A stretch of 64,000 nucleotides of DNA. Origin: Anaerolineaceae bacterium (lineage in GTDB: Bacteria; Chloroflexota; Anaerolineae; Anaerolineales; Anaerolineaceae). Of the stretch, positions 1 to 64,000 are shown one piece after another. Each line of letters begins with the position of its first letter. Positions within the stretch are counted from its first letter, which is position 1. The notes below the pieces were generated by a model. It ran no database searches and was not told the origin of the DNA. It saw only the letters and a list, made by a program, of their open reading frames with translations. The stretch spans positions 186,001-250,000 of the forward strand of contig JAURZL010000011.1 of the NCBI GenBank assembly GCA_030653365.1, given 5' to 3'. A program made the translations under genes and the position numbers.

Positions 1-1459
1 CAACAATTTCGAAGATCAGCTTTCCATTCGATTGATCCTGAATCTGATTAGCTACCTGATTAATCATGACTACGATTTCATTTTCACTGGCTGGCAGAAG
101 AGTCTGGGAAAGGAGTAAAGTCAATTTGACGGGTTCCTGCAATTCTGCCAGGATTGAGTCGATGCTTTGAAATCCATAGACTGTTTTCTTAATTGCTGAA
201 GTCAGGTTGTATTCCAAGTTTTTCAAACTGACATTAACGCCTGTTGCCGACTGTTGGACTTCGATCAATTCGTCTAATCCAATCACAATTGATTGATCAC
301 CGTAGCGAACCAAAATATTAAAATAAGCATTAATAATGGAAGATTCGTTTCGTCCAGCAATTTGAAATGGGGTTGGTTGGATGCCATAAGCCTGATTTGC
401 TTCGGTTTCGATTTCAGGATCAGCGATTGGATCAATAATTTCGGTGGTCAGCATTCCACGGGAAGCGATCTCATATTCCTTCAACATGTCACTGACCTGC
501 GGAATTAAGGGGGAAAGTAATGGATGGGTTTTTTCACTCAGGTAAGCACGGATGAGGAGTTGTTCAGGCAGTGTTGAAATCAGATCCTTGGTGGTCTGAG
601 AAATGGTGAATTCTTTTTGAGCAGTCAGATCCAGCCGTAATCCGTAAAGAGGATAGACCCATATATTGATTAAGAGTAGGTTCAGACAGATTAATGCAGT
701 TGTGCGCAAGTAGGAAAAGCGATATGGCGTTGGTTGTTGTGACCAGCGCATACTATCGATGGAAAGGATGTTTAATGTCAGGAAAAAAGCACTGAGAGAG
801 CCATAATAGATCAAATCACGCAAGTCAATGACACCACGCTGGATGCTCTCAAATCGGCTGCCAGTCCCAATAGATCTTAGAATTTCAACGGTAACACCTG
901 AGAAAAATCCGGTAAAAAACGCACTTCCAATCAAATAAAAGGCACCACCGGTAATAACTGTCAGAATTAATGCAACAATCTGATTATCGGTGCGTGAAGA
1001 AATAAATAATCCAATAGATGCATAAGCGGCTGCAATTAAAATGGATGCCAGATAACCACCGAAGACAGGACCCCAATCCAGATTGCCTAATAAGGAAACC
1101 ATGATGGGAAGTGGTAATGTCAACAGTAAGGCAATGCCAATCATACTCATGACTGCCAGAAATTTGCCCAGAACCAATTGAACATGGCTGGTAGGTAATG
1201 ACAATAAGATCTCAAGTGTTCCGGAGCGTTGTTCTTCACTCCATTGCCGCATGGTCAAGGCAGAAATTAAGAAGATTAACAGAACCGGCATCCAGGAAAA
1301 CATTGGGCGAATATCTGCGATCCCTCTGCCAAAAAACCGTTCCACACTGAAAAAAATGATGGCAATCGCTGCCAGAAACGTACCTAAAAAGATAACTGCC
1401 AGTAAAGAGTTAAAATAACTATTGAGTTCTTTGCGGGTTATAGCGATAATTTGTTTCAT
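1..1459 (-). CDS. ABC-2 permease fused to GldG-like domain (partial)
   Basis: Membrane part of an ABC exporter, running off the left edge; 486 codons are in the window and no stop is reached. The first ~240 residues are a hydrophobic ABC-2 permease that opens MKQIIAITRKELNSYF and carries the family segment QWSEEQRSGTLEILLSLP. From about residue 270 a GldG-type extracytoplasmic domain follows (LRLDLTAQKEFTIS, then LLIRAYLSEKTHPLLSPL). GldF and GldG are often separate genes, so this is a permease-auxiliary fusion. The ATG at 1459 lies 8 bases after the stop of the upstream ATPase gene, so the two form an operon and surely one transporter. The transported substrate is unknown; in Bacteroidetes the Gld proteins serve gliding, which should not be transferred here. 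Confidence 0.85.
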   Translation of the reverse strand, partial: MKQIIAITRKELNSYFNSLLAVIFLGTFLAAIAIIFFSVERFFGRGIADIRPMFSWMPVLLIFLISALTMRQWSEEQRSGTLEILLSLPTSHVQLVLGKFLAVMSMIGIALLLTLPLPIMVSLLGNLDWGPVFGGYLASILIAAAYASIGLFISSRTDNQIVALILTVITGGAFYLIGSAFFTGFFSGVTVEILRSIGTGSRFESIQRGVIDLRDLIYYGSLSAFFLTLNILSIDSMRWSQQPTPYRFSYLRTTALICLNLLLINIWVYPLYGLRLDLTAQKEFTISQTTKDLISTLPEQLLIRAYLSEKTHPLLSPLIPQVSDMLKEYEIASRGMLTTEIIDPIADPEIETEANQAYGIQPTPFQIAGRNESSIINAYFNILVRYGDQSIVIGLDELIEVQQSATGVNVSLKNLEYNLTSAIKKTVYGFQSIDSILAELQEPVKLTLLLSQTLLPASENEIVVMINQVANQIQDQSNGKLIFEIV

Positions 1460-1467
1460 AGAGCACC

Positions 1468-2388
1468 TCACTCAGAAATCGCAAGTTCATTAAAAACTGA
1501 TTCAAGGGTATGAATATCTTTACGAAGTTCGCGCACCGGCCAATTATTCTCAACGGCGAGTTGAAAAATTCTTGGTGTAATGTCTGCAGCCGGTTGGCCT
1601 TGAATGAAAAAATGGGGAAATTCATGATTATCAACTTCTCTATTTACACCAACAACTCCTTCGAGTTTTTTCAAAAGATTGACAGTATTTGGACGATCTT
1701 CATCCAGGATTAAAATGGCGTTATCCGTATTAGCCAATTTAGATAAGCGTGAATCAGCCTTGATTTTCCCATTCATAATCATGATGACGCGATCACAAAG
1801 CGCTTCCACTTCCGAAAGAATATGGGTTGAGAACAGAATGGTGCTTTGCTTCGCAAGGTTTTTTATTAACTGGCGAATCTCAATGATTTGTGTAGGATCC
1901 AATCCAACCGTCGGTTCATCGAGGATGAGAATTTCGGGTTTGTGCAGAATTGCCTGAGCCAAACCAACGCGTTGGCGCATACCTTTGCTGAGTTGTCCGA
2001 TCGGACGAACAGACACCTCCGAAAGGTTCACAGCATGGATTGCGTCGATTACAGCTGGTATTTTTTTGTCTGGTTCAATCAGGCGTAATTCTGCCATCAT
2101 CAACAAATAATCCTGAACTGATAATTCAGGATATAAAGGTGCATTTTCTGGAAGATAACCAATTTTTGCCTGAACTTTGGCACGATCTTTGACGATGTCC
2201 AATCCGTTAATCAAGACACTTCCGCTGTCTGGTTCGAGCACACCTGTGATCAATTTCATCAATGTTGTCTTACCAGCACCATTCGGACCCAGTAAACCAA
2301 CGATTTCACCTTTTTGGATGTCTATGGTCGCGGATTTGAGCGCATGAATTTCACCATAAGATTTTGATAAATCACGAATTTCTATCAT
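1468..2388 (-). CDS. ABC transporter ATP-binding protein (GldA/CcmA type)
   Basis: ATPase of the exporter whose permease follows. The 306-residue protein has Walker A GPNGAGKT at 34-41, a signature loop LSKGM at 133-137 (the LSKGMRQR form usual for ABC-2 drug and Gld-type exporters rather than LSGGQ), Walker B ILILDE at 153-158 and an H-loop in LFSTHILSE. The last ~90 residues are a C-terminal extension typical of this subfamily. It acts as a cytoplasmic dimer powering the permease. The start ATG at 2388 is preceded by a GGGAGGAAC ribosome-binding site. It is the promoter-proximal gene of the pair. Confidence 0.93.
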   Translation of the reverse strand: MIEIRDLSKSYGEIHALKSATIDIQKGEIVGLLGPNGAGKTTLMKLITGVLEPDSGSVLINGLDIVKDRAKVQAKIGYLPENAPLYPELSVQDYLLMMAELRLIEPDKKIPAVIDAIHAVNLSEVSVRPIGQLSKGMRQRVGLAQAILHKPEILILDEPTVGLDPTQIIEIRQLIKNLAKQSTILFSTHILSEVEALCDRVIMIMNGKIKADSRLSKLANTDNAILILDEDRPNTVNLLKKLEGVVGVNREVDNHEFPHFFIQGQPAADITPRIFQLAVENNWPVRELRKDIHTLESVFNELAISE

Positions 2389-2525
2389 TGTTCCTCCCGT
2401 GTCTGGAAATCAGGATATACCATAATAAATGTACTACGATTTATATTAATCTTCCATTAGAGATTTATTAAAAAACTCGTAACATCGTAATAAAACGAGG
2501 ATAACCTGACCCTTTAGATGAAATC

Positions 2526-2563
2526 AAAAACACCCAATTTAAGTGAGAAAAATGGGTGTTTTT
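2526..2563 (-). terminator. Rho-independent terminator after TspO-like gene
   Basis: Inverted repeat AAAAACACCCA (2526-2536) / TGGGTGTTTTT (2553-2563) with a 16-base loop, flanked by A and T runs so it could work in both directions. It lies 20 bases past the stop of the TspO-like gene. Confidence 0.75.
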
Positions 2564-2583
2564 GAGATATTCAGAATTATTTT

Positions 2584-3357
2584 TTAACGCCGTTTGTATC
2601 GAGAAATCAATTGATTTCTCTTCAAAATACTTCTCGCAACAAATATAAAGACCGCCAGTATTATTACACCTGCCCAGGCAGTGATATTAACAAGATTATC
2701 CCCGCTTCCATTCTGGGTGATGCCAATAAAAGCCCATATCAAAACCAATGTGTAAAAAACCTCTGATCTGCGCAAGGTCATCAATAAACCTAAAACTGTT
2801 CCTACAATCAGAACCAATACAGTCCAGATTGTTTCACTGATTCCAAAACCACTCCAGTTCAAATCCAGTAATACTACGGACACATTAGCAATGATAGCCA
2901 CCGAAATCCAGCCGAGATAGATGCTGAATGGCATATCTACCAACCAGCGCTCTTTAGGGCTGCTTTTTCCAATACCAATACCAAGCCTCTGGTAAACCAT
3001 TAACAAAGAGATCAATAATCCAAGCATAAGTAGTAAAGATAACGGGAATTGGAGATAATGCCAGGCAAAAATCCATCCACCGTTAAAAAGGTTTGCCAGA
3101 ATAAACCAGATTCCGACTCGATCCAGACGGGTATTGTTCTTTTGGGCTGGAAGTACTTGATAAATTGAAAATACAAAAAGGGTAAGATAAATAATCCCCC
3201 AAATGGCGAAGACATAACCAGCTGGCGTAAATAAAGCACCAAAGGAATCACTTACTTCGCCAGTTTGTAAATTATTGATGGGTAATGCATTTGCCAGGCC
3301 ATTTACTGCGATTGTCAGTAATAATGTAACCAGATTAAGTATTCTTATAAATTTCAT
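2584..3357 (-). CDS. TspO/MBR-related tryptophan-rich membrane protein
   Basis: A 257-residue polytopic membrane protein with about seven hydrophobic segments. The segment FTPAGYVFAIWGIIYLTLFVF and the following Trp-rich stretch (GGWIFAWHYLQF, PFSIYLGWISVA) resemble the TspO/MBR-like tryptophan-rich sensory family, in its long form (classical TspO is ~160 residues). TspO proteins bind porphyrins or other tetrapyrroles; whether this long relative does so is not known. The start is supported by GAGGTAAAAAATG. It stands alone between two terminator-like regions and gives no neighbour clue to a ligand. Confidence 0.7.
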   Translation of the reverse strand: MKFIRILNLVTLLLTIAVNGLANALPINNLQTGEVSDSFGALFTPAGYVFAIWGIIYLTLFVFSIYQVLPAQKNNTRLDRVGIWFILANLFNGGWIFAWHYLQFPLSLLLMLGLLISLLMVYQRLGIGIGKSSPKERWLVDMPFSIYLGWISVAIIANVSVVLLDLNWSGFGISETIWTVLVLIVGTVLGLLMTLRRSEVFYTLVLIWAFIGITQNGSGDNLVNITAWAGVIILAVFIFVARSILKRNQLISRYKRR

Positions 3358-3473
3358 TTTTTACCTCGAGTTTTAAAATAAGTCATTTGTATTAGTGGTC
3401 AGGGTATTTTTGGTGGTGATACCATCCAAGAAAATCAACCAATCCCATTTTATTGAGATGATACCAAATTATA

Positions 3474-4268
3474 TTATTGTTGATTGTTTTTTGGAAACCA
3501 TGGAATAAATGCGTTAGTTTTAAGCATGTATTCTTTATAACCAGGTTTCCGATCTGCCATTGATTTCTCCAGCATTGCGACACCAGAAACTTTGATCAAA
3601 AAGTAGGTCATAATGATCGGACTGAAGATTGTCAGGAATCCCAGGGTGGAACCGGCAGCAATCAGGTAAAAACCCCACCATTGGGCAGAATCCCCAAAAT
3701 AGTTCGGGTGACGGGTATAACGCCAGACACCGTAATTTAATAACTTGCCTTTATTGGCAGGGTTCTTTTTGAATTTTTCCAATTGTAAATCACCAACCGT
3801 CTCAAAAAAGAAACCGATAACCCAGATGATAATTCCTGCAATTTCTAATAATCCGATATTTGATGGCGTTGTAGTAGCCTGCGTGTGAATTAGAGGGGCT
3901 GAAATGAGAAACATTAAGGTGCCTTGAAGCATGAAGGTTTGAAGGTAGCTGTACCACCACCATTTTTTACCATATTGTTCTCGCCAGGCTGCATATCGGA
4001 AATCTTCCGGCTTTCCATGATTTCGCAGGAAAATATGCGTGGCAAGACGCAATCCCCAAAGTGTGACCAGAATATTGAGGATCCATTTTCGGTCTGCGAA
4101 TCCATCAGGTGTGAGGAAAAATACCACCCAATTTACCAATACAAATCCAAAGCCCCAGATGATATCTACTATACTTGTGTTTTTTAATTTCAAGCTTATC
4201 AACCAAATTAAAGTCATTAAAACCCAGATCGATACTGCTGCTGCTGCATAAACAGACCAGTAACTCAT
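3474..4268 (-). CDS. DUF1295 steroid-5-alpha-reductase-like membrane protein
   Basis: A 264-residue membrane protein with six or so hydrophobic helices and the family motif VWRYTRHPNYFGDSAQWWGFYL near residue 185, where RHPNY is the NADPH-site signature of the ICMT/5-alpha-reductase superfamily (DUF1295). Members are presumed to reduce or methylate lipids; the substrate is unknown. Its ATG at 4268 directly abuts the TAA of the DegV gene (TAAATG), and a strong AAGGAGGGG precedes it, so the two are co-transcribed. A link to DegV, a fatty-acid-binding family, would fit a lipid role; this is inference. Confidence 0.8.
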   Translation of the reverse strand: MSYWSVYAAAAVSIWVLMTLIWLISLKLKNTSIVDIIWGFGFVLVNWVVFFLTPDGFADRKWILNILVTLWGLRLATHIFLRNHGKPEDFRYAAWREQYGKKWWWYSYLQTFMLQGTLMFLISAPLIHTQATTTPSNIGLLEIAGIIIWVIGFFFETVGDLQLEKFKKNPANKGKLLNYGVWRYTRHPNYFGDSAQWWGFYLIAAGSTLGFLTIFSPIIMTYFLIKVSGVAMLEKSMADRKPGYKEYMLKTNAFIPWFPKNNQQ

Positions 4269-5210
4269 TTACCCCTCCTTCTCGTTGTGGTTATATCCTG
4301 GTAAGTGACTGCGAAACTGGTTGACCTTATCACGAATATTGGAAAACCGCGATTCAAAGAGTGGTTTATGGACTTCTTTTTGTATGCTAGCAACACAGAT
4401 TGTGCCTGGGCCGACATGTGCTCCAATAGCAGGTGTTACGAAGGAAATAATAGGCTCAACATCTGGCCAGATTTCTCTGAGCTCGTCTCGAACGATCAGT
4501 GCATTCTGATACGCATCAGCATGGATAATCCCAACCAATTCTGCCGGACCAAGATCTTTGGCAATCTCCAGAAAGCGTTGATGGGCTTTTTTTCGGGTGC
4601 GTTTCATTTCCACACCAGAAACACCGTTGTTCATTTTTGTGATTGGCTTGATTTCCAGCAAATTTCCGATTCCATGCATGGCAGACGACAACCTGCCACC
4701 CCGTCGTAAATATTCAAGGGTGTCGAGTTGAGCAAATGTATTGGTGAGCGGCTTTTTAGTGAGGATTTCTGCTTCTACCTCATCCAGACTGGCACCTTTT
4801 TGAGCAAATTTAGCTCCTACCATAGCCAACAGACCTAATCCCATACTTAATTGGCCAGAATCGATGACGCGTACTGGAATGGCTTCGAATGATTCCGCTG
4901 CTATTTTGGCAACATTGTTGATATTACTCAAAGTTTCTGAAATATGGATTGAAATAATTCCATCTGCGCCATCGTTCGCCAATTTTTGATACATTTGAAT
5001 GAAAGCATCCATACCAGGAGCAGAAGTTGTTGGGAGGGGATTGGCCGTTGGCAGAGACTTAAAGAAAAATTCCCGGGTTAGATCAATGCCATCCAGGTAA
5101 CTTTTTCCATTCATATTGACATAGCAAGGAATTACATGAATTCCAAATTCTTCAACAATGGAAATTGGAAGATCGCACGTACTATCCGTAACAATTTTTA
5201 CATTTCCCAT
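4269..5210 (-). CDS. DegV family fatty-acid-binding protein
   Basis: A 313-residue cytoplasmic DegV protein. The N-terminal KIVTDSTCDLP and the later TTSAPGMDAF and ISIHISETLS are the family blocks that surround the bound fatty acid; DGIDLTREFFF and the EYLRRGGRLS segment are also characteristic. DegV proteins bind long-chain fatty acids and in several bacteria (FakB) present them to a fatty-acid kinase; no kinase is visible in the window. It heads a two-gene operon with the DUF1295 protein. AAAGGTAGAGT sits before the ATG. The upstream region holds a palindromic promoter/operator candidate (5270-5299). Confidence 0.9.
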   Translation of the reverse strand: MGNVKIVTDSTCDLPISIVEEFGIHVIPCYVNMNGKSYLDGIDLTREFFFKSLPTANPLPTTSAPGMDAFIQMYQKLANDGADGIISIHISETLSNINNVAKIAAESFEAIPVRVIDSGQLSMGLGLLAMVGAKFAQKGASLDEVEAEILTKKPLTNTFAQLDTLEYLRRGGRLSSAMHGIGNLLEIKPITKMNNGVSGVEMKRTRKKAHQRFLEIAKDLGPAELVGIIHADAYQNALIVRDELREIWPDVEPIISFVTPAIGAHVGPGTICVASIQKEVHKPLFESRFSNIRDKVNQFRSHLPGYNHNEKEG

Positions 5211-5269
5211 ACTCTACCTTTCGCAAATTTATCGATAATATTTTTATATTATACAGGCGAAAATTGAGA

Positions 5270-5299
5270 TTATACAAAAATTGTACAATCTTTGTATAA
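5270..5299 (-). promoter_or_regulatory. Palindromic promoter/operator candidate of degV operon
   Basis: TTATACAAA (5270-5278) and TTTGTATAA (5291-5299) form an inverted repeat around the exact palindrome ATTGTACAAT (5280-5289). Read on the minus strand it contains a TATAAT -10-like box 60-90 bases before the degV start. The nested symmetry suggests a repressor site overlapping the promoter. No cognate regulator can be named. Confidence 0.35.
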
Positions 5300-5378
5300 T
5301 GCATTGCAATGAGATAATTTAATTGTACATATGATAATTAATAATTGGGAATACTAACCAGGGGAATTTTTTTGTGAT

Positions 5379-5810
5379 CTATTTCTTGTGTTGATCGACG
5401 ATACCACCTGATTCACCGCGTGAGGTGTCTTCCAAATGAATTTGCTTGGCTTGCGTTTCAATCACCATGGGTGTAAAAATGGGAAGGATCAATAATTGAC
5501 CAATGGCATCTCCTGCATTAATCACCAGTCGAGTAGGGTTGATATTTGCAACCTTGATAAGAATTTCCCCCTGGTAGCCTGCATCCACCACACCTGCACC
5601 CAGCAAATGATTGCTGCGACCTTTCGGTTTTAACAATCCAACGAAACCTTCCTCAATTTCAATGGTGATACCGGTGCTGACAATCGCGAAAGAATGTGGT
5701 TCTATAATGATGGTGCGGTTGGCGTAAAGATCCAGTCCGGCATCGGCTGGATGTTTTCGGGTGGGAAGAAAAGCGTCAGGATCAAGCTTTGCGATTTTTA
5801 TGGATTGCAT
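5379..5810 (-). CDS. dut: dUTP diphosphatase
   Basis: A 143-residue trimeric-type dUTPase that hydrolyses dUTP to dUMP, keeping uracil out of DNA and feeding dTMP synthesis. Motif I is PADAGLDLYA (near residue 22), motif II LKPKGRSN, motif III GAGVVDAGYQGEI with the catalytic Asp and uracil-hairpin Tyr, and motif IV GDAIGQLLILP. Motif V, usually RGxGGFGSTG, is here RGESGGIVDQ at the extreme C terminus, so the phosphate-capping Phe and the Ser/Thr-Gly are not recognisable. The start is supported by CTGGAGTAAAAATG. It is a single gene between degV and the phosphodiesterase fusion. Confidence 0.9.
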   Translation of the reverse strand: MQSIKIAKLDPDAFLPTRKHPADAGLDLYANRTIIIEPHSFAIVSTGITIEIEEGFVGLLKPKGRSNHLLGAGVVDAGYQGEILIKVANINPTRLVINAGDAIGQLLILPIFTPMVIETQAKQIHLEDTSRGESGGIVDQHKK

Positions 5811-5878
5811 TTTTACTCCAGGATGGGATTATACCGCGGATTTTTGAAGGATTCATTAAGTGCAAGAACCGTGAAATT

Positions 5879-7927
5879 CTAGAGTCTTTTTTCTTTGATA
5901 AATAGTAATTGCTGCCATTCCAGTAATTGGAAATGCATTTTTGTGGCATCATCGATTGAATGGGTTAACGGGAGTTTTTTTGGGTGCATAACGAAAGATT
6001 GAGTCTGATCACCACCAATACCACCATGATGAGCTAAGAGGTTTTCAAATGCAGGTATTTGATCAGATAGTTTGTTGTAATAGCTTTGAATGACAATATC
6101 CCCGATATTGGGATAGGTAAATAACTTTTTTATCTGACTTGCAGCATTGTCATCGTATACACCAAGAGGATTTTGTCCCTCATAATCCATTGGATTGAGA
6201 AAATACATCCCCTTCGCACTGATTACAACGGGACCATTCATGATTGAATCAACAGCGATAAATCCAATTCCAGGGTGACAAATGATTGCTTCGATTAACC
6301 CTGGAAAGCGTAAATTAATATTCTCCAAAAAGAGGCGGTGTGGAAAATTAACAAAGTACAACATCGCAAGACTCCCCGAGGCACACAGAACAATATCAGA
6401 TTTTTCTTCAGCGCTAACGTGTTTGGGAATATCAAAGTAGAGATATTCGCCTTTTTCTTTTTTATATTGTTCATACAAACGCTGGGCAGCTTTGTTTAGT
6501 TTTTTGTGGGGTGTAAGTGCTATGTGAAGTAATGAATTCACATACCCTTTGGTCTCTTCGGATGCACCGGAATCCAGGATTGAATATTGGTCTTTTAGAA
6601 TTTTTCTGATCAGTTGTTCTAAAGAAACTCCATAAAGTTGTTGGAAAGGAGCGCCTTGGGAGAGTCCATGATCAGAGATAAAAACAATTTCATACATACG
6701 GGGAGCATGGTCTATCGCATCCTTGATGCGTTGCAGCTGCTTGTCAATATCTCGTAGGGTTGTCATTGCACCCGGACTTGCTACTCCGGTATGATGAGCA
6801 ACGACGTCATATCCTATATATGTAGCATAGATTGTTTTGACCCCTCGGAACATATCTTCAATTATTAAATGTGTGGTCAATTCGCGAATGAGAACGGCCG
6901 ATATTGCCCGCTCCACTGCAAACAGGATTGTGCGTCTGATGCGGGGAGTTCGCCGGGTTACAACCTGTACTGTTGATTGATATAACTCACGAATCAGCTC
7001 AAGGATCATTAATAAAACCGTATGAATGTAGTTATAGGGATTCAAAAAGAAGTTATAAAAATTTCCGCTTCTTTTGGGAATTTTCCGAAATTGTGATAAC
7101 TTACTCATCGTTAAAACAGCTCGGGCAGCATTGCCCGAGAACATATTACCGAGGCTGGAGCTGGAATCATGTAATAAACCCGGCAGATGATTGAAACGTT
7201 GTTCAATCATGGCAGTATCACTCAAACGATTGGAGACGACTAATTTGTTTCTGTCCTTTTCATACCATCGAAAGGCAGGTATATTCGCGTTTTCTCCATA
7301 TAAAATGCCCATTTGGCTCGATGATGATTGAGAAGGTAAGCCGCAATTCCATTCTTCTACCAGATACTCATGGGATAATAACTCCCGCATGGTTGGCATG
7401 TATCCTGAATCAATCGCTTTGCGCAGAACAGTATAGGATAATCCATCAATCTCGATGATGACCATGCCAGCTGGCTGAGCATTTTCTGGGGGTAGATTTT
7501 CAGGTTTAATTTTTGGAATGACTGAACGATAATAAGAATTATTCTCATCCAAAGCCAGAAGATTGGACGCCAATAAATTAATAAATGATATTCCTAAAAC
7601 CACATAAATAACTGTTGGATAATCTGTAATGTTGAATCCCGGCATGATATACGCGACCAGGAGGATGACCACAATATTCAACACAAATGAAAACAAACCT
7701 AAAGACAAAACGGTTATTGTCATTGTCAAATAAAGGATCAAAGGACGAAGAATTGCATTCAGTAACCCGATTAAAGCAACTGCCAGAAAAGCATCGATTT
7801 CACTAGAGATGATTAAGCCAGGTAACCAGTTGCTCAATAGATATAAAGTAATTGTCTCAATTACCCAGACAATCACAATATGTCGAATTCTTCGATAAGA
7901 GGGATAAGGAAAACGTCCCAGTATCAT
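5879..7927 (-). CDS. Holin-like (PF04020-type) membrane domain fused to alkaline-phosphatase-superfamily phosphodiesterase
   Basis: A 682-residue two-part protein. Residues ~15-125 are four closely spaced membrane helices (NAILRPLILYLTMTITVLSLGLF) like the phage-holin-4-superfamily membrane proteins. The rest is a type I phosphodiesterase/nucleotide pyrophosphatase fold: metal-site Asp in VIIEIDGLS (~155), the central TYIGYDVVAHHTG and the FISDHGLSQG metal-binding block. This architecture suggests a membrane-tethered hydrolase facing the outside, perhaps for nucleotide or lipid-head-group phosphodiesters; the substrate is unknown. No good ribosome-binding site precedes the ATG, so the start is the least certain part. 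It is transcribed alone, divergent from the MFS gene. Confidence 0.8.
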   Translation of the reverse strand: MILGRFPYPSYRRIRHIVIVWVIETITLYLLSNWLPGLIISSEIDAFLAVALIGLLNAILRPLILYLTMTITVLSLGLFSFVLNIVVILLVAYIMPGFNITDYPTVIYVVLGISFINLLASNLLALDENNSYYRSVIPKIKPENLPPENAQPAGMVIIEIDGLSYTVLRKAIDSGYMPTMRELLSHEYLVEEWNCGLPSQSSSSQMGILYGENANIPAFRWYEKDRNKLVVSNRLSDTAMIEQRFNHLPGLLHDSSSSLGNMFSGNAARAVLTMSKLSQFRKIPKRSGNFYNFFLNPYNYIHTVLLMILELIRELYQSTVQVVTRRTPRIRRTILFAVERAISAVLIRELTTHLIIEDMFRGVKTIYATYIGYDVVAHHTGVASPGAMTTLRDIDKQLQRIKDAIDHAPRMYEIVFISDHGLSQGAPFQQLYGVSLEQLIRKILKDQYSILDSGASEETKGYVNSLLHIALTPHKKLNKAAQRLYEQYKKEKGEYLYFDIPKHVSAEEKSDIVLCASGSLAMLYFVNFPHRLFLENINLRFPGLIEAIICHPGIGFIAVDSIMNGPVVISAKGMYFLNPMDYEGQNPLGVYDDNAASQIKKLFTYPNIGDIVIQSYYNKLSDQIPAFENLLAHHGGIGGDQTQSFVMHPKKLPLTHSIDDATKMHFQLLEWQQLLFIKEKRL

Positions 7928-8058
7928 AAATTTATTGTATCATCTGTATAATCTCAATAAACCAGGATTGGGGGAGAACCATCCGGAAAAAACTTCCTGA
8001 CCACTCAGACGAAATGACAACAAACCATGTAAGAAAAGGAAAAAACAGGCAAAAATAC

Positions 8059-8087
8059 TTGACAATCAGGTACCAATTTCCTAGAAT
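8059..8087 (+). promoter_or_regulatory. Sigma-70-type promoter of MFS gene
   Basis: TTGACA at 8059-8064 and TAGAAT at 8082-8087 with an ideal 17-base spacer. It predicts a transcript beginning near 8094, ahead of the MFS coding region. Confidence 0.75.
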
Positions 8088-8165
8088 TCATTATTCCCAC
8101 AAACATTTATACTCATCATGAATAAAAAATTCATAATAGAGCAAATACCTTTCCAGGAGTTGTTT

Positions 8166-9503
8166 ATGGCAGCAGACAGCAATGATCAACCGGTTGAAAA
8201 ACCAGTGAAAAAACAACGACGTTGGCGCACTCTTTTTGCCTTGTCATTTGGTTATTTTATTGACCAGGGAGAAGGACAGACGATGTCAGTATTATTTCCT
8301 ACATTACAGGCATTATGGGGCTTGAGTTATACGAATTTAGGAACGATTGGTACTGTCAGGAGCATTTTACAGGCACTCAGTGCTCCGTTCTGGGGGTATG
8401 CTGCGGATCGATACTCACGAAAAAAAGTAATTTTGATTGGTACTGGATTATGGGGTATCTGGACAGCTGTTTGTGGTCTGACACAGGATTTTGGACAATT
8501 GTTGATCATCCGGGCAATTTCTGGAGTTGGATTAGGTTGTTTGATGCCAGCAACATTTTCGATTATGTCTGATACATTTCCTCCCAAGCAACGTGGAAGA
8601 GCGCTGGGAATTTTAGAAGCAATTGGGATTTTTGGGATTGTTTTTGGGACACTTGGGTTAGGACTGCTCGCCTCACCCACGCTATGGCGTTGGGGTTTTA
8701 TTTCGTTAGGATTGTTCAGTGTGGTCTCCGGTTTTGTAATTTGGTTTATGGTGGATGAACCGGTGCGGGGTGCTTCAGAGCCAGAGCTGATGGGAAAAAT
8801 AACTGCCGAAGATGCAGCAAAATACAAAATGAAATTAAGTGATATCCCTAAAGTTCTGAAAATTCCGACCATCTGGGTGGCGATTGCACAGGGTCTGGCT
8901 GGTTCGATGCCATGGGTCGTGATGGGATTGTATATCATCACCTGGTTTGTGAATGTGCGTGGATTAACCGAATCGCTCGCATCGGTTGCATTTGCCGGGA
9001 TTGTTGTCGGGACAGCAGCCTCGAATGTCATTGGTGGTTTTCTTGGAGATTGGGCTGAGTCAAAAAGTCCAAAATATGGTCGTACTGCAATTGGTCAATT
9101 TTCTATCATCATGGGAATACCTTTAACCTATATTCTGTTTACACAGACGGATAACTGGTCATTTGGTCAAATTGTTGCTTTATGCGCCGTAACTGCCTTG
9201 TTCATCAGTTGGCCGGGTAAAGGTGCCAAAGAGCCAATGATGCAGGGAGTCGTTCCGCCCGAGTTGCGTGGAACCGCCTTTGCAATGGTCACATTTATTG
9301 AAAGTGGTTTTGCAGCCTTTGCAGCCTATATTGCTGGTGTTCTGGCAGATTCGATTGGGTTTACCGAAGCAATGATCTGGACAATTCCTTTCCCATGGAT
9401 CATTTGTGCGGCTATCTTCACTTTATTCTATTGGGCTTATCCACGCGATTCAAAGATCCTGCGTGAGCAAATGCAGGCAAGAGCAATTGAATTGGAGCAA
9501 TAA
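8166..9503 (+). CDS. MFS transporter
   Basis: A 445-residue major facilitator with twelve predicted membrane helices. The loop 2-3 signature appears as GYAADRYSRKKV, with the second-half counterpart GGFLGDWAES; LIIRAISGVGLGCLMPATFSIMSD is the conserved helix-4/5 region. The substrate cannot be deduced. An in-frame ATG exists at 8118, but CCAGGAG at 8152-8158 places translation at 8166, which also gives a normal short cytoplasmic N terminus rich in Lys/Arg. It is a single-gene unit with its own promoter at 8059-8087 and a repeat-family hairpin (9634-9684) as probable terminator. Confidence 0.88.
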   Translation: MAADSNDQPVEKPVKKQRRWRTLFALSFGYFIDQGEGQTMSVLFPTLQALWGLSYTNLGTIGTVRSILQALSAPFWGYAADRYSRKKVILIGTGLWGIWTAVCGLTQDFGQLLIIRAISGVGLGCLMPATFSIMSDTFPPKQRGRALGILEAIGIFGIVFGTLGLGLLASPTLWRWGFISLGLFSVVSGFVIWFMVDEPVRGASEPELMGKITAEDAAKYKMKLSDIPKVLKIPTIWVAIAQGLAGSMPWVVMGLYIITWFVNVRGLTESLASVAFAGIVVGTAASNVIGGFLGDWAESKSPKYGRTAIGQFSIIMGIPLTYILFTQTDNWSFGQIVALCAVTALFISWPGKGAKEPMMQGVVPPELRGTAFAMVTFIESGFAAFAAYIAGVLADSIGFTEAMIWTIPFPWIICAAIFTLFYWAYPRDSKILREQMQARAIELEQ

Positions 9504-9603
9504 GCTTAAAACCTGAGTTTCTAAAATTAGTACCCTGAAGGCAGGTTTTACAACATCTGTATTATAAGGTCAGGCATATATGTTGAATCGGTTTGATCTT
9601 CGC

Positions 9604-9621
9604 CACGGATTGAAATCCGTG
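9604..9621. repeat. Dispersed palindromic repeat, module 1 (locus A)
   Basis: CACGGATTGAAATCCGTG, an 18-base near-perfect palindrome. It belongs to a family with members at 13435-13454 and 45632-45649 sharing the core ATGGATT..AATCCAT and flanks resembling GGTCTCCRCC. All copies sit downstream of plus-strand genes. Confidence 0.7.
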
Positions 9622-9633
9622 TCTGACAAATCC

Positions 9634-9684
9634 AAAACCAGCTGAAGCAGGTTGGATAATTGCAAACCTGCTTCAGCTGGTTTT
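9634..9684 (+). terminator. Repeat-family 20-bp hairpin, probable terminator (locus A)
   Basis: A perfect 20-base stem AAAACCAGCTGAAGCAGGTT (9634-9653) pairing with 9665-9684 across an 11-base loop and ending in TTTTCTTGTTT. A near-identical hairpin lies at 45570-45618 after gyrA. It terminates the MFS transcript by position and shape, and belongs to the dispersed repeat family. Confidence 0.75.
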
Positions 9685-9696
9685 CTTGTTTATGAG

Positions 9697-9716
9697 CCTG
9701 TGGTTTTAACCATAGG
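9697..9716. repeat. Dispersed palindromic repeat, module 3 (locus A)
   Basis: CCTGTGGTTTTAACCATAGG, an imperfect palindrome followed by cgacc. Its counterpart at locus C is 45538-45555 (CTGTGGTTCAAACCACAG). The remaining bases up to 9859 show no coding capacity. Confidence 0.55.
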
Positions 9717-9859
9717 CGACCTAGATCAATAACATCATCTCCAGGAATTGAAATTAATGGTTATAAGCGATTGCTAATCAATCAACTATTAATTCCCCGG
9801 AAATTGGTTTATCAGGCGAAAATTTAACCAATTTTTACTATATGGAATCAAATTTGCTT

Positions 9860-10387
9860 TCATCGATGTATCCTATTCTTAAATTCTTGGATGGGAAAAT
9901 GATTCCTGGAATGTCCACTGAAAACTGTTTGTTCCCGTAAACAAATGAAATATGACGACCATCTTTCTGCGGAGTTTTGAGCCTTTTGTACTTCTAATTC
10001 GCGATCAGCTTTTTTTGCACGGAAGCGGGATAGGATTGGTTTTCGGAAAACTACATAACCCATTAGAACCACAATGATAAAAAGGAAAATGTTCCTGGCC
10101 TCTGTCATATTTTGATTCAATGAAAATGAGGCAAATAACAAAAGAATGCCAAGAATTGTACCGATCAAAATATCCGGGGATAGAATCAACCAGATCGGAA
10201 GCCGTTCCAGGCTGGGTGGGGTAATGTTTCTTAAAATGAATTTACTTTGAGAAAAGTCAATATTGTATTTAGAAAAAAATGCTTGATCCTTTTCTATTAA
10301 TGCAAAGTAGAGTTCTTCAATCAAAACGATTTGATTTGTCTGATTGCAGACCGGGCAGTGGATTGTATGGTTCGCCATCATGGTCAT
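9860..10387 (-). CDS. Zinc-ribbon membrane protein, unknown function
   Basis: A 175-residue protein not assigned to a named family. Residues 9-12 are CPVC in HCPVCNQTNQI, a half zinc-ribbon; no second CxxC is present, so any metal site must be incomplete or shared in an oligomer. Two adjacent hydrophobic segments (about 68-87 and 94-112) are followed by a basic FRKPILSRFRAKKADRELEVQKAQ helix, implying cytoplasmic ends around a membrane hairpin. Its ATG overlaps the stop of the DUF2877 gene by ATGA, so the two are translationally coupled. Several in-frame ATGs (MTMM) leave the exact start open. Confidence 0.6.
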   Translation of the reverse strand: MTMMANHTIHCPVCNQTNQIVLIEELYFALIEKDQAFFSKYNIDFSQSKFILRNITPPSLERLPIWLILSPDILIGTILGILLLFASFSLNQNMTEARNIFLFIIVVLMGYVVFRKPILSRFRAKKADRELEVQKAQNSAERWSSYFICLREQTVFSGHSRNHFPIQEFKNRIHR

Positions 10388-11301
10388 GTAAAGTCCTTTT
10401 TGGTGTTGCGAAATGCTTTAATTGCCAGTTGTATCCCCAGGAAGATATCAGCACCGGATGAATTTCCCCAATGGGATAATTCAATCGCTTGATGATGAAA
10501 TGGGATCTCGTTGTTCATCAAAACATCACTTATCTCCTGAATGCGGGCATCTGCTTCGCCTTGAAGACCACAAGTGAAGAGGGTACTGCTGACTGCTGTA
10601 GTATTTTGCTGAAATTGGTCCAGAAGAGCTGGTTGAATCGATTGGATCCATTCAACCTCCTTAAACCAACGGTTGGTCATGAAAAATAAACCAGTCAAAA
10701 GATCATCACCAGAGGGAGTTAAACCTTTTCCGGAACCAACCAGGGTGGCTGCTGATTTTAAAACTTTTTCAGCGTCTTGCTCCGATAATGCCTGCCGGAT
10801 GTCCTGAATTTTTTTCCAGCTTTTTTGCAACCAGGGACTGTCCGGGAATGTGAACACTTCTCTTTTTAGGAAAGGTATTAGTAATGGAGCAAATCCCTGA
10901 TCATCCTTGAGCAAGCTTAATTGACTAGCTGCCTGCAGTATTCGCTGGTCCTGCTCAGCGATTGTTATTTGAAAATTAGGTATCGCGGGTGTAGACCAGA
11001 TTTGTAAATTATCGATCTCGACTTTTGAATTTGGGGTAGAGAGAGTCAGATGATGATCCTGAACCAGGATTTGAATGATATCTTCGCTTTTCCATGATTG
11101 AGGAAAACCGGCTTGATGGATCAGGTTTACCGGTCCAAAATGATTATATTTGGAAAGAAAGATAATTTTTTGGTCTTCTAGATGCAGAAATATGCCACCT
11201 GAAGTCACTCCCCAAACAACAGCTTCATTTGATTGCATGAGCCAATCGAAAGCAACTGTGCCAACAACTGAAGTGTTTGAAGAATAGGTTAATTCGGACA
11301 T
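10384..11301 (-). CDS. DUF2877 (AllH-like) protein
   Basis: A 305-residue cytoplasmic protein with the DUF2877 hallmark LVGSGKGLTPSGDDLLTGLF near residue 195 and a C-terminal HWGNSSGADIFLG. DUF2877 includes AllH, a component of the oxamate carbamoyltransferase (AllFGH) that ends anaerobic allantoin breakdown; the other subunits and allantoin genes are absent here, so a carbamoyl-transfer role is only a family hint. An in-frame ATG at 11349 exists, but AAGGAG upstream of MSELTYS makes 11301 the better start. The zinc-ribbon gene follows with a 4-base overlap. Confidence 0.78.
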   Translation of the reverse strand: MSELTYSSNTSVVGTVAFDWLMQSNEAVVWGVTSGGIFLHLEDQKIIFLSKYNHFGPVNLIHQAGFPQSWKSEDIIQILVQDHHLTLSTPNSKVEIDNLQIWSTPAIPNFQITIAEQDQRILQAASQLSLLKDDQGFAPLLIPFLKREVFTFPDSPWLQKSWKKIQDIRQALSEQDAEKVLKSAATLVGSGKGLTPSGDDLLTGLFFMTNRWFKEVEWIQSIQPALLDQFQQNTTAVSSTLFTCGLQGEADARIQEISDVLMNNEIPFHHQAIELSHWGNSSGADIFLGIQLAIKAFRNTKKDFT

Positions 11302-11511
11302 GTTGAGAATCTCTCCTTGATTAAACCATATTTTATAAGGAAGTTGCAATTTGAAATCAATTTCAAGGCAAGGATTGATTTATTTATTTGATCTCAACCA
11401 TACCCGTAAAAATTCTGACTATATTTTGGGGATAATGAAACCGATGAACCAAATGGAGAACTTTTAAGTTTTCTGGTGTTTAAATAACCAGTTCTTGTTT
11501 GCATGATTTGC

Positions 11512-11539
11512 TTGACTTTCGGGCAAAATCGTGCATAAT
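11512..11539 (+). promoter_or_regulatory. Sigma-70-type promoter of cyclase operon leader
   Basis: TTGACT (11512-11517) and CATAAT (11534-11539), spacer 16. It predicts a start near 11546, about 180 bases upstream of the cyclase gene, leaving a long leader that contains a terminator. Confidence 0.6.
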
Positions 11540-11635
11540 AAAAATGTAATATGTTATTGTCTGACAACTTTAATGGTATTCTTTTATGAAATTCTGGAGG
11601 TGTTGTAACTATCAAGTATTTATGATGGTCTAATT

Positions 11636-11667
11636 CGATACGGTTCTTTTATCGTATCGTTTTTTTT
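11636..11667 (+). terminator. Intrinsic terminator/attenuator in cyclase leader
   Basis: CGATACG (11636-11642) / CGTATCG (11653-11659) followed by eight T. It stands between the promoter at 11512 and the cyclase start at 11729, so it would either end a ~120-nt small RNA or act as an attenuator for the operon. Confidence 0.65.
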
Positions 11668-11728
11668 GTGAATTATTCGATGTTTTATACATTTGTGAAT
11701 AAAAAAAAATTAAAAAAGGAGATGAAAT

Positions 11729-12610
11729 ATGAAATTAATTGATCTAACAATTCCACTCGGAGTTGGTACACCCCCATGGCCAACCTATGAACCACTGCAG
11801 GTAAAATACAATAAACGTCTGGCACCGAATGGCGCAAATGGCCAGCTGCTCACACACTCCAACCATTTGGGAACACATCTGGATGGCGAAATTCACTTTT
11901 ATACGCCCGGTAAAGATATCGCACAGCTTGATATGGATTTCCTGGTCCACGATGCTGCGGTTGTAGATTTAAGTGATGTTGTTGCAGATTATGATGTGTA
12001 CACCAGTAAAATGATTGAAGAACGTGTTGAGGTAAAAGAAGGCGACATTTTGATCATTCACACAGGTTACCATCACTTCGGATGGGATCAGCCCACCGCC
12101 AATGAAATCCGCTACATGGTCATGCATCCTGGTCCAGGTGCTGAATTTGTCGAATGGGCAAAAGCTAAGAAATTACGTTGGATTGGTGTCGATTGTGGCA
12201 GTGCTGATCATCCGATGAATACGATTATCCGCAACTGGATGCCGCGGCAAACCGCGCAGGCGAAACGAGTCTTCCTAAAGAAATTAGGCGTGGAGTTGGA
12301 AGAGTTCTTTGATGATGACAAATACCAACAAATGCACATCAAAATGTTCCCAGATCACATCATCCATGCTGAATGTATTGGTGGAGATCTCGATCTGCTG
12401 CTCAACCGTCGTGTTCAGGTTGGATTCTTCCCCTGGCGCTTTGTAGATGGAGAAGCTTCCATCGGCCGATGTGTTGCGTTTGTTGATGATGCGGAATACG
12501 AAGAGCTCATGGCGAAGAAAGCAGCCATGCAGAAAACCAAACATGGTGACGCGATCAATCCTGCTCATGTTGACAGTCTAAATAAAATCAGCGCAGATAA
12601 CTTGAGCTGA
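11729..12610 (+). CDS. Cyclase family protein (kynurenine formamidase-like metal hydrolase)
   Basis: A 293-residue member of the cyclase/kynurenine formamidase superfamily. The metal-binding motif appears as HLGTHLDGEIHF near residue 47 (family form HxGTHxDxxxHF), with GDILIIHTGYHH and WIGVDCGSADHP further on and a late HAECIGG that supplies the remaining active-site face. Relatives hydrolyse cyclic amides or formamides (formylkynurenine, isatin); this protein is longer than KynB (~210) through a C-terminal extension. AAGGAGATGAAATATG gives a strong start. A GNAT-like gene follows 34 bases later with its own AAGGAGA, and a shared terminator at 13391 closes the operon. The substrate is unknown. 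Confidence 0.85.
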   Translation: MKLIDLTIPLGVGTPPWPTYEPLQVKYNKRLAPNGANGQLLTHSNHLGTHLDGEIHFYTPGKDIAQLDMDFLVHDAAVVDLSDVVADYDVYTSKMIEERVEVKEGDILIIHTGYHHFGWDQPTANEIRYMVMHPGPGAEFVEWAKAKKLRWIGVDCGSADHPMNTIIRNWMPRQTAQAKRVFLKKLGVELEEFFDDDKYQQMHIKMFPDHIIHAECIGGDLDLLLNRRVQVGFFPWRFVDGEASIGRCVAFVDDAEYEELMAKKAAMQKTKHGDAINPAHVDSLNKISADNLS

Positions 12611-12644
12611 TCTAAAACATATTAATGTAAAAAGGAGATTTATT

Positions 12645-13370
12645 GTGAAATACGAATTACCAACCAAAGCATCACAAGAAGTTTTAAGCATAGATGCCCG
12701 AGAAATCGAAGCCATATTACAAGGTCCCAAGCTGGACATTCCTCCATTTCCGGAAGCTATGCTGAAATTAAAAGATGGTCGTACCCTTTATATCCGCGAA
12801 GCAAAACTGGAAGAAGTTCCCGAAATGTTAGGGTACATGGAAAAACTGATGAAAGTTGACCATGACTTCTATGATATCGTTGGTTCCCGCGTTTACTCAG
12901 AAATTTTGGGTTGGAAACGAAAACGCCTCAAGGATGTCTACACCCTGGTTGGATTGGTCGATGGTGTATGGGCAGGTTTTGCCAATGGTCGTCTGATGAA
13001 TGAAGACATCAACATCAGTCTTCACACCATGGCTCTCATTCGTGGTGGTCGCATTGGTGCAGCCATGTACTATGCCAAAGCATTCTATGGTTTTGAAATC
13101 ATCAAGAACAAAGAATGGTGGGCAACCTATGAATCATACAATGGCTGGCTGCGTTGGGGTCTCGGAATGGCACAACCAAGCTATCCATGGCCGGATGTTC
13201 AACACGAACTTGGTGGTGCAAAAGTCTTCTATGTCACCAAGAAATACTGGGATTCAACCGTCAAAGATTATGTCCGTCAGATGGTTGGTGCCGATCTTGA
13301 CTTCAATGTGACCGATGAAGTGCGCAAAGCAAACGAAAAATTCGTTGTTCCTGAAGAAGTTCTGGTCTAA
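12645..13370 (+). CDS. Conserved hypothetical, GNAT-like fold suspected
   Basis: A 241-residue soluble protein starting at GTG behind AAAAAGGAGATTTATT. After ~50 residues the sequence LYIREAKLEEVPEMLGYM resembles the first strand-helix of GNAT acetyltransferases; VGLVDGVWAGFANGR, ISLHTMALIRGGRIG and the late EWWATYESYNGWLRWGL fit the order beta4, CoA-loop region and the final Tyr/Asn segment. The classical CoA loop (Q/RxxGxG/A) is only loosely met by RGGRIGAA, so the call is tentative. It is co-transcribed with the cyclase, so both likely act on the same small molecule. No transmembrane or signal segment is present. Confidence 0.45.
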   Translation: MKYELPTKASQEVLSIDAREIEAILQGPKLDIPPFPEAMLKLKDGRTLYIREAKLEEVPEMLGYMEKLMKVDHDFYDIVGSRVYSEILGWKRKRLKDVYTLVGLVDGVWAGFANGRLMNEDINISLHTMALIRGGRIGAAMYYAKAFYGFEIIKNKEWWATYESYNGWLRWGLGMAQPSYPWPDVQHELGGAKVFYVTKKYWDSTVKDYVRQMVGADLDFNVTDEVRKANEKFVVPEEVLV

Positions 13371-13390
13371 TTAATTACTCACACAAAAGG

Positions 13391-13418
13391 CAGGGAGCCA
13401 GCTGGCTCCCTGTTTTTT
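13391..13418 (+). terminator. Terminator of cyclase operon
   Basis: Perfect palindrome 13391-13412 (CAGGGAGCCAG / CTGGCTCCCTG) followed by seven T. Confidence 0.9.
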
Positions 13419-13434
13419 TGTTAATTGGTCTCCA

Positions 13435-13454
13435 CCATGGATTGAAATCCATGG
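13435..13454. repeat. Dispersed palindromic repeat (locus B)
   Basis: CCATGGATTGAAATCCATGG, preceded by GGTCTCCA. Same family as 9604-9621 and 45632-45649; here without the 20-bp hairpin module. Confidence 0.7.
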
Positions 13455-13470
13455 CTACCAAATTCAAAAC

Positions 13471-13495
13471 AAAAAAGACCAGGAAAATCCTGGCC
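13471..13495 (-). terminator. Terminator of nirS
   Basis: On the minus strand GGCCAGGA (13495-13488) pairs with TCCTGGTC (13484-13477) over a 3-base loop and is followed by TTTTTT. It lies just past the nirS stop. Confidence 0.85.
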
Positions 13496-13517
13496 TTTTG
13501 ATCGATATTTTTATTTT

Positions 13518-15590
13518 TTAGTAAATGTCATGGATGGTATTGTATACATTGAATTTGCCGGTGGGGGTAACCAGATCCTTAATTCTGGCAACTTCTTCCA
13601 GGGTTTTGTCATCATAAACAACAATTTCGCCAACCTCCCAAGGAATGTCGGCATTACCCCAAATGCTGACCCAGATTTCGGTACCCTGCATATTATATTC
13701 AAAATGGACTGCGCGTCCATAGCTTGCAGCTTCCCAGCATTTGTAGACTTCTTCCGGATTCTCTTTGGCAACCACGCAGATGGTTCGCGAGGTGGCAGGA
13801 TCAGGATGTAAGGTCATATCCACCCAAATCCAGGGGCTGTTAGGATGTGTCTTGATAAATAAACTACCAGAGCCTGGCAATTGTGTGGTTCTTACCACCT
13901 TCCAGGCATTTTCGGGATAGTTTACAGGATCAGTGCCAATGGAGGTGATGACACCTTCACCCAGGTGGGACGCACTCCAGACCGGACCAAATTCAGGATC
14001 AATCCAATTTGCCCCCCTGCCCGGATGTGGAATTCCCGCAACTTCGACCAAAGCTTCCAGTTTCCCTTCCAATGCATCAATAACAACAATTGTATTCATG
14101 TTGTTGGCCGCAACCAGGAAGTATCGTTTGGTGGAATCCCAACCTCCATCATGCAGGAATCGCTCTGCTTCGATCATTTTAATGGTTGGGTTAATCGGGT
14201 CAGCATAATTAACCATCCAGACCTGACCAGTTTCTTTGATATTGACAATCCATTCTGGTTTGAAATGGGATGCAACAATCGCGGCTACGCGTGGTTCCGG
14301 GTGGTATTCTTCTGTATCCCAGGTATAACTACGCGTACTGACAATTTTGAATGGTTCCAGGGTTTCACCATTGAGAATTACAAAGTGAGGTGGCCAGTAA
14401 CAACCAACGATCGCCAATTTATCTGTAAAATCCCCTAATTCGCCAGAGTATTTACTGGTTTCCACAGAACGGGCATCATAACAAAGCTGGGCTTCAGCAA
14501 CTTTGGTGGGGATTTCCGTCCAAAGATCAACCAAAGCTAATTTGCCATCCCGACCGATGGTATAAAGATAACGCCCAGTGGCAGAGTTTCTTGTGATATG
14601 GACAGCATATCCTGTATCGACATTGGCAACGACTTCGTAAGTATCCGCATCGATAACAGCGATCTGCCCGGCATCCCGCAAGGTGACTGCCATGAAATTT
14701 TCCCAATTGCGTGTGGTTTGCGGCTCGGTAGGACGATCTTCCACAGGTACCAAAAGCTTCCAGGAAGCCAGCATCTGATCTAATGACATTTCTGGGGGTT
14801 GTGGGGGTTCAATTTGCAGATATTCAGCCATTATTTCGGTTTCTTCTTTGGTCATGAAACCCTGGTTTCCCCAATCAGGCATCCCACGCGGCGTACCATT
14901 GAAGATGATGGCTGCCAGCGCCAGGGTACCTTTCGGTTGCATCAGGTCGGGTGTTAATGCCGGACCAGTAGCACCTTTTCTCAAAGTACCATGACAACCC
15001 GCACAACGTTCAAAGTAAACCTGTTTCGCCCATTCAATGTCTTCATCAATTATGCCAACGACAGGCACTTCTGCGGGTTCATCCACTGTAATGGGTTCGG
15101 AAAATTCCAAACCAGGTAACTGGGCCATGAAATTGATCATTGCATCTATTTCTTCATCATTTAAAGTGCCATCTGAATAGGAAGGCATTAATCCAGGCGA
15201 ACAGGTTCCACCCGGACATTCAGTGGAGATGTGTGCGTTTGGATCTACTAATGCTTCCTTCAAAAATTCAAGGACTGTGTTGGCTGTTCCCATGTAATGA
15301 GAGCTGGACAGTTGTTCTTCAGCCTTTGTTCCAATTTCTGATAGATCCGGTCCAATGGTTCCCACAGCATTCTCAACTCCAGGGATCACATGGCAGGCAA
15401 TACAGCCACCTTTTTGAAAGGCATTGGCAGCTAGCGTTAAATCATTCTCCGAGTCAATCGGTTCTTCTGCCTCTTCAATTTCAGCGGTTGGTGCAATTGG
15501 TTCGGTTGTTAAAACTGGTGTTGACTTTGAACATGCTGCTAATAGTAATAAAACCATTAACACAAACAGCGTTTTTATATAAATTTTCAT
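13518..15590 (-). CDS. nirS: Cytochrome cd1 nitrite reductase with extra N-terminal cytochrome c domain, lipoprotein
   Basis: A 690-residue exported nitrite reductase (nitrite to nitric oxide). Residues 1-20 are a lipoprotein signal ending LAAC with Cys20. A first c-type domain has C63-IA-C66-H67; the second, C196-AG-C199-H200 with GTLRKGATGPALTPDL and the GMPDWG loop, is the domain normally present in NirS. The d1 propeller begins near 300: GYAVHITRNSATGRYLY places the expected d1-iron His at 331, and the conserved YHPEPRVAA (His430) and FLHDGGWDS (His480) blocks are intact, as is the C-terminal TPTGKFNVYNT. Ordinary NirS is ~560-600 residues and soluble, so the extra heme domain and lipid anchor are unusual. 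GGAGGAAAGAG precedes the ATG. No heme-d1 synthesis genes lie in the window. Confidence 0.93.
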   Translation of the reverse strand: MKIYIKTLFVLMVLLLLAACSKSTPVLTTEPIAPTAEIEEAEEPIDSENDLTLAANAFQKGGCIACHVIPGVENAVGTIGPDLSEIGTKAEEQLSSSHYMGTANTVLEFLKEALVDPNAHISTECPGGTCSPGLMPSYSDGTLNDEEIDAMINFMAQLPGLEFSEPITVDEPAEVPVVGIIDEDIEWAKQVYFERCAGCHGTLRKGATGPALTPDLMQPKGTLALAAIIFNGTPRGMPDWGNQGFMTKEETEIMAEYLQIEPPQPPEMSLDQMLASWKLLVPVEDRPTEPQTTRNWENFMAVTLRDAGQIAVIDADTYEVVANVDTGYAVHITRNSATGRYLYTIGRDGKLALVDLWTEIPTKVAEAQLCYDARSVETSKYSGELGDFTDKLAIVGCYWPPHFVILNGETLEPFKIVSTRSYTWDTEEYHPEPRVAAIVASHFKPEWIVNIKETGQVWMVNYADPINPTIKMIEAERFLHDGGWDSTKRYFLVAANNMNTIVVIDALEGKLEALVEVAGIPHPGRGANWIDPEFGPVWSASHLGEGVITSIGTDPVNYPENAWKVVRTTQLPGSGSLFIKTHPNSPWIWVDMTLHPDPATSRTICVVAKENPEEVYKCWEAASYGRAVHFEYNMQGTEIWVSIWGNADIPWEVGEIVVYDDKTLEEVARIKDLVTPTGKFNVYNTIHDIY

Positions 15591-15723
15591 ATTTTCTCTT
15601 TCCTCCGTAAATCTCTTAATGGTAAATTATTTTTGGAAATGATAAATGTGATGAAAAATGACCTGATTATTCCAGAATAAATCAGACATTTTTTACATTA
15701 TAGGTCTTATTTGAGTAAAATGC

Positions 15724-15739
15724 ATTAACTTAAGTTAAT
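15724..15739. promoter_or_regulatory. Perfect 16-bp palindrome upstream of nirS
   Basis: ATTAACTTAAGTTAAT, exact two-fold symmetry, centred ~140 bases before the nirS start. The TTAAC-N4-GTTAA layout has the spacing of Crp/Fnr-family sites (TTGAT-N4-ATCAA, or TTGAC-N4-GTCAA for HcpR). It is a candidate oxygen- or NO-responsive operator; the regulator is not in the window. Confidence 0.35.
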
Positions 15740-15803
15740 CGCCAGAATATTGATGGACTACTTCACAAGAACAAAATAGATGTAAAAGTGATACTTATCT
15801 TTA

Positions 15804-16919
15804 TTATTTCAAATATTGGTCAAAGAAAGCGATGGTTCTGGTCATCGCTGTGCTGAAATAACCAGCAAGGTTGTGGTCATCGCCTTCATAACTATAGAAT
15901 TCAACTTCACCGCCCACAGCCTGGATTTCATCCCTTAGTAACTCTGAGAAAACAATTGGCACACTCTCATCGGCGGTGCCATGATGCAATTGAATCGGTC
16001 CTGAGATTTCATTTACATACGTGTTGGAGGAGATTGAGCTCCAAAAATCGGGGTTTTGATCCACAGTTCCATATTCATTTGCCCATTCCTGTTGCCAGCG
16101 ACGGGCAAACGATGGAGCCGTTGGCGCTGGACCTGGGGTATTGCGACGCCATCTGGAAAGCATATCCGGATAAGAGGCAACCACACCAGCCCAAATCACG
16201 CCAGCTTTTATTTCCTGGGAAATCACCATGGATCGCAGCGTTAAATAACCACCCATGGAATGTCCCCACATCCCGATTTTGTCAGGATTGGCTAAAGGAA
16301 ATTGTTTTAAAGAAGCAACAGCATTGAGCACATCCACGGTATAGCCGGGATCCCCATAAGCACCACGGGCGTCTCCTTCGGATTGATCATGCCCGCGGAA
16401 ATCGATACGAAATACGATGTATTGACTGCGCGCCAACCAATCCACATAGGCAATGTAGCGTTCTGTGGTGCGATATTGCGTAGGTGGGATGTATCCATGA
16501 TTAAAAACAATGGAAGGCCAGCCACCATCCGGTGGATCTCCATAGGGAACTGTCAATAATCCATAAATCTTGTATCCTTCTGAAAGGTAATAAGCATAAT
16601 AGCGGTCGTAGTTGGATCCTGCTGTCAACGTATTTTCAATGACGATCACACTGCCTGGATATTCTGTTTGGCGCATCGAAGAGATGGTCATTGGGTGTAA
16701 GGTCGGTGTGGCTGTAGGGTTTATGGTGCTGGTGGGAGTGGGGCTGGGAATAGGAGTATTTGTCTGCGTTGGAGAAGGGGTTGGTAAAACTTGAGTCACC
16801 AACGTTTCTTGGAAAAGATTCTGATTGCCAGGACGAGCTGGATTATTATTTATGGCAGCATTACAGGCTGTTCCCAACACAATTATCATCAAAAAAACTA
16901 GAATTCTGTTCAAAACCAT
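15804..16919 (-). CDS. Alpha/beta hydrolase lipoprotein (prolyl-oligopeptidase/dienelactone type)
   Basis: A 371-residue secreted hydrolase. The N terminus is a lipoprotein signal (LGTACNAAI, Cys at ~19) followed by a Ser/Thr/Pro-rich tether of about 40 residues. The catalytic domain has the oxyanion strand IVFNHGY, the RIDFRGHDQSEG segment, nucleophile elbow GHSMGG (~220), the acid in GTADESVP and the catalytic His in DDHNL near the C terminus. This arrangement is typical of family S9-like esterases/peptidases acting at the cell surface. The actual substrate, peptide or ester, cannot be told. GAGGTAA precedes the ATG; the gene is divergent from the YdeI-like gene. Confidence 0.83.
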   Translation of the reverse strand: MVLNRILVFLMIIVLGTACNAAINNNPARPGNQNLFQETLVTQVLPTPSPTQTNTPIPSPTPTSTINPTATPTLHPMTISSMRQTEYPGSVIVIENTLTAGSNYDRYYAYYLSEGYKIYGLLTVPYGDPPDGGWPSIVFNHGYIPPTQYRTTERYIAYVDWLARSQYIVFRIDFRGHDQSEGDARGAYGDPGYTVDVLNAVASLKQFPLANPDKIGMWGHSMGGYLTLRSMVISQEIKAGVIWAGVVASYPDMLSRWRRNTPGPAPTAPSFARRWQQEWANEYGTVDQNPDFWSSISSNTYVNEISGPIQLHHGTADESVPIVFSELLRDEIQAVGGEVEFYSYEGDDHNLAGYFSTAMTRTIAFFDQYLK

Positions 16920-17046
16920 TTACCTCAAATTTGTTTTCTTCGCATCCATTGCTATAATTTTGAAAACATAACCGCATTCCTATTCTATTGAGTGAATAGA
17001 TGAAATACAATCGTTTGTGTCATATATCAAAAATAGGAAAGGCTAA

Positions 17047-17523
17047 ATGATGAAGAAAGAATTAAAAAATCCTGGGCCGATCGAATTTTTAGCTCCCATT
17101 ATTGACGCGGGTGTCGGTGCTTATATTGAATTTCCTTTTGACACGCTCGAACTTTTTGACACAGTGGGCAGAATTCCGGTCGTTGTTGAATTTGATGGTG
17201 TTCCTTACCAGGGAACGATGTTACGCTATGGGACCGAAAAACACATCATTATTTTGGTTAAGAAGATCAGGGAAGCGATTGGAAAACAAGCACCGGAAGT
17301 TGTGCACGTGAAAGTAGAATTGGATAATCGTCAGCGTGAAGTCAGCATTCCGGAAGATGTTCAATTGGCACTCAAAGAGAATCCACCTACCAATGAGAAA
17401 TTTCAGAAGCTCGCATTTACCCATCAAAAAGAATATATGCGATGGATCGAGGACGCGAAGCGACCGGAGACCCGCCAACGACGAGTTGAAAAAATGATCC
17501 AGGAATTATTGGGAAGTAACTGA
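17047..17523 (+). CDS. YdeI/OmpD-associated family protein (DUF1905)
   Basis: A 158-residue cytoplasmic protein. The first ~95 residues carry the DUF1905 pattern (GAYIEFPFDTLELF, PVVVEFDGVPYQGTML, KKIREAIGKQAPEVVHVKVELD), and the C terminus is the YdeI/OmpD-associated helical tail (FTHQKEYMRWIEDAKRPETRQRRVEKM). Members are widespread and lack a defined biochemical role; some are linked to stress or envelope phenotypes. The start has AGGAAAGG upstream; a second ATG follows directly. Its stop is only 2 bases from the stop of the convergent downstream gene. Confidence 0.85.
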   Translation: MMKKELKNPGPIEFLAPIIDAGVGAYIEFPFDTLELFDTVGRIPVVVEFDGVPYQGTMLRYGTEKHIIILVKKIREAIGKQAPEVVHVKVELDNRQREVSIPEDVQLALKENPPTNEKFQKLAFTHQKEYMRWIEDAKRPETRQRRVEKMIQELLGSN

Positions 17524-17525
17524 TT

Positions 17526-18611
17526 TTATCCCCGAGTTGATTTTCTCATATTCCTGCGCACCATCTCTGCAATCGTGAGATTATGCCGGTTGGTGAGTTG
17601 TTCGTTGATCATCTCAATTTGTTTACGGGGAGAATAGAAAGCTTCGCTCCAGCCATAACCCGCACAGGTTGTATCGGCAATCTGGTTACCATTGTCATCC
17701 ACGCCCCACCAATCCCGATAAATGGCTTCCAGATCGGGTCGAATATGGAGCTCAGGAATATTAAAATGGGCGGAATAGTAATAATCTGGCGGTAAGGCGT
17801 TTAGAATGGTTTCAAAGACGTGAACTCTCACCTTGACGCCATTACGGCATTCTGAATCAGCAATCCGGCTCAATCCGCGGATTGTTGCTAAGGGTGCCAA
17901 TACCTCGACGCGTTCAAGATTGCGGAACCGTTCTTTGATTCGAATAATTACCTCTTTCATTACAAGCCCACTGGCAATGGAGTCTGCAATAAAGGCAATT
18001 TTCACGTCATCATGTTGGGGTTGATTGAGATCTTTGTCTTTGAATAAAGTCATCTCCACCTTGCGGTTATACACCGGAACTGAGCTATCAAACACATGGT
18101 GGGCATCCAGGATGACCTCATCGGTGTAATAGCCATAGGTTTCGTAAATCGCTTCCGGAACCTGATATTTCAGCCCTTCGCGTGCAATGGGGAAAATGGC
18201 CAGATTCTCCTGCCGATGACTGGTGATCGTTTCTTTTAAGGGCGGCGCATTAAAAATATCCTGCATGGCTTTCCACATCAAATTTGCCCGCCCAGCACCC
18301 ATCCAGACTTGTCCTGGTAAACTTAATTTCTCAACATTTTCCAACTCTTCCGGTTCAATGCCAACAAATTCCATCATTCGTGGTTCGGGTTTTCGACTTT
18401 CGATATAAATAAAGCGAGCTGTGGAAGGAGTATGGTAAAAAACCAGTTCGAGGTTGGTGACATCCCCCAGGATTATTTTCCCTGGACGGTAAAAGCCGCT
18501 TCCTTCAGGTTTTTTTGTCCGGTAGGGAAGCGGCTTTTCCAGAATCAGGGAGCCTTCGATGAATGATCTGTCATCTTCAGAAAATTTGATTGGATAGGTA
18601 TAAGCGGTCAT
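17526..18611 (-). CDS. Unrecognised protein with phosphoribosyltransferase-like segment
   Basis: A 361-residue soluble protein I cannot place in a family. The stretch VKIAFIADSIASGLVMKEVI (around residue 205) resembles the PRPP-binding strand-loop of type I phosphoribosyltransferases, where a hydrophobic strand is followed by Asp-x-x-x-(T/S)-G, and the following lines (VLAPLATIRGLSRI) would fit the next Rossmann-like strand. The N-terminal half has no recognisable domain; the C terminus holds a Trp/Tyr/Cys-rich segment (YRDWWGVDDNGNQIADTTCAGYGW). No signal peptide or membrane helix. AAGGAGTAATCGCTTATG supports the start. The nucleobase-salvage idea is only a hypothesis. Confidence 0.55.
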   Translation of the reverse strand: MTAYTYPIKFSEDDRSFIEGSLILEKPLPYRTKKPEGSGFYRPGKIILGDVTNLELVFYHTPSTARFIYIESRKPEPRMMEFVGIEPEELENVEKLSLPGQVWMGAGRANLMWKAMQDIFNAPPLKETITSHRQENLAIFPIAREGLKYQVPEAIYETYGYYTDEVILDAHHVFDSSVPVYNRKVEMTLFKDKDLNQPQHDDVKIAFIADSIASGLVMKEVIIRIKERFRNLERVEVLAPLATIRGLSRIADSECRNGVKVRVHVFETILNALPPDYYYSAHFNIPELHIRPDLEAIYRDWWGVDDNGNQIADTTCAGYGWSEAFYSPRKQIEMINEQLTNRHNLTIAEMVRRNMRKSTRG

Positions 18612-18987
18612 AAGCGATTACTCCTTAAGCAGCACAATGCAGGAAACAATTTCTTAAAGAGACAGGCTGGGAGGTTCACCAGCCTGCCCTTAAGATTGTA
18701 TCATTAAGTAAATGAAAATGGAAAGAAATTTTTTTACAGATTATGTTTCTGGCGGATTATCAATTTCCCATAGATGCTATTTTTGTTGCAACATTTATAG
18801 GAAGGGTGTTTCAATTGGAGCAGTAAGTATTCTATCCAAATAAGCTTCCAGGTAGGATTTTATTACGGCGCAATATTATCTGAAAACATTAAATGGTTGA
18901 AAATAATGGCCAATTCCCTATGGTTATTTATGGTGAGTTTTCAAAGAACTTTTTTTCATTCCAGACTTGTGTTGTATTATAAATTCA
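18612..18987. other. Intergenic stretch without recognisable gene
   Basis: AT-rich, stop-dense region. It contains one short hairpin, CAGGCTGG/CCAGCCTG at 18663-18686, inside the leader of the downstream minus-strand gene. I see nothing else that can be supported. Confidence 0.4.
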
Positions 18988-19023
18988 GCAAGGTGAGAGA
19001 AATGGTAACCTCTCTCACCTTGC
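18988..19023 (-). terminator. 13-bp hairpin after sugar-binding protein gene
   Basis: GCAAGGTGAGAGA (18988-19000) pairs exactly with TCTCTCACCTTGC (19011-19023), 34 bases past the stop of the binding-protein gene. There is no good T run, so it may be an RNA-stabilising 3' hairpin rather than a classical terminator. Confidence 0.55.
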
Positions 19024-19056
19024 GTGTAAGGAAAATAAGAATTATCTATTTATTGA

Positions 19057-20523
19057 CTAATTGTTAGCGTTGTACTCATCCTGGGCTTTTTGGAGTTCAG
19101 CAGCAATATCCAGGGTAAGATCTTCTTTGATTAATTTGTAAACTGCATTCATTATCAGTTCATTCGCTTCAACGGGTCTTTGCAAACTTCCAGAGGCATT
19201 GACACAAATACTTGAATTTACTGCAACAGCTGCCTGTTGATAGAAAGGAGTTTGCATTTCAGGAGCAGATTGGGCTGATTTCAAAGCGGGAAAACCTGCG
19301 CCAGGTCCTAATACATATTCAACATGTCTTCCAATATCACCCATGATCCAATTGATATAATCATAAGCTGATTCTATATTTTTGGCACCTGTGGGTACAG
19401 CAAAGGTTATCGCATCAGTATTGCAGCCAGGGGTCTTTCCAGAAGGAGCAAACATTGGACGCATAACGACTTTACCATCAGCAATTGCATCAATCATATC
19501 CTCTGCTGAACCTGTTTCATATTTGGTCCCATCTGGAGCTGTGAGAGGATTGATGTAGCGATATCCAAACAAGCCGGTCGGGATGGCAGCAGCGGTTGAA
19601 TCTTTGAATGAATCTTCTTCCACAAAACCACCAGCAAAAACGGTATCTGGGTTATACCCCTTTAGAACTGTTTCTCGCAGGAAAGTAATGGCTGCAATAT
19701 TTTCAGATGTATTCAGCAACATGTTGCCTTTGCCATCATCATAGGTTCCACCAAAGGATGAAATTAAATTCCAAACCATACGTTGAGCCCCATTACCACT
19801 GTAAGCAGTGGAACCAAAATAAGTCCAGGCATAAACACCTTCTGCTTTCAATCGTTCAGCTTCAATCATGAACTGCTCAGGAGTGGTTGGGAAACCATTG
19901 GGATAATGATCTGCCCAAACATACACGACGTGGGGCCGTGTTGAAACTGGAATGCAGTACAAACCACCATCCGGCCCTGTGCAAGCCTTAAGAGCACCAG
20001 GTTCCAAATCAGAATACCAGGATTGCCCTTTTGCCCAAACAGAAAGATCTTGTACAGCACCATTGTTATAAAAGGTCGGCAAAGAACTGGCACCTACCTC
20101 AATGAGATCTGGTACATCACCACCCGCAATAACAGCTGCAACCAGTTCAGAAGACATTTTATCCCATGCTTTGGGGATATTCACCCAATTCCATTTTCCA
20201 GCAAAATCAGCATTAAACTCAGGAATAGTTTTTCGTAAATATGCATTACCCACCCGCTCGTCACTGGCGGGGTCTTCATTATTCTGGTCATATTGGAACC
20301 AGGAAACTAAATCTTTGACTTCTGCTGGTGCAACAGGTTCAGTGGGAATAGCAGGTTCTACAGGTGTGGTAGGTTCAGCAGGAGCAGCAGGTGCAGATGG
20401 TTCGACGGGTGCAACAGGTGCAACTGGTTCAACAGAGGTTTCTGCTGGTTTACAGCCGGCCAATCCTAGTGTAAAGACAACCAAAAAAAGTATTGTTAAC
20501 AAGGTTAAACTTTTGATTTTCAT
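19057..20523 (-). CDS. Sugar ABC transporter substrate-binding lipoprotein (orphan)
   Basis: A 488-residue extracellular solute-binding protein of the family-1 (MalE/UgpB) type. The signal ends in LAGC (Cys24) and is followed by ~45 residues of repeated Pro-Val-Glu/Ala-Pro units as a flexible tether. The body shows family features: EIPxFN-like TIPEFNADFAGKWNWV, PDLIEVGASSLPTFY, GLYCIPVSTRPHVVYVW, and a C-terminal helical AAELQKAQDEYNAN. No permease or ATPase genes adjoin, so it must share components encoded elsewhere, possibly the permeases at 36929-39026. An AraC regulator gene lies directly upstream. The start follows TTAGGAGAGAATATG; another AGGAG lies ~40 bases earlier. Confidence 0.88.
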   Translation of the reverse strand: MKIKSLTLLTILFLVVFTLGLAGCKPAETSVEPVAPVAPVEPSAPAAPAEPTTPVEPAIPTEPVAPAEVKDLVSWFQYDQNNEDPASDERVGNAYLRKTIPEFNADFAGKWNWVNIPKAWDKMSSELVAAVIAGGDVPDLIEVGASSLPTFYNNGAVQDLSVWAKGQSWYSDLEPGALKACTGPDGGLYCIPVSTRPHVVYVWADHYPNGFPTTPEQFMIEAERLKAEGVYAWTYFGSTAYSGNGAQRMVWNLISSFGGTYDDGKGNMLLNTSENIAAITFLRETVLKGYNPDTVFAGGFVEEDSFKDSTAAAIPTGLFGYRYINPLTAPDGTKYETGSAEDMIDAIADGKVVMRPMFAPSGKTPGCNTDAITFAVPTGAKNIESAYDYINWIMGDIGRHVEYVLGPGAGFPALKSAQSAPEMQTPFYQQAAVAVNSSICVNASGSLQRPVEANELIMNAVYKLIKEDLTLDIAAELQKAQDEYNANN

Positions 20524-20940
20524 ATTCTCTCCTAAAATTTTAGTTTTATTAATTTTAAAATTTACTCCTACATATTATTCATAAGCAAACTCCTGGAAAA
20601 AATTCTTGGTTTTGAAGAATTCGATTCATATATTTTGTCTTTTTGAGGATAAAATTTTTCAAAGAAATTCGGTTCTTAATAAATTATTGGATCAGGAACT
20701 TTGAAAATAATCAATGGAGAAAATTTAAATATAAGTACCAATGGATGTTGTCGATATCAACAACCTTTAATGTTTAATAAATTCCAATATAATCAAATCT
20801 GTCAATTATTTACGGTGATAACCATTTTATTTCGGATCAACCGGTAGCTAACTGAACTTTTGAGAGAATAACTACCATCCCAATTCTAAAATAACTATAC
20901 AAAAAAACTGATTGAATAACTATTGAATAATTTCCAAAAA
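20524..20940. other. Intergenic leader of sugar-binding protein gene
   Basis: AT-rich region carrying the promoter and leader of the binding-protein gene. It includes a second Shine-Dalgarno-like TAGGAGTAAA (20572-20563, minus strand) well upstream of the real one. No open reading frame or strong hairpin is evident, and AraC half-sites cannot be assigned without comparison. Confidence 0.35.
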
Positions 20941-21762
20941 CTATTGGGAAATTTCCAAATAACGTTGAATATTCCCCTTAGTTCTGCGATAATCCCCTGG
21001 GCTAACACCGATTTCCTGGCGAAAAACGAATGAAAAATGACTGAAACTTGTGTATCCGATCATCAAACTAATTTCAGATATTGGTAATGAACTTTCCAGT
21101 AGTAATTGTTTTGCTTTGTTAATCCGTAATTGAAATAAATATTTTGACAGGGTCATCCCTGTTGAATTTTTAAATATTCTTGATAATTGAGATGTGGATA
21201 TATGGAATTCTTTTGATAATTCTTTATGATTTAACTCTCGATGTAAATTACGTCTCATATATGCTTCTACCCGTTCAACAAATTCATTTTTTGCCTGGAT
21301 ATTTAAACTGGAAGAATACTCAATCATTTCATTATTTTGGCGTGAACGGTTTAATCCGATCAGTAAACGCGTGACCAGTGCTTCTACATAATGATATGTA
21401 TTGTCGCCAGGTTTATTAATTTCTCGAATCAACGTAGTGAAATCGTTCTGTAATTCATTTGGGATGGTAACTATATTATCTGGTAATTGTCTGAGATTTA
21501 ATCCAAGGATGTTTAGAAGGACATAGAAATATCCGGTAGAGCGATAACTATATGTAGGATATCGTGTAACATCAGGAGAGATGAGGATTGTATCACCAGG
21601 ATTAAGCTTGTATATCTTTTCACCAATGGAATAATCTACACTTCCAAAAACCACACAATACCATTGATACACAGAATGTGAATGAGGTGGGACATGATAG
21701 GGGAAACCTACTTCATTGTAAAGAATTTGACGGATGGTAATTGCTGGGATAACTGTTTCCAT
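20941..21762 (-). CDS. AraC family transcriptional regulator
   Basis: A 273-residue activator/repressor. The N-terminal ~110 residues form a cupin-type sensor (YHVPPHSHSVYQWYCVVFGSVDYSIGEKIYKLNPGDTILISP). The C-terminal ~100 residues contain both helix-turn-helix motifs: HKELSKEFHISTSQLSRIFKNSTGMTLSKYL and LPISEISLMIGYTSFSHFSFVFRQEIGVSPGDYRR. Such proteins sense sugars and control adjacent uptake genes. It lies immediately upstream of the orphan binding-protein gene on the same strand and most probably regulates it. No clear ribosome-binding site precedes the ATG, suggesting low expression. Confidence 0.9.
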   Translation of the reverse strand: METVIPAITIRQILYNEVGFPYHVPPHSHSVYQWYCVVFGSVDYSIGEKIYKLNPGDTILISPDVTRYPTYSYRSTGYFYVLLNILGLNLRQLPDNIVTIPNELQNDFTTLIREINKPGDNTYHYVEALVTRLLIGLNRSRQNNEMIEYSSSLNIQAKNEFVERVEAYMRRNLHRELNHKELSKEFHISTSQLSRIFKNSTGMTLSKYLFQLRINKAKQLLLESSLPISEISLMIGYTSFSHFSFVFRQEIGVSPGDYRRTKGNIQRYLEISQ

Positions 21763-21894
21763 ATAAATAATTATATTGGTAGAAACGAAAAAAACCTAAT
21801 GTAGGTTGTTTTGTTTCCTTATCGTATTTTTTCCTTCAAATAATAAAAACCCAAAAGCAAGTCAATCTTCTAGATAATGAAACCTCAACTGAGT

Positions 21895-23166
21895 TTATTC
21901 AAGTCTGGATAAAGCTTCCAGTGCTTCCTGATAAGTTGGGCGTAATTGCAACGCTATTTCATAATCTAATCGTGCTTTTTCTGATTCTCCCAATGCTTCA
22001 TAAGCCATACCACGCCAATAATGTGACTCCTCCAGGCTGCGTTTGCTCAGCATGGAAAGGGTAGCGTGTGCGAGGTCTATCACCGCCTGATAGCGGCCGG
22101 TTTCGTAATAGGTCTGATAGGCATCCACCCGATACCACAACACCCGCCAGGGACGCTGCTTCTCATCCAGAGTGTTGTAGTGGGCAAAAGCCTGGTCAAA
22201 TGCCGTAGCTGCTTCGTCATTGCGTCCCAGCTGGTGCAGTGTCTCTGCCTGATTGAGGAAACCAAAAAATAAATCACGCTCCGTAAGCATGGGTAATTCT
22301 GCTTCCGTTTTTAGTAACGTCCTTTGTAAATTCAGCAGTGGGTCATAATCATCCGCCAGAATGGAGGCTACCTCATGCTCCCGTTCGGGTGGAAATACCA
22401 CCAGATAGACGAAATTAAAATCACGCCACCAGCGGGTATTCAGATCATGATAGGGTATCGGAAAATCAGCCATGATTAATGGATCCTGCGTAATAAGCGC
22501 TGACCAGGCATCATCATATCCGTTGACAACCACATAGTGTCCCATCCACCAATCTTTGGGCGGGTGATGACCCTTTTCGATCAGGACCGGAAAACCTGCA
22601 GCAACCAGGCGTTTGATCAAATCCAGATCACCCCCCGTACGCAAAATGCCGGAAAGTTGTGTTTGGCTCTCCACAAAAGCCAGCATTTCTTCCGGCATGA
22701 CGTTGGCATCATCCTCGTTGGGACGCAGGAATGCTTTGGTATTGCGTTGATCACCCTCCCAGCCCCAGTAAGAAAGCAATATGGAGAGGCTGGCAGGACC
22801 ACAATTGTTGAAGCTTTGATACTCATGTACCACCCCGGAAAGTTTGACAGACGCAGGAATTGCCGTTGACGTCAGCGTTATTGTTGGTGATATGATGGGT
22901 GTGGGGGTTTGCGTGGGTGCGAAAGTCGCAGAAGGGGTTAATCCTGAAATCTGAGGGTTTGATTGTGTTGCGAGGCTAATTTCTTCCTGAACGGGAGAAA
23001 ATGCGACCTGATCCGGGGGATTGAGAAAGTAATGGATTTTGGTCTGCAGTGAAGCCAGGCGCCAGGCGACTCGCGAATGCACCGGTGGCAATAAATATAG
23101 GCCAGCACACAGCAGTACCAGTACTAACAAACTTGTGGTTGCGATCAGGATTTTTCGAGAATTCAT
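21895..23166 (-). CDS. Membrane-anchored C39-like cysteine peptidase with TPR tail
   Basis: A 423-residue exported protein. An N-terminal hydrophobic anchor (~residues 7-25) is followed by a Thr/Pro-rich spacer. The peptidase_C39-like domain starts near 115 with HEYQSFNNCGPASLSILLSYWGW (catalytic Gln/Cys) and has its His in MGHYVVVNGYD and a following QDP. The C-terminal ~120 residues are tetratricopeptide-like (RNDEAATAFDQAFAHYN, GESEKARLDYEIALQLRP). The first in-frame ATG is at 23184, but the ATG at 23166 overlaps the stop of the upstream GH130 gene as ATGA, so coupled initiation there is preferred. The target peptide is unknown; the TPR may dock a partner outside the cell. Confidence 0.8.
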   Translation of the reverse strand: MNSRKILIATTSLLVLVLLCAGLYLLPPVHSRVAWRLASLQTKIHYFLNPPDQVAFSPVQEEISLATQSNPQISGLTPSATFAPTQTPTPIISPTITLTSTAIPASVKLSGVVHEYQSFNNCGPASLSILLSYWGWEGDQRNTKAFLRPNEDDANVMPEEMLAFVESQTQLSGILRTGGDLDLIKRLVAAGFPVLIEKGHHPPKDWWMGHYVVVNGYDDAWSALITQDPLIMADFPIPYHDLNTRWWRDFNFVYLVVFPPEREHEVASILADDYDPLLNLQRTLLKTEAELPMLTERDLFFGFLNQAETLHQLGRNDEAATAFDQAFAHYNTLDEKQRPWRVLWYRVDAYQTYYETGRYQAVIDLAHATLSMLSKRSLEESHYWRGMAYEALGESEKARLDYEIALQLRPTYQEALEALSRLE

Positions 23167-24197
23167 GTTAGTTTGGTTACGCATAGTTTTATTAAATCAT
23201 TTATATCTGCTGTAGCTAAACATTCAACTGTGTCAGCAGCACCATAATAAATCTTAACCTCTCCACTTTTTTCAAGTATCATACCGCCTGGGAACAATAC
23301 ATCATTACGAAATCCATTTCGCTCGTATGCATATTCAGGAACCATCAAGGGTTCTTTGCTCATACCTATTACCTTTGCTGGATTTTCCAAATCCAGTAAC
23401 ATGACTCCAACGGAATAACGTTTTTGCCAGATTTCCTCCCAGCCATTTTTACCTCTATTGGGATCACGGTCTACAGCATGAAATAATGTTAGCCATCCAT
23501 ATTTAGTTTTAATTGGTGGAGCTGCCGGGCCGATTTTATCATTGGCAAATGGAACCTGCTCCAGCCATAAAACTCCTTGATGGTTCCCCCAATATTTCAA
23601 ATCATCCGAATCCGAACACCAGATATCAAAATGGGTTTCCATTTGCCGGCTGTAAACTGGCATTGGTCGCTCGAGACGAATGTATTTTCCATAGATTTTT
23701 TCTGGAAAAAGGACCATATTTCTATTATCAGGTGTGGATAAACTGAGTACTTCAAAATGATGAAAGTCTGTAGTTCTCGCTGCACCTCCTCTTAATCCAT
23801 GACGGGTATCCAAAGCAAAACACATGTAGCAATGGCCTTCAATAACGGTAAGTCGTGGATCATAAGCGCGAAGAATTTCGTTCTCATTAGAATGATTAGG
23901 AAAAAATGTGGCGGTGTCTTTAATAACATCTTCTAAAGTCCAGATTGGTTTTGAATTCACTTTCCAATGAATTCCGTCAGTACTGGTAGCTAATCCCAGA
24001 TTAGTACCAACAAATTCAGGATTATCCCATTCACCAAAATCATTACGAAATACACACACATATTCACCTGAATAAAATGTGACACCAGCATTAAATACCA
24101 ATGTGGCTGGATATGGCACGTCGTGTCTTGTGAGAATCGGATTTTCAGGATGTCTCAATATTTTTGAATTGGAATGGAACAGAGATTCATTAAGCAT
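23163..24197 (-). CDS. GH130-family glycoside phosphorylase/hydrolase
   Basis: A 344-residue cytoplasmic five-bladed beta-propeller of family GH130, whose members phosphorolyse beta-mannosides (mannosyl-glucose, mannooligosaccharides) or hydrolyse them. Family blocks present are NPILTRHDVPYPATLVFNAGV with the catalytic-Asp region, FRNDFG, TSTDGIHW, AYDPRLTVIEGHCYMCF and the phosphate/sugar-site KIGPAAPPIKTKYGWLTLFHAVDR, ending VLFPGGMILEKSGEVKIYYGAADT. It is divergent from the ROK-led operon and coupled to the C39-like peptidase gene. No signal peptide. Mannoside specificity is inferred from the family only. Confidence 0.85.
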   Translation of the reverse strand: MLNESLFHSNSKILRHPENPILTRHDVPYPATLVFNAGVTFYSGEYVCVFRNDFGEWDNPEFVGTNLGLATSTDGIHWKVNSKPIWTLEDVIKDTATFFPNHSNENEILRAYDPRLTVIEGHCYMCFALDTRHGLRGGAARTTDFHHFEVLSLSTPDNRNMVLFPEKIYGKYIRLERPMPVYSRQMETHFDIWCSDSDDLKYWGNHQGVLWLEQVPFANDKIGPAAPPIKTKYGWLTLFHAVDRDPNRGKNGWEEIWQKRYSVGVMLLDLENPAKVIGMSKEPLMVPEYAYERNGFRNDVLFPGGMILEKSGEVKIYYGAADTVECLATADINDLIKLCVTKLT

Positions 24198-24465
24198 AGG
24201 TTTTTTAGGTTTAATTTAATTTGTGAATATGAATCGGTTAAGAAAATTTTTTTGCCTTATGTTTTCTATTAGCTAATTGTATCTAATCCTGCGAAAAGAG
24301 TAAAAAAGTCTGGAGGGGTTTCAGATAAATCGTATTATTGTGCCCCCATTTTATTTTTGACACAAAATTACAATTTACATAGAAAAGAACTTGACGCTGA
24401 TTCTACCCGGGTATATAATTAGTTAATCAATTTAATTAATTATTTGTTATTCCCCTGGAGCCAAC

Positions 24466-25704
24466 TTGGGCAGTAATCAAGTTACCGCAAAATCCCATAA
24501 TATTCGTTCCATTTTGAAAGCTTTGCTCTACCATCAACAAATTTCTCGGGTTGAGTTGGCTAAGTTTACGAGCCTGACGCCGGCAACAATCAGTAATCTG
24601 GTGAATGAATTATTATCGCAGGGATTGGTTCGGGAAAATGGAATTGAAATGGTGATTTCCCCACGTGTTGGTCGCCCGAGAATGACTGTCGAACTCATCC
24701 AGGATGCTCGTTTTGCGGTCGGGGTTCATATTGGAATTGGGGAGTATCAGATTGTTATTACAAATCTATTAGCAAATATTATCTTCTCCACAACACGGAA
24801 ATTTGAAGTATGTTCACCAGCTGAGATTATTATTCAAGAGATTGTAACCCAGATTGATAACTTGATTGTACAGTCTGGGATTACGAAAACTTTGATTGTA
24901 GGAATTGGGGTTGGAGCTTCTGGTCTGGTGAATGTTGAAACTGGTGTGAATATCAACGCACCTAATTTGTGTTGGAATCACATTCCCATTCGTGAATTGA
25001 TTCATCAAGGAACCGGATTACCGGTTATTGTGGACAATAACGTTCGATTGATGTGCCTGGCAGAAGCGATGTTTGGGGAAGGTAAAACCGCCAATGTGAT
25101 GGCTTTTGTATATGCCAGAGTGGGGGTCGGCGCTGGTTTATTTGTTAGTGGAAAATTGTTTCGTGGCATGGCTGCTGGGGCAGGAGAAATCGGGCATAGC
25201 ATTATGATCCCGGATGGTGGAGAAAAATGCAGTTGTGGTAATTATGGTTGTCTGGAAACATTGGTATCACAGAAAGCAATCATAAGATCCGCAAAGCACT
25301 TGGCAGAAGCAAACCCAGCTGGTATCCTGGCACAAAAATTTGATGATTGTCAAACTAGTGAAATGGATTGTGTGTTTTCAGCTGCTAAGGATGGAGATGA
25401 AGAAGTCTTACAAATGTTTGCAGAAAAAGCAAGATATTTTGGCATTGCACTAGCAAATTTAATCAATATTCTAAATCCCAATTTGATTGTGTTAGGCGGG
25501 ATACTGGGTCAGGGGGAAGAATACTTTTTGCCGGAGATCAAGAAGGTTGTAAAGGATTATTCTTTCAGTCACCTAGGAGACCAGGTTAAGATCTGTGTAT
25601 CAGGATTTGGGCAGAAAACCGGCGTTATCGGTGCTTCTGCGTTAGCCTTAAGTACATACTTTTATAACCTCAGTGAAATTCCAGAACAGGAGAAGAGTTT
25701 TTGA
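24466..25704 (+). CDS. ROK family transcriptional regulator
   Basis: A 412-residue repressor of the NagC/XylR type. Residues ~8-70 are a winged helix (ISRVELAKFTSLTPATISNLVNELLSQGLV); the ROK sugar-sensing domain follows with VGVHIG, IGVGASGLVNVETGV, PVIVDNNVRLMCLAEAMFGEG, GAGEIGHS and the zinc motif CSCGNYGCLET. The start is TTG, preceded by CTGGAG. It leads the operon for the isomerase, transketolase and GH31 genes and overlaps the isomerase gene by TTGA, so it is probably an autoregulated local repressor responding to the pathway sugar. It also could act on the divergent GH130 promoter across the 268-base gap. Confidence 0.92.
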   Translation: MGSNQVTAKSHNIRSILKALLYHQQISRVELAKFTSLTPATISNLVNELLSQGLVRENGIEMVISPRVGRPRMTVELIQDARFAVGVHIGIGEYQIVITNLLANIIFSTTRKFEVCSPAEIIIQEIVTQIDNLIVQSGITKTLIVGIGVGASGLVNVETGVNINAPNLCWNHIPIRELIHQGTGLPVIVDNNVRLMCLAEAMFGEGKTANVMAFVYARVGVGAGLFVSGKLFRGMAAGAGEIGHSIMIPDGGEKCSCGNYGCLETLVSQKAIIRSAKHLAEANPAGILAQKFDDCQTSEMDCVFSAAKDGDEEVLQMFAEKARYFGIALANLINILNPNLIVLGGILGQGEEYFLPEIKKVVKDYSFSHLGDQVKICVSGFGQKTGVIGASALALSTYFYNLSEIPEQEKSF

Positions 25705-27032
25705 GAACTATTGCATTAATTCCCATAGCAAGAACAACTTTTGATGTTCCATATGCATCAGAAATATTCCAGAGAACACAAACTGCTTTATTACAGGCTG
25801 GATTTGATCTCTCTGGTCCTTCAGAACTGGTGACAGATTCCTCAAAAGTAAATGAAATTATTCATCAAATGAACGCAGCCCATTACGATTTGATCATTTT
25901 GTTATATTGCTCATTCGCTGATAGTGATTTAGCAAAACAAATCGTCAATGACACTGCTGGCCCGGTTTTACTATGGGCAGTTCCGGAAGTTCCGGGTGGA
26001 GGAAGGCTGCGATTAAATTCTCTGTGTGGCATTAATCTTACAGGACACTCTTTGCACCGTGCAGGACACACCTATGATTATTTGTACGGTGTGCCAGAGG
26101 ATTTAGCAGCCATTGAAAAAATTAAGGTTTTAGCAAATGCAGGTTATACCATCAGAACTTTGAAAGAAACAAAAATTGGCAAATTTGGACACCATCCAAA
26201 TGGCTTTGACAGTTGTATCCCAAATCAAACAGGATTGGAAAATGTTTTTGGTTTGGAGGTAGTTCAAATAGAATTGGACAATTTGTTTAACCGTGTCAGG
26301 AAAATATCTGACGATTCAATCGATCATTTACGGGAGGATCTGCATAAAAGATTGGATGGCCTGGGTGATCTTGATCAGGCATCCTTAAATGACACGTTAA
26401 AAACTTATCAGGTCATGCAGGAATTCTCACAGGAAGAGAATTTGAAAGGTTTGGCTGTACGGTGTTGGCCAGAATTTTTTACTGAGTTAGGATGTGCAGC
26501 CTGCGGTGCTATGTCACTGATGTCCGATCAACGCATACCATGTAGTTGTGAGGCTGATTTGAATGGAACCGTTACCCAACTGATCTTACAAACACTGAGT
26601 GGTGAACCTGCATTTGGAACAGATCTGGTTCACATGAATTTAGATGAAGATACAGCTGTATTCTGGCATTGTGGTTTGGCCCCATTGTCCATGGCAGATC
26701 CCAAAGTGAAACCTCGTGGGATTGTTCATACCAACCGGAAATTACCATTATTAATGGAATTTTCACTAAAGCCTGGAGAAATCACGCTTGCCCGATTAAG
26801 TGAAGCCTCCCTCGATTTTCAATTGGTGATTGGAAAAGCAAACATGTTAGAGTCCGAAAGACAATTCTCAGGCACTTCGGGATTGGTGCGATTTGAAAAT
26901 TCTTCCAGAAAGGTTTTGGACACCATCATGACCAATGGATTAGAGCACCATCTTTCCCTTACTTATGGAAATTTTACAGCTGAATTGGAAACGATTGCAC
27001 GTTATCTTAGGATACCTACACTTGAATTATAA
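25701..27032 (+). CDS. L-fucose/L-arabinose isomerase-like protein (candidate sulfoquinovose isomerase)
   Basis: A 443-residue protein of the FucI/AraA-related isomerase family (COG2407 type), which interconverts aldoses and ketoses with a bound metal. Typical blocks are LLYCSFADSDLAKQI, LLWAVPEVPGGGRLRLNSLCGINL, VRCWPEFFTELGCAACGAMSLMSD, PCSCEADLNGTVTQL and FWHCGLAPLS. It starts at TTG overlapping the ROK stop (TTGA) behind CAGGAG. In transaldolase- and transketolase-type sulfoglycolysis the first step, sulfoquinovose to 6-deoxy-6-sulfofructose, is carried out by an isomerase of this broad family. No sugar kinase follows, in line with an unphosphorylated product. An ordinary pentose or deoxyhexose substrate is the alternative. 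Confidence 0.8.
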   Translation: MRTIALIPIARTTFDVPYASEIFQRTQTALLQAGFDLSGPSELVTDSSKVNEIIHQMNAAHYDLIILLYCSFADSDLAKQIVNDTAGPVLLWAVPEVPGGGRLRLNSLCGINLTGHSLHRAGHTYDYLYGVPEDLAAIEKIKVLANAGYTIRTLKETKIGKFGHHPNGFDSCIPNQTGLENVFGLEVVQIELDNLFNRVRKISDDSIDHLREDLHKRLDGLGDLDQASLNDTLKTYQVMQEFSQEENLKGLAVRCWPEFFTELGCAACGAMSLMSDQRIPCSCEADLNGTVTQLILQTLSGEPAFGTDLVHMNLDEDTAVFWHCGLAPLSMADPKVKPRGIVHTNRKLPLLMEFSLKPGEITLARLSEASLDFQLVIGKANMLESERQFSGTSGLVRFENSSRKVLDTIMTNGLEHHLSLTYGNFTAELETIARYLRIPTLEL

Positions 27033-27052
27033 GAATTTGGAGGATTCATAGA

Positions 27053-27871
27053 ATGTTGGACGAAAAAACCCTTATAGAATTAACTGAGAAGGCAAAAGAA
27101 ATCAGAGCGCTAACCATTGATGCCATTGGTTATCTGGGTGTTGGGCACTTAGGCGGTTCTATGTCGGTCGTAGAAGTACTTACCATGTTATATTACCGAC
27201 ATATGGATGTTGATCCCACCAATCCACGCAAATTGGATCGGGATCAACTGGTCTTATCCAAAGGACATGCTGGTCCAACCCTTTATAGTGTGTTGGCTGA
27301 TAAGGGGTACTTTTCCAAGGATTGGTTACATACACTCAATCAGGGGGGCACCCGATTACCCAGTCACTGTGATCGAAATCTTACACCTGGAATTGATATG
27401 ACCACTGGTTCCCTGGGCCAGGGGTTATCAGCCGCGATCGGTATTGCACTCAGTCATCGATTGGATGGAATCTCCAGCAAAATCTTTGTCATTATTGGTG
27501 ATGGTGAATCAAATGAAGGTCAGGTCTGGGAAGCTGCACAAGCTGCTGCACAGTTCAAACTACATCATATTATCGCTTTCACCGACTACAACAAATTACA
27601 ACTTGATGGTTTCATGCATGAAATCATGAACATTGAAGATCTGACTGCTAAATGGGTAAGTTTTGGTTGGTTTGTTCAAAGAATCAATGGTCATGATCTG
27701 GCACAGATTGACTTGGCTATCGAAAGAGCAAAAAAAGAGCCTTTGAGACCATCGATGATTGTTATGGATACGATCAAAGGGAAAGGTGTCGATTTTGCTG
27801 AAAATCAGTCTACCAACCATAATATGAAATTGGATTATGAGACTGCTCTTGCAGTTATTGCAAAATTATAA
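27053..27871 (+). CDS. Transketolase N-terminal subunit
   Basis: A 272-residue thiamine-diphosphate-binding half of a split transketolase. The pyrophosphate/metal motif is GDGESNEGQVWEAA (~150-163), and the upstream GHLGGSMSVVEVL, LSKGHAGPTLYSVLADKGY, HCDRNLTPGIDMTTGSLGQGL blocks supply active-site His residues. It pairs with the C-terminal subunit gene 17 bases downstream. Split transketolases are common in anaerobes; here the pair sits in a sugar operon without kinase. In the sulfo-transketolase route such a pair removes two-carbon units from 6-deoxy-6-sulfofructose onto glyceraldehyde 3-phosphate. TTTGGAGGATTCATAGAATG supports the start. Confidence 0.93.
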   Translation: MLDEKTLIELTEKAKEIRALTIDAIGYLGVGHLGGSMSVVEVLTMLYYRHMDVDPTNPRKLDRDQLVLSKGHAGPTLYSVLADKGYFSKDWLHTLNQGGTRLPSHCDRNLTPGIDMTTGSLGQGLSAAIGIALSHRLDGISSKIFVIIGDGESNEGQVWEAAQAAAQFKLHHIIAFTDYNKLQLDGFMHEIMNIEDLTAKWVSFGWFVQRINGHDLAQIDLAIERAKKEPLRPSMIVMDTIKGKGVDFAENQSTNHNMKLDYETALAVIAKL

Positions 27872-27888
27872 ACATGCAAGGAGAAAAA

Positions 27889-28848
27889 ATGAGTGATCAA
27901 TTAGAAATGCGTGCTGTATATACAGAAACTCTTTTGAAGTTAGGACAGATGGATGAACGGATTGTTCTGTTAGAAGCAGATCTCATGCGAGCGACTGGCT
28001 CTAAAAACTTCAAAGATGAATTTCCCCATCGAACATTTAATGTAGGTGTTGCAGAAGCGAATATGGTCAGTATTTCTGCTGGGCTTTCTTCCGCCGGGAA
28101 AATACCTTTCGCCAATACATTTGCATGTTTCGCGGCCCGGAGAACCTATGACCAATTTTTTATTTCAGCCAATTATGCCAGACTTAATGTCAAGCTGGTT
28201 GGTAGTGACCCAGGAGTCACAGCTGCGTTAAATGGTGGTACCCATATGGCTTTTGAAGATATGGGAATTATGAGAACAATCCCTAAATTAGTCGTTTTTG
28301 AACCCAGTGATCCCATCTCATTAAAAAAACTTTTGCATGCTTGTGTTGAGCATTATGGATGTACCTACATGCGTTTACACCGTGGTTTTGCTGATGTTTT
28401 ATATGATGAAACAGATGATTTTGAATTGGGAAAAGGGAAAATATTACGGCAGGGTCAGGATGTAGCGCTGATTGCTACAGGCGTTGTTATGGTAAGTGAA
28501 GCCTTGAAAGCTGCTGAAATACTTGCTGATAAAGGTATTTCTGCTACTGTTGTTGATATGCATACCATTAAACCAATTGATCGAAACCTGGTCATTCATC
28601 TTGCAGAGACCTGTAGTGCAATTGTTACCTGCGAAAATCATCAAATTGTTAATGGGCTTGGCTCAGCTGTTGCTGAAGTTCTTGGAGAGGAAATTCCAAC
28701 ACCAATGCTGCGTGTTGGGGTGAAAGATCTTTTTGGTGAGGTAGGTTCTCTTGATTATCTCAAAGAGAGGTTTGGATTGACAGCAACAGTAATTGTTGAG
28801 CATGCTGAACAAGTCCTGGAAAAGAAAAAATCCGAATTAAAAATCTAA
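27889..28848 (+). CDS. Transketolase C-terminal subunit
   Basis: A 319-residue pyrimidine-binding half and C-terminal domain of the split transketolase. The catalytic Glu lies in FNVGVAEANMVSISAGL (about residue 54), the substrate-site His in GGTHMAFEDMGIMR, and an Arg in CTYMRLHRG that in phosphate-using enzymes helps bind the donor phosphate. The upstream ATG at 27874 (MQGEK) overlaps the ribosome-binding site; AAGGAGAAAAAATG makes 27889 the start. Its TAA overlaps an ATG at 28848 (TAATG) of the following isomerase gene. It forms the enzyme with the preceding gene product. Confidence 0.92.
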   Translation: MSDQLEMRAVYTETLLKLGQMDERIVLLEADLMRATGSKNFKDEFPHRTFNVGVAEANMVSISAGLSSAGKIPFANTFACFAARRTYDQFFISANYARLNVKLVGSDPGVTAALNGGTHMAFEDMGIMRTIPKLVVFEPSDPISLKKLLHACVEHYGCTYMRLHRGFADVLYDETDDFELGKGKILRQGQDVALIATGVVMVSEALKAAEILADKGISATVVDMHTIKPIDRNLVIHLAETCSAIVTCENHQIVNGLGSAVAEVLGEEIPTPMLRVGVKDLFGEVGSLDYLKERFGLTATVIVEHAEQVLEKKKSELKI

Positions 28849-28859
28849 TGGGAGAAATT

Positions 28860-29345
28860 ATGACCGAAAAAATAAGTATAGCCATTGCATCTGACCTTTC
28901 TGGTTTTCCTTTAAAACAGGCGATCGTTGATCACCTGATGCAAAGAGGAGATATTGAACTGCTTGATTTTGGGATTGATTCCGTTGACCAACCCAAACCA
29001 TATTTTGAGCAGGCTCCGAAAGTTTCTGAGGCAGTTCAAACTCAGCGTGTAGAAAAAGGGATATTGATCTGTGGAACAGGCCAGGGTATGGCAATTGTGG
29101 CCAATAAACATAAAGGAGTGTACGCCTGTGTGGTCGATGATATCTTTTCTGGAGAGAGAGCGAAAATTGTAAATAATGCCAATGTCATCACGATGGGTGG
29201 TTGGATAACGGCTCCTTTTCTCGGTACCCAAATTGTGGATGCCTGGTTAGGCATGGAATTCACACAAAAAATGGAATTCAAACGAGATTTTCTTGAAAAT
29301 GCATTTCGCCAGGTAAAGGTTCTCGAAGAAAAAAAATTCAAATAA
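28860..29345 (+). CDS. RpiB/LacAB-family isomerase lacking usual phosphate-contacting histidines
   Basis: A 161-residue RpiB/LacA/LacB fold protein. The catalytic Cys is C71 in GILICGTGQGM and the ring-opening/anion-hole residues of the CGTG loop are intact, so aldose-ketose isomerisation is expected. Two positions differ from E. coli RpiB as I remember it: the N-terminal DH is here DL (D12-L13), and the His before NDTNV is Val104 (IVNNANV). These His help bind or open a phosphosugar, so the substrate may carry a different anion. In sulfo-transketolase pathways an isomerase of this family converts 4-deoxy-4-sulfoerythrose to the ketose. GGGAG before 28860 favours this start over the overlapping ATG at 28848. 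Confidence 0.82.
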   Translation: MTEKISIAIASDLSGFPLKQAIVDHLMQRGDIELLDFGIDSVDQPKPYFEQAPKVSEAVQTQRVEKGILICGTGQGMAIVANKHKGVYACVVDDIFSGERAKIVNNANVITMGGWITAPFLGTQIVDAWLGMEFTQKMEFKRDFLENAFRQVKVLEEKKFK

Positions 29346-29422
29346 CTCGAACTGGAAATTTTTCTTCATCTTAACAAACCGAAATGGATTAGCCAACAAT
29401 TTACTTGAATTAGGAGTGAGAA

Positions 29423-31624
29423 ATGAAGGGTGAATATTTTAATCAAGAACCGATTCATGCACAAATTAGGTTTCAAAGAATTACATCTGTAAAGCCCAAC
29501 TATCCAATCCCTGGTGGTATGCGTTTCTACAGTGAACGTGGACCAATGGATGTTTATTTTTATGCTCCTGGTGTTATTCGGTTTAATTTTCAGGTAAAAG
29601 AAGTTTTCGATTATGGATTGTTGGTTGGTTGTAAGAATGATGTGGACAGTGAGCTGATCCATTCGAATTCATCTCTGATTATTCGATCAGGAGATGTAAC
29701 TGCCGAAATATTTTATTCGCCGTTCTCGATAAAAATTAAAAACGGAGATAAAAATCTTATTGAAAGTATTACTGATTTCGGAATGGAAGGAAAATCTCGC
29801 TTCCATCCCTTCTCTTACACTGAGGATAATTCCTGGCAGATATCTTTGGCCTTGAAAAGTGGTGAAGCAGTTTTTGGACTTGGGGAAAAATTTGGAAAAC
29901 TCAATCATCGTGGTGAATTGATAACCAGTTGGAATTATGATTCATTAGGGATAAATTCAGAGCGATGTTATAAAAATAATCCATTTGCCTGGTCTCCAGA
30001 AGGTTGGGGGCTATTGGTTCACACGCCTGGAAAAGTAATGCATGCTGTTGGTTACGCACCCTGGTCACACCGAAGTTACATTCTTCGAGTGGAAGATGCA
30101 AATCTGGATTTCTTCTTTTTTGTTGGCGATTCCCCAAAAGAGATTCTTAATAAATATACCGATCTTACCGGCAAGTCACCAGAATTACCTTTGTGGAGTT
30201 ATGGCCTTTGGATGGCAAGAGCCTATTACCAGACGGCGGATGAGCTACTGAATGTAGTACGAAAAATGCGTGAAAAACAAATCCCATTAGATGTAATTTT
30301 ATTAGATGGAAGAGCGTGGCACAAACTGGAAACTCGCTTTGATTTTTCCTGGGATCCAGATCGATATCCCGATCCAAAGGCTTTTATGAAACAACTGGCT
30401 GACCTTGAAGTTCGTTTATGTTTATGGGAATACCCTTACATATCAACATATAATCCATTATTCAGTGAATTGGCCAGTCTAGGATATTTATTAAAGAATA
30501 AAAATGGTTCACCTTATATCCATTATTGGACACCACCGCCTTATGAAACTTTGTTACCTCAATTGTCCCCTAGTGGGATTATCGATTTTACCAACCCCAA
30601 GGCATATGAATGGTATCGCGATCAACATAAAGACCTTTTTGAATTAGGTGTTGCATTAATGAAAACGGATTTTGGGGAGTCTGTCCCGGATGAGGTTGTT
30701 GCTCATAATGGTGATAGTGGAGAACGCCTCCATAATGTTTACACATTACTTTATAACCAATGTGTCTATGAAGCCACCAGGCTTTATGGTCATGGAAAGC
30801 CTATGGTTTGGGGGCGATCAGCTTGGACAGGTAGCCAACGCTATCCAATGGGCTGGGGCGGCGATCCCCAATCCGATTGGGAAGGTCTTGCAGCCAGTAT
30901 TCGCGGAGTTCAATCCTGGGGAATGAGTGGCGGCGCTTACTCTGCACATGATATTGGTGGCTGGTATGGAACACTCACGGATCCTGAATTGTTTGTGCGA
31001 TGGGCACAGGCAGGCGTTATGTGTTCCCATACTCGTTTTCATGGCGTTGGTGAACGTGAACCCTGGATATTTGGTCCAGAAGTAGAAGCAATCATCACTC
31101 AATGGATACGTTTTCGCTATCGTCTCATTCCTTATGTGCGCTGGTGTGAGAGAGAAGCTATTCAAAATGGTATTCCTGTCATGCGTTCTATGGTGTTGGC
31201 TTTTCCTGAGGATAAAGCAGCATGGGGATTTGAAGAACAATATATGCTTGGCAATTCCTTGCTGGTTGCGCCTATCATCCAACCAGCTGGCAATGTGGAT
31301 GTATATCTTCCGAAAGGCGATTGGTTTCATGTATGGAGTGGAGTCTGTTACAAAGGTGGGCAGGTTGTTTCTTTTAAGGATGTTTCAATCAATGAAATTC
31401 CTGTGTTTGGCAGGGTAGGAACTTGTTTGCCTTTGGGACCTGTTGTACAACACACCGGTCAATTAAAGGAAATTGAAGACATAGAAGAACTGTGGGTTTT
31501 TGGCGAACCTCAACCGGAATTGTGCCGTAATTTTGCTGATCTTAAATGGGAAACCGTAGATGGAAAAATCAAATTTATTCCTTCGCAAGGGGTAAAAGTC
31601 AAGCTATTTGAATCAGAAAAATAA
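29423..31624 (+). CDS. GH31 alpha-glycosidase, YicI (alpha-xylosidase) type
   Basis: A 733-residue family GH31 retaining enzyme. The nucleophile is D416 in LMKTDFGES and the acid/base D481 in WGGDPQSDWEG, the same spacing and surroundings as the alpha-xylosidase YicI; the substrate-pocket segment LDGRAWHKLETRFDFSWDP also follows YicI. It lacks the ADFGEYLP-type context of YihQ sulfoquinovosidases. An N-terminal beta-sandwich precedes the barrel and a C-terminal beta domain closes it. No signal peptide, so it acts on imported glycosides, presumably releasing the sugar handled by the upstream enzymes. Alpha-xylosidase is the most probable activity, but the neighbourhood leaves room for a sulfo- or deoxy-sugar glycoside. 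Confidence 0.85.
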   Translation: MKGEYFNQEPIHAQIRFQRITSVKPNYPIPGGMRFYSERGPMDVYFYAPGVIRFNFQVKEVFDYGLLVGCKNDVDSELIHSNSSLIIRSGDVTAEIFYSPFSIKIKNGDKNLIESITDFGMEGKSRFHPFSYTEDNSWQISLALKSGEAVFGLGEKFGKLNHRGELITSWNYDSLGINSERCYKNNPFAWSPEGWGLLVHTPGKVMHAVGYAPWSHRSYILRVEDANLDFFFFVGDSPKEILNKYTDLTGKSPELPLWSYGLWMARAYYQTADELLNVVRKMREKQIPLDVILLDGRAWHKLETRFDFSWDPDRYPDPKAFMKQLADLEVRLCLWEYPYISTYNPLFSELASLGYLLKNKNGSPYIHYWTPPPYETLLPQLSPSGIIDFTNPKAYEWYRDQHKDLFELGVALMKTDFGESVPDEVVAHNGDSGERLHNVYTLLYNQCVYEATRLYGHGKPMVWGRSAWTGSQRYPMGWGGDPQSDWEGLAASIRGVQSWGMSGGAYSAHDIGGWYGTLTDPELFVRWAQAGVMCSHTRFHGVGEREPWIFGPEVEAIITQWIRFRYRLIPYVRWCEREAIQNGIPVMRSMVLAFPEDKAAWGFEEQYMLGNSLLVAPIIQPAGNVDVYLPKGDWFHVWSGVCYKGGQVVSFKDVSINEIPVFGRVGTCLPLGPVVQHTGQLKEIEDIEELWVFGEPQPELCRNFADLKWETVDGKIKFIPSQGVKVKLFESEK

Positions 31625-31739
31625 GGATGAGGTGATTTACTTCAATCAGTAAGGTGAATTTTTGGTAAGAAACAGAATTAAATTGGAGCAAGACGTTCTT
31701 AAAAAAGAAAAATGATTTGAGTGGACGGAAAGGAAGATA

Positions 31740-33584
31740 ATGGTAATTTCAGGCAAATATCTGCGTGTTAATCTCTCAAAGAGAGAAGTGAAAACAGAGT
31801 ATATTCGTGAAGAAGATGCACGTCGTTATTTTCTTGGCAGTGGTTATGCAGCTATGCTTTATGCCAAAGAAATAGATCCAACGGTTGGAGCATTGGACGA
31901 GGAAAATTCGCTGTATATTTTTAATGGATTAACAACCGGATCGATTTTCTCAACTGCATGTCGGATTAGTTTTTGTGGTAGGAGCCCGCTAACCGGAATT
32001 TGGAATGAATCCAATCTGGGTGGTCATTTTGGCGCAGAATTGAGAAAAGCAGGTGTAGATGGACTGGTTATCAACGGAAAAGCAGATCAACCTGTTTATC
32101 TTTTTGTACATGATGGAGAAGTGGAAATTCGTTCTGCCAAACACCTATGGGGGCTGGACACTTTCGACACGTATGATCAATTGATCAATGAAACACATCA
32201 AAAAGCGAGAGCAGCTGTGATTGGACCAGCTGGTGAGAATTTGGTCGCGTTTGCAGCAGTGCTTCAAGGTGGTCGCACGCATAGTCGCGCTGCGGGCAGA
32301 GGTGGCATGGGTGCGGTTTTGGGTAGTAAACTGGTTAAAGGTATTGTTGCTTATGGCAAGGAAAAGGTAGAACCAGCGGATCCAAAACTATTCCATGTTT
32401 TAGTAAAACAACAAAATCCTGTTATTCAAAGTAAAACAGTTGGTTTATCAAAATTTGGCACAGCAGGTGGCGTTCCAGCTGCAGAAGCAATTGGTGATTT
32501 ACCGATTCATAATTATCTGGTTGGAAATTGGCCAGAAGGTGCGGATAAAATAAGTGGTCAAAGTCTGGCAGAACAACATACGGTAAAACAAACATTTTGT
32601 TTTGCCTGCCCAATTGGTTGTGGTAAAAGAGTCGATGCGGTATTGAAGGATGGTACTACGATTCAAGGAGAAGGTCCTGAGTATGAAACGTTAGCAGGGC
32701 TGGGCGCGATGCTGGAGATTGACGATCTGGACACGATGTTAAAAGCAAATGACTTTTGCAATCGGATGGGCATCGACACAATCAGTGCTTCAGCAACCGC
32801 TGCTTTTGCTTTTGAAGCTTATGAAAATGGCCTGATTCAAAAAGAAGATTGTGAACAGCAATCTTTAGAATGGGGTAACCCGGATTCGTTGATGGTTTGT
32901 TTAAGATTGATGGTTGAGCGTCGTGGGGTTGGAGAGATCCTTTCATCAGGATCAAGGGCTGCAGCCGATCATTTTCAAAATCAATCTGAGGAGTATGCAA
33001 TTCATGTAAAAGGTCTGGAATTGGCTTATCATGATCCACGAGCTACGTTTTCCATGGCAGCTAATTATGCAACTGCCAACCGCGGTGGTTGTCACCTGGA
33101 AGGTATGTCTCAATGGAGTATATTTGGATTAGATGCTTCCTCTTGGTCACCTAAGAAAGTCGATCGCTTCTCCAGTGAAGACGCTGCTCAAGAAGCAGTG
33201 GCCTTCCAAAATTATTTTTCCACCTACAACCCACTGGGTATTTGCAAATTTATAGGAAAGTCCAGCCCGAGCCCACAATTACTGAGCGATTTAATCAACG
33301 CAGCCACAGGCTGGGATATTACGGATGAAGAATTATTGGAAACTGGTGAACGAATTTTTAACTTGAAACGGATCATCAACAATCACCTGGGAATTTCCCG
33401 CAAAGACGACGATCTCCCTCTGCGACTTAAAACTTTTGCTCGTCCATCTGGTGGGTCAAAAGGTAAATTGCCCAATATGGATATTATCCTGAGGGATTAT
33501 TACACTTTGAGAGGGTGGACTGAACAGGGTCAGCCCAATCAGGAGACAATAACACGCTTAGAACTTACCTCATTTGTAAAGTGA
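31740..33584 (+). CDS. Aldehyde:ferredoxin oxidoreductase (tungstopterin AOR family)
   Basis: A 614-residue AOR-family enzyme oxidising an aldehyde to the acid while reducing ferredoxin. The [4Fe-4S] ligands are C287-x2-C290-x3-C294 (CFACPIGC) and C502 (GICKF), nearly the positions of the Pyrococcus enzyme; the tungstopterin motifs RISFCGRSPLTGIWNESNLGGHFGAELRKAG and SRAAGRGGMGAVLGSK are intact. It needs W or Mo and is oxygen-sensitive, so anaerobic metabolism is implied. It follows the GH31 gene by 115 bases in the same direction. In the sulfoglycolysis reading it would oxidise sulfoacetaldehyde, capturing low-potential electrons; this substrate is inference. Confidence 0.93.
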   Translation: MVISGKYLRVNLSKREVKTEYIREEDARRYFLGSGYAAMLYAKEIDPTVGALDEENSLYIFNGLTTGSIFSTACRISFCGRSPLTGIWNESNLGGHFGAELRKAGVDGLVINGKADQPVYLFVHDGEVEIRSAKHLWGLDTFDTYDQLINETHQKARAAVIGPAGENLVAFAAVLQGGRTHSRAAGRGGMGAVLGSKLVKGIVAYGKEKVEPADPKLFHVLVKQQNPVIQSKTVGLSKFGTAGGVPAAEAIGDLPIHNYLVGNWPEGADKISGQSLAEQHTVKQTFCFACPIGCGKRVDAVLKDGTTIQGEGPEYETLAGLGAMLEIDDLDTMLKANDFCNRMGIDTISASATAAFAFEAYENGLIQKEDCEQQSLEWGNPDSLMVCLRLMVERRGVGEILSSGSRAAADHFQNQSEEYAIHVKGLELAYHDPRATFSMAANYATANRGGCHLEGMSQWSIFGLDASSWSPKKVDRFSSEDAAQEAVAFQNYFSTYNPLGICKFIGKSSPSPQLLSDLINAATGWDITDEELLETGERIFNLKRIINNHLGISRKDDDLPLRLKTFARPSGGSKGKLPNMDIILRDYYTLRGWTEQGQPNQETITRLELTSFVK

Positions 33585-33641
33585 ATTGGTCAAAAATTTC
33601 TTGTGATAAAACTTTCTACGTAATTGTTTTCAAAGGAAAAA

Positions 33642-34385
33642 ATGGAAATAATTAGTGATAATAGTATATTACCCATATTGATTGGACTTATTCTTTTTTT
33701 TGCTACGATGGTTCGTTCCGTTTTTGGATTTGGGGGTGGGTTAATTGCAATGCCCTTGTTAACTTTAGTAATTGGTGTTCAAACAGCTGCTCCTATCGCT
33801 GCTGCTTTAAATACATTCAATGCTTTGTTTATTTTGCTATTTAGTTGGCGGAAAGTGGACATCAGCATTGCCTGGCGATTAGTTCTGGCATCCTTGTTTG
33901 GGATTCCCTTAGGGCTTTTATTACTCACCAAGGTGTATGAAGCGTTGGTTACCGGCATCCTGGCGGTCGTTATCATCATTTTTTCTGTGTACAATTTAAT
34001 CAAACCACAGGTGAAAGCCAGGGTGAACAAACACACCGCTTATATATTTGGTTTTTTTGCGGGGATATTGGGGGCAGCGTACAACGCGAATGGACCTCCT
34101 GCAGTAATTTTTGGAACGCTTCGAAAATGGCCAGCTGACTCATTTCGTGCTACGCTGCAAGCATATTTCTTTCCTGTAGGGATCATTATCCTTCTTGGTC
34201 AAGGAGCCACTGGCTTGATCACTGAGGAGGTGATTCGATATTTTTGGATATTGGTTCCCATGTTTTTCATAGGCTTATTTGTGGGCGATAAGATCAATCG
34301 CTCGATGACAGTATCTTCTTTCGAGCGAGGTGTCCATCTTTTCTTAATTGCAACTGCTATTGTGATGCTTATAAAAATATTTTAA
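33642..34385 (+). CDS. TSUP (TauE/SafE) family anion exporter
   Basis: A 247-residue integral membrane protein with 7-8 helices and the TSUP repeat signatures FGFGGGLIAMPLL (first half) and FFAGILGAAYNANGPPAVI (second half). The family includes exporters or importers of sulfite, sulfoacetate, sulfolactate and other organosulfonates. A TTG at 33624 is in frame, but AAAGGA just before ATG 33642 marks the start. It is the last gene of the plus-strand operon, 57 bases behind the AOR. A TSUP protein next to an isomerase-transketolase set is a known pattern in sulfoglycolytic clusters and would export the C2 sulfonate end product. Confidence 0.85.
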   Translation: MEIISDNSILPILIGLILFFATMVRSVFGFGGGLIAMPLLTLVIGVQTAAPIAAALNTFNALFILLFSWRKVDISIAWRLVLASLFGIPLGLLLLTKVYEALVTGILAVVIIIFSVYNLIKPQVKARVNKHTAYIFGFFAGILGAAYNANGPPAVIFGTLRKWPADSFRATLQAYFFPVGIIILLGQGATGLITEEVIRYFWILVPMFFIGLFVGDKINRSMTVSSFERGVHLFLIATAIVMLIKIF

Positions 34386-34479
34386 GCAGATGAGAGTTGA
34401 TCGATTATTCTCTATTTGAATTGCACCTGTGAAAGGTAAATTTCAAGGTTGCGATCCTCAAACCCATGAATTTTGTGTT

Positions 34480-36861
34480 TTAATTCCGAACCTTTGCTGA
34501 CATTCCTTCCGGGCAGGAAATATTTAAAAGGCGTGATTCTCCGGATGGGAGAATAATCTCAAAATTTTTATATGGTGGTTGATATCCATTATGACCGTAT
34601 TGGATATCCAGATCAATTTTTATTGGCGATGAGGTTAGTTTCAGGTAAATTTCCGTAAATTCACCCTCTTTATATTTCATACTGACTCCATCATCCTCTA
34701 CCAATAATGTAGTTCGTTTACTTTCACCTGAATCTGGGAATATATATAAAAGACGAATATCATCGGGCTTTTCACCAACAAAGCGCATATCCTGCATTTG
34801 TGGTATGACGGATCCAGCAATAACCATTAGAGGAATGTGTTCCAGTGGCGCAGGAAGCCGAACGGTTTGTCCTCCTTCATAAATACATCCCGTGCGGAAA
34901 TCCACCCAATTTTGACCTTTTGGTAAATAAATCTGTCGGGTGCGCTGTTGAGGTTCCAATGCGGAGGCAACCAATAAATTTGGACCGACCATAAAATCGA
35001 AGGACTCTTGATGGCAATTTTCATCGTCAGGAAATTGGTAAACTAATGGACGAATAATGGGGATTCCATTTCGGTAGGCTTCAAAAAACTGAGTGTAAAG
35101 GTAAGGTATGAGCCGATACCTGAATTGAATGGTCTCACGAATAATAGGTAGAATTTCTGCATGCATCCAGGGGGTATTAGCAGTGCCATCAGTGTTCCAC
35201 GAATGAATGGTAAATCGAGGGTGAAAGATTCCATTCTGTACCCAACGGACAAATAACTCAGCAGATGGCCGGGGACCAGTAAAACCACCAATATCATGTC
35301 CGGTATTCGGGAAGCCAGAAAGACTCAGGCCCAGCCCCATAGGAATATTGTAACGTAACGTATTCCAGGACGTCTCATTGTCACCGGACCAGGTTTGGGC
35401 ATATCTTTGTGTTCCCGGTGATGCGCTTCTAGAGAGTAGAAATGGTCGTTTCTCAGGCGCATTAGCACATTGTGCTTTGAGTGAGCTTCTCACCATTAAG
35501 TATGGTTGTAATGGCCGAATATGTTTAATTTTGATTTCTTCTCCAAAACCAAAACATTTCGCATCGTCATCCCAAATAGGGTACTCATTGTTATCGTTCC
35601 AGGTAGCGTCAATCCCATAATCCAATAACCATTTTTGCACATTGGAGCTCCACCAATTGAAAGTGGTTGGATTTGTAAAATCGAGATGGGAACCATAACC
35701 ATCCCAGAAGTAATCCAAACGAGGCTTTTCACTTTCGGAGTCTTTTATAAATCCACCAAATCCGGTTACTTCATCAAATAGGGGATGACTCTTCAGCAGG
35801 CAGGGTTTGATGTTTGCAGTTAAATGAACACCAGCCTGATGAAAATCATCAACCATTTTGTGAGGATCTGGAATCTTTTCAAAATTCCAGTTGAATACGT
35901 ATCGTTTACCATCTGCTCCTGAACCATAACCTGAGGAGAGGTGAAACATATCGCATGGAATTTGGTGTTTTTCGCAATCGGTGATGAATTCGTTTAATGC
36001 TTCCTGTGCATTCTCTGCGTCGGTATACAGCATACTGGAAGCTAAATAACCCAATGACCATCGGGGAGGTAAAGCTGGATGTCCTATCAGTTTGGAAAAT
36101 TTATGAACCACATCAGAAATTTGAGGACCAAAGATTAAGTAATAATCAAGGTCTCCTGTTTCTGCCTGGTAGTAGCGGTAGGGTCCATAATAATTATCTC
36201 GCTCCTGACCCAAATCAAATATGGACGTACTGAGATTGTCATAGAATAATCCATATGCGAGATTCAAACCTGGAACATAGGTAATATAAAAGGGAATATG
36301 TTTATATAAGGGATCCCCAATCTCGGCGTCATAACCCAGAGCATCCAGATTAAGCATTCTTATTCTGCGGCCGTATTTATCCAGTGGACCGGATCTTTCT
36401 CCAAATCCGTAATAATGTTCATCTGGACGTCTTTCTAAATAATGAGAGACAGTCTCACCATTTTGATCGTACGAATATGCCCGCCTCCTCAGGTCTGAAG
36501 CAAAGATTTTTCTCTCTGGATAAGTACACCAGGTAAGACTCCCATCTTCTGTGTCAATTTCCACCTGCATTATCGCTGTGGATACCAGAACTTTGTCATT
36601 AATTTTGGAAATTTTGTTAGCAGGCAATTGAAAAGAACTTAAATCTCCCCTTGAACGACCTTCCAATGGCACATCACCATCTTGATCAGCAATTGACCAT
36701 GTGCGCTTTAAGCGAGGATATCCATCAGGAAAATGCTGCACACGGATGATATCTTCTTCAAGAACCGTAATTTGAAAGGTTTCCTGATGATTTCCTTTAA
36801 ATTTCAGTCCCTGCAATGATGTTTCCTGGATGTTTAGAGGGCTAGGTTGAATAATTCGCAT
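34480..36861 (-). CDS. GH31 alpha-glucosidase-like glycosidase
   Basis: A 793-residue GH31 enzyme of the alpha-glucosidase branch. The nucleophile segment is ATWNDNNEYPIWDDD (usually WNDMNEP) and the acid/base lies in TWSGDNETSWNTLRYN; HDIGGFTG and FRYRLIPYLYTQFFEAYRNG are also family-typical. The N-terminal sandwich contains GFGERSGPLDKYGRRIRMLNLDALGY, as in intracellular alpha-glucosidases. The C terminus has a beta domain with FVGEKPDDIRLLYIFPDSGES. No signal peptide. It closes a minus-strand operon with the sugar ABC importer and LacI regulator, so it probably splits the imported oligosaccharide. It is convergent with the TSUP gene, 94 bases apart. Confidence 0.88.
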   Translation of the reverse strand: MRIIQPSPLNIQETSLQGLKFKGNHQETFQITVLEEDIIRVQHFPDGYPRLKRTWSIADQDGDVPLEGRSRGDLSSFQLPANKISKINDKVLVSTAIMQVEIDTEDGSLTWCTYPERKIFASDLRRRAYSYDQNGETVSHYLERRPDEHYYGFGERSGPLDKYGRRIRMLNLDALGYDAEIGDPLYKHIPFYITYVPGLNLAYGLFYDNLSTSIFDLGQERDNYYGPYRYYQAETGDLDYYLIFGPQISDVVHKFSKLIGHPALPPRWSLGYLASSMLYTDAENAQEALNEFITDCEKHQIPCDMFHLSSGYGSGADGKRYVFNWNFEKIPDPHKMVDDFHQAGVHLTANIKPCLLKSHPLFDEVTGFGGFIKDSESEKPRLDYFWDGYGSHLDFTNPTTFNWWSSNVQKWLLDYGIDATWNDNNEYPIWDDDAKCFGFGEEIKIKHIRPLQPYLMVRSSLKAQCANAPEKRPFLLSRSASPGTQRYAQTWSGDNETSWNTLRYNIPMGLGLSLSGFPNTGHDIGGFTGPRPSAELFVRWVQNGIFHPRFTIHSWNTDGTANTPWMHAEILPIIRETIQFRYRLIPYLYTQFFEAYRNGIPIIRPLVYQFPDDENCHQESFDFMVGPNLLVASALEPQQRTRQIYLPKGQNWVDFRTGCIYEGGQTVRLPAPLEHIPLMVIAGSVIPQMQDMRFVGEKPDDIRLLYIFPDSGESKRTTLLVEDDGVSMKYKEGEFTEIYLKLTSSPIKIDLDIQYGHNGYQPPYKNFEIILPSGESRLLNISCPEGMSAKVRN

Positions 36862-36928
36862 AATTTATAACAACTTTTCCATGGATTTTATAATCATCAT
36901 CGATCAAAAATAATTCACATGGAAAAGA

Positions 36929-37981
36929 TTAACCTTTCATGCCTGTTGAGGAAATTCCTGTGGTGATGTATTTTTGAAGGAAAGCAAATACCAGTGTGAT
37001 AGGCAACAAAGTCATAACTGTCATGGCCAGAATATAATTCCACTTTACATTTAATTCGCCCTGGAAGGAATTTAAACCCACCTGTAAAGTGAATAATTCA
37101 TTTTGGCTCAGTACAATCAGTGGCCACAGAAAATCATTCCAGCGCCACATCACCGAAAATATGGTTAATACAGCCAATGCCGGAGCTGCCAGTGGCAGCA
37201 TTACCTGCCAATAGATGCGCCATTCGGATGCGCCATCAATTCTTGCGGCTGCAATCAACTCATCAGGAATGGTTAACATGTATTGGCGTAACAAGAACAC
37301 CCCAGTAGGTGTGGCAGCACCGGGAATAATCACGCCCCAAAGGTTGTTATTCATGTTCAATTCAGTAATGACTAAGAAGACCGGAACAAGGATAACAGAA
37401 ATGGGGATGAGCAGGGTGCTGATGATGATTACATAAACCAGGTTACGACCTTTGAACTCATATTTACTCAATGCAAAAGCCGCCATACTATTGATAATCA
37501 ATGTGATAATCGTAGCTAATGCAGTCACGATCACACTATTGTTGAGATATTTTAAGAAATTGAAACTCTTAAGAGAGTCTGAATAATTTGACCATTCTAA
37601 GCTTAGACTTTTCGCAGGTGTCCGATCATTAATATTGACTTTAATAATTTCACCTGGATTTACCGGATCAATCAATTGAGACTCAATCCCAATGCGGCGA
37701 ACTTGAGCTAACCTTGCCTGGGAACCGTCCGGAAGGTTGACATCAAATAAAGGTAATGGTTCGTCGTATCCTTCCACCATCACAGAATCTTGCCCATAAG
37801 GCAGAAGCGAAGGTGGAAATTCCACCAAAGCTGCTGGTGTCTTTAGTGATGATAAGACCAGCCATAGAACCGGTCCGAACATGAGAAAAATACCAAAGAT
37901 TAGATATAAATACGATAGAAAATCGGAGATTGAGAATCTCCTGGGGTTACGTGTACGAGTGAGGAAGCGTTTGATATCCAT
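36929..37981 (-). CDS. Carbohydrate ABC transporter permease (MalG-like) with large periplasmic insert
   Basis: A 350-residue inner-membrane permease of the CUT1 family. The EAA loop that docks the ATPase is EWRIYWQVMLPLAAPALAVL near residue 245, with the usual GASEW. Six helices are predicted. Between the first helix (~25-45) and the next (~140) lies an extracytoplasmic insert of about 85 residues (LPYGQDSVMVEGYDEPLPLFDVNLPDG) that MalG-type proteins mostly have in shorter form. It ends with the typical QKYITTGISSTGMKG. AAAGGTAAACCTGATG gives the start. It works with the next upstream permease and the binding protein; no ATPase gene is in the cluster, so a shared MsmK/UgpC-type ATPase is expected. 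Confidence 0.9.
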   Translation of the reverse strand: MDIKRFLTRTRNPRRFSISDFLSYLYLIFGIFLMFGPVLWLVLSSLKTPAALVEFPPSLLPYGQDSVMVEGYDEPLPLFDVNLPDGSQARLAQVRRIGIESQLIDPVNPGEIIKVNINDRTPAKSLSLEWSNYSDSLKSFNFLKYLNNSVIVTALATIITLIINSMAAFALSKYEFKGRNLVYVIIISTLLIPISVILVPVFLVITELNMNNNLWGVIIPGAATPTGVFLLRQYMLTIPDELIAAARIDGASEWRIYWQVMLPLAAPALAVLTIFSVMWRWNDFLWPLIVLSQNELFTLQVGLNSFQGELNVKWNYILAMTVMTLLPITLVFAFLQKYITTGISSTGMKG

Positions 37982-37997
37982 CAGGTTTACCTTTCTA

Positions 37998-39026
37998 TCA
38001 CACTGCGTCGGATTTACGGGACAGGTACAGTTGAAGGAGGGTGAAGACCATTAATACAGCTGCCATAATCACCGATGCAGCTGCTGCCAGACCGAAAATG
38101 TGGATCTGGTCTGAGAATCCTTTATTGTAAATGTATTGCACCATGTAAAGGGTCGCTGATCCAGGTCCACCACCTGTGAGAACATAAACCTGGTCGAAGA
38201 CCTGTACAGCTCGAATCAAGGAGAGAACCAAAACAACTAACATGGTTGGCATCAACAACGGCAAAGTGATATGTTGAAAACTTTGCCATTCATTGGTACC
38301 GTCCATGGAACCCGCTTCATAAAGGTCAGGTGGAATAGATTGCAATCCTGCCAGTAAGATCAATGTAAAAAAGCCCATGTTGGCCCATATGCTGATGAAA
38401 ATTACCCAGAAAGTAGCCCAATCAGAATTTAAGAGAAAATTTATCCGTTCACCACCCATACCAATGATCAAAGCGTTCAGAAGACCATCTCGTTGTAAAA
38501 TCCATTTCCAGATAAGTGCAACGACAACTGGAGAAAGTAATACAGGATAAAAATAAACACTGCGGAAAAAACCTCGAGCGACGATTTTGCGATTGAGGAT
38601 CAATGCTGTAATTAATGAAAATAAAACAATACCGACAACCTGAAAGATAACAAATTTTATTGTGTTGTAAACCGCTCGCCAGAAAAGATCCTCAGTACAG
38701 GTATTTGGGTCTAAGAAATTATCACAGGTAAAGAGAACACGGAAGTTATCTAAACCCACAAATGGACGATCTTGAGGAAATAAATTTGTACCACCAGTAA
38801 AGGAGTAATAAATGTTTACGAGCATGGGGAACAATACAAAAATTCCAAAAATTACCATGTTTGGCAACAAAAACACATATGCCATGCGTTTCATGCCGAT
38901 TTTTCTTTGAATCGGATCCATTATCCAATCGAGAGCATTAATTACAAGGCTCAACAAAGCATTCATCATATTCCCAAAGAAATCTTTGATGGTCTTTGAA
39001 ACATTATTTTTTTGTTTTTGCTCCAT
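37998..39026 (-). CDS. Carbohydrate ABC transporter permease (MalF-like)
   Basis: A 342-residue six-helix permease of the CUT1 family. The EAA loop is NEWQSFQHITLPLLMPTMLVV (~235), preceded by YEAGSMDGT. An N-terminal ~50-residue cytoplasmic extension (GNMMNALLSLVINALDWIMDPIQRKIGMKR) comes before the first membrane helix. A predicted periplasmic loop contains two Cys (FTCDNFLDPNTCTEDLF) that could form a disulfide. GGAGACATAGATG supports the start. It lies 16 bases upstream of the second permease gene and 70 downstream of the binding-protein gene, an ordinary sugar-importer layout. Confidence 0.92.
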   Translation of the reverse strand: MEQKQKNNVSKTIKDFFGNMMNALLSLVINALDWIMDPIQRKIGMKRMAYVFLLPNMVIFGIFVLFPMLVNIYYSFTGGTNLFPQDRPFVGLDNFRVLFTCDNFLDPNTCTEDLFWRAVYNTIKFVIFQVVGIVLFSLITALILNRKIVARGFFRSVYFYPVLLSPVVVALIWKWILQRDGLLNALIIGMGGERINFLLNSDWATFWVIFISIWANMGFFTLILLAGLQSIPPDLYEAGSMDGTNEWQSFQHITLPLLMPTMLVVLVLSLIRAVQVFDQVYVLTGGGPGSATLYMVQYIYNKGFSDQIHIFGLAAAASVIMAAVLMVFTLLQLYLSRKSDAV

Positions 39027-39096
39027 CTATGTCTCCGATCATCCAAAAATCATTCTGGGTGGTCAAAATGACCACCCAGACATACTACAATAAAGA

Positions 39097-40503
39097 TTAT
39101 TTTTTTGCTCCAGCGGCAATCAGACCATCATCAATTTCTTGTTGCATACGCTCGATTGCTTGATCAAGTGTTAATTCACCAACAAATACTTGCGATAGAC
39201 GATCACGAATTGCATTGAAGACAATTGTGTTGTACATATAAGCTTGCATGGTGTAAGCCAGAGGATCTAATTTTCCAACCTGTGCAACAAATACATTCAA
39301 GGCATCTTTTGATTGCTGAACGTCGGTCTGGTACTCAACACCTTTTCCAGCTAAACCAAGATGACCGGGGATGAATAATGTTTTGGCGGAAAATTCAGCC
39401 AGATTTTCTTCCTGAGCCAGGAAATCTAGCAACATAGCGACTTCCTCAGGATGCTGTGTGGTTTTAATGCCGACCAAACCGGCTCCACCTGGCATACCTG
39501 TACAGGCTGCTGGACCACATGGGTTCGGGACAGCTTCCCAATCAAATGCATCACCGATTTTTTCGTTAAATTGACCGATTTGCCATGATCCGGACATGTA
39601 TAATACTGCCTGTCCATTGATGAAGAAATCGGCAGCGGGAAGGTAACCGGTTGCGCCGGCCCAAACATCCATAGGCATCGTGCCATCTGCATGCCAATCA
39701 ATCATCAATTGAGACATCTTGCGAAAACCTTCATCATCCATTACCGGAAAACCATCTTCACCAAGGAATTTCGCGCCATTGCTGATCAATGGACCAGCGA
39801 GTCGATGACCGGTTCGGTCCATCGTCATGGCAAAATCTGTTTCAGTGGCTTCAGCCACCTGGCGGGTAGCCTCAGCCCACTCTTCCCATGTAACCGATTC
39901 TGAAGCATCACTGGGTACTGCGACACCAGCCTGTTCGAAGAGGGTGCGGTTGATATACGGTCCGGTGACTGTTAATTGGGTCATCATACCGTAGATACCT
40001 TCTGTATCACCTGTTGGTCTCATCCAGGCCAGGAATGGGCCAAAATTTTCTTCCCAATAACCGGGATCAGCAACATAAGGTTTGATGTCCAAAAAGTATT
40101 TCGACAAAATACCAAATTGGGTCACACGGGCCAGGTCAGGGCCTTGTCCAGCTTCCAATTGAACCGGAAGTTGTTCCAGGATGACATTGTATGCCACATT
40201 GTCCAGCGTTACCTTTATGTTTGGATACTCTGCTTCAAATTTATCCAATAACGCCTGCATGGCAACATCTTCATTACCATCTGTGTACCAGGTCATGCGT
40301 AATTCAACGTCTTCCAAAGGTTCTGGTTCAGGTTCTTCAACTACCACTGCAGTTGGTTCTGGTGCTTTGGTTGGTTCCGGAGCTTTTGTGGGTTGTTCTT
40401 CAACAACTGGTTCGGGAGTTGGCGCGGCGGGTGCACAGGAAGCAATTATCAATGCAACAACCATTAATGTTACTAACATTGTAAAAATATTCTTCTTCTT
40501 CAT
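39097..40503 (-). CDS. Sugar ABC transporter substrate-binding lipoprotein
   Basis: A 468-residue family-1 solute-binding protein. The signal peptide ends IIASC with lipidated Cys23; a 35-residue tether of TKAPEPT repeats and acidic residues follows. Family features include WYTDGNEDVAMQALLDKFEAEYPNIKVTL, QLEAGQGPDLARV and the ALYMSG-like VLYMSGSWQIGQF ligand-site region. It delivers the sugar to the two permeases encoded downstream. AAAGGAAAGGAAATAAAATG marks the start, with a second, perfect Shine-Dalgarno sequence 70 bases further upstream in the leader. Control is presumably by the LacI-type regulator encoded upstream. Confidence 0.93.
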   Translation of the reverse strand: MKKKNIFTMLVTLMVVALIIASCAPAAPTPEPVVEEQPTKAPEPTKAPEPTAVVVEEPEPEPLEDVELRMTWYTDGNEDVAMQALLDKFEAEYPNIKVTLDNVAYNVILEQLPVQLEAGQGPDLARVTQFGILSKYFLDIKPYVADPGYWEENFGPFLAWMRPTGDTEGIYGMMTQLTVTGPYINRTLFEQAGVAVPSDASESVTWEEWAEATRQVAEATETDFAMTMDRTGHRLAGPLISNGAKFLGEDGFPVMDDEGFRKMSQLMIDWHADGTMPMDVWAGATGYLPAADFFINGQAVLYMSGSWQIGQFNEKIGDAFDWEAVPNPCGPAACTGMPGGAGLVGIKTTQHPEEVAMLLDFLAQEENLAEFSAKTLFIPGHLGLAGKGVEYQTDVQQSKDALNVFVAQVGKLDPLAYTMQAYMYNTIVFNAIRDRLSQVFVGELTLDQAIERMQQEIDDGLIAAGAKK

Positions 40504-40570
40504 TTTATTTCCTTTCCTTTCTGATTTTTTATATTGGTTTTACAGATTAAAAAAAGAAAAAAATTTTAAA

Positions 40571-40584
40571 TTTCACCTCCTTTG
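40571..40584 (-). promoter_or_regulatory. Extra Shine-Dalgarno-like sequence in leader
   Basis: On the minus strand CAAAGGAGGTGAAA, fully complementary to the 16S 3' end, but 68 bases before the binding-protein start and without a start codon behind it. It may be a 5' mRNA stabiliser (STAB-SD) or standby site. Confidence 0.35.
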
Positions 40585-40609
40585 TGAATAGGGAATTCTC
40601 CACTTTGGT

Positions 40610-41644
40610 TTATTTTGGACGAGTACAGGAGTCCCGGATTATCAATTTTGATTTAAGTATGATCTGACATTCTTCAAAAAAAGGGTTTCGAATTTTTTCA
40701 ACCAGCACCCGGACAGCCCAGGCACCTTCCTCATATCGTGGATGTTGAATTGAGGTTATTGGGGGTATAAAATTTTTTGCTTGATCAGTGTCATCGAATG
40801 AAATTACAGAAAGTGTGTCAGGAATTTGATGTCCAGCCTGAATAAAAACAGGTAGCGCTTCCATGGCAAATGTATCATTAACAAAAATAATGGCTGTGAT
40901 CTCTGGACTGGTTCGCAATATCGTCTTTGCTGCCTCTTTGCCAGCACCTAATGAAACCCAACGATCGAGTGGTGTAATACCAGATGTCTGAAGAGCTTTT
41001 TGATAGCCCTGAATTCTCTGATTGGTATAACTATATAAGGGATTTCCTCCAACAAAACCTATGGCTGTGTGGCCTAATTCGAGTAAATAATTCACGGCTT
41101 CCATTGTTATTTTAACCTCGTCACGACCCACTGCAGAAATGGATGGGTCTGATTTAGTTCGACTGACTATTACATAGGGGATTTGCTGACGAATGGCTTC
41201 CTCAAGAATCGGTTCTTCACTTCTTGCCCCGATTATCAAAATCCCATCAGGTTGTAATGAAGGTTCTCTCAGGTATAAATTACTGACATGGGCAGGAGGA
41301 ATCTTCCTTTCATTTATAGCAAGACGAAGCTGTGCATGATACAGATCAGCTCCAAACTGAATACCAGCCAGAAGTTCTGAAAAGACCTGATTGGATCCAA
41401 GAATGGCAGGGTGAAAGACTACGAACGACAATGGCTTTTTGGTTACATAACGAGAATGATTAAAGAAAATGTTTTTTTCTAGGTAGTCAGCTGGATTATT
41501 TTCATTTTGTGAATTTAATTCCTGATATGCGTTTAGAACGATCTGACGTGTTTTATCAGATACACCGGGTTTGTGATTCATTACCAAAGAGACGGTGCTT
41601 TTGGCAACACCTGCATGTTGTGCTATTTGACGAACTGTAGGCAT
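40610..41644 (-). CDS. LacI family transcriptional regulator
   Basis: A 344-residue repressor. The helix-turn-helix is TVRQIAQHAGVAKSTVSLVMNHKPGVSDKTRQIV at the very N terminus, followed by a hinge region and a periplasmic-binding-protein-like sensor (GILIIGARSEEPI, GHTAIGFVGGNPLYSYTNQRIQGYQKAL, TAIIFVNDTFAMEALPVF, SVISFDDTDQAKNFIPPITSI). An in-frame ATG exists at 41692, but LacI proteins begin just before the HTH, making ATG 41644 (MPTVRQ) the likely start. It lies upstream of, and on the same strand as, the sugar-importer operon and most likely represses it in the absence of sugar. Confidence 0.92.
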   Translation of the reverse strand: MPTVRQIAQHAGVAKSTVSLVMNHKPGVSDKTRQIVLNAYQELNSQNENNPADYLEKNIFFNHSRYVTKKPLSFVVFHPAILGSNQVFSELLAGIQFGADLYHAQLRLAINERKIPPAHVSNLYLREPSLQPDGILIIGARSEEPILEEAIRQQIPYVIVSRTKSDPSISAVGRDEVKITMEAVNYLLELGHTAIGFVGGNPLYSYTNQRIQGYQKALQTSGITPLDRWVSLGAGKEAAKTILRTSPEITAIIFVNDTFAMEALPVFIQAGHQIPDTLSVISFDDTDQAKNFIPPITSIQHPRYEEGAWAVRVLVEKIRNPFFEECQIILKSKLIIRDSCTRPK

Positions 41645-41803
41645 TGTATTGTAACTTTCGTGGGGATTTATTACTATCAAACGAACGAACATAAAACGAT
41701 CGAATTAATAATAGAATAGCAAATCTAAAAATGAAAGTCAAGAAAAAAAGGTGAGGAATTATTGAAATGGAGAGATGATTTTTGGTCATCTCTCCCTAAA
41801 AAG

Positions 41804-42109
41804 CTAATTAGTCTCGTCCTCTTCTTCTTTGAATAAATTGGGATACAACTCAGGATATTTTTCATTCAGTTCCATCCTCAAAGCATTGTAAAAATCCTCC
41901 CATTCCTGCTCTGCCATTTCACTGGCATGTTTACCTGTCTTTACCGAAATCGCAAATCCACTTCTTAATTCGATTGGGATACCATGTTTTTTCTCGGCTT
42001 GCATTCGGCGGACCATCGTATAGAGCCTGGAACTGCCTGTGAAGTGAACTAATGGGTATTTTTCCTGGATCATGTTCCAGATTTCTTCTAAATTATCATT
42101 TTCCTTCAT
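41804..42109 (-). CDS. Hypothetical 101-residue protein under SAM riboswitch
   Basis: A small soluble protein of no family I recognise. It is charged and rich in Glu, Lys and aromatic residues (LEEIWNMIQEKYPLVHF, MAEQEWEDFYNALRMELNEKYPELYPNLF) and ends in a run of acidic residues. No Cys, signal peptide or membrane helix is present; secondary structure looks mixed with helices at both ends. AGGAGTTTAAGATG gives a good start. It is the only gene between a SAM-I riboswitch (42251-42397) and the LacI gene on this strand, so it is expected to be made when S-adenosylmethionine is scarce. A role in methionine/SAM homeostasis is inferred from that alone. Confidence 0.7.
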   Translation of the reverse strand: MKENDNLEEIWNMIQEKYPLVHFTGSSRLYTMVRRMQAEKKHGIPIELRSGFAISVKTGKHASEMAEQEWEDFYNALRMELNEKYPELYPNLFKEEEDETN

Positions 42110-42250
42110 CTTAAACTCCTATTTAATACAATTGTTTTTTCCAATTAACCAAGCTGAAGGTTTTTAGCTGGTCTTGTTCGACACTCATTAAGCATCTAAG
42201 ACAGATTGCACAACAGGTAAATGAATTCCTTTCGGCCCTCCTCTCAGAAA

Positions 42251-42275
42251 TAAAAAACCCCACGCTGAGAGGGGC
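42251..42275 (-). terminator. SAM-riboswitch expression-platform terminator
   Basis: On the minus strand GCCCC (42275-42271) and GGGG (42261-42258) enclose a short loop and run into TTTTTTA. The intervening CCCTCTC can instead pair with GAGAGG at the 3' edge of aptamer helix P1, giving the mutually exclusive antiterminator. Confidence 0.8.
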
Positions 42276-42290
42276 AATGAAAAAATGCTC

Positions 42291-42397
42291 GCCTCTCATC
42301 TTTCAGAATTTCCGCCGGATTTGGCACCTTACAGATTTACTGCAGGTTGTCGAGGTTTCAAAGGGCCGGTCCCTCCACCTCTCTCGATAAGTGCACC
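42291..42397 (-). promoter_or_regulatory. SAM-I (S-box) riboswitch aptamer
   Basis: The minus strand shows the S-box consensus in order: CTTATC of P1, AGAGAGGTGGAGGGACCGGC, the CCCTTTGAAACC kink-turn side, ACAACC, AAGGTGCCAAATCC and finally GAAAGATGAGAG closing P1. S-adenosylmethionine binding stabilises P1 and lets the downstream terminator form, switching the gene off. The usual targets are methionine or SAM synthesis and uptake genes; here the only downstream gene is a 101-residue unknown protein 180 bases away. Confidence 0.92.
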
Positions 42398-42469
42398 GCT
42401 GGGGCTATTAAATTGTTGATTTCATTATAAACCAAATTGAGAAACTTTGTAATTTAGGAAGAATTAAAA

Positions 42470-42724
42470 AAAGACACTCGATTTCTCAAGCGTCTCTTGT
42501 GGGCATGGAAAAACTACCTCCTGTAACCTAATGGTTGCGGGGTCTTCGAAAACCCACGACCTTTGCTCAGCATCCCTCAATGGGACAGGATGTGAAACAG
42601 CTAAAAAAAAGACACCCTTTGCAGGATGTCTCTTTGTGGGCACGGAGGGACTCGTCCCATGGACCTTTGCTCAGTACCCCTTCAAGGCATAAACATCCCT
42701 CAATGGGGCAGGATGTGAAACAAA
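42470..42724 (-). repeat. Degenerate tandem copies of tRNA-Val 3' end plus terminator
   Basis: Two decayed repeat units precede the intact tRNA-Val terminator. GGGCACGGAGGGACTCG occurs at 42638 and again at 42764 within the tRNA (126 bases apart); a hairpin GACACCC..GGATGTC precedes each. ACCTTTGCTCAG and CATCCCTCAATGGG.CAGGATGTGAAACA also occur twice, at about 42560-42600 and 42663-42724. A more diverged hairpin plus GGGCATGGA starts at 42471. The block looks like tandem duplication followed by decay. Confidence 0.7.
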
Positions 42725-42730
42725 GTAAAA

Positions 42731-42756
42731 GAAAAAGACACCCTTTGTAGGATGTC
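42731..42756 (-). terminator. Terminator of tRNA-Val
   Basis: Minus strand GACATCC (42756-42750) and GGGTGTC (42743-42737) form a stem followed by TTTTTC, directly behind the tRNA 3' end. Confidence 0.85.
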
Positions 42757-42762
42757 TTCTTG

Positions 42763-42836
<74 letters not shown>

Positions 42837-42848
42837 TTGGTGACGGTG

Positions 42849-42877
42849 ATTATAGCAAATTGCACCTGGATTGGCAA
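42849..42877 (-). promoter_or_regulatory. Promoter of tRNA-Val
   Basis: Minus strand TTGCCA (42877-42872) and TATAAT (42854-42849), spacer 17. Confidence 0.8.
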
Positions 42878-43024
42878 GGGAAGCGAAAGCCGATCCCAAT
42901 TATTCAAGTTTAAATAGGAAGAAACAGCCTTCAGACGCCTGTGATGGGGTATAATTAGGGTTTAGGGAAGTGATTAAATAACGAAATTTCCAGCAAAAAA
43001 TCGCTGGTTGGAGGAAGCTCGTAC

Positions 43025-45520
43025 ATGGATATAGGCAATATTAAAATAGTGGACATTGACGGTGAAATGCGTTCTGCTTACTTAGATTATGCGATGAGCG
43101 TGATTGTAGCGCGTGCATTACCCGACGCCAGAGACGGTTTAAAACCTGTACATCGCCGAATACTTTATGCCATGCATGATATGGGCATTCGTTCAAATAC
43201 ATCCTACAAAAAATCTGCCCGTATTGTGGGGGAAGTGCTGGGTAAGTACCATCCGCATGGTGATCTTTCTGTATACGATGCCATGTCGCGTATGGCTCAG
43301 GATTTCTCCATGCGCTACATGTTGGTGGATGGACAGGGAAACTTTGGTTCCATCGACGGTGATTCACCGGCAGCCATGCGATATACCGAAGCAAGGCTAT
43401 CTTCCATGGCGGAGGATATGCTTTCGGATATTGCGAAAAACACGATCGATTTTACGGATAATTTTGATGCTTCGTTAAAAGAGCCGCTGGTCTTACCGGC
43501 GCGTTTACCGAACCTTCTTCTGAATGGTTCTTCCGGTATCGCGGTTGGGATGGCAACCAATATTCCGCCGCACAATTTACGCGAACTGGTAGCCGCCATC
43601 AACCATTTGATTGATCATTATGAAAATCTGGAAGATGTCAGTGTTGAAGACTTAATCAAATTTCTGCCCGGTCCGGATTTTCCAACCGGTGGTTTAATTA
43701 TCGGTCAGGATTCCATTCGGCAGGCATATTCTACCGGACGCGGCCGCCTGGTGGTGCGTGGGAAAGCGGAAATTGAAGAATTTAAACAAGGACGGCATGC
43801 GGTCATCATTACCGAAATTCCTTATCAGGTGAACAAAACCACCATGCTGGAAAGAATCGCTGCATTGGTGCGCGAAGGGCGTCTGGATATGATCTCCGAC
43901 ATGCGCGATGAGTCAGACCGAAAAGGCATGCGAATCGTTGTCGAGCTAAAACGGGGGGCTCAGCCACAGCGTGTCCTGAACCAGCTGTATAAATATACTC
44001 AATTGCAATCCACCTTTGGGGTCAACATGCTGTCATTGATAAACGGAGAGCCACGCAGCCTTCCATTAAGACGCATGTTACAGATTTTCGTCGAACACCG
44101 TCGCGAAGTCATCACCCGTCGTACCCAATTCGATTTGGATAAAGCCAAGCATCGAGCGCATGTATTGGAAGGCTTGTTGATTGCATTGGCTAATCTGGAT
44201 GATGTCATCAATACCATCCGGCAAGCACCTGATGCGGAAGTTGCCAAAGTAAACTTGATTTCACGTTTCAACCTGACGGAAATTCAAGCCCAGGCAATTC
44301 TGGACCTGCAATTACGCCGTCTGGCTGCACTCGAACGTCAGAAGATTGAAGATGAACACAAAGAAATTCTCACGACCATCGCTTATCTTGAGGATTTATT
44401 AGCCAATCCACAAAAAATTCTGTCATTAATCAAAGATGATCTGACGGAGATGTCGAATAAATATGGCGATGAGCGCCGCACCATTATCAGTTTTGATGCG
44501 AAAGAAGAATTCTCGGAATCTGAATTGGTGAAAGATGAAGCGGTATTAATCTCGGTGACTGAGAAGGGCTATATCAAGCGCACGCGTGTCAATTTATTCC
44601 GCACACAGGGGCGTGGCGGTCGCGGGGTGATTGGTCAATCCATGCGCGATGAAGATGAAGTCATGTTATTGATTCCAGCGCGGACACTGAATACCGTTCT
44701 GTTCTTCTCAGACCGGGGAAAAGTCTATTCTGAAAAAGTTTATAATCTGCCGGAAGCCGGCCGTACTGATAAAGGCATTTCGATCATGAATGTGTTGGCT
44801 TTCAATCCAGGTGAGCGTGTTACGGCAGCTGTACCGGTTCCGGATTTTGAAGAGGCGGAATATTGCACCATGGCAACGGAAAAAGGCAAGATCAAACGTG
44901 TGCAGCTTTCTGAATTTGCCAATGTTCGTCCTTCGGGATTAATTGCCATGAGTCTGCATAAAAATGACAAATTGGGTTGGGTTCACCTGACCAGTGGCAA
45001 GGATGAAGTCATGCTGGTGACCGCTTATGGACGGGCTTTACGCATGGATGAGAGTGAAATCCGTTGTATGGGCAGACCGGCTGGTGGCGTGACTGGCATT
45101 CGTATGGATGTCAAAGACAGAGTTATTGGCATGGACGTGTTGGAGCCGGATGCTGAATTGATGGTAATTACCGATAAAGGCTATGGAAAACGAACACCAC
45201 TGGCACAATATAATCCTAAGAGCCGAGGTTCGAAAGGTGTATCCACCATCGATAAACACAATCTCGAGAAAAGCGGGTTGATCTCGACTGCCAGAATTGT
45301 CAAACTGGATGATGAGGTTACTTTAATCTCAACCAACGGGGTAATGATTCGCATGTATGTGCGTGATATCTCGCAGATGGGTCGCTCAACGCGCGGTGTG
45401 CGTGTAATGGATATTGGCGAAGGTGATAGTGTCGCATCCATGGCAAGAATTAGCGCAGAGATATTGGCTGGTGAAGGTGAGACTCAGCCTCCGGAAATAG
45501 ATAGTAGTGAAAAGGGTTAG
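43025..45520 (+). CDS. gyrA: DNA gyrase subunit A
   Basis: The 831-residue breakage-reunion subunit of gyrase. N-terminal landmarks are [33 protein letters not shown] and the catalytic Tyr120 in MRYTEARL. The C-terminal six-bladed pinwheel begins near 510 and contains the gyrase-specific box as QGRGGRG ([11 protein letters not shown]), distinguishing it from ParC. In the quinolone region the sequence is GDLSVYDAM, so Leu81 occupies the position of E. coli Ser83, whereas Asp85 (Asp87) is retained. TTGGAGGAAGC lies before the ATG and a TATAAT at 42950-42955 gives the probable -10. gyrB is not in the window. Repeat-family hairpins follow the stop. Confidence 0.97.
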
Positions 45521-45537
45521 AGGATAATTGGGATCAC

Positions 45538-45555
45538 CTGTGGTTCAAACCACAG
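45538..45555. repeat. Dispersed palindromic repeat, module (locus C, left)
   Basis: CTGTGGTTCAAACCACAG, an 18-base palindrome just behind gyrA and counterpart of 9697-9716. Confidence 0.6.
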
Positions 45556-45569
45556 TCTCATGAAGTACG

Positions 45570-45618
45570 AAACCAGCTGAAGCAGGTTGGTAATTTGTTA
45601 ACCTGCTTTAGCTGGTTT
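45570..45618 (+). terminator. Repeat-family hairpin, probable gyrA terminator (locus C)
   Basis: AAACCAGCTGAAGCAGGTT (45570-45588) pairs with 45600-45618 with one C-to-T change, ending TTTTG. It is nearly identical to the hairpin at 9634-9684 and lies 50 bases behind the gyrA stop. Confidence 0.75.
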
Positions 45619-45631
45619 TGATTTTGGCAGA

Positions 45632-45709
45632 CATGGATTTCAATCCATGGCGGAGACCAATCAATAATCAACCATGAATTGCTAATCATTTCCATGGCGG
45701 AGACCAATC
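45632..45709. repeat. Dispersed palindromic repeat plus direct repeat (locus C, right)
   Basis: CATGGATTTCAATCCATG (45632-45649) runs into CCATGGCGGAGACCAATC (45646-45663), which is repeated exactly at 45692-45709. The GGAGACC element is the complement of the GGTCTCC flanking locus B, tying the copies into one family. Confidence 0.65.
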
Positions 45710-45750
45710 CGTAAAGATCCATTTTGAGAAACTCAGTAGAAGAAAAAATG

Positions 45751-45779
45751 AAAAATGCCTGTTCGTCAGGCATTTTTTT
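45751..45779 (+). terminator. Bidirectional terminator
   Basis: AAAAATGCCTG (45751-45761) / CAGGCATTTTT with a 5-base loop and flanking A/T runs, between gyrA and the convergent small membrane protein gene. Confidence 0.85.
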
Positions 45780-45893
45780 ATTGATTAAATAGCTATTGGT
45801 CCAATAATGATGTTAGTGAAACCTTATCATGGTTTAACTATATTATGTTTGACTCAAAGTTGTGCTGAACCAGTGTTTTTGGTTGAGCCATCT

Positions 45894-46103
45894 TTATGGT
45901 AGTACCATCTTCCCGGAAACTAACAGAAACAGTGTTCCCAGGACAACAACCAGAATCAACACCAGAAAAGCAAGAATAAAGCGCTGAGCAGCGGTCATGC
46001 CCATGAAACGTCTTTCCCTTCGTGGGATTAAACCCTCCCTTTCAAATGTCGTTTCTTCTTCCAAAAAAGATGCTTCGGCTGAATTTCTTAAATCATCTAA
46101 CAT
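45894..46103 (-). CDS. Small single-pass membrane protein
   Basis: A 69-residue protein with a charged N-terminal half (LRNSAEASFLEEETTFEREGLIPRRERR) and one C-terminal membrane helix (QRFILAFLVLILVVVLGTLFLLV), so a tail-anchored or N-in topology is likely. No family is recognised. It is the second gene after birA, 9 bases behind it with GAGAGGATCCC as ribosome-binding site, so the two are co-transcribed. Conservation of this pair in relatives would support that it is a real gene; the good spacing and start already argue for it. Confidence 0.65.
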   Translation of the reverse strand: MLDDLRNSAEASFLEEETTFEREGLIPRRERRFMGMTAAQRFILAFLVLILVVVLGTLFLLVSGKMVLP

Positions 46104-46112
46104 GGGATCCTC

Positions 46113-46910
46113 TCATTTTTCTGGTCCAGCAGGACGAAGATGAACATCGCCTGCTGTGACGCTATGTTTTTGATTATTTTCTGTTAATATTTCCAGATCT
46201 CCATTGGATGTCAGACCGATGAGTGTTCCAACGATCTGATCCGTTCCATCCATTTGCTTAATATATACTTTTTCCCCACGAAATGCCAGTGTTTTTTGCC
46301 ATTGATTCAAAAATTCTGGCGAGTCCATTTGATATCTCCAGAATATAAAGGATTGGATTAATGCTTTTAACAAATCAAAACGGTTAATCGGGAAGGAACA
46401 GTGATCCTGCAGACAAGTCGCTGGAAATTGCACTAGTTCCTTTGGAGGAATGGATTGAGCGTAAACATTAATTCCGATGCCAACAACCAATCCCAGTAGT
46501 TGTTCACCATTCCAAACGGATTCAGTAAGTATGCCGGACGTCTTGTTGCGTTGGATCAGTACGTCGTTTGGCCACTTAATTTGTGCTTCGATTTGAAGAT
46601 GTTGATTGAGAACATCCACCAGAGCGATGCCTGCCAATGGAGAAAATAATGTGAGGTGTTCTCTTTCGTTCGTTTCAGGTTTGACAATTATTGAAACGGC
46701 AATTGCACTGCCAGCCTGCGTCACCCAGGGACGTTCGAAGCGGCCTCGGCCAGCACTTTGATGATCCGCAAAAACGACTGCCCCATCTGGTGCATCTTGT
46801 TCAAGCCACTCCAGGGCGAGCTGATTGGTGGAACCAACGCTGGCATAATACCTGAATTGTGGCACGTTGGTCTGCTGGATGGCATTGATAAATTCTTGCG
46901 GGATCGTCAT
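46113..46910 (-). CDS. birA: Biotin--[acetyl-CoA-carboxylase] ligase
   Basis: A 265-residue biotin protein ligase that activates biotin as biotinyl-AMP and attaches it to the carboxyl-carrier Lys. The catalytic motif GRGRFERPW (after ADHQSA) and the central KWPNDVLI and GIGINVY segments are present; SVGSTNQLALEW supplies the biotin pocket. A short C-terminal SH3-like domain (GTLIGLTSNGDLEI) follows. The N-terminal helix-turn-helix of E. coli BirA is missing, so this is the monofunctional enzyme without repressor role. The ATG at 46910 lacks a strong ribosome-binding site. A small membrane protein gene follows. Confidence 0.93.
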   Translation of the reverse strand: MTIPQEFINAIQQTNVPQFRYYASVGSTNQLALEWLEQDAPDGAVVFADHQSAGRGRFERPWVTQAGSAIAVSIIVKPETNEREHLTLFSPLAGIALVDVLNQHLQIEAQIKWPNDVLIQRNKTSGILTESVWNGEQLLGLVVGIGINVYAQSIPPKELVQFPATCLQDHCSFPINRFDLLKALIQSFIFWRYQMDSPEFLNQWQKTLAFRGEKVYIKQMDGTDQIVGTLIGLTSNGDLEILTENNQKHSVTAGDVHLRPAGPEK

Positions 46911-46963
46911 GCATTGATTGTACCGTATAACTTTTTACCAACCTTGTGGTTGGATAGGAAATT

Positions 46964-47010
46964 TATAAAAAATCAAAAACAGGAGTCTCAGCGAAATGCC
47001 GGGACTCCTG
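46964..47010 (-). terminator. Terminator of hsp20 gene
   Basis: Minus strand CAGGAGTC (47010-47003) and GACTCCTG (46987-46980) form a stem followed by TTTTTGATTTTTT. Confidence 0.85.
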
Positions 47011-47031
47011 GTATTGTAGAGAATTTCAAAA

Positions 47032-47448
47032 TTAATTGTTTGAGATTTTTATTTTCCGTGGTTTCGCCAGTTCAGATTTGGGTAATCGCAAGGTGAGAAC
47101 GCCATTTTTTAATTCTGCTTCCACCTTTTCGGTGTCTACATCATCTGGCAATTCGATCGAGCGTTGGAAGATACCTGCTGGCCGTTCTTTCAAAAGATAG
47201 CGGACATTTTCAGGTTGTTCGGTTTTAATTTCGCCCTTTATCGTGACGATATTGCTTTCGATCTGAATATCCAGATCATCGGTAGCAACACCTGGTAAAA
47301 AGGCTTCCAATAGATAGTCATCTGCTTCAACGCGGATGTCTATTGGGAAGATTACTTTTGGTTCTTCATTGTTGTTTTGATTGACTGCATCCCATAAATT
47401 ACGGCGGGAGATTGAACGGTTAGGGTTTCTAACATAAAGAGTGTGCAT
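47032..47448 (-). CDS. Hsp20/alpha-crystallin small heat-shock protein
   Basis: A 138-residue ATP-independent holdase. The alpha-crystallin domain spans ~38-130: DIRVEADDYLLEAFLPGVATDDLDIQIESNIVTIKGE at the beginning and the diagnostic A-x-x-x-n-G-V-L motif as AELKNGVLTLRLPK near the end. The C-terminal tail KPRKIKISNN contains an I-x-I motif (IKI) used in oligomer assembly. TTGGAGGAATAGAAATG gives a strong start. A 15-base palindrome (47482-47496) lies 34 bases upstream of the start and may be an operator. It is a single-gene unit with its own terminator. Confidence 0.94.
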   Translation of the reverse strand: MHTLYVRNPNRSISRRNLWDAVNQNNNEEPKVIFPIDIRVEADDYLLEAFLPGVATDDLDIQIESNIVTIKGEIKTEQPENVRYLLKERPAGIFQRSIELPDDVDTEKVEAELKNGVLTLRLPKSELAKPRKIKISNN

Positions 47449-47481
47449 TTCTATTCCTCCAATTTTTGTTTGTATTATTCA

Positions 47482-47496
47482 ATAAGATAATCTTAT
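47482..47496. promoter_or_regulatory. Palindrome upstream of hsp20
   Basis: ATAAGATAATCTTAT, symmetric about its central base, 34 bases before the hsp20 ATG. It does not match CIRCE. It may be a repressor site. The rest of the 293-base gap shows nothing else. Confidence 0.3.
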
Positions 47497-47741
47497 CTCT
47501 TGCATATATATTTTTTGAAAGAGAAATATAAAAGTTTTATAAAAGATTTCATCATCTCTCATCAAGGCTGACAGGCTGATTTTGGCGGATATCACCACAT
47601 TTGCACCTGCTACAGCTGTTTTATTTAGAAGAAACAAAAACTCTAACAAAAATTTAAGAATTCTTTCATGGACATTTCCATATTTCGCGGTAAAATGGTC
47701 TCAGATTTGTCCTCGGCATTTGTGACGAATCAGGGAGTTTT

Positions 47742-48113
47742 ATGGAAGACAAAATTACAATTATCGAAGGACCACCACCTAATTTTGAACTGATTGATGA
47801 TGGTTGGGCTTTGGGACTGAACGAAGGTCCAGGTCTGTATGATCTGGCAATGACGCGCTTACGTACATTTAATGGACCAGCTTTGGTTGAACGTTGTCAT
47901 CGAGCCTGGCGCAGGAAGGATTCAATCTTTTTACATTACCGTAATGATTACGGTCTGGAAGAAAAAGTTCCTATCATGGCAGCCCGATCATCAGATACCA
48001 ATGATGGTCAGGTGCTTTACCTATGGATTCGACGTAAAGCCGGTGAAATCGAATATGATTTTGATATTGATGTAGATGATGAGGATGACGACCTCCCAAA
48101 TTTTGATAATTAG
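47742..48113 (+). CDS. Conserved hypothetical protein with acidic tail
   Basis: A 123-residue soluble protein not placed in a named family. The body is mixed alpha/beta with Trp/Arg-rich segments (WALGLNEGPGLYDLAMTRLRTF, ERCHRAWRRKDSIFLHYRNDYG) and the C terminus is a run of Asp/Glu (DFDIDVDDEDDDLPNFDN), a feature seen in nucleic-acid- or basic-protein-binding proteins. AGGGAGTTTTATG supports the start, and a textbook terminator at 48132 ends the transcript, so it is a genuine single-gene unit. No function is suggested by the neighbours (hsp20 and tRNA-Arg). Confidence 0.65.
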   Translation: MEDKITIIEGPPPNFELIDDGWALGLNEGPGLYDLAMTRLRTFNGPALVERCHRAWRRKDSIFLHYRNDYGLEEKVPIMAARSSDTNDGQVLYLWIRRKAGEIEYDFDIDVDDEDDDLPNFDN

Positions 48114-48131
48114 TTAGAGCAGATAGATAAA

Positions 48132-48152
48132 CAGACCCTGGAAACAGGGTCT
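48132..48152 (+). terminator. Terminator of acidic-tail protein gene
   Basis: AGACCCTG/CAGGGTCT with a GAAA tetraloop followed by ATTCTTTT. Confidence 0.85.
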
Positions 48153-48191
48153 ATTCTTTTAAATGAATGATTGATATTTGGGCGGTTAAAA

Positions 48192-48232
48192 TGATAAACG
48201 CCTAGGTGAGGGGGGCACCCAAGCGTTTATCA
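48192..48232 (-). terminator. Hairpin terminating tRNA-Arg transcript
   Basis: TGATAAACGC (48192-48201) pairs with GCGTTTATCA (48223-48232), with an inner GGTG/CACC helix. Read on the minus strand it is followed by TTTT and lies 70 bases behind the tRNA. Confidence 0.65.
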
Positions 48233-48304
48233 ATCTTTATTTTAGCAAATAGTGAAAAAATATGCAAGGAAATTTTCTCAGTTTCTTACAATTCAGAAAG
48301 AAAG

Positions 48305-48378
48305 TGCCCCAGAAGGGACTCGAACCCCCAACCTAAGCGTTAGGAGTGCTTTGCTCTATCCTATTGAGCTACTGGGGC
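48305..48378 (-). tRNA. tRNA-Arg (CCT)
   Basis: A 74-nt cloverleaf on the minus strand: acceptor GCCCCAG/CTGGGGC, D-stem GCTC/GAGC, anticodon loop CTCCTAA with anticodon CCT reading AGG, T-arm GGGGG/CCCTT with TTCGAGT loop, discriminator A, no encoded CCA. The anticodon stem AAGCA/CGCTT has an A-C mismatch next to the loop. Confidence 0.9.
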
Positions 48379-48387
48379 AACATCGAA

Positions 48388-48416
48388 ATTATAGCATTCA
48401 GCTTCTCTTGCGACAA
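48388..48416 (-). promoter_or_regulatory. Promoter of tRNA-Arg
   Basis: Minus strand TTGTCG (48416-48411) and TATAAT (48393-48388), spacer 17. Confidence 0.75.
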
Positions 48417-48433
48417 GACTGATTTCATCATTA

Positions 48434-49315
48434 TTAAGGTTCCAGGATCTCTACATACTCAAAACCGATATGGCGTGGAAATGTATTTGAATAAGATGCC
48501 AGTCCTACACCAACTCCACCACCACTGTTCAGGCTGGTGAAATTGACTTTCTCCCAAATTTGTTTATCGTTCACGATAAAAGTCAGACTGTCATTCCGAC
48601 ATTGCAACTCGAGGATATTCTCTCGACCTGTGCCAGTCCGGAAGGAAGAAGCGCCTCCACTTCCAAGGCGCAAAAATGGATTTTGTCCATTTTGTTTCTT
48701 CAATGCATCATATTGAAATATTTCAAAAGTACCACTGCTTTCCACTCGTGCTTCATACCATCCAAATCGATTTATATGACAAACAAGAGCAAAACCATTT
48801 TGATTCCTACTGGGTTCAATTTTGGTGACTGAGGCTCTCACAATCACTTCATCGTATTCGTTGTCCGGGTAAAAGGAATACAAAAAGACATCCTCTTTCA
48901 ATTGCGATTCAAATTCAAGACGACTATCCTTCACCTGAACGTTTATTTTATTTATGTCTGAAATCGAGGCGGAAGAAAAAACCTTATCCACAGAATCTGG
49001 CCAACAACCACCAGGGGTATCGAATTCTTCGATACCAAACAATGGACATGACGATTCGGGTTCAGTGGGGGAAAGAGTTGGTTCCTGTGTTTTTTCCTGC
49101 GTTGCGACTGGAACTGGTGTTTCCGCACTGGTCGGTCTTGCGGTTGGTGGTGAATAAACTGTTTGGGTTGGATTCACAGCAACCGCCTGAGTGGGTGATG
49201 TTGTCTCAACGGTGACTTCCCCTTCGATATCTTCCGGTTGATTTTTACCTGGAATACTGCAAGCTAAAGAAAGTAGTAACATCAGAAATATCAAAACCAA
49301 AAATGGTCGTTTCAT
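48434..49315 (-). CDS. Lipoprotein with concanavalin-like (DUF1080-type) domain
   Basis: A 293-residue surface lipoprotein. MKRPFLVLIFLMLLLSLAC is a lipoprotein signal (Cys19), followed by ~70 Thr/Pro/Val-rich tether residues. The C-terminal ~180 residues look like a jelly-roll sugar-binding or DUF1080-type domain (DSRLEFESQLKEDVFLYSFYPDNEYDEVIVRASV, GWYEARVESSGTFEIFQYDAL, LELQCRNDSLTFIVNDKQIW, GGGVGVGLASYSN). The open frame extends to 49480, but GGAGGAATT before ATG 49315 and the signal peptide fix the start. A carbohydrate or cell-surface ligand is plausible; no catalytic residues can be named. Confidence 0.8.
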   Translation of the reverse strand: MKRPFLVLIFLMLLLSLACSIPGKNQPEDIEGEVTVETTSPTQAVAVNPTQTVYSPPTARPTSAETPVPVATQEKTQEPTLSPTEPESSCPLFGIEEFDTPGGCWPDSVDKVFSSASISDINKINVQVKDSRLEFESQLKEDVFLYSFYPDNEYDEVIVRASVTKIEPSRNQNGFALVCHINRFGWYEARVESSGTFEIFQYDALKKQNGQNPFLRLGSGGASSFRTGTGRENILELQCRNDSLTFIVNDKQIWEKVNFTSLNSGGGVGVGLASYSNTFPRHIGFEYVEILEP

Positions 49316-49405
49316 AATTCCTCCAAAGATAAATGCCTTTACTTGGATTGTATTGGAAATGGATTTCCCGTCAAGTTTTGATCTGATGGAATTCGGAAAA
49401 ATGTG

Positions 49406-49498
49406 ACCGCCATGCACTTGGGGAATGCATGACGGTCTCCAGGGAGGGAATGCCATCAGACAGATCCTGGATGTAAACATTTGGGGGAACTGTTTACA
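49406..49498 (+). other. Run of hairpins, candidate structured RNA
   Basis: GACCGCCATGCA (49406-49417)/TGCATGACGGTC (49427-49438) and TGTAAACA (49472-49479)/TGTTTACA (49491-49498) are two strong stem-loops whose loops both read TTGGGG(G)AA; a weaker CCAGGGA/TCCTGG lies between. It lies in the gap between the two minus-strand genes. No open reading frame explains it. Strand and function are uncertain. Confidence 0.35.
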
Positions 49499-49639
49499 GA
49501 TCTTCTGACGATTTTGACACCTAGTTTAACCATTAAATGATGTCTATTTGATATTATAGATCAAATTAATCAATATTATATTAAAATGAATTAAGAATTT
49601 TTTAATCTTTAGATTCTAACAGCTCAATAAATTGGTGCT

Positions 49640-49682
49640 TTCGGGTGTTATTGGCGGGATTTTCCCGCCAATAACACCCGAA
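49640..49682 (-). terminator. Perfect 20-bp hairpin, 3-base loop, after NYN gene
   Basis: TTCGGGTGTTATTGGCGGGA (49640-49659) pairs exactly with 49663-49682. It lies 34 bases past the stop of the NYN-domain gene on the minus strand but lacks a T run on either strand, so it could be a transcript-end stabiliser. Confidence 0.5.
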
Positions 49683-49716
49683 CCGTTCATTATTGAAAAG
49701 TTCCTTCATATTCTTT

Positions 49717-50187
49717 CTATTTTTTATCTTTATTGAATAAATTTAACCATTGATCAACTTCACCCTCACTCATCCGATCTGGATCAGGTTTGCCACCCCC
49801 TGGACTTGTTGATAATGTTTTTTCGATTTCTTTGACAAAGACTTCTGAAGGCATCGTTTGTGCCTGGTGTGATTGAACTTGTCTTTGAATGCGTTGATCA
49901 GATGTAATGATTTTTACATTCTTAGCTTTTCGCCCCATTTTTGATACTCTTTGAATGATAGCATCATCAGCAGAAGATCCCTGGCGCACAAAATGGGCGG
50001 TGACTCTGCCAAATTTCCTTGTACCTGCTTTATCGGTGGGTGCATTGTCGAAGAAAACCTCCAGTTTTTTTCTGGACAGCCTGGCATATTCACTTAATAT
50101 CTGGATCAGTTCCATTTCATCATCCAGCATACTGAGAGAGAGTCCTTTAATTTTTGGAATTAAGTTATGCCCATCAATGAAAATCAT
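49717..50187 (-). CDS. NYN-domain (YacP/Rae1-like) putative ribonuclease
   Basis: A 156-residue protein of the NYN (PIN-like) domain class. The opening MIFIDGHNLIPKIKG carries the first metal-binding Asp; further acidic positions are in EVFFDNAP, SSADDAIIQR and IITSDQRIQRQV, matching the four-acid centre of this fold. Relatives include YacP/Rae1, a ribosome-dependent mRNA endonuclease of Bacillus. A role in RNA turnover is therefore likely; the target is unknown. The C-terminal ~30 residues after a Gly/Pro-rich hinge are charged. The gene is divergent from the LTD-DUF1992-dnaX operon. Confidence 0.85.
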   Translation of the reverse strand: MIFIDGHNLIPKIKGLSLSMLDDEMELIQILSEYARLSRKKLEVFFDNAPTDKAGTRKFGRVTAHFVRQGSSADDAIIQRVSKMGRKAKNVKIITSDQRIQRQVQSHQAQTMPSEVFVKEIEKTLSTSPGGGKPDPDRMSEGEVDQWLNLFNKDKK

Positions 50188-50302
50188 CTGTTTGTAAGTT
50201 GCTCCTATGGTTTTATTTTACGTTGAAACTGTGCTATGATTCAAGCGGAAGTTGGTATTCGAAATTCTTACCGAACTTTTCTTAGTCAAAAAGGAGTATC
50301 AA

Positions 50303-50791
50303 TTGAAACGTTGGTTACCTTTTCTCATTGTTAATATAATTGTTTCAGCTGCAACAACTTTATTGGTTTTAACGATTTGGAACCGGGTCAATATCCCTGC
50401 AACTTATACGGTTAATCCAACTTCCTCGATCAATCAAACGAATACCATTCCACAGATCGATTCTGTTCTTCCACCTTTGGATACACCGGTCATAACAATT
50501 GCGAATGTGTTTGCTGCTGGAGATTTACAAAATGAGTTATTAATTGTAGAAAGAGTGGGTGAGGGCGAGCTTAATTTGTCTGGATGGCAAATTATTGATC
50601 AGGATAAAAACGCTTTCGTATTCCCGGCGATTGAATTGGTGAAAGGTCAAATTTCCATTTATTCCCGGACAGGATCAAATACAGTTAACACCCTGTTTTG
50701 GGGCAGCGAAGCTCCAATCTGGTCACCCGGAGAGACCGTTCTGATCTATGATTCTGCAGGACAGGAACGCGCCAGTTACGTGATTCCATAA
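50303..50791 (+). CDS. Membrane-anchored lamin-tail-domain protein
   Basis: A 162-residue protein: N-terminal membrane anchor (WLPFLIVNIIVSAATTLLVLTIW), a Thr/Ser/Pro spacer, then a lamin-tail (LTD) immunoglobulin-like domain (ITIANVFAAGDLQNELLIVERVGEGELNLSGWQIID, FPAIELVKGQISIYSRTG, LFWGSEAPIWSPGETVLIYDSAGQERASYV). Bacterial LTDs are extracellular and probably bind surface polymers. The frame is open from a TTG at 50252, but AAGGAG at 50291-50296 places initiation at the TTG of 50303. It is the first gene of an operon continuing into DUF1992, dnaX, ybaB and recR, an odd partner for replication genes. Confidence 0.8.
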   Translation: MKRWLPFLIVNIIVSAATTLLVLTIWNRVNIPATYTVNPTSSINQTNTIPQIDSVLPPLDTPVITIANVFAAGDLQNELLIVERVGEGELNLSGWQIIDQDKNAFVFPAIELVKGQISIYSRTGSNTVNTLFWGSEAPIWSPGETVLIYDSAGQERASYVIP

Positions 50792-50799
50792 GAGGCTAG

Positions 50800-51201
50800 A
50801 TGTCTTCATTCGATCGAATTGTTGAAGAAGTGATCAAAAGAGCGATGGAAGCAGGGGAATTTGATAATTTGTCTGGGACTGGAAAGCCTATTCAATGGAA
50901 TGATAATCCATTTACGCCTGAAGAATGGCGGATAACAGAAGACCTGATGAGGAAAAATGATCTGGCTTACCCGTGGATGGAAAAAAGAAAAGAAATTGAA
51001 CGCAAGATTCTGGAATTAAAAACGAAAATCAATAAGATGCAACCACTTACCCAGACAGCAGAAAATTACTTTTCCAATCAAATCCAGGTCATTAATAAGG
51101 AAATTTTCGATTACAATTTAAGTGTTCCTGTTACTAGACTGCAAAGAATGACGTTAAATATAGAGGATGTTCTTTCGAACAGTCAACAAGAATCAAATTA
51201 A
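50800..51201 (+). CDS. DUF1992 / DnaJC28-type conserved domain protein
   Basis: A 133-residue protein with the DUF1992 hallmark FDRIVEEVIKRAMEAGEFDNLSGTGKPI followed by the WRITEDLMRKNDLAYPWMEKRKEIE helix. The same domain forms the C-terminal part of eukaryotic DNAJC28. Bacterial members have no J domain and no defined activity; they may interact with chaperones. The second half is predicted helical and rich in Lys/Glu. It starts 8 bases after the LTD gene, behind GAGGCTAG, and precedes dnaX, so it is co-transcribed with DNA replication and repair genes. Confidence 0.87.
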   Translation: MSSFDRIVEEVIKRAMEAGEFDNLSGTGKPIQWNDNPFTPEEWRITEDLMRKNDLAYPWMEKRKEIERKILELKTKINKMQPLTQTAENYFSNQIQVINKEIFDYNLSVPVTRLQRMTLNIEDVLSNSQQESN

Positions 51202-51219
51202 ACATTGATTGGAACCCGC

Positions 51220-52881
51220 ATGTCTGAGGCTTTATATAGAAAATGGCGTCCCCAAAAATGGGATAAAGTTGTCGGCCAGGATCATATAGTTCAAACATTA
51301 AAGAATGCCATCCGTGGGAATCGCGTTGGGCATGCTTACCTGTTATCCGGTCCAAGAGGAACAGGAAAAACCACTACAGCACGCTTATTGGCGAAAGCTG
51401 TCAATTGTTTGGATGATGATCTAGGTGTTCGACCCTGTAACCAATGCCAGAATTGCCTTTCCGTCAATGCAGGGCGTTTCATGGATTTGATTGAAATTGA
51501 TGCTGCCTCCAATACCAGTGTGGATGATGTTCGAGATCTGCGAGAAAAAATTGGTTTTTCACCTTCTCAGGGGCGCTTCAAGGTTTACATCATTGATGAA
51601 GTACACATGCTCTCAACGGCAGCTTTTAATGCCCTCTTGAAGACTTTGGAAGAACCGCCACCGCATGCGATTTTTGTTCTGGCAACCACAGAAGTTCATA
51701 AGATACCGGCAACGGTATTATCACGTTGTCAGCGGCATGAGTTTCGACGGATACCGGTTATCACGATTGTGGAACTGCTCAAAGACCTGGTAAAAGCCGA
51801 GAAATTGGAAATTGATGAAGAAACATTATTTATGATTGCCCGTCAATCGACAGGTGCTATGCGGGATGCTATTTCTTTATTAGATCAACTGACTTCGACC
51901 GGAGATATCATTACGCTTGAAATTGCTCAGCAGGTGTTGGGGACTGCCACCAATCAGACGGTAATCAATCTGGTTGATTTATTGACTATTAAGGATACCA
52001 AAGGATGTCTGGATCAATTACATTCTGCCCTTGATTCGGGTACGGATCCGCGTCAGTTTGCCCGGCAAATGGTGGATTACCTGCGTGGTCTGATGTTAAT
52101 TCAATTAGGAAATGAAAAGTCAATGGATGTCACCGATGAAGTTCGGTTGATTATGGGTAATCAGACCAAAAAGATGTCCCTGATTAATCTAACCGAATTG
52201 GTGAAGTTGTTCAATAATGCAGCCAACGAAAGCAGGTTGGCATGGCAACCCAGTCTGGCGTTAGAGCTGGCAATCGCCCAGGGGGTTCAATTATTTGAGG
52301 GTCAGACGAACAAAATCCAACAGTCAGAGAGCATCGAAACAGAAGATCGCAGAGCTCCGAAGAAAACCAAAGATAAAGAAGACAAGCTGACAATAAATCC
52401 GCAAGAAAAAGAAATTAATGATGTAAAGAAAGCAGAACTGGAAAAAGTGTTTGACCAATCGAACACAGTGCAAACAACCAGAAATCTGGATTCAGACGAT
52501 GGTGATCTTGTAGAGGAAAGCTCTGATCCAACAATCAGTATCAATGATGTGCGCGAATCTCTGACTGAGGTAAAAACGCTAATCCGAAATTATCGAAAAA
52601 ATACAGAAGCGCTGCTGGCGTCTGCACGAAATTTTTCGTTGAAAAAAGGTGTAATCATCATCGGATTTCAAAGTCCGGTTTTGAAGGAAAGAATGGAAAA
52701 AGGCGATCATCAGGATATCATTCAGCGTGCTTTTTCTCATATTCTTGGGGCAGATGTGAAAGTTCGTGCGGTGGTACTTAATGCTAAATCTAACTTGCCC
52801 GATCATGAAGATGAGTTTGAACCGGATAGTCTGGTCAGCGCAGCCCTTGATCTGGGTGGAAAAATTGTAGATAAGGAGTAA
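51220..52881 (+). CDS. dnaX: DNA polymerase III subunits gamma/tau
   Basis: A 553-residue clamp-loader ATPase. From MSEALYRKWRPQKWDKVVGQDHIVQTL it shows Walker A GPRGTGKTT (~45), the zinc-binding set (CLDDDLGVRPCNQCQNC), Walker B IIDEVHML, the SRC-like VLSRCQRHEF arginine-finger region and sensor 2. The C terminus beyond ~370 is charged and low in complexity, as in tau tails that contact polymerase and helicase. No A-rich slippery run for gamma formation is evident, so a single product is expected. A TTG at 51205 is in frame; ATG 51220 matches the family start. ybaB and recR follow, the conserved dnaX-ybaB-recR order. Confidence 0.95.
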   Translation: MSEALYRKWRPQKWDKVVGQDHIVQTLKNAIRGNRVGHAYLLSGPRGTGKTTTARLLAKAVNCLDDDLGVRPCNQCQNCLSVNAGRFMDLIEIDAASNTSVDDVRDLREKIGFSPSQGRFKVYIIDEVHMLSTAAFNALLKTLEEPPPHAIFVLATTEVHKIPATVLSRCQRHEFRRIPVITIVELLKDLVKAEKLEIDEETLFMIARQSTGAMRDAISLLDQLTSTGDIITLEIAQQVLGTATNQTVINLVDLLTIKDTKGCLDQLHSALDSGTDPRQFARQMVDYLRGLMLIQLGNEKSMDVTDEVRLIMGNQTKKMSLINLTELVKLFNNAANESRLAWQPSLALELAIAQGVQLFEGQTNKIQQSESIETEDRRAPKKTKDKEDKLTINPQEKEINDVKKAELEKVFDQSNTVQTTRNLDSDDGDLVEESSDPTISINDVRESLTEVKTLIRNYRKNTEALLASARNFSLKKGVIIIGFQSPVLKERMEKGDHQDIIQRAFSHILGADVKVRAVVLNAKSNLPDHEDEFEPDSLVSAALDLGGKIVDKE

Positions 52882-52886
52882 TCAAT

Positions 52887-53231
52887 ATGGCAAAAGGATT
52901 TGGTGGAAAAATGGGTGGAATGGGCGGTGGTCAAAATGCAATGATGCGCCAGCTGCAAAAACTGCAGGAACAAATGGAAGCAGCGCAGGCTTCATTGGCA
53001 GATGAGACAGTTACAGCCAGCGTGGGTGGCGGTGCTGTGAAAGTGACTATGACTGGTGACCAACACTGCAAATCAGTTGAAATCGCAGCTGAATTGCTTC
53101 AGGATGCTGATGCAGAAATGCTTCAGGATTTGATCTTAAGTGCTGTCAACATGGCATTGGATCAATCCCGCGAATTACAAGCCCAGAAGATGGGTCCTTT
53201 GGCTGGTGGAATGCCAGGGCTTGGGTTTTAA
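52887..53231 (+). CDS. ybaB: YbaB/EbfC nucleoid-associated protein
   Basis: A 114-residue DNA-binding protein. After a Gly/Met-rich leader (MAKGFGGKMGGMGGGQNAMMRQL) the family core is LQKLQEQMEAAQASLADETVTASVGGGAVKVTMTG and the C-terminal LLQDADAEMLQDLILSAVNMALDQSRELQAQKM. It forms homodimers that bind DNA and shape the nucleoid. It sits 5 bases after dnaX with AAGGAG, directly before recR, the standard order in bacteria. The Gly/Met-rich start and end are slightly longer than in E. coli YbaB (109 residues). Confidence 0.95.
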   Translation: MAKGFGGKMGGMGGGQNAMMRQLQKLQEQMEAAQASLADETVTASVGGGAVKVTMTGDQHCKSVEIAAELLQDADAEMLQDLILSAVNMALDQSRELQAQKMGPLAGGMPGLGF

Positions 53232-53261
53232 TCCATCTTTTTAGCGAAGTGATAAAAAAAA

Positions 53262-53870
53262 ATGCCTATCTTGCCTGAGCCAGTTCAGAACTTAATCAAT
53301 GCATTTGAACGCCTACCGGGAGTGGGACCAAAATCTGCTTCCCGTTTGACTTTTTTCTTGTTAAGGGCACCGGATGAAGCCAGTAAGAATTTAGCAGATG
53401 CGCTTCAGAACCTGAAAAGTTCAACCGCCTTTTGTGAACAATGTTTTAATATCACAATAGCTGGCAATCGATTTTGTGAAATTTGCTCCAGTATTCAACG
53501 TGATGAAAGTCAAATCTGTGTTGTGGAAGAACCCTTAGATGTGCTTGCTATAGAACGGACGGGTGGATTTATGGGGAAATATCATGTACTCCATGGAGCT
53601 CTCTCACCAATCGAAGGCATTGGGCCTGATGATCTGAAAATTAGACCACTAATTGACCGAGTAAAAGTTGGCAATATTAAAGAAGTAATTATTGCCACCA
53701 ATCCATCCATGGAAGGTGATGCGACAGCTTTATATATCAAACAACAATTGCAATTTATCCCGATCCGATTAACACGACTGGCTCGGGGTTTACCCATGGG
53801 GGGCGATTTGGAATATGCTGACCAGAATACTCTTTTACGGGCATTGGCTGGTCGACAAGAATTAGATTAG
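53262..53870 (+). CDS. recR: Recombination protein RecR
   Basis: A 202-residue recombination mediator that works with RecO (and RecF) to load RecA at gaps. The order of elements is complete: helix-hairpin-helix LPGVGPKSASRLTFFLL, C4 zinc finger CEQCFNI...RFCEICSS, Toprim domain with CVVEEPLDVLAIERTGGFMGKYHVLHGALSPIEGIGP and the Walker-like EVIIATNPSMEGDATALYI, then the C-terminal ARGLPMGGDLEYADQNTLLRALAGR. It ends the operon at a terminator 9 bases past the stop. Length equals the E. coli protein. Confidence 0.97.
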   Translation: MPILPEPVQNLINAFERLPGVGPKSASRLTFFLLRAPDEASKNLADALQNLKSSTAFCEQCFNITIAGNRFCEICSSIQRDESQICVVEEPLDVLAIERTGGFMGKYHVLHGALSPIEGIGPDDLKIRPLIDRVKVGNIKEVIIATNPSMEGDATALYIKQQLQFIPIRLTRLARGLPMGGDLEYADQNTLLRALAGRQELD

Positions 53871-53878
53871 AAAAAAAC

Positions 53879-53905
53879 CCGCCCTAATCAGGGCGGAGTT
53901 TCTTT
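53879..53905 (+). terminator. Terminator of dnaX-ybaB-recR operon
   Basis: CCGCCCT (53879-53885) / AGGGCGG (53890-53896) followed by AGTTTCTTTATTT; the A run before it lets it serve the convergent gene too. Confidence 0.85.
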
Positions 53906-56393
53906 ATTTACTACTAAAGGCACAAATTTGGTAGGTTTTTCCATCCACATCAACTAAATAATGTGGAACCCACGCAACTCCAAATAACTCAACAAAAATA
54001 TCCTTTTTCAGTGGGGTAATGGTAATTTCGGTAATATCCTTAACTTTACCAGCCCAATCTTTTTCCAACTGACTGATGGTGTTGTTCATTTCTACCTGCA
54101 TGGCGTTTAGGTTGGTGATTGCGTCTTCCACATCCTTTTTCTCGTTTTCCAGGGTGGCTTTCGCTTGAGAAGTCATCCTCCGTTTTGTTAAGGATGAAGA
54201 TAGAGATTTTCTTCGTTTGGATAACAATGCCAATAATACTTCACCATGAGTACCTACTTCTTCCATCCGGCGTTGACCCAGGCGATCTTCTGCATTTTCT
54301 ACATCTCTTTTTTCTTTTTCAAGTTTCTGTTCCAGTGCTGTGATTTTCTTGTCGTAGGTGGTTTTGATTTTTTCAATTTCGAGATTGAGTTGATCTTTAA
54401 TTGCCTGATCAATCTGAGTTCTAAATTCTTGATCTGATATTTCAGGTCCTGCAAAGATTTTCAAACTTTGACTGGCACGAATGGTTAGATTATCGGTCCT
54501 ATAAATCCAATCCATAAAATCGGATTGTAGAATCTTAAGGGTTTTCGGATCAACCATCCATACCGGTAACTGCTGATACCCTGTTTGTGGCAGCGCCATG
54601 CGCTCGATCAAATCCTGATCGATTGGTTTGGTAATGTGATCTTCCCAGCGGATTATTCTGCCGGTATCATCATTTACCAATACTGTTTTTCTTTGTAAAG
54701 TCTGCACATTGTATTTTCGATCCAGATATCGAATTTCTGCCTGTGAAAGTAAACGAGGGTGGTATTCTATCGCAGTAATTTTCGAACTGCTGGAAAGGGT
54801 AATGTTTGCCTGTTGTGCAGCATTCTGTAAAGTTAGATTATTCGGTAGATGATACTCAATTATTCCACTTGGTAAAACTGGAGGAAGAACAGGTTGTGTG
54901 GAGGACGGTTCGGATGCTGATGACTGTAATTTAACAGGTTGTGTTTTTGGTTCATTCGCAGCTGATCGAGGTGATGATGAATGAGGTTTCGCTCCGATAC
55001 CTGCTAATGCATTCAATGCTGGGATTTGAGAACGAGTCATTGGGCCAGCCAGATAATTCATTGCCCAGCGGGTACTGAATACTTTCAAGCCTTTTTCATG
55101 AACGTTATGTAACAGAAAAATTCGTTTTCCTAGATTTGAGAGCAGATTATTTGCTTCAGCTCTGTCAATGCTGCCGCTAGCGCTTTGTAAACCATCAATT
55201 AATCGTGCTTTATCCTGATCTGTTTGCAAGCGACCAATCATCCAGGTTCCGGCATTGGAGAGTGCCTTGTAATCCATATCTACAGGATTTTGGGTGGCCA
55301 GTACCAGACCTACCCCAAAGGCGCGGGCTTGCTTTAACATGCGCAGCATAATCGGTCGGGAAGGGGGGTTCGCGACCGGCGGCAGATAACCCAGAATTTC
55401 ATCGAAATAAATGATGGCTCGTAATCCGCTGGTGCCACTCTGTTGTCGCATCCAGGATTCAACAGCCCCAAATAAGAGCGTCACAAAAAACATTCGTTCG
55501 TTCTCACTAAGATGTGCCAGATAAAAAATTGATTGACGAGGTTTTCCGTTATCAGCAAACATCAAATTTTGAATATCCAGTGGTTGTCCTTGCATCCAGG
55601 TTTGGAAGGATGGTGAGGCCAGGAAATTATTTAGTTTCATCGCCAATCCAAAGCGGTCTTTCTCGGGGAATAAACGATCAATTGGAAATGCTCCCAATCG
55701 GTCAAATGGAGGACTTTGGGTTTGCATAATCAGATCACTCAGATCGAATGAGAGACCTTTGCTCCAATAATATTCCATGATATTTGCAAGCAAGATGTGT
55801 TCTCTGGAGCCAAGGGGATCGATATCGTTATATCCAATTAAACCCAACAGAGCAGTAATATTGGATGAAATTCGCTCCCTTAACATTTCCTGGTTTTCAT
55901 CCCAATCCAAATCTGGCGCGGCAAAGGAAGACAGAATATCAACAGGAATACCAGACGTAGAACCGGGAGAATAGATTGCAAACTCTGCTGCGTTTTTCAG
56001 TTTTTCAATATTTTCACCGGTCAATCCCCAATCTGCCAAACCATTTTTCCACATGTTAGCGGTTTCTTCCGCTTTCACCTGGGTGGTTTTACTTTCCCGG
56101 CGTGCTTCTTCAGGATCAATCCAGGGTTCAAAATCATTGGGTAACAAGTCTGGAAAATGTAGGAGTAAGTTCGTTAAATCACCCTTAGGATCAATAACGA
56201 TAGCCGGGATATTTTGCAAAGCTGCTTCTTCCATCAATCCAACACATAAGCCTGTTTTCCCTGAACCAGTCATTCCGGTAACGAACATATGCGTGGTCAG
56301 ATCGGCAGGATCATAGTAAATAATATTATCCGTAAGTTTTTTGTTTTCGAAATCAAACTCTTTTCCCAAATAGAATTCTCGGCTATTACTCAT
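53904..56393 (-). CDS. HerA/VirB4-like ATPase with C-terminal coiled coil
   Basis: An 829-residue AAA-type ATPase of the HerA-FtsK superfamily (DUF853/DUF87 kin). Walker A is GMTGSGKTG from residue 40, followed by the VIDPKGDLTNLLLHFPDLLP segment; Walker B is AIIYFDEILGYLPP (~330) and a sensor-like LATQNPVDMDYKALSNAGTWMIGRLQTDQDKARL follows. After a Ser/Pro-rich hinge (~470-510) an unassigned domain leads to a ~120-residue Lys/Glu coiled coil (KTTYDKKITALEQKLEKEKRDVENAEDRLGQR). Such ATPases pump DNA or proteins or work in defence systems; nothing adjacent specifies which. GGGAGTTTATG supports the start. It is a single-gene unit. Confidence 0.8.
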   Translation of the reverse strand: MSNSREFYLGKEFDFENKKLTDNIIYYDPADLTTHMFVTGMTGSGKTGLCVGLMEEAALQNIPAIVIDPKGDLTNLLLHFPDLLPNDFEPWIDPEEARRESKTTQVKAEETANMWKNGLADWGLTGENIEKLKNAAEFAIYSPGSTSGIPVDILSSFAAPDLDWDENQEMLRERISSNITALLGLIGYNDIDPLGSREHILLANIMEYYWSKGLSFDLSDLIMQTQSPPFDRLGAFPIDRLFPEKDRFGLAMKLNNFLASPSFQTWMQGQPLDIQNLMFADNGKPRQSIFYLAHLSENERMFFVTLLFGAVESWMRQQSGTSGLRAIIYFDEILGYLPPVANPPSRPIMLRMLKQARAFGVGLVLATQNPVDMDYKALSNAGTWMIGRLQTDQDKARLIDGLQSASGSIDRAEANNLLSNLGKRIFLLHNVHEKGLKVFSTRWAMNYLAGPMTRSQIPALNALAGIGAKPHSSSPRSAANEPKTQPVKLQSSASEPSSTQPVLPPVLPSGIIEYHLPNNLTLQNAAQQANITLSSSSKITAIEYHPRLLSQAEIRYLDRKYNVQTLQRKTVLVNDDTGRIIRWEDHITKPIDQDLIERMALPQTGYQQLPVWMVDPKTLKILQSDFMDWIYRTDNLTIRASQSLKIFAGPEISDQEFRTQIDQAIKDQLNLEIEKIKTTYDKKITALEQKLEKEKRDVENAEDRLGQRRMEEVGTHGEVLLALLSKRRKSLSSSLTKRRMTSQAKATLENEKKDVEDAITNLNAMQVEMNNTISQLEKDWAGKVKDITEITITPLKKDIFVELFGVAWVPHYLVDVDGKTYQICAFSSK

Positions 56394-56547
56394 AAACTCC
56401 CTCTTTCTATTTATTGATAATATAATTCTATCCGATTTAAAAAAAAATTAACCCAAAAAGCATCATTTCGATAAATTGGGATTTTCGGGTTTTTTTGGCA
56501 GTGATGCCCCTGAAAACACTCGGACATGGAGGTATTTTAAAGATAAC

Positions 56548-56576
56548 AAAAAAACAACCTGAAGAAAATCAGGTTG
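56548..56576 (-). terminator. Minus-strand intrinsic terminator with no gene upstream
   Basis: CAACCTGA (56555-56562) / TCAGGTTG (56569-56576) with a seven-T run when read on the minus strand. No minus-strand coding sequence lies immediately upstream, so it may end a small RNA. Confidence 0.6.
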
Positions 56577-56590
56577 CATTTTTAATTTAG

Positions 56591-56621
56591 TGAGAGCCGG
56601 GTACGCCGCCCCCGGCTCTCA
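56591..56621. other. GC-rich hairpin
   Basis: TGAGAGCCGGG (56591-56601) / CCCGGCTCTCA (56611-56621), followed on the plus strand by AAGGAGGAG without a start codon. The 600-base gap from 56394 otherwise holds only the tandem repeats listed next and the era promoter. Confidence 0.5.
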
Positions 56622-56687
56622 TTTTAAGGAGGAGAAGAAGAGAAGTCGCCCTTTGTTATTTACAATATTACCAGAACATATTGAACA

Positions 56688-56742
56688 TTACTTGACGCTT
56701 ACCCTACGCCCACCCTACGCTGACCTACCAATTACCTGACAA
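56688..56742 (+). repeat. Five tandem 11-bp direct repeats, candidate regulator array
   Basis: Consecutive 11-mers TTACTTGACGC, TTACCCTACGC, CCACCCTACGC, TGACCTACCAA and TTACCTGACAA. The first seven bases follow YNACYYNAC-like form, one per helical turn. This is the layout of arrays bound by OmpR/PhoB- or SARP-type winged-helix proteins. It lies about 250 bases upstream of era. Confidence 0.5.
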
Positions 56743-56995
56743 TTTCGGTAGAATTTCAATTGTTTATCCAATATGATCAAATTGACCTAAGATTTTCTGT
56801 TAAAATGAATTCAAATGTCACGGTGGAAAACAATGATTGGGTAGAATTTCCATTTATGAACTTGCCTGGGAATCAACATTTTTGTGGGTAAAAATTGGGT
56901 TACGGGATATGGATCCTTATGAGAATGATAATTGATGGTATATTGATTTCAAGTGGTGTTTTTTTTGGTTAACCGCCCTTCTGGAGATGTGATTA

Positions 56996-57940
56996 ATGGA
57001 TAATAATGAACCTATATTGAACAATGTCGAAGAAAATAAAAATTATAAGGCTGGATTTGTGGCGGTAGTTGGCAGACCAAATGTTGGTAAATCTACATTG
57101 ATGAATGCAATTCTTGGACAAAAGGTTGCTGCGGTATCACCAAAACCCCAGACCACACGAAAACAACAAATGGGAATATTTACCAATGATTTGGCTCAAA
57201 TCGTTTTTATGGATACACCTGGAATGCACATTGCCAAACATAAACTTGGAGACTACATGAACAAGGTTGCTGATTCAGCCTTATTCGACGGGGATTTGAT
57301 TTTGTGGATTGTGGATGTATCAGTTGCACCAACGGAAGAAGACCGGTTGATTGCTGAAAAAATCTCTGGTTTTTCACCACGTCCCGATTTATTCATCATT
57401 TTTAATAAAATGGATCTGATTTCTACAAACCAGATAAAACCTAATCAGATTTTGTATCAGAATCTTGTACCTGATTCTGTCTGTTTCGCGATAAGCGCCA
57501 GCCTGAAACAGGGGATTTCTGATTTATTGGAAAAAATCATAGAGAAAATCCCCTTGGGAGACCCTTTCTATGATGAAGATCAGGTGACCGATTTTTACGA
57601 GCGGGATATAGCGATAGAGCTGATTCGTGAAGCGGTTATGCGTCATCTGGAGGAAGAGGTGCCGCATTCAATTGCTGTCCGACTGGATTCCTATGAAGAC
57701 CATGGTGAAGAATCTGCTTACATCATGGCGACATTATTTGTGGAACGTGACTCCCAGAAGGGGATCGTGATTGGTAAAAAAGGCAGTATGATTCGTGAAA
57801 TTGGCAAGACTGCCCGTCAAGAAATTGAAACGATGACGGGTCGCAATGTTTATCTGGAACTGCGGGTGAAGGTACATAAAAATTGGCGCAATAATCCGGA
57901 TGCACTTAAATTAATGGGTTACATTGTTCCGGAGAAATGA
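56996..57940 (+). CDS. era: GTPase Era
   Basis: A 314-residue ribosome-assembly GTPase that binds 16S rRNA. G1 is GRPNVGKST at 26-34, G2 PQTTRKQ, G3 DTPG with MHIAKHKLGDYMN, G4 NKMD. The KH RNA-binding domain has GIVIGKKGSMIREIGKTARQEIE near 258-280, and the C-terminal KVHKNWRNNPDALKLMGY is typical of Era. The N terminus is ~18 residues longer than in E. coli. CTGGAGATGTGATTAATG supports the start. The promoter region and the last 25 codons recur in degraded form at 63396-63530. It is convergent with the liv operon. Confidence 0.96.
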   Translation: MDNNEPILNNVEENKNYKAGFVAVVGRPNVGKSTLMNAILGQKVAAVSPKPQTTRKQQMGIFTNDLAQIVFMDTPGMHIAKHKLGDYMNKVADSALFDGDLILWIVDVSVAPTEEDRLIAEKISGFSPRPDLFIIFNKMDLISTNQIKPNQILYQNLVPDSVCFAISASLKQGISDLLEKIIEKIPLGDPFYDEDQVTDFYERDIAIELIREAVMRHLEEEVPHSIAVRLDSYEDHGEESAYIMATLFVERDSQKGIVIGKKGSMIREIGKTARQEIETMTGRNVYLELRVKVHKNWRNNPDALKLMGYIVPEK

Positions 57941-57964
57941 AAAATCAACGTAGCGTTTAATAAC

Positions 57965-58020
57965 GATATCGGAATCATCTCAATTAAACGGGGTTGTCAT
58001 ATTGAAAAGATACCGATATC
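57965..58020 (+). terminator. Possible long-loop terminator of era
   Basis: GATATCGG (57965-57972) / CCGATATC (58013-58020) followed by AGGTTTTTTG, between convergent era and livF. The loop is long (40 bases), so this is weak. Confidence 0.35.
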
Positions 58021-58058
58021 AGGTTTTTTGAAAATTGTTTTCTAATTCAGATTCTTGA

Positions 58059-58784
58059 TCAGGTACCCAGATATGCCTCTTTCACTTCTGGGTTACGTTC
58101 TACCTCCTCTGCTGTGCCTGACAGTGTAATTGTTCCAGTTTCTAGTACATAGGCTTTCGTTGCATATCGCAAGGCCAGGTTTGCGTTCTGCTCAACGAGC
58201 AGAATAGTTGTACCTTCCCGATTAATTTGTGCGAGGTTTTCGAATAGTTCCTTTACCAAAATGGGAGCAAGCCCCATAGAAGGTTCATCGAGCAACATCA
58301 AAGAACCTCGATTCATCATTGAGCGACCGACTGCAAGCATTTGTTGCTCTCCACCACTCAATAAATCAGCTAATTGAGATTTTCGCTCTCCCAGGCGAGG
58401 AAAAACACCGAACACCCGCTCTAAATCTTCTTCAATGTTCTTTTTATCTTTACGACCATAAGCAGCAATTTTTAAGTTTTCCATGACACTGAGGTTACCG
58501 AAAACTCTGCGGCCTTCCGGTACAAGGGTTATCCCCAATTTATTAACGATATCGTGGGGTTGATATTGTAACAAATCCTCGCCTTTGAAATGGATCGAGC
58601 CTGAAACTACCCTGCCTCCCATTTCTTTAATCTGGCGCACAATTGACCATAAAGTTGTCGATTTGCCTGCCCCATTTGCTCCAATCAAGGTCACAATTTC
58701 CCCTTCTTCCACATCAAAGGAGATGCCATGCAGTGCTTGGATTGCTCCATACGAAACAACAAGATCTTTTATGCTTAGCAACAT
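58059..58784 (-). CDS. livF: Branched-chain amino-acid ABC transporter ATPase LivF
   Basis: A 241-residue ATPase of the HAAT family. Walker A GANGAGKST (34-42), signature LLSGGEQQMLAVGRSMM, Walker B LMLLDEPSMGLAP and H-loop LLVEQNANLALRYATKAYVLETG, the last being the diagnostic LivF ending. It forms a heterodimer with LivG to power uptake of leucine-type or related amino acids or amides. TAATG overlap joins it to livG. GAGGAGGTTACATAATG gives the start. It is the last gene of the livK-H-M-G-F operon. Confidence 0.93.
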   Translation of the reverse strand: MLLSIKDLVVSYGAIQALHGISFDVEEGEIVTLIGANGAGKSTTLWSIVRQIKEMGGRVVSGSIHFKGEDLLQYQPHDIVNKLGITLVPEGRRVFGNLSVMENLKIAAYGRKDKKNIEEDLERVFGVFPRLGERKSQLADLLSGGEQQMLAVGRSMMNRGSLMLLDEPSMGLAPILVKELFENLAQINREGTTILLVEQNANLALRYATKAYVLETGTITLSGTAEEVERNPEVKEAYLGT

Positions 58785-59551
58785 TATGTAACCTCCTCGC
58801 CTAAATATGCTTTGATCACTTGTGGATTATTGCGAATTTCTTCAGGTGTTCCTTCAGCGATCGTTGAGCCAAAATCGAGTACCTGAATTCGCTCACAAAT
58901 ATTCATAATAACGCGCATCTGGTGCTCAATAATCCAGATTGTTACTTTAAATTCATCTTTTACCCAGCGTACTAATTTAATTAATTCACCAATTTCACCC
59001 TGATTCATCCCTGCTGCAGGTTCATCAAGCAGAATTATCTTGGGGTTCATGACCAATGCACGGCAAATTTCTACCCTGCGTTGAATACCGTAAGGCAAGT
59101 TTCTGGGTAATTCATTGATATATGGAATTAGATTGAATTTTTCAAGCAAATCTATTGCTTCTTGTGAGACTTTCTGTTCGTCTTTTACCAGGCGAGAAGT
59201 GAAAAAGAATGAGTCGAGGAGTTTATAATCTATTTGTGAAAAATGAGCAATACGCAAATTATCAATTACGGATAGTTCATTCCACAAACGAATGTTTTGA
59301 AAGGTTCTACCTATTCCTAGTGAAGTAATTTGATGTGGACGGCGACCGATCAGATTATGACCAGTAAACGTGATTGATCCTTGGGTAGGACGGTAGAGAC
59401 CACAGACCAGATTGAAAACTGTACTTTTGCCAGCTCCATTTGGACCAATCAGTCCTACCAATTCATTTTCATTTAACTCAAGATTGAAGTCATCGACTGA
59501 TCTTAAACCACCAAAGAAATGTGTAAGGTTCTCAACTTTTAATAAAGGCAT
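58784..59551 (-). CDS. livG: Branched-chain amino-acid ABC transporter ATPase LivG
   Basis: A 255-residue ATPase. Walker A GPNGAGKST (37-45), Q-loop in GIGRTFQNIRLWNELSVIDN (a LivG hallmark), signature NLPYGIQRRVEICRAL and Walker B IILLDEPAAGMNQGE; the tail IIEHQMRVIMNICERIQVLDFGSTIAEGTPEEI is typical. Its start lies 20 bases inside the livM 3' end, behind CAGGAGCG, so livM and livG are translationally coupled. It pairs with LivF. Confidence 0.93.
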   Translation of the reverse strand: MPLLKVENLTHFFGGLRSVDDFNLELNENELVGLIGPNGAGKSTVFNLVCGLYRPTQGSITFTGHNLIGRRPHQITSLGIGRTFQNIRLWNELSVIDNLRIAHFSQIDYKLLDSFFFTSRLVKDEQKVSQEAIDLLEKFNLIPYINELPRNLPYGIQRRVEICRALVMNPKIILLDEPAAGMNQGEIGELIKLVRWVKDEFKVTIWIIEHQMRVIMNICERIQVLDFGSTIAEGTPEEIRNNPQVIKAYLGEEVT

Positions 59552-60578
59552 TTGTTAATCGCTCCTGCAGAGATGAAAAATATTTTTTCAAAGTTGGGAA
59601 AACATCCAATAATTCTCGATTTCCCATAATGCCAGTAGGTCTAAATAACATTAAGATAATTAAAAGAAGTGGAGTTGCCACCCACCGAAATACATCTAAA
59701 GGTTTCAGCAATTCAAGCATTATTGTGAAAACAATTGCGCTGATAACAGATCCACTGAGTGAACCCATTCCTCCTAGATATACCATAACAAGAATATAAG
59801 TCGATTGCAGAATAAAGTAGCTTGACGGATTAATAAAAGTGACAGTGTGGGCATGCAATCCCCCTGCCATACCAGCTAATCCGCAAGACAGCATAAACGC
59901 CACTATTTTAAGCCATCTCGTATCGACGGTCATGAGTTCAGAGGCGATTTCATCATCACGAATGGCAACAATACTTTTCCCCATGGTTGAGTTTACAAAA
60001 TTTCGGATGATATAAATGGAAAATACAACCACCACAAACGTCCAAAAAATTAACCATGGGAAACTCACAAGATTATCCATTGCCTTCATGACTTTTCCCA
60101 TTCCCATAAATCCACGCGGGCCTCCAATGGCGTCAATGTTCTCGATGGCACTTTTAAAAATGAAATTGACTGCCAATGTGACAATTGCCAGATAATCTCC
60201 TCGTGTTTTGAAAGATGGAATAGCAATCAATAAGCTGAATAGCGCTGCAGTTATTCCACCAATGATAAGCGTTATCGGAAAAATCAGAATAGATAATTCT
60301 TCAGGTAAAATTGCTTTTCCAAAAAAAGAACTATCTGTGAGTAAATAAACGGTAAGTAAGGAAGAGGAATAAGCTCCAACACCCATAAATGCTGCGTGTC
60401 CGACAGAAAATTCGCCCATATAACCATTAATCAGGTTCAAACTGACTGTCAGTATGATGTTGATGCCGATTAGTGCAATGATGAATTGAATGTAATTACT
60501 GAACCAACCTAACCAGGATGGCACAATACAAATTAGAAATGAAATTCCGATCAGCGTAGGCATACCAAAGCGTTTCAT
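59532..60578 (-). CDS. livM: Branched-chain amino-acid ABC transporter permease LivM
   Basis: A 348-residue permease with about ten helices. Family blocks: SLNLINGYMGEFSVGHAAFMGVGAYSSSLL, TRGDYLAIVTLAVNFIF, and the EAA-like loop MGKSIVAIRDDEIASELMTVDTRWLKIVAFMLSCGLAGMAGGLHAH. It forms the translocation path with LivH. AGGAGGATCTATG is a strong start. The C terminus (KKYFSSLQERLTNAFIKS) overlaps the livG start. Confidence 0.92.
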   Translation of the reverse strand: MKRFGMPTLIGISFLICIVPSWLGWFSNYIQFIIALIGINIILTVSLNLINGYMGEFSVGHAAFMGVGAYSSSLLTVYLLTDSSFFGKAILPEELSILIFPITLIIGGITAALFSLLIAIPSFKTRGDYLAIVTLAVNFIFKSAIENIDAIGGPRGFMGMGKVMKAMDNLVSFPWLIFWTFVVVVFSIYIIRNFVNSTMGKSIVAIRDDEIASELMTVDTRWLKIVAFMLSCGLAGMAGGLHAHTVTFINPSSYFILQSTYILVMVYLGGMGSLSGSVISAIVFTIMLELLKPLDVFRWVATPLLLIILMLFRPTGIMGNRELLDVFPTLKKYFSSLQERLTNAFIKS

Positions 60579-60614
60579 AGATCCTCCTGGATTTTTTCTA
60601 TAAGGTTAAACAAC

Positions 60615-61547
60615 TTAAACTTTGGTGCGACGAGGGACACCAAACAGCCCCGTCGGCTTAATTGCCAGGATTAGCAGCAGGACCACAAAGGCTATCAAAT
60701 CGCGGTAGGTTGATGGTAAAAAAGCGGCAACAAAAATTTGGGTAAAACCTAAAATGTATCCTCCAACCATCGCCCCGCGAATGGAACCAATGCCACCAAC
60801 CACAGCAGCTATGAATGCCTGCCAACCAACCAGCATACCCATATTGAAACGAAGGATGGGAAATGCAGTTCCGTACATAATACCTGCCAATGCTGCCATT
60901 GATGATCCAAGCACAAATGTTATTAAAATTATTTGATCAACAGAAATACCCATAAGCGGAACAGCGAGTCGATCATATGAAATCGCTCGCATGGCCATAC
61001 CCCAACGAGTTTTTTGTACGATGTACCATAGAATTCCCATAATAAGGAATGAAAGCAAAATTACGTAAATCTTGATATTGGTGACTGTGATTCCACCAAT
61101 TGAGTAAATAATTTTATTGAATAGAGTTGGAAATTGACGATCACTTGCACCCAGTAGAGCAAGATTTCCATACTCAAGTAAAAGACCAAACATAAGTGCA
61201 GTTATCACAAGATATAGTCTATGTGCTCCTCGATTTCTCAAAGGCCGATAAGCAATCCGTTCGATCGCGACACCTACCAGGGCTGTAATGAACATTGTTA
61301 AAACAATCGTCAAAGGAATAACAACCCAGCCAGGGAGGTCGAACGGTAATTTTATTTCAAAGTTGTTGAGCAAAAATGTCCCTATGAAATACCCGGTATA
61401 AGCGCCAACCATAAAAATATCACCGTGAGCAAAATTGATCAGTAATAGTACTCCATACACTAATGTATACCCTACTGCAATCAATGCCAAAAAACTACCC
61501 CATTGCATGGCATTAATAAAATTTTGGATGAAGAAATCTATTGTCAC
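60615..61547 (-). CDS. livH: Branched-chain amino-acid ABC transporter permease LivH
   Basis: A 310-residue permease of eight or so helices with LIAVGYTLVYGVLLLINFAHGDIFMVGAYTGYF near the N terminus, ERIAYRPLR, the loop TRWGMAMRAISYDRLAVPLMGISVDQIILITFVLGSSMAALAGIMYGT and FIAAVVGGIGSIRGAMVGGYILGFTQ near the C terminus, all standard for LivH. AAGGAGGATTTAGTGACAATG gives the start. It lies 123 bases behind the binding-protein gene, with a hairpin between that may lower its expression relative to that protein. Confidence 0.93.
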   Translation of the reverse strand: MTIDFFIQNFINAMQWGSFLALIAVGYTLVYGVLLLINFAHGDIFMVGAYTGYFIGTFLLNNFEIKLPFDLPGWVVIPLTIVLTMFITALVGVAIERIAYRPLRNRGAHRLYLVITALMFGLLLEYGNLALLGASDRQFPTLFNKIIYSIGGITVTNIKIYVILLSFLIMGILWYIVQKTRWGMAMRAISYDRLAVPLMGISVDQIILITFVLGSSMAALAGIMYGTAFPILRFNMGMLVGWQAFIAAVVGGIGSIRGAMVGGYILGFTQIFVAAFLPSTYRDLIAFVVLLLILAIKPTGLFGVPRRTKV

Positions 61548-61593
61548 TAAATCCTCCTTGCGATGATTTCTGGAATGTCAATGAGAGAAATCC

Positions 61594-61628
61594 AACCTCC
61601 CGACCATTATTAAGTGAGTCAGGAGGTT
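61594..61628 (-). other. Intercistronic hairpin between livK and livH
   Basis: AACCTCCCGAC (61594-61604) / GTCAGGAGGTT (61618-61628), one mismatch, no T run. Such hairpins stabilise the upstream message or partially stop transcription so that binding protein exceeds permease. Confidence 0.55.
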
Positions 61629-61670
61629 AAATTTCCATCTACCGACCCGAATATTTAAACAATATTGGGT

Positions 61671-62846
61671 TTATGGACAGGCTGTATCAAAGGCGATGAA
61701 TTCACCATTTTGAATTTGGACAATCACAGCGCATTTAATCGGGTCACCCTGTTCATCAAAGGTCATTTTCCCAGTGATACCCTCGAAATCTTTGATAGAT
61801 GCCATGCCATCACGAATGCAACTACGATCGGCAGTCAGGTCACCTGTAATATTTCCACAATTCTTAATGGCTTGTGTCACCAGCATCATCGAATCCCAGG
61901 TTAACGCGGCAACATCACCTGGAATATATTGGTAAGCAGCATTGAATTTATCAATAAACTCCTTGGTTGCACCAGTGGCACCATTGGCAACATAGTGGGT
62001 ACTGAAGAAGGATCCTTCACAATCAGAACCACAAAGTTCCAATAGTTGAGGATCTCCCCATGAATCACTTCCCATAATTGGAATGTTCATCCCAAGGTCT
62101 TTTGCCTGTGAAACAATCAATGGAACTTCCTGGTAGTATTGGGGGGTGAAGAGAACTTCACAACCAGACGATTTTATTGAAGTCAATTGAGCACTGAAAT
62201 CCTGATCCCCAGTCGTAAAACTTTCAAACTGTAATACAGAACCGGCGCCATGTAGATTTTCCCATGCTGATTTAAAATTATCCGCCAGACCTTTAGGATA
62301 GTCACTGGCGATGTCAAACAGAACACAGGCTTTGGTGGCATTGAATTGATTTGAAGCGAAATTTGCTACAACAGGTCCCTGAAAAGGATCCAGGAATGGT
62401 GCACGAAAAACCCAGGGTCGATTTAAAGTTGTATTCGGGTTTGTTGACCATGGGCTGATCATTGGTGTCTCAAGATTATTAGCCACTTCGCCAGCGGGAA
62501 CAGCGGCATTGCTGGGATTTGGACCGACCATTGCTAAAATATTATCCTGACTGATCAGTTTATTAGCAGCTCCTGCTGCACCTTCTGCCGTTGCATTATT
62601 GTCTTCAACGACTAGCTCTAACATAAATTTTTTCCCGCCTACATCTATTCCACCCGCGTCATTGATTTCTTTGACATACATCTCGGCTGCGAATTTACTT
62701 TGTTCCCCTACCTTAGGCTTATCTCCGGTAATTTCAGCATTTATACCAATTTTGATTGTATCTCCAGCACCAGCACTACAAGCAGAGGCAAAAAACGCAG
62801 CGACAAGTAAAACAGAAACAATTTTAAAGATCATTTTAATTTTCAT
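61671..62846 (-). CDS. livK: Branched-chain amino-acid/amide-binding lipoprotein
   Basis: A 391-residue periplasmic-type binding protein of the LivK/type 4 family. The signal MKIKMIFKIVSVLLVAAFFASAC ends with the lipidated Cys; IKIGINAEITGDKPKVGEQSKFAAEMYVKEINDAGGIDVGGKKFMLELVVEDNNA is the canonical N-terminal lobe, and GPNPSNAAVPAGEVANNLETPMISPWSTNP the ligand loop. The frame is open to 62870, but AAGGATAGAAAAATG makes 62846 the start. It leads the operon. A strong Shine-Dalgarno-like AATGGAGGTGATG lies ~100 bases upstream without a gene. The actual ligand (Leu/Ile/Val, amide or urea) is not fixed by sequence. Confidence 0.92.
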   Translation of the reverse strand: MKIKMIFKIVSVLLVAAFFASACSAGAGDTIKIGINAEITGDKPKVGEQSKFAAEMYVKEINDAGGIDVGGKKFMLELVVEDNNATAEGAAGAANKLISQDNILAMVGPNPSNAAVPAGEVANNLETPMISPWSTNPNTTLNRPWVFRAPFLDPFQGPVVANFASNQFNATKACVLFDIASDYPKGLADNFKSAWENLHGAGSVLQFESFTTGDQDFSAQLTSIKSSGCEVLFTPQYYQEVPLIVSQAKDLGMNIPIMGSDSWGDPQLLELCGSDCEGSFFSTHYVANGATGATKEFIDKFNAAYQYIPGDVAALTWDSMMLVTQAIKNCGNITGDLTADRSCIRDGMASIKDFEGITGKMTFDEQGDPIKCAVIVQIQNGEFIAFDTACP

Positions 62847-63198
62847 TTTTCTATCCTTCTCAAACCACATCAGTTATCAAAAAGAGATCGAAATACAATT
62901 GTTGCCTTCAATATTAACAGGCCAAAAATTCAAAAATTTTCTATACACATCACCTCCATTTTCTAAAAAGAATTGAATAGATAGACACAATTTTTGTCAA
63001 TTTATGATTGATTGGCCATGATGGAAGATTAAGGCTGGGGAACAAAGAATCTTGATGGACTTAAATCTTGTTCAACATTGAATTTTTTTTGGTCCTACAG
63101 TACTGATGAGGGAGGATAATTTTTTTTACAAAATTTATCTTCTTACTCAAGTTGATTTAATCATTATACTTAATTGTTTTTCAGATGCAAGGAAAAAA

Positions 63199-63258
63199 AT
63201 GATTGATAATTTTTTCACCAAATTCAAAAATCTAAAACTAAATCCAGGAGGGGATTAA
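63199..63258 (+). CDS. Possible 19-residue peptide
   Basis: ATG behind GCAAGGAAAAAA opens MIDNFFTKFKNLKLNPGGD and a stop. The ribosome-binding site is good and the peptide is amphipathic (FFTKFKNLKL), but frames this short arise by chance. The rest of 62850-63395 shows no gene. Confidence 0.15.
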   Translation: MIDNFFTKFKNLKLNPGGD

Positions 63259-63395
63259 TTAAATCCTGTGACTGCCTGAACATCTGATTTAATTTACATG
63301 CAAATTGAATAACAGCCACGCTATTTTGTTCTCAAACCAAATCTGTTACTGGATGTGCTGATGGAAATGATTTTTTTTGGTGGGCAAACAAACTT

Positions 63396-63530
63396 GAGAA
63401 TTATAATTAATGGTATATTGATTTTAAGTGGTGGATTTGGTTAATATTCCACAAGGTGAAGGTGAATAAAAATTGGCGCAATAATCTAGATGCCCTAAAT
63501 TTGTTGGGTCGGGTGGTTCAGGAGAAGTAA
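63396..63530 (+). pseudogene. era fossil: promoter segment and last 25 codons with the middle missing
   Basis: Bases 63396-63433 match the era upstream region 56921-56958 in 35 of 38 positions. Bases 63456-63530 match the last 75 bases of era (57866-57940) at 58 positions and still translate as VKVNKNWRNNLDALNLLGRVVQEK then stop, against VKVHKNWRNNPDALKLMGYIVPEK in Era. Everything between is deleted, so no GTPase can be made. Its TAA overlaps the ATG of the next gene (TAATG). Confidence 0.85.
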
Positions 63531-64000
63531 TGATTATACCTTTAGGAGTAGCGCTGGCAATTGTCATGCCTTTAGAGTGGGTTTCTGCAGGAAAACACTG
63601 GATTCGATTGCGTGTAGTTACGAAGCCATTATCATTGCTTTTATTGATCGCTCTTTTTTCTAATCTCGGAGGATGGATTAATCCAGGTTATTGGTTTGGT
63701 GCTGGCTTGGTTTTCTCCTTATTAGGAGATATATTTTTGTTAATGCGCAAAAGGTTATTTATCGCTGGCCTTTTCTCATTCCTGGTTGCTCATATTCTTT
63801 ATATTATTGGTTTTAGTTTCGGTACGTTACAATTTTCTCTGTGGGTCCTTGTTCCGGTGTTGTTGGTGATTGGACTGGTTGTATTGGCGTATCCCAGAAT
63901 TATTCGAGGAATACGCCGGAGATTGGAACACCGACACTTGTGGCTGCCAATTCTTTTATATATGATCACCATTACCAGTATGTTGTTCTTAGCCATGATG
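63530..64000 (+). CDS. Lysoplasmalogenase/YhhN-family membrane protein (partial)
   Basis: At least 157 residues, cut by the right edge. The sequence starts MIIPLGVALAIVMPLEWVSAGKHWIRLRVVTKPLSLLLLIALF and shows the YhhN features KPLS in helix 2, GLVFSLLGDIFLL, FIAGLFSFLVAHILYIIGF and later helices. YhhN/TMEM86 proteins cleave the vinyl-ether bond of lysoplasmalogens; anaerobes often contain plasmalogens, so the role is plausible. CAGGAGAAGTAATG gives a strong start that overlaps the stop of the era fossil, so it probably uses the fossil's promoter and ribosome-binding site. Confidence 0.8.
   Translation, partial: MIIPLGVALAIVMPLEWVSAGKHWIRLRVVTKPLSLLLLIALFSNLGGWINPGYWFGAGLVFSLLGDIFLLMRKRLFIAGLFSFLVAHILYIIGFSFGTLQFSLWVLVPVLLVIGLVVLAYPRIIRGIRRRLEHRHLWLPILLYMITITSMLFLAMM

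Follow-up and report, generated by a model that had tools for sequence, protein, structure and literature searches.

A probable sulfo-transketolase operon in an Anaerolineae genus, with an aldehyde:ferredoxin oxidoreductase as candidate terminal enzyme

Described sulfoglycolytic routes and the layout of the operon

Sulfoquinovose (SQ) is a sugar that contains sulfur and is abundant in the membranes of plants and algae, with an output of about 10 billion tons a year (excerpts of PMC12890257). Its degradation by the transketolase route (sulfo-TK) is reported in these excerpts from Firmicutes, Spirochaetes, and Thermotogae so far, and for the sulfoacetate variant also from Tenericutes; the end product is isethionate or sulfoacetate, formed via ADH or via an acylating dehydrogenase plus CoA ligase. 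By its description in excerpts of PMC9594981 and PMC12890257, the sulfo-TK pathway of Clostridium sp. MSTE9 (Liu et al. 2021; SqvD, SqwGH, SqwI, SqwF, and SqwE) has in common with the operon studied here an isomerase, a split transketolase, an RpiB-family isomerase, an exporter, and the absence of a kinase, whereas the operon carries an aldehyde:ferredoxin oxidoreductase (AOR) instead of an SqwF-type Fe-ADH, a GH31 that is not of YihQ type, and an isomerase of a Chloroflexota clade. With the sulfoacetate-forming version of sulfo-TK described by Chu et al. 2023 (SqwD and SqwKL; via excerpts of PMC12890257), the operon would share product and export, both predicted here, but a single ferredoxin-linked AOR step would replace the acylating dehydrogenase and the ADP-forming CoA ligase, presumably without substrate-level ATP. 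Because neither SqwF nor SqwD plus SqwKL was found in the operon, and AOR stands there instead, the operon was classed as a variant of sulfo-TK.

The sulfo-transaldolase (sulfo-TAL) loci of Chloroflexota, with isomerase, SF-transaldolase, SuyAB, and GH4-type glycosidase, share the isomerase clade, the ROK regulator, and the ABC importer with the operon, but the operon has a transketolase and SqwI in place of the transaldolase. The genome gave no convincing SF-transaldolase and, in a search run without positive control, no match to SuyB.

In the window, by which we mean the whole stretch of 64,000 nucleotides analysed, eight adjoining genes on one strand at 24466-34385 encode ROK, the isomerase, the split transketolase, the RpiB-like protein, GH31, AOR, and TSUP. 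The eight open reading frames given in an earlier note on this DNA were present at that place and strand, and their family assignments were upheld by domain and model matches. The same note had reported no sugar kinase, which the sulfo-TK route would not require, and none was recognised by eye among the open reading frames of at least 100 aa at 17.5-42.1 kb; neither a sulfofructose kinase in this range nor a xylulokinase or fuculokinase in the locus was seen in the by-eye check. The gene order ROK-isomerase-TKN-TKC-RpiB-GH31-AOR-TSUP was repeated in three other genomes (L095, L096, and L098) and was partly present in L094, L097, and L153, so the arrangement of the cluster is not a matter of chance.

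The gene of the ROK-family regulator (24466..25704, plus strand, TTG start; PF00480, 181 bits) has a homologue in 32 of 49 SQ-isomerase loci. Upstream of it lies a sigma-70-like promoter, TTGACG-17-TATAAT (24391..24419, plus strand; 11/12 matches), which was the top-scoring of 41 promoter-like sites in a scan of 24100-41800, the total number of sites in that scan being not above that of shuffled sequence. The promoter block is conserved in relatives. Just 3' of it, an AT-rich near-palindrome (24423..24442, plus strand) has no second match in the window when as many as 3 mismatches are allowed, and its block was recognisable in four relatives (L094, L095, L096, and L098); we infer that it is a candidate ROK operator. 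Sharing of this operator by the ABC operon was unsupported, as the window has a single copy of the palindrome. Taken as a whole, the operon probably represents sulfo-TK sulfoglycolysis in an Anaerolineae genus, with an AOR terminal step and a GH31. The sequences establish gene content, orthology, conservation of the clusters, signature residues, and the tie of the AOR and GH31 subfamilies to sulfosugar genes; all activities, each substrate, the reaction of AOR, and the specificity of GH31 are predictions.

Isomerase, transketolase, and SqwI-like protein

The isomerase (25701..27032, plus strand; SftI/SqvD-like, NF048012 and PF02952) is predicted to convert SQ to sulfofructose. It matched NF048012, the model of the SQ isomerase SftI, with 345 bits over residues 3-440, under the curated cut-off of 700 bits, which none of 396 class genomes passed; cluster L128 carries a YihQ, yet its isomerase reached no more than 196 bits. 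As phmmer gave no match in the PDB, a fold model was needed, and it assigned the AraA/FucI fold. In a tree built by a quick method from 69 of 113 filtered rows, with E. coli AraA and FucI left out, the isomerase joined a clade of 29 rows of Chloroflexota isomerases (SH-aLRT 100). Because they duplicate L097 and L153, L058 and L074 were omitted from the trees. The 49 SQ-isomerase loci of this clade carried an SF-transaldolase homologue in 17 cases, a GH4-type glycosidase in 15, and SuyB in 12. L053 holds one of the isomerases closest to that of the operon outside its genus, and the transaldolase next to it had its best matches in 8bc3 (BmSF-TAL), 8bc4, and 8bc2, at 249-253 bits, with the next entry at 168 bits. 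The isomerase, which a phylogeny proposed in the earlier note thus groups with those of sulfo-transaldolase loci, is classed as the SQ isomerase of a sulfo-TK route, by predicted activity. A GH188 identity of the GH4-type glycosidase of L074 was unsupported, its PDB matches being solely GH4-type entries.

The split ThDP transketolase would transfer C1-C2 onto glyceraldehyde-3-phosphate, giving xylulose-5-phosphate and 4-deoxy-4-sulfoerythrose. The predicted N-subunit of this sulfofructose transketolase, TK-N (SqwG-like; 27053..27871, plus strand; PF00456), retains the aligned ThDP-enzyme residues, and was nested within the sulfo-TK clade (97/96), apart from housekeeping transketolases, in a tree whose bootstrap had not settled. 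The predicted C-subunit, TK-C (SqwH-like; 27874..28848, plus strand; PF02779/PF02780), has D at TktA H461 and N at D469 in the alignment, as is typical of the clade.

The RpiB-like protein (SqwI-like; 28848..29345, plus strand; PF02502) would isomerise 4-deoxy-4-sulfoerythrose to sulfoerythrulose, and the transketolase would take a second C2 unit, leaving sulfoacetaldehyde. Its tree placed it in the SqwI clade, separated from RpiB at 97/100; the Chloroflexota rows were not one clade, L098 joining a Spirochaetota row and L153 being unplaced. This tree and that of TK-N held 40 rows each, of which the non-Chloroflexota TK rows were sampled (22 each). Both phylogenies had been suggested beforehand as checks, and they came out with TK-N among sulfo-TK clusters rather than housekeeping enzymes and with the RpiB-like protein beside SqwI rather than RpiB. 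Identity of the RpiB-like protein was 56-93% across 76 SqwI loci, with TK-C nearby in 70, TK-N in 65, and a GH31 at least 40% identical to E. coli YihQ in 29. In the SqwI set, E. coli RpiB H10 was replaced by L in 76/77, H99 by V or I in 77/77, and R133 by M in 77/77, and C66 was retained in 77/77; the protein of the window has L17, M142, and V108 at H10, R133, and H99. We take H10 and R133 to be phosphate-binding, H99 to be ring-opening, and the conserved Cys at C66 to be catalytic. On this alignment the RpiB-like protein is predicted to be without the phosphate-binding and ring-opening residues, with the catalytic Cys kept, and by H10/R133/H99 it does not class as a sugar-phosphate RpiB. In a viral-contig scan, two RpiB-like matches were seen, at 35-36%.

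The operon is a hybrid, in which an SqwGHI module nested among Spirochaetota is set in a Chloroflexota chassis of isomerase, ROK, and ABC genes. The sulfo-TK reading of the earlier note is supported by the groupings of the isomerase, TK-N, and the RpiB-like protein together with the lack of any xylulokinase or fuculokinase recognised by eye in the locus, and the core sulfo-TK pathway is very probably encoded here.

Aldehyde:ferredoxin oxidoreductase and export

The tungsten-type AOR (31740..33584, plus strand; PF02730/PF01314) is a candidate sulfoacetaldehyde oxidase, which would form sulfoacetate with reduced ferredoxin as electron product, and the TSUP/TauE protein (SqwE-like; 33624..34385, plus strand; PF01925, 105 bits) is a candidate exporter of the sulfoacetate. 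A TSUP gene also lies downstream of the sulfo-TK genes in L128. AOR matched Pyrococcus furiosus 1AOR over its full length with 415 bits, and with 228 bits for AFOR_N and 400 bits for AFOR_C it belongs to the tungsten AOR family; the [4Fe-4S] cysteines (Cys 287, 290, and 294, together with the one in NPLGIC) and the Cys, Glu, and His positions of 1AOR are conserved. It differs from the P. furiosus enzyme in genomic context, which predicts a sulfonated aldehyde. Each of its five relatives at 54-59% in the class has SuyAB, SF-transaldolase, or SQ isomerase genes nearby. Sulfosugar or sulfolactate genes were nearby in 9/9 loci of the AOR subfamily, these nine loci representing two lineages only (a genus with four loci and a family with five genomes), and in 0/68 of the less similar AORs, the control being all other 68 matches of the search. 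The operon shares this subfamily with the sulfo-TAL loci of family f53.

It is conceivable, but rather unlikely, that the sulfo-TK reading is right while AOR acts on another aldehyde, with sulfoacetaldehyde reduced to yield isethionate or left to an unlinked dehydrogenase for oxidation. The whole genome has 11 AOR matches and a weak match to a SarD-like Fe-ADH (202/700 bits), which could yield isethionate instead, and in the transaldolase clusters L053 and L262 AOR is not the sole candidate, since an NAD-type aldehyde dehydrogenase accompanies it. As excerpts of PMC6278857 describe, the AOR of Desulfovibrio sp. DF1 is DHPS-inducible, co-encoded with sulfolactaldehyde genes, and was once proposed as a second sulfolactaldehyde oxidase, but the recombinant enzyme, produced in E. 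coli, was inactive on sulfolactaldehyde, lactaldehyde, and acetaldehyde. The DF1 cluster resembles the context of the operon AOR in that a sulfonate-induced AOR is co-encoded with sulfonate-aldehyde genes, although it serves a DHPS pathway and a C3 sulfonate, as against SQ and C2 here, and the likeness is one of context. Against a role elsewhere stand the tie of the subfamily to sulfosugar and sulfolactate genes and the location of AOR between SqwI and the exporter, near the position occupied by Fe-ADH or SauS/CoA-ligase in 62 of 76 loci. These 76 loci carried Fe-ADH (30), a SauS-like enzyme and/or CoA-ligase without AOR (32), AOR (3), or none of these modules (11), and Fe-ADH never co-occurred with the others. 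L153 has TK genes and TSUP, with AOR, Fe-ADH, and the acylating module absent within 10 kb, and in L096 the strand opposite AOR encodes an acylating sulfoacetaldehyde dehydrogenase of SauS-like type, which could catalyse this step too. Oxidation of sulfoacetaldehyde to sulfoacetate by AOR is the prediction that we moderately favour.

Glycosidases, substrate, and meaning

GH31 (29423..31624, plus strand; PF01055) is a candidate sulfoquinovosidase of a non-YihQ subfamily, which would release SQ. It has the fold family and catalytic Asp positions of E. coli YihQ and YicI but lies in a separate clade. Among Q288, R301, W304, and Y508, which we take to be the YihQ sulfoquinovosidase signature, just R301 was matched and the other three were lost, which ruled out YihQ identity; R305, aligned with YihQ R301, was also rejected as a sign of sulfonate binding, since the MalA-like GH31b likewise has R. 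None of the GH31s of the genome passed the YihQ-type model NF007746 (best 295/553 bits) in a scan whose E. coli control was itself sub-cut-off; NF007746 gives E. coli YihQ 1246 bits. A sulfoquinovosidase of a new, non-YihQ kind is a reasonably likely role for GH31.

On the minus strand lies the second GH31 (MalA-like, GH31b; 34480..36861), a probable accessory, which is retained as a neighbour in L095 at 85%; in L085 and L086, its relatives lie close to a divergent isomerase. Two ABC sugar permease genes (36929..39026, minus strand) have AP1 homologues, at 63% identity or more in 17 of 49 SQ-isomerase loci, and the ABC solute-binding protein (39097..40503, minus strand; PF01547) is up to 66% identical to homologues that adjoin SQ isomerases. 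SQ or SQ glycosides would probably enter through this importer.

We consider it improbable that the same pathway logic serves sulfofucose, an SQ derivative, or some other sulfosugar instead of SQ. SQ and its epimers are inseparable by sequence, GH31 is not YihQ, the isomerase is 26-30% identical to isomerases of non-Chloroflexota TK loci, and sulfofucose catabolism exists (excerpt of PMC12421959); on the other side, the isomerase clade includes isomerases adjoining SF-transaldolase, and a Chloroflexi GH188 homologue stands in a representative SQ gene cluster (excerpt of PMC10755693). Use of alpha-xylosides or pentoses, with GH31 as alpha-xylosidase, the isomerase acting on xylose or arabinose, a kinase elsewhere, and AOR and TSUP as passengers, would agree with the AraA/FucI fold, the position of GH31 nearest YicI (82/85), and its best NCBIfam model (alpha-xylosidase NF007940, 497 bits), but was rejected as very improbable, because this score is under the cut-off of 606, the GH31 subfamily occurs in 4/396 class genomes and each time (4/4) near an SQ isomerase, and the RpiB-like protein shows the SqwI-type loss of phosphate residues, and also because YihQ-bearing clusters hold the transketolases and SqwI proteins with which those of the operon group, TSUP and AOR are retained in relatives, and no kinase was seen in the locus.

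Most likely, then, this uncultured Chloroflexota bacterium degrades SQ by the transketolase route, and the last step, perhaps also the first, appears to use enzymes other than those described for it. The roles of AOR and GH31 go beyond the earlier note, which had assigned them none. More tentatively, and with somewhat less than even confidence, the locus may represent a ferredoxin-linked third form of sulfo-TK, in which a tungsten AOR subfamily specific to sulfosugars oxidises sulfoacetaldehyde, and in related TAL clusters sulfolactaldehyde, to the corresponding sulfonate acid and is coupled to hydrogen or syntrophy, with the new GH31 clade, whose motif differs from that of YihQ, as a third type of sulfoquinovosidase alongside YihQ and GH188. 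That some genomes encode an SQ pathway yet no known SQase is a stated gap (PMC13219744), on which a non-YihQ GH31 sulfoquinovosidase, if true, would bear. For the sulfonate metabolism of Desulfovibrio, where the AOR is unexplained (excerpts of PMC6278857), the reading would be relevant too. If it is true, the sulfo-TK route would be extended to Anaerolineae of the Chloroflexota, and formation of the C2 sulfonate would yield low-potential electrons, linking sulfosugar turnover to hydrogen and syntrophy.

The operon and its recurrence in relatives

The earlier note had described an operon of eight genes at 24466-34385, and all eight were confirmed there on a single strand, overlapping or with short gaps; its family assignments also held for each of them, namely a ROK regulator, a FucI-like isomerase, read here as a probable sulfoquinovose (SQ) isomerase, the two transketolase subunits TK-N and TK-C, an RpiB-like protein, a GH31, an aldehyde:ferredoxin oxidoreductase (AOR) and a TSUP exporter. 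The complete gene order was also present in three other loci (L095, L096 and L098), and L094 had the same order as far as GH31, where its contig ended. In L097 and L153 the set was present, but with gene losses or changed order. The match positions of L094, L095, L096 and L098 were identical to those seen in four genomes that belong to the same genus as the window. The RpiB-like protein was found at 80% identity or more in five of the eight same-genus genomes listed, and outside those its identity was at most 47% among the matches listed from 400 genomes of the order. The window's assembly consists of 20 contigs, with contamination at 6.18%; a foreign contig is unlikely, because the operon recurs in relatives.

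Adjoining the operon in L096 (HGW-Chloroflexi-10), a second split-transketolase module (10173-15133, minus strand) contained a Gfo/Idh-looking gene, TK-N (41%), TK-C (42%) and genes for an RpiB/LacAB-looking protein of 213 aa and for an acylating sulfoacetaldehyde dehydrogenase of SauS type (576 bits, with the cut-off at 600), and may represent an additional sulfonate or sugar pathway. Two loci of the window's family (L242 in G749 and L243 in G624) carried two TK-N-type genes near a divergent RpiB-like gene (29-30%).

Transketolase, SqwI and isomerase

Genome contigs were scanned with three queries resembling SqwI, the RpiB-family isomerase of the transketolase route of sulfoglycolysis (sulfo-TK), and the scan gave 76 loci, the majority from Spirochaetota, with others from Chloroflexota, two from Verrucomicrobiota, one from Clostridiales and two unplaced. 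TK-C lay near SqwI in 70 and TK-N in 65 of these loci. A YihQ-like GH31, defined by at least 40% identity to E. coli YihQ over at least 300 residues, was present in 29 of the 76 and, by the same criterion, in none of the Chloroflexota loci. In eight hand-picked loci (L128, L146, L157, L166, L116, L108, L169 and L111; 42-54% identity), Q288, W304 and Y508 of YihQ were always retained and R301 in seven, and the YihQ-type model scored 916 bits in L128, 969 in L146 and 1246 for E. coli YihQ, with a cut-off of 553. The presence of YihQ-type GH31, its residues and its model scores therefore mark these SqwI loci as SQ clusters.

The window RpiB-like protein fell inside the SqwI clade, which a long branch separates from RpiB (97/100), and the window TK-N was nested within the sulfo-TK clade (97/96), where seven Chloroflexota TK-N rows grouped together (97/92). 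RpiB H10 was replaced by L in 76 of 77 sequences, H99 by V or I and R133 by M in all 77, and catalytic C66 was retained throughout (77/77). Of 71 sequences of SqwH, the TK-C subunit, 69 had D at the position of TktA H461 and N at that of D469. In RpiB, H10 and R133 bind phosphate, H99 opens the ring and C66 is catalytic. An open-chain C4 sulfonate substrate would fit the loss of ring-opening and phosphate residues in SqwI.

The window isomerase was 50-89% identical to those of Chloroflexota TK loci and 26-30% identical to 13 other aligned TK-locus isomerases. Its tree placed it among Chloroflexota isomerases of transaldolase-route (sulfo-TAL) loci, and the window transketolase and SqwI were placed among Spirochaetota. 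On these sequences, the simplest reading would be that a Chloroflexota SQ locus gained a SqwGHI module, the direction of transfer being one that we infer from unrooted trees. An isomerase paralogue of the own genome (26% identity; NF048012, 180 bits) lay in a cluster (L090:8989-16678) with a GH31 and a PfkB-looking kinase, and probably belongs to a different sugar pathway. LarA-type racemase genes were seen within isomerase loci holding transaldolase or SuyB-type genes (L040, by the nickel-dependent malate racemase LarAH5 model; L085 and L086, by clustering), and possibly encode a sulfolactate racemase.

The terminal step and the AOR

Fe-ADH was present in 30 of the 76 SqwI loci. Another 32 had no AOR but carried a SauS-like dehydrogenase gene, CoA-ligase genes or both (all three genes in 24, ligase genes alone in 4, dehydrogenase alone in 3, dehydrogenase with one ligase gene in 1). 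AOR was present in three, and in one of these (L096) a SauS-like gene lies on the opposite strand as well. Eleven loci had no visible terminal module; eight of them have less than 3.1 kb of downstream sequence, and L112, L115 and L153 lacked a module despite 10 kb of it. Fe-ADH and the other terminal modules were mutually exclusive among the 76. These gene clusters were identified from one representative each, L128 for Fe-ADH (PF00465), L136 for the dehydrogenase (NF047625, 496 bits against a cut-off of 600), and L144 and L135 for the ligases (succinate-CoA-ligase-like). In the window, AOR occupies the place of the terminal module. Excerpts of PMC12965863 give the sulfo-TK end products as isethionate, or sulfoacetate plus ATP. 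After the exporter of L128, a Spirochaetota sulfo-TK cluster, lay a DUF4867 (PF16161) gene (12367-13086, plus strand), which may, at a guess, be the SQ mutarotase SqvB.

Searched against 396 genomes of the class, the window AOR had 74 matches, spread over 69 of them. Relatives at 54-59% came from five genomes of one family (G239, G355, G380, G349 and G229), all with SuyAB beside AOR; in four (L261, L053, L262 and L057/L325) the contig also carried sulfofructose (SF)-transaldolase, SQ isomerase or the ABC genes of the latter, and the fifth (L260) had SuyAB alone. With the window, L095, L096 and L098 counted, sulfosugar or sulfolactate genes accompanied AOR in nine of nine subfamily loci, from two lineages. 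SQ isomerase, SF-transaldolase, SuyAB, GH4-type glycosidase or SqwI homologues were found beside none of the 68 other matches (the window's own excluded; 15 stretches shorter than 8 kb), among which L320 had a weak transketolase match (62 bits). The AORs of the TK loci and L053 formed one clade (100/100), separate from the nine own-genome paralogues in the tree; the own genome had 11 matches to the AOR C-terminal family, many for one genome. More distant AORs also occurred in isomerase loci (about 30% in L034 and L040; 32-35% in L085-L087).

Some observations speak against the window AOR as a sulfoaldehyde oxidase: L053 and L262 hold an NAD-type dehydrogenase besides AOR, L153 shows no terminal enzyme, and, according to excerpts of PMC6278857, the one AOR found to have been tried on a sulfonated aldehyde, that of Desulfovibrio sp. 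DF1, proposed for sulfolactaldehyde, was inactive on it and on acetaldehyde and lactaldehyde. The ligand residues of 1AOR were matched in the window protein, and we infer that it is a sulfoaldehyde:ferredoxin oxidoreductase.

In open-licence full text, no report of AOR within a sulfo-TK pathway was found, nor sulfoquinovose or sulfoacetaldehyde together with "aldehyde ferredoxin oxidoreductase"; sulfoquinovose or sulfolactaldehyde did co-occur with "ferredoxin oxidoreductase" alone. Open-licence papers also name sulfoquinovose together with Chloroflexota, and sulfoglycolysis together with Chloroflexi, and excerpts of two reviews (PMC9594981, PMC12890257) mention sulfo-TAL, and not sulfo-TK, for Chloroflexi.

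GH31, import and export

Residue comparison ruled out a YihQ identity for the window GH31, which formed a clade of its own (100/100) with YicI nearest at weak support. At an E-value of 1e-150 or better, its subfamily occurred in four of 396 class genomes, always with an SQ isomerase on the same contig (about 3.2 kb away in G285, 0.7 kb in G189 and about 8 kb in G031, the fourth being the own genome), and K and R of the motif LDGxAWxKxxTRF were retained in all seven sequences seen. The window operon contained no YihQ- or GH4-type gene; L153, a duplicate of L074, was without the window-type GH31 but had a GH4-type gene. We propose the window GH31 as a candidate sulfoquinovosidase.

The convergent genes, a second, MalA-like GH31 (34480-36861, minus strand) and the ABC importer genes that follow it, were conserved in L095 at 78-85% identity, and 17 of the 49 isomerase loci held permease homologues of at least 63% identity; import is therefore the likely role of these genes. 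A LacI-looking gene, identified by eye, followed the importer genes at 40610-41692. Further along, a SAM riboswitch (42293-42393, minus strand; 86.8 bits) lay upstream of a 101-aa ORF at 41804-42109. The own genome gave no convincing SF-transaldolase (best 21 bits) and no SuyB match in a search run without a positive control, and the sulfonate product is therefore probably exported from the cell.

The earlier interpretation of the operon as sulfoglycolytic was upheld for the core sulfo-TK pathway. What is new is the putative ferredoxin-linked end of the pathway, the candidate GH31 and the presumed hybrid origin.
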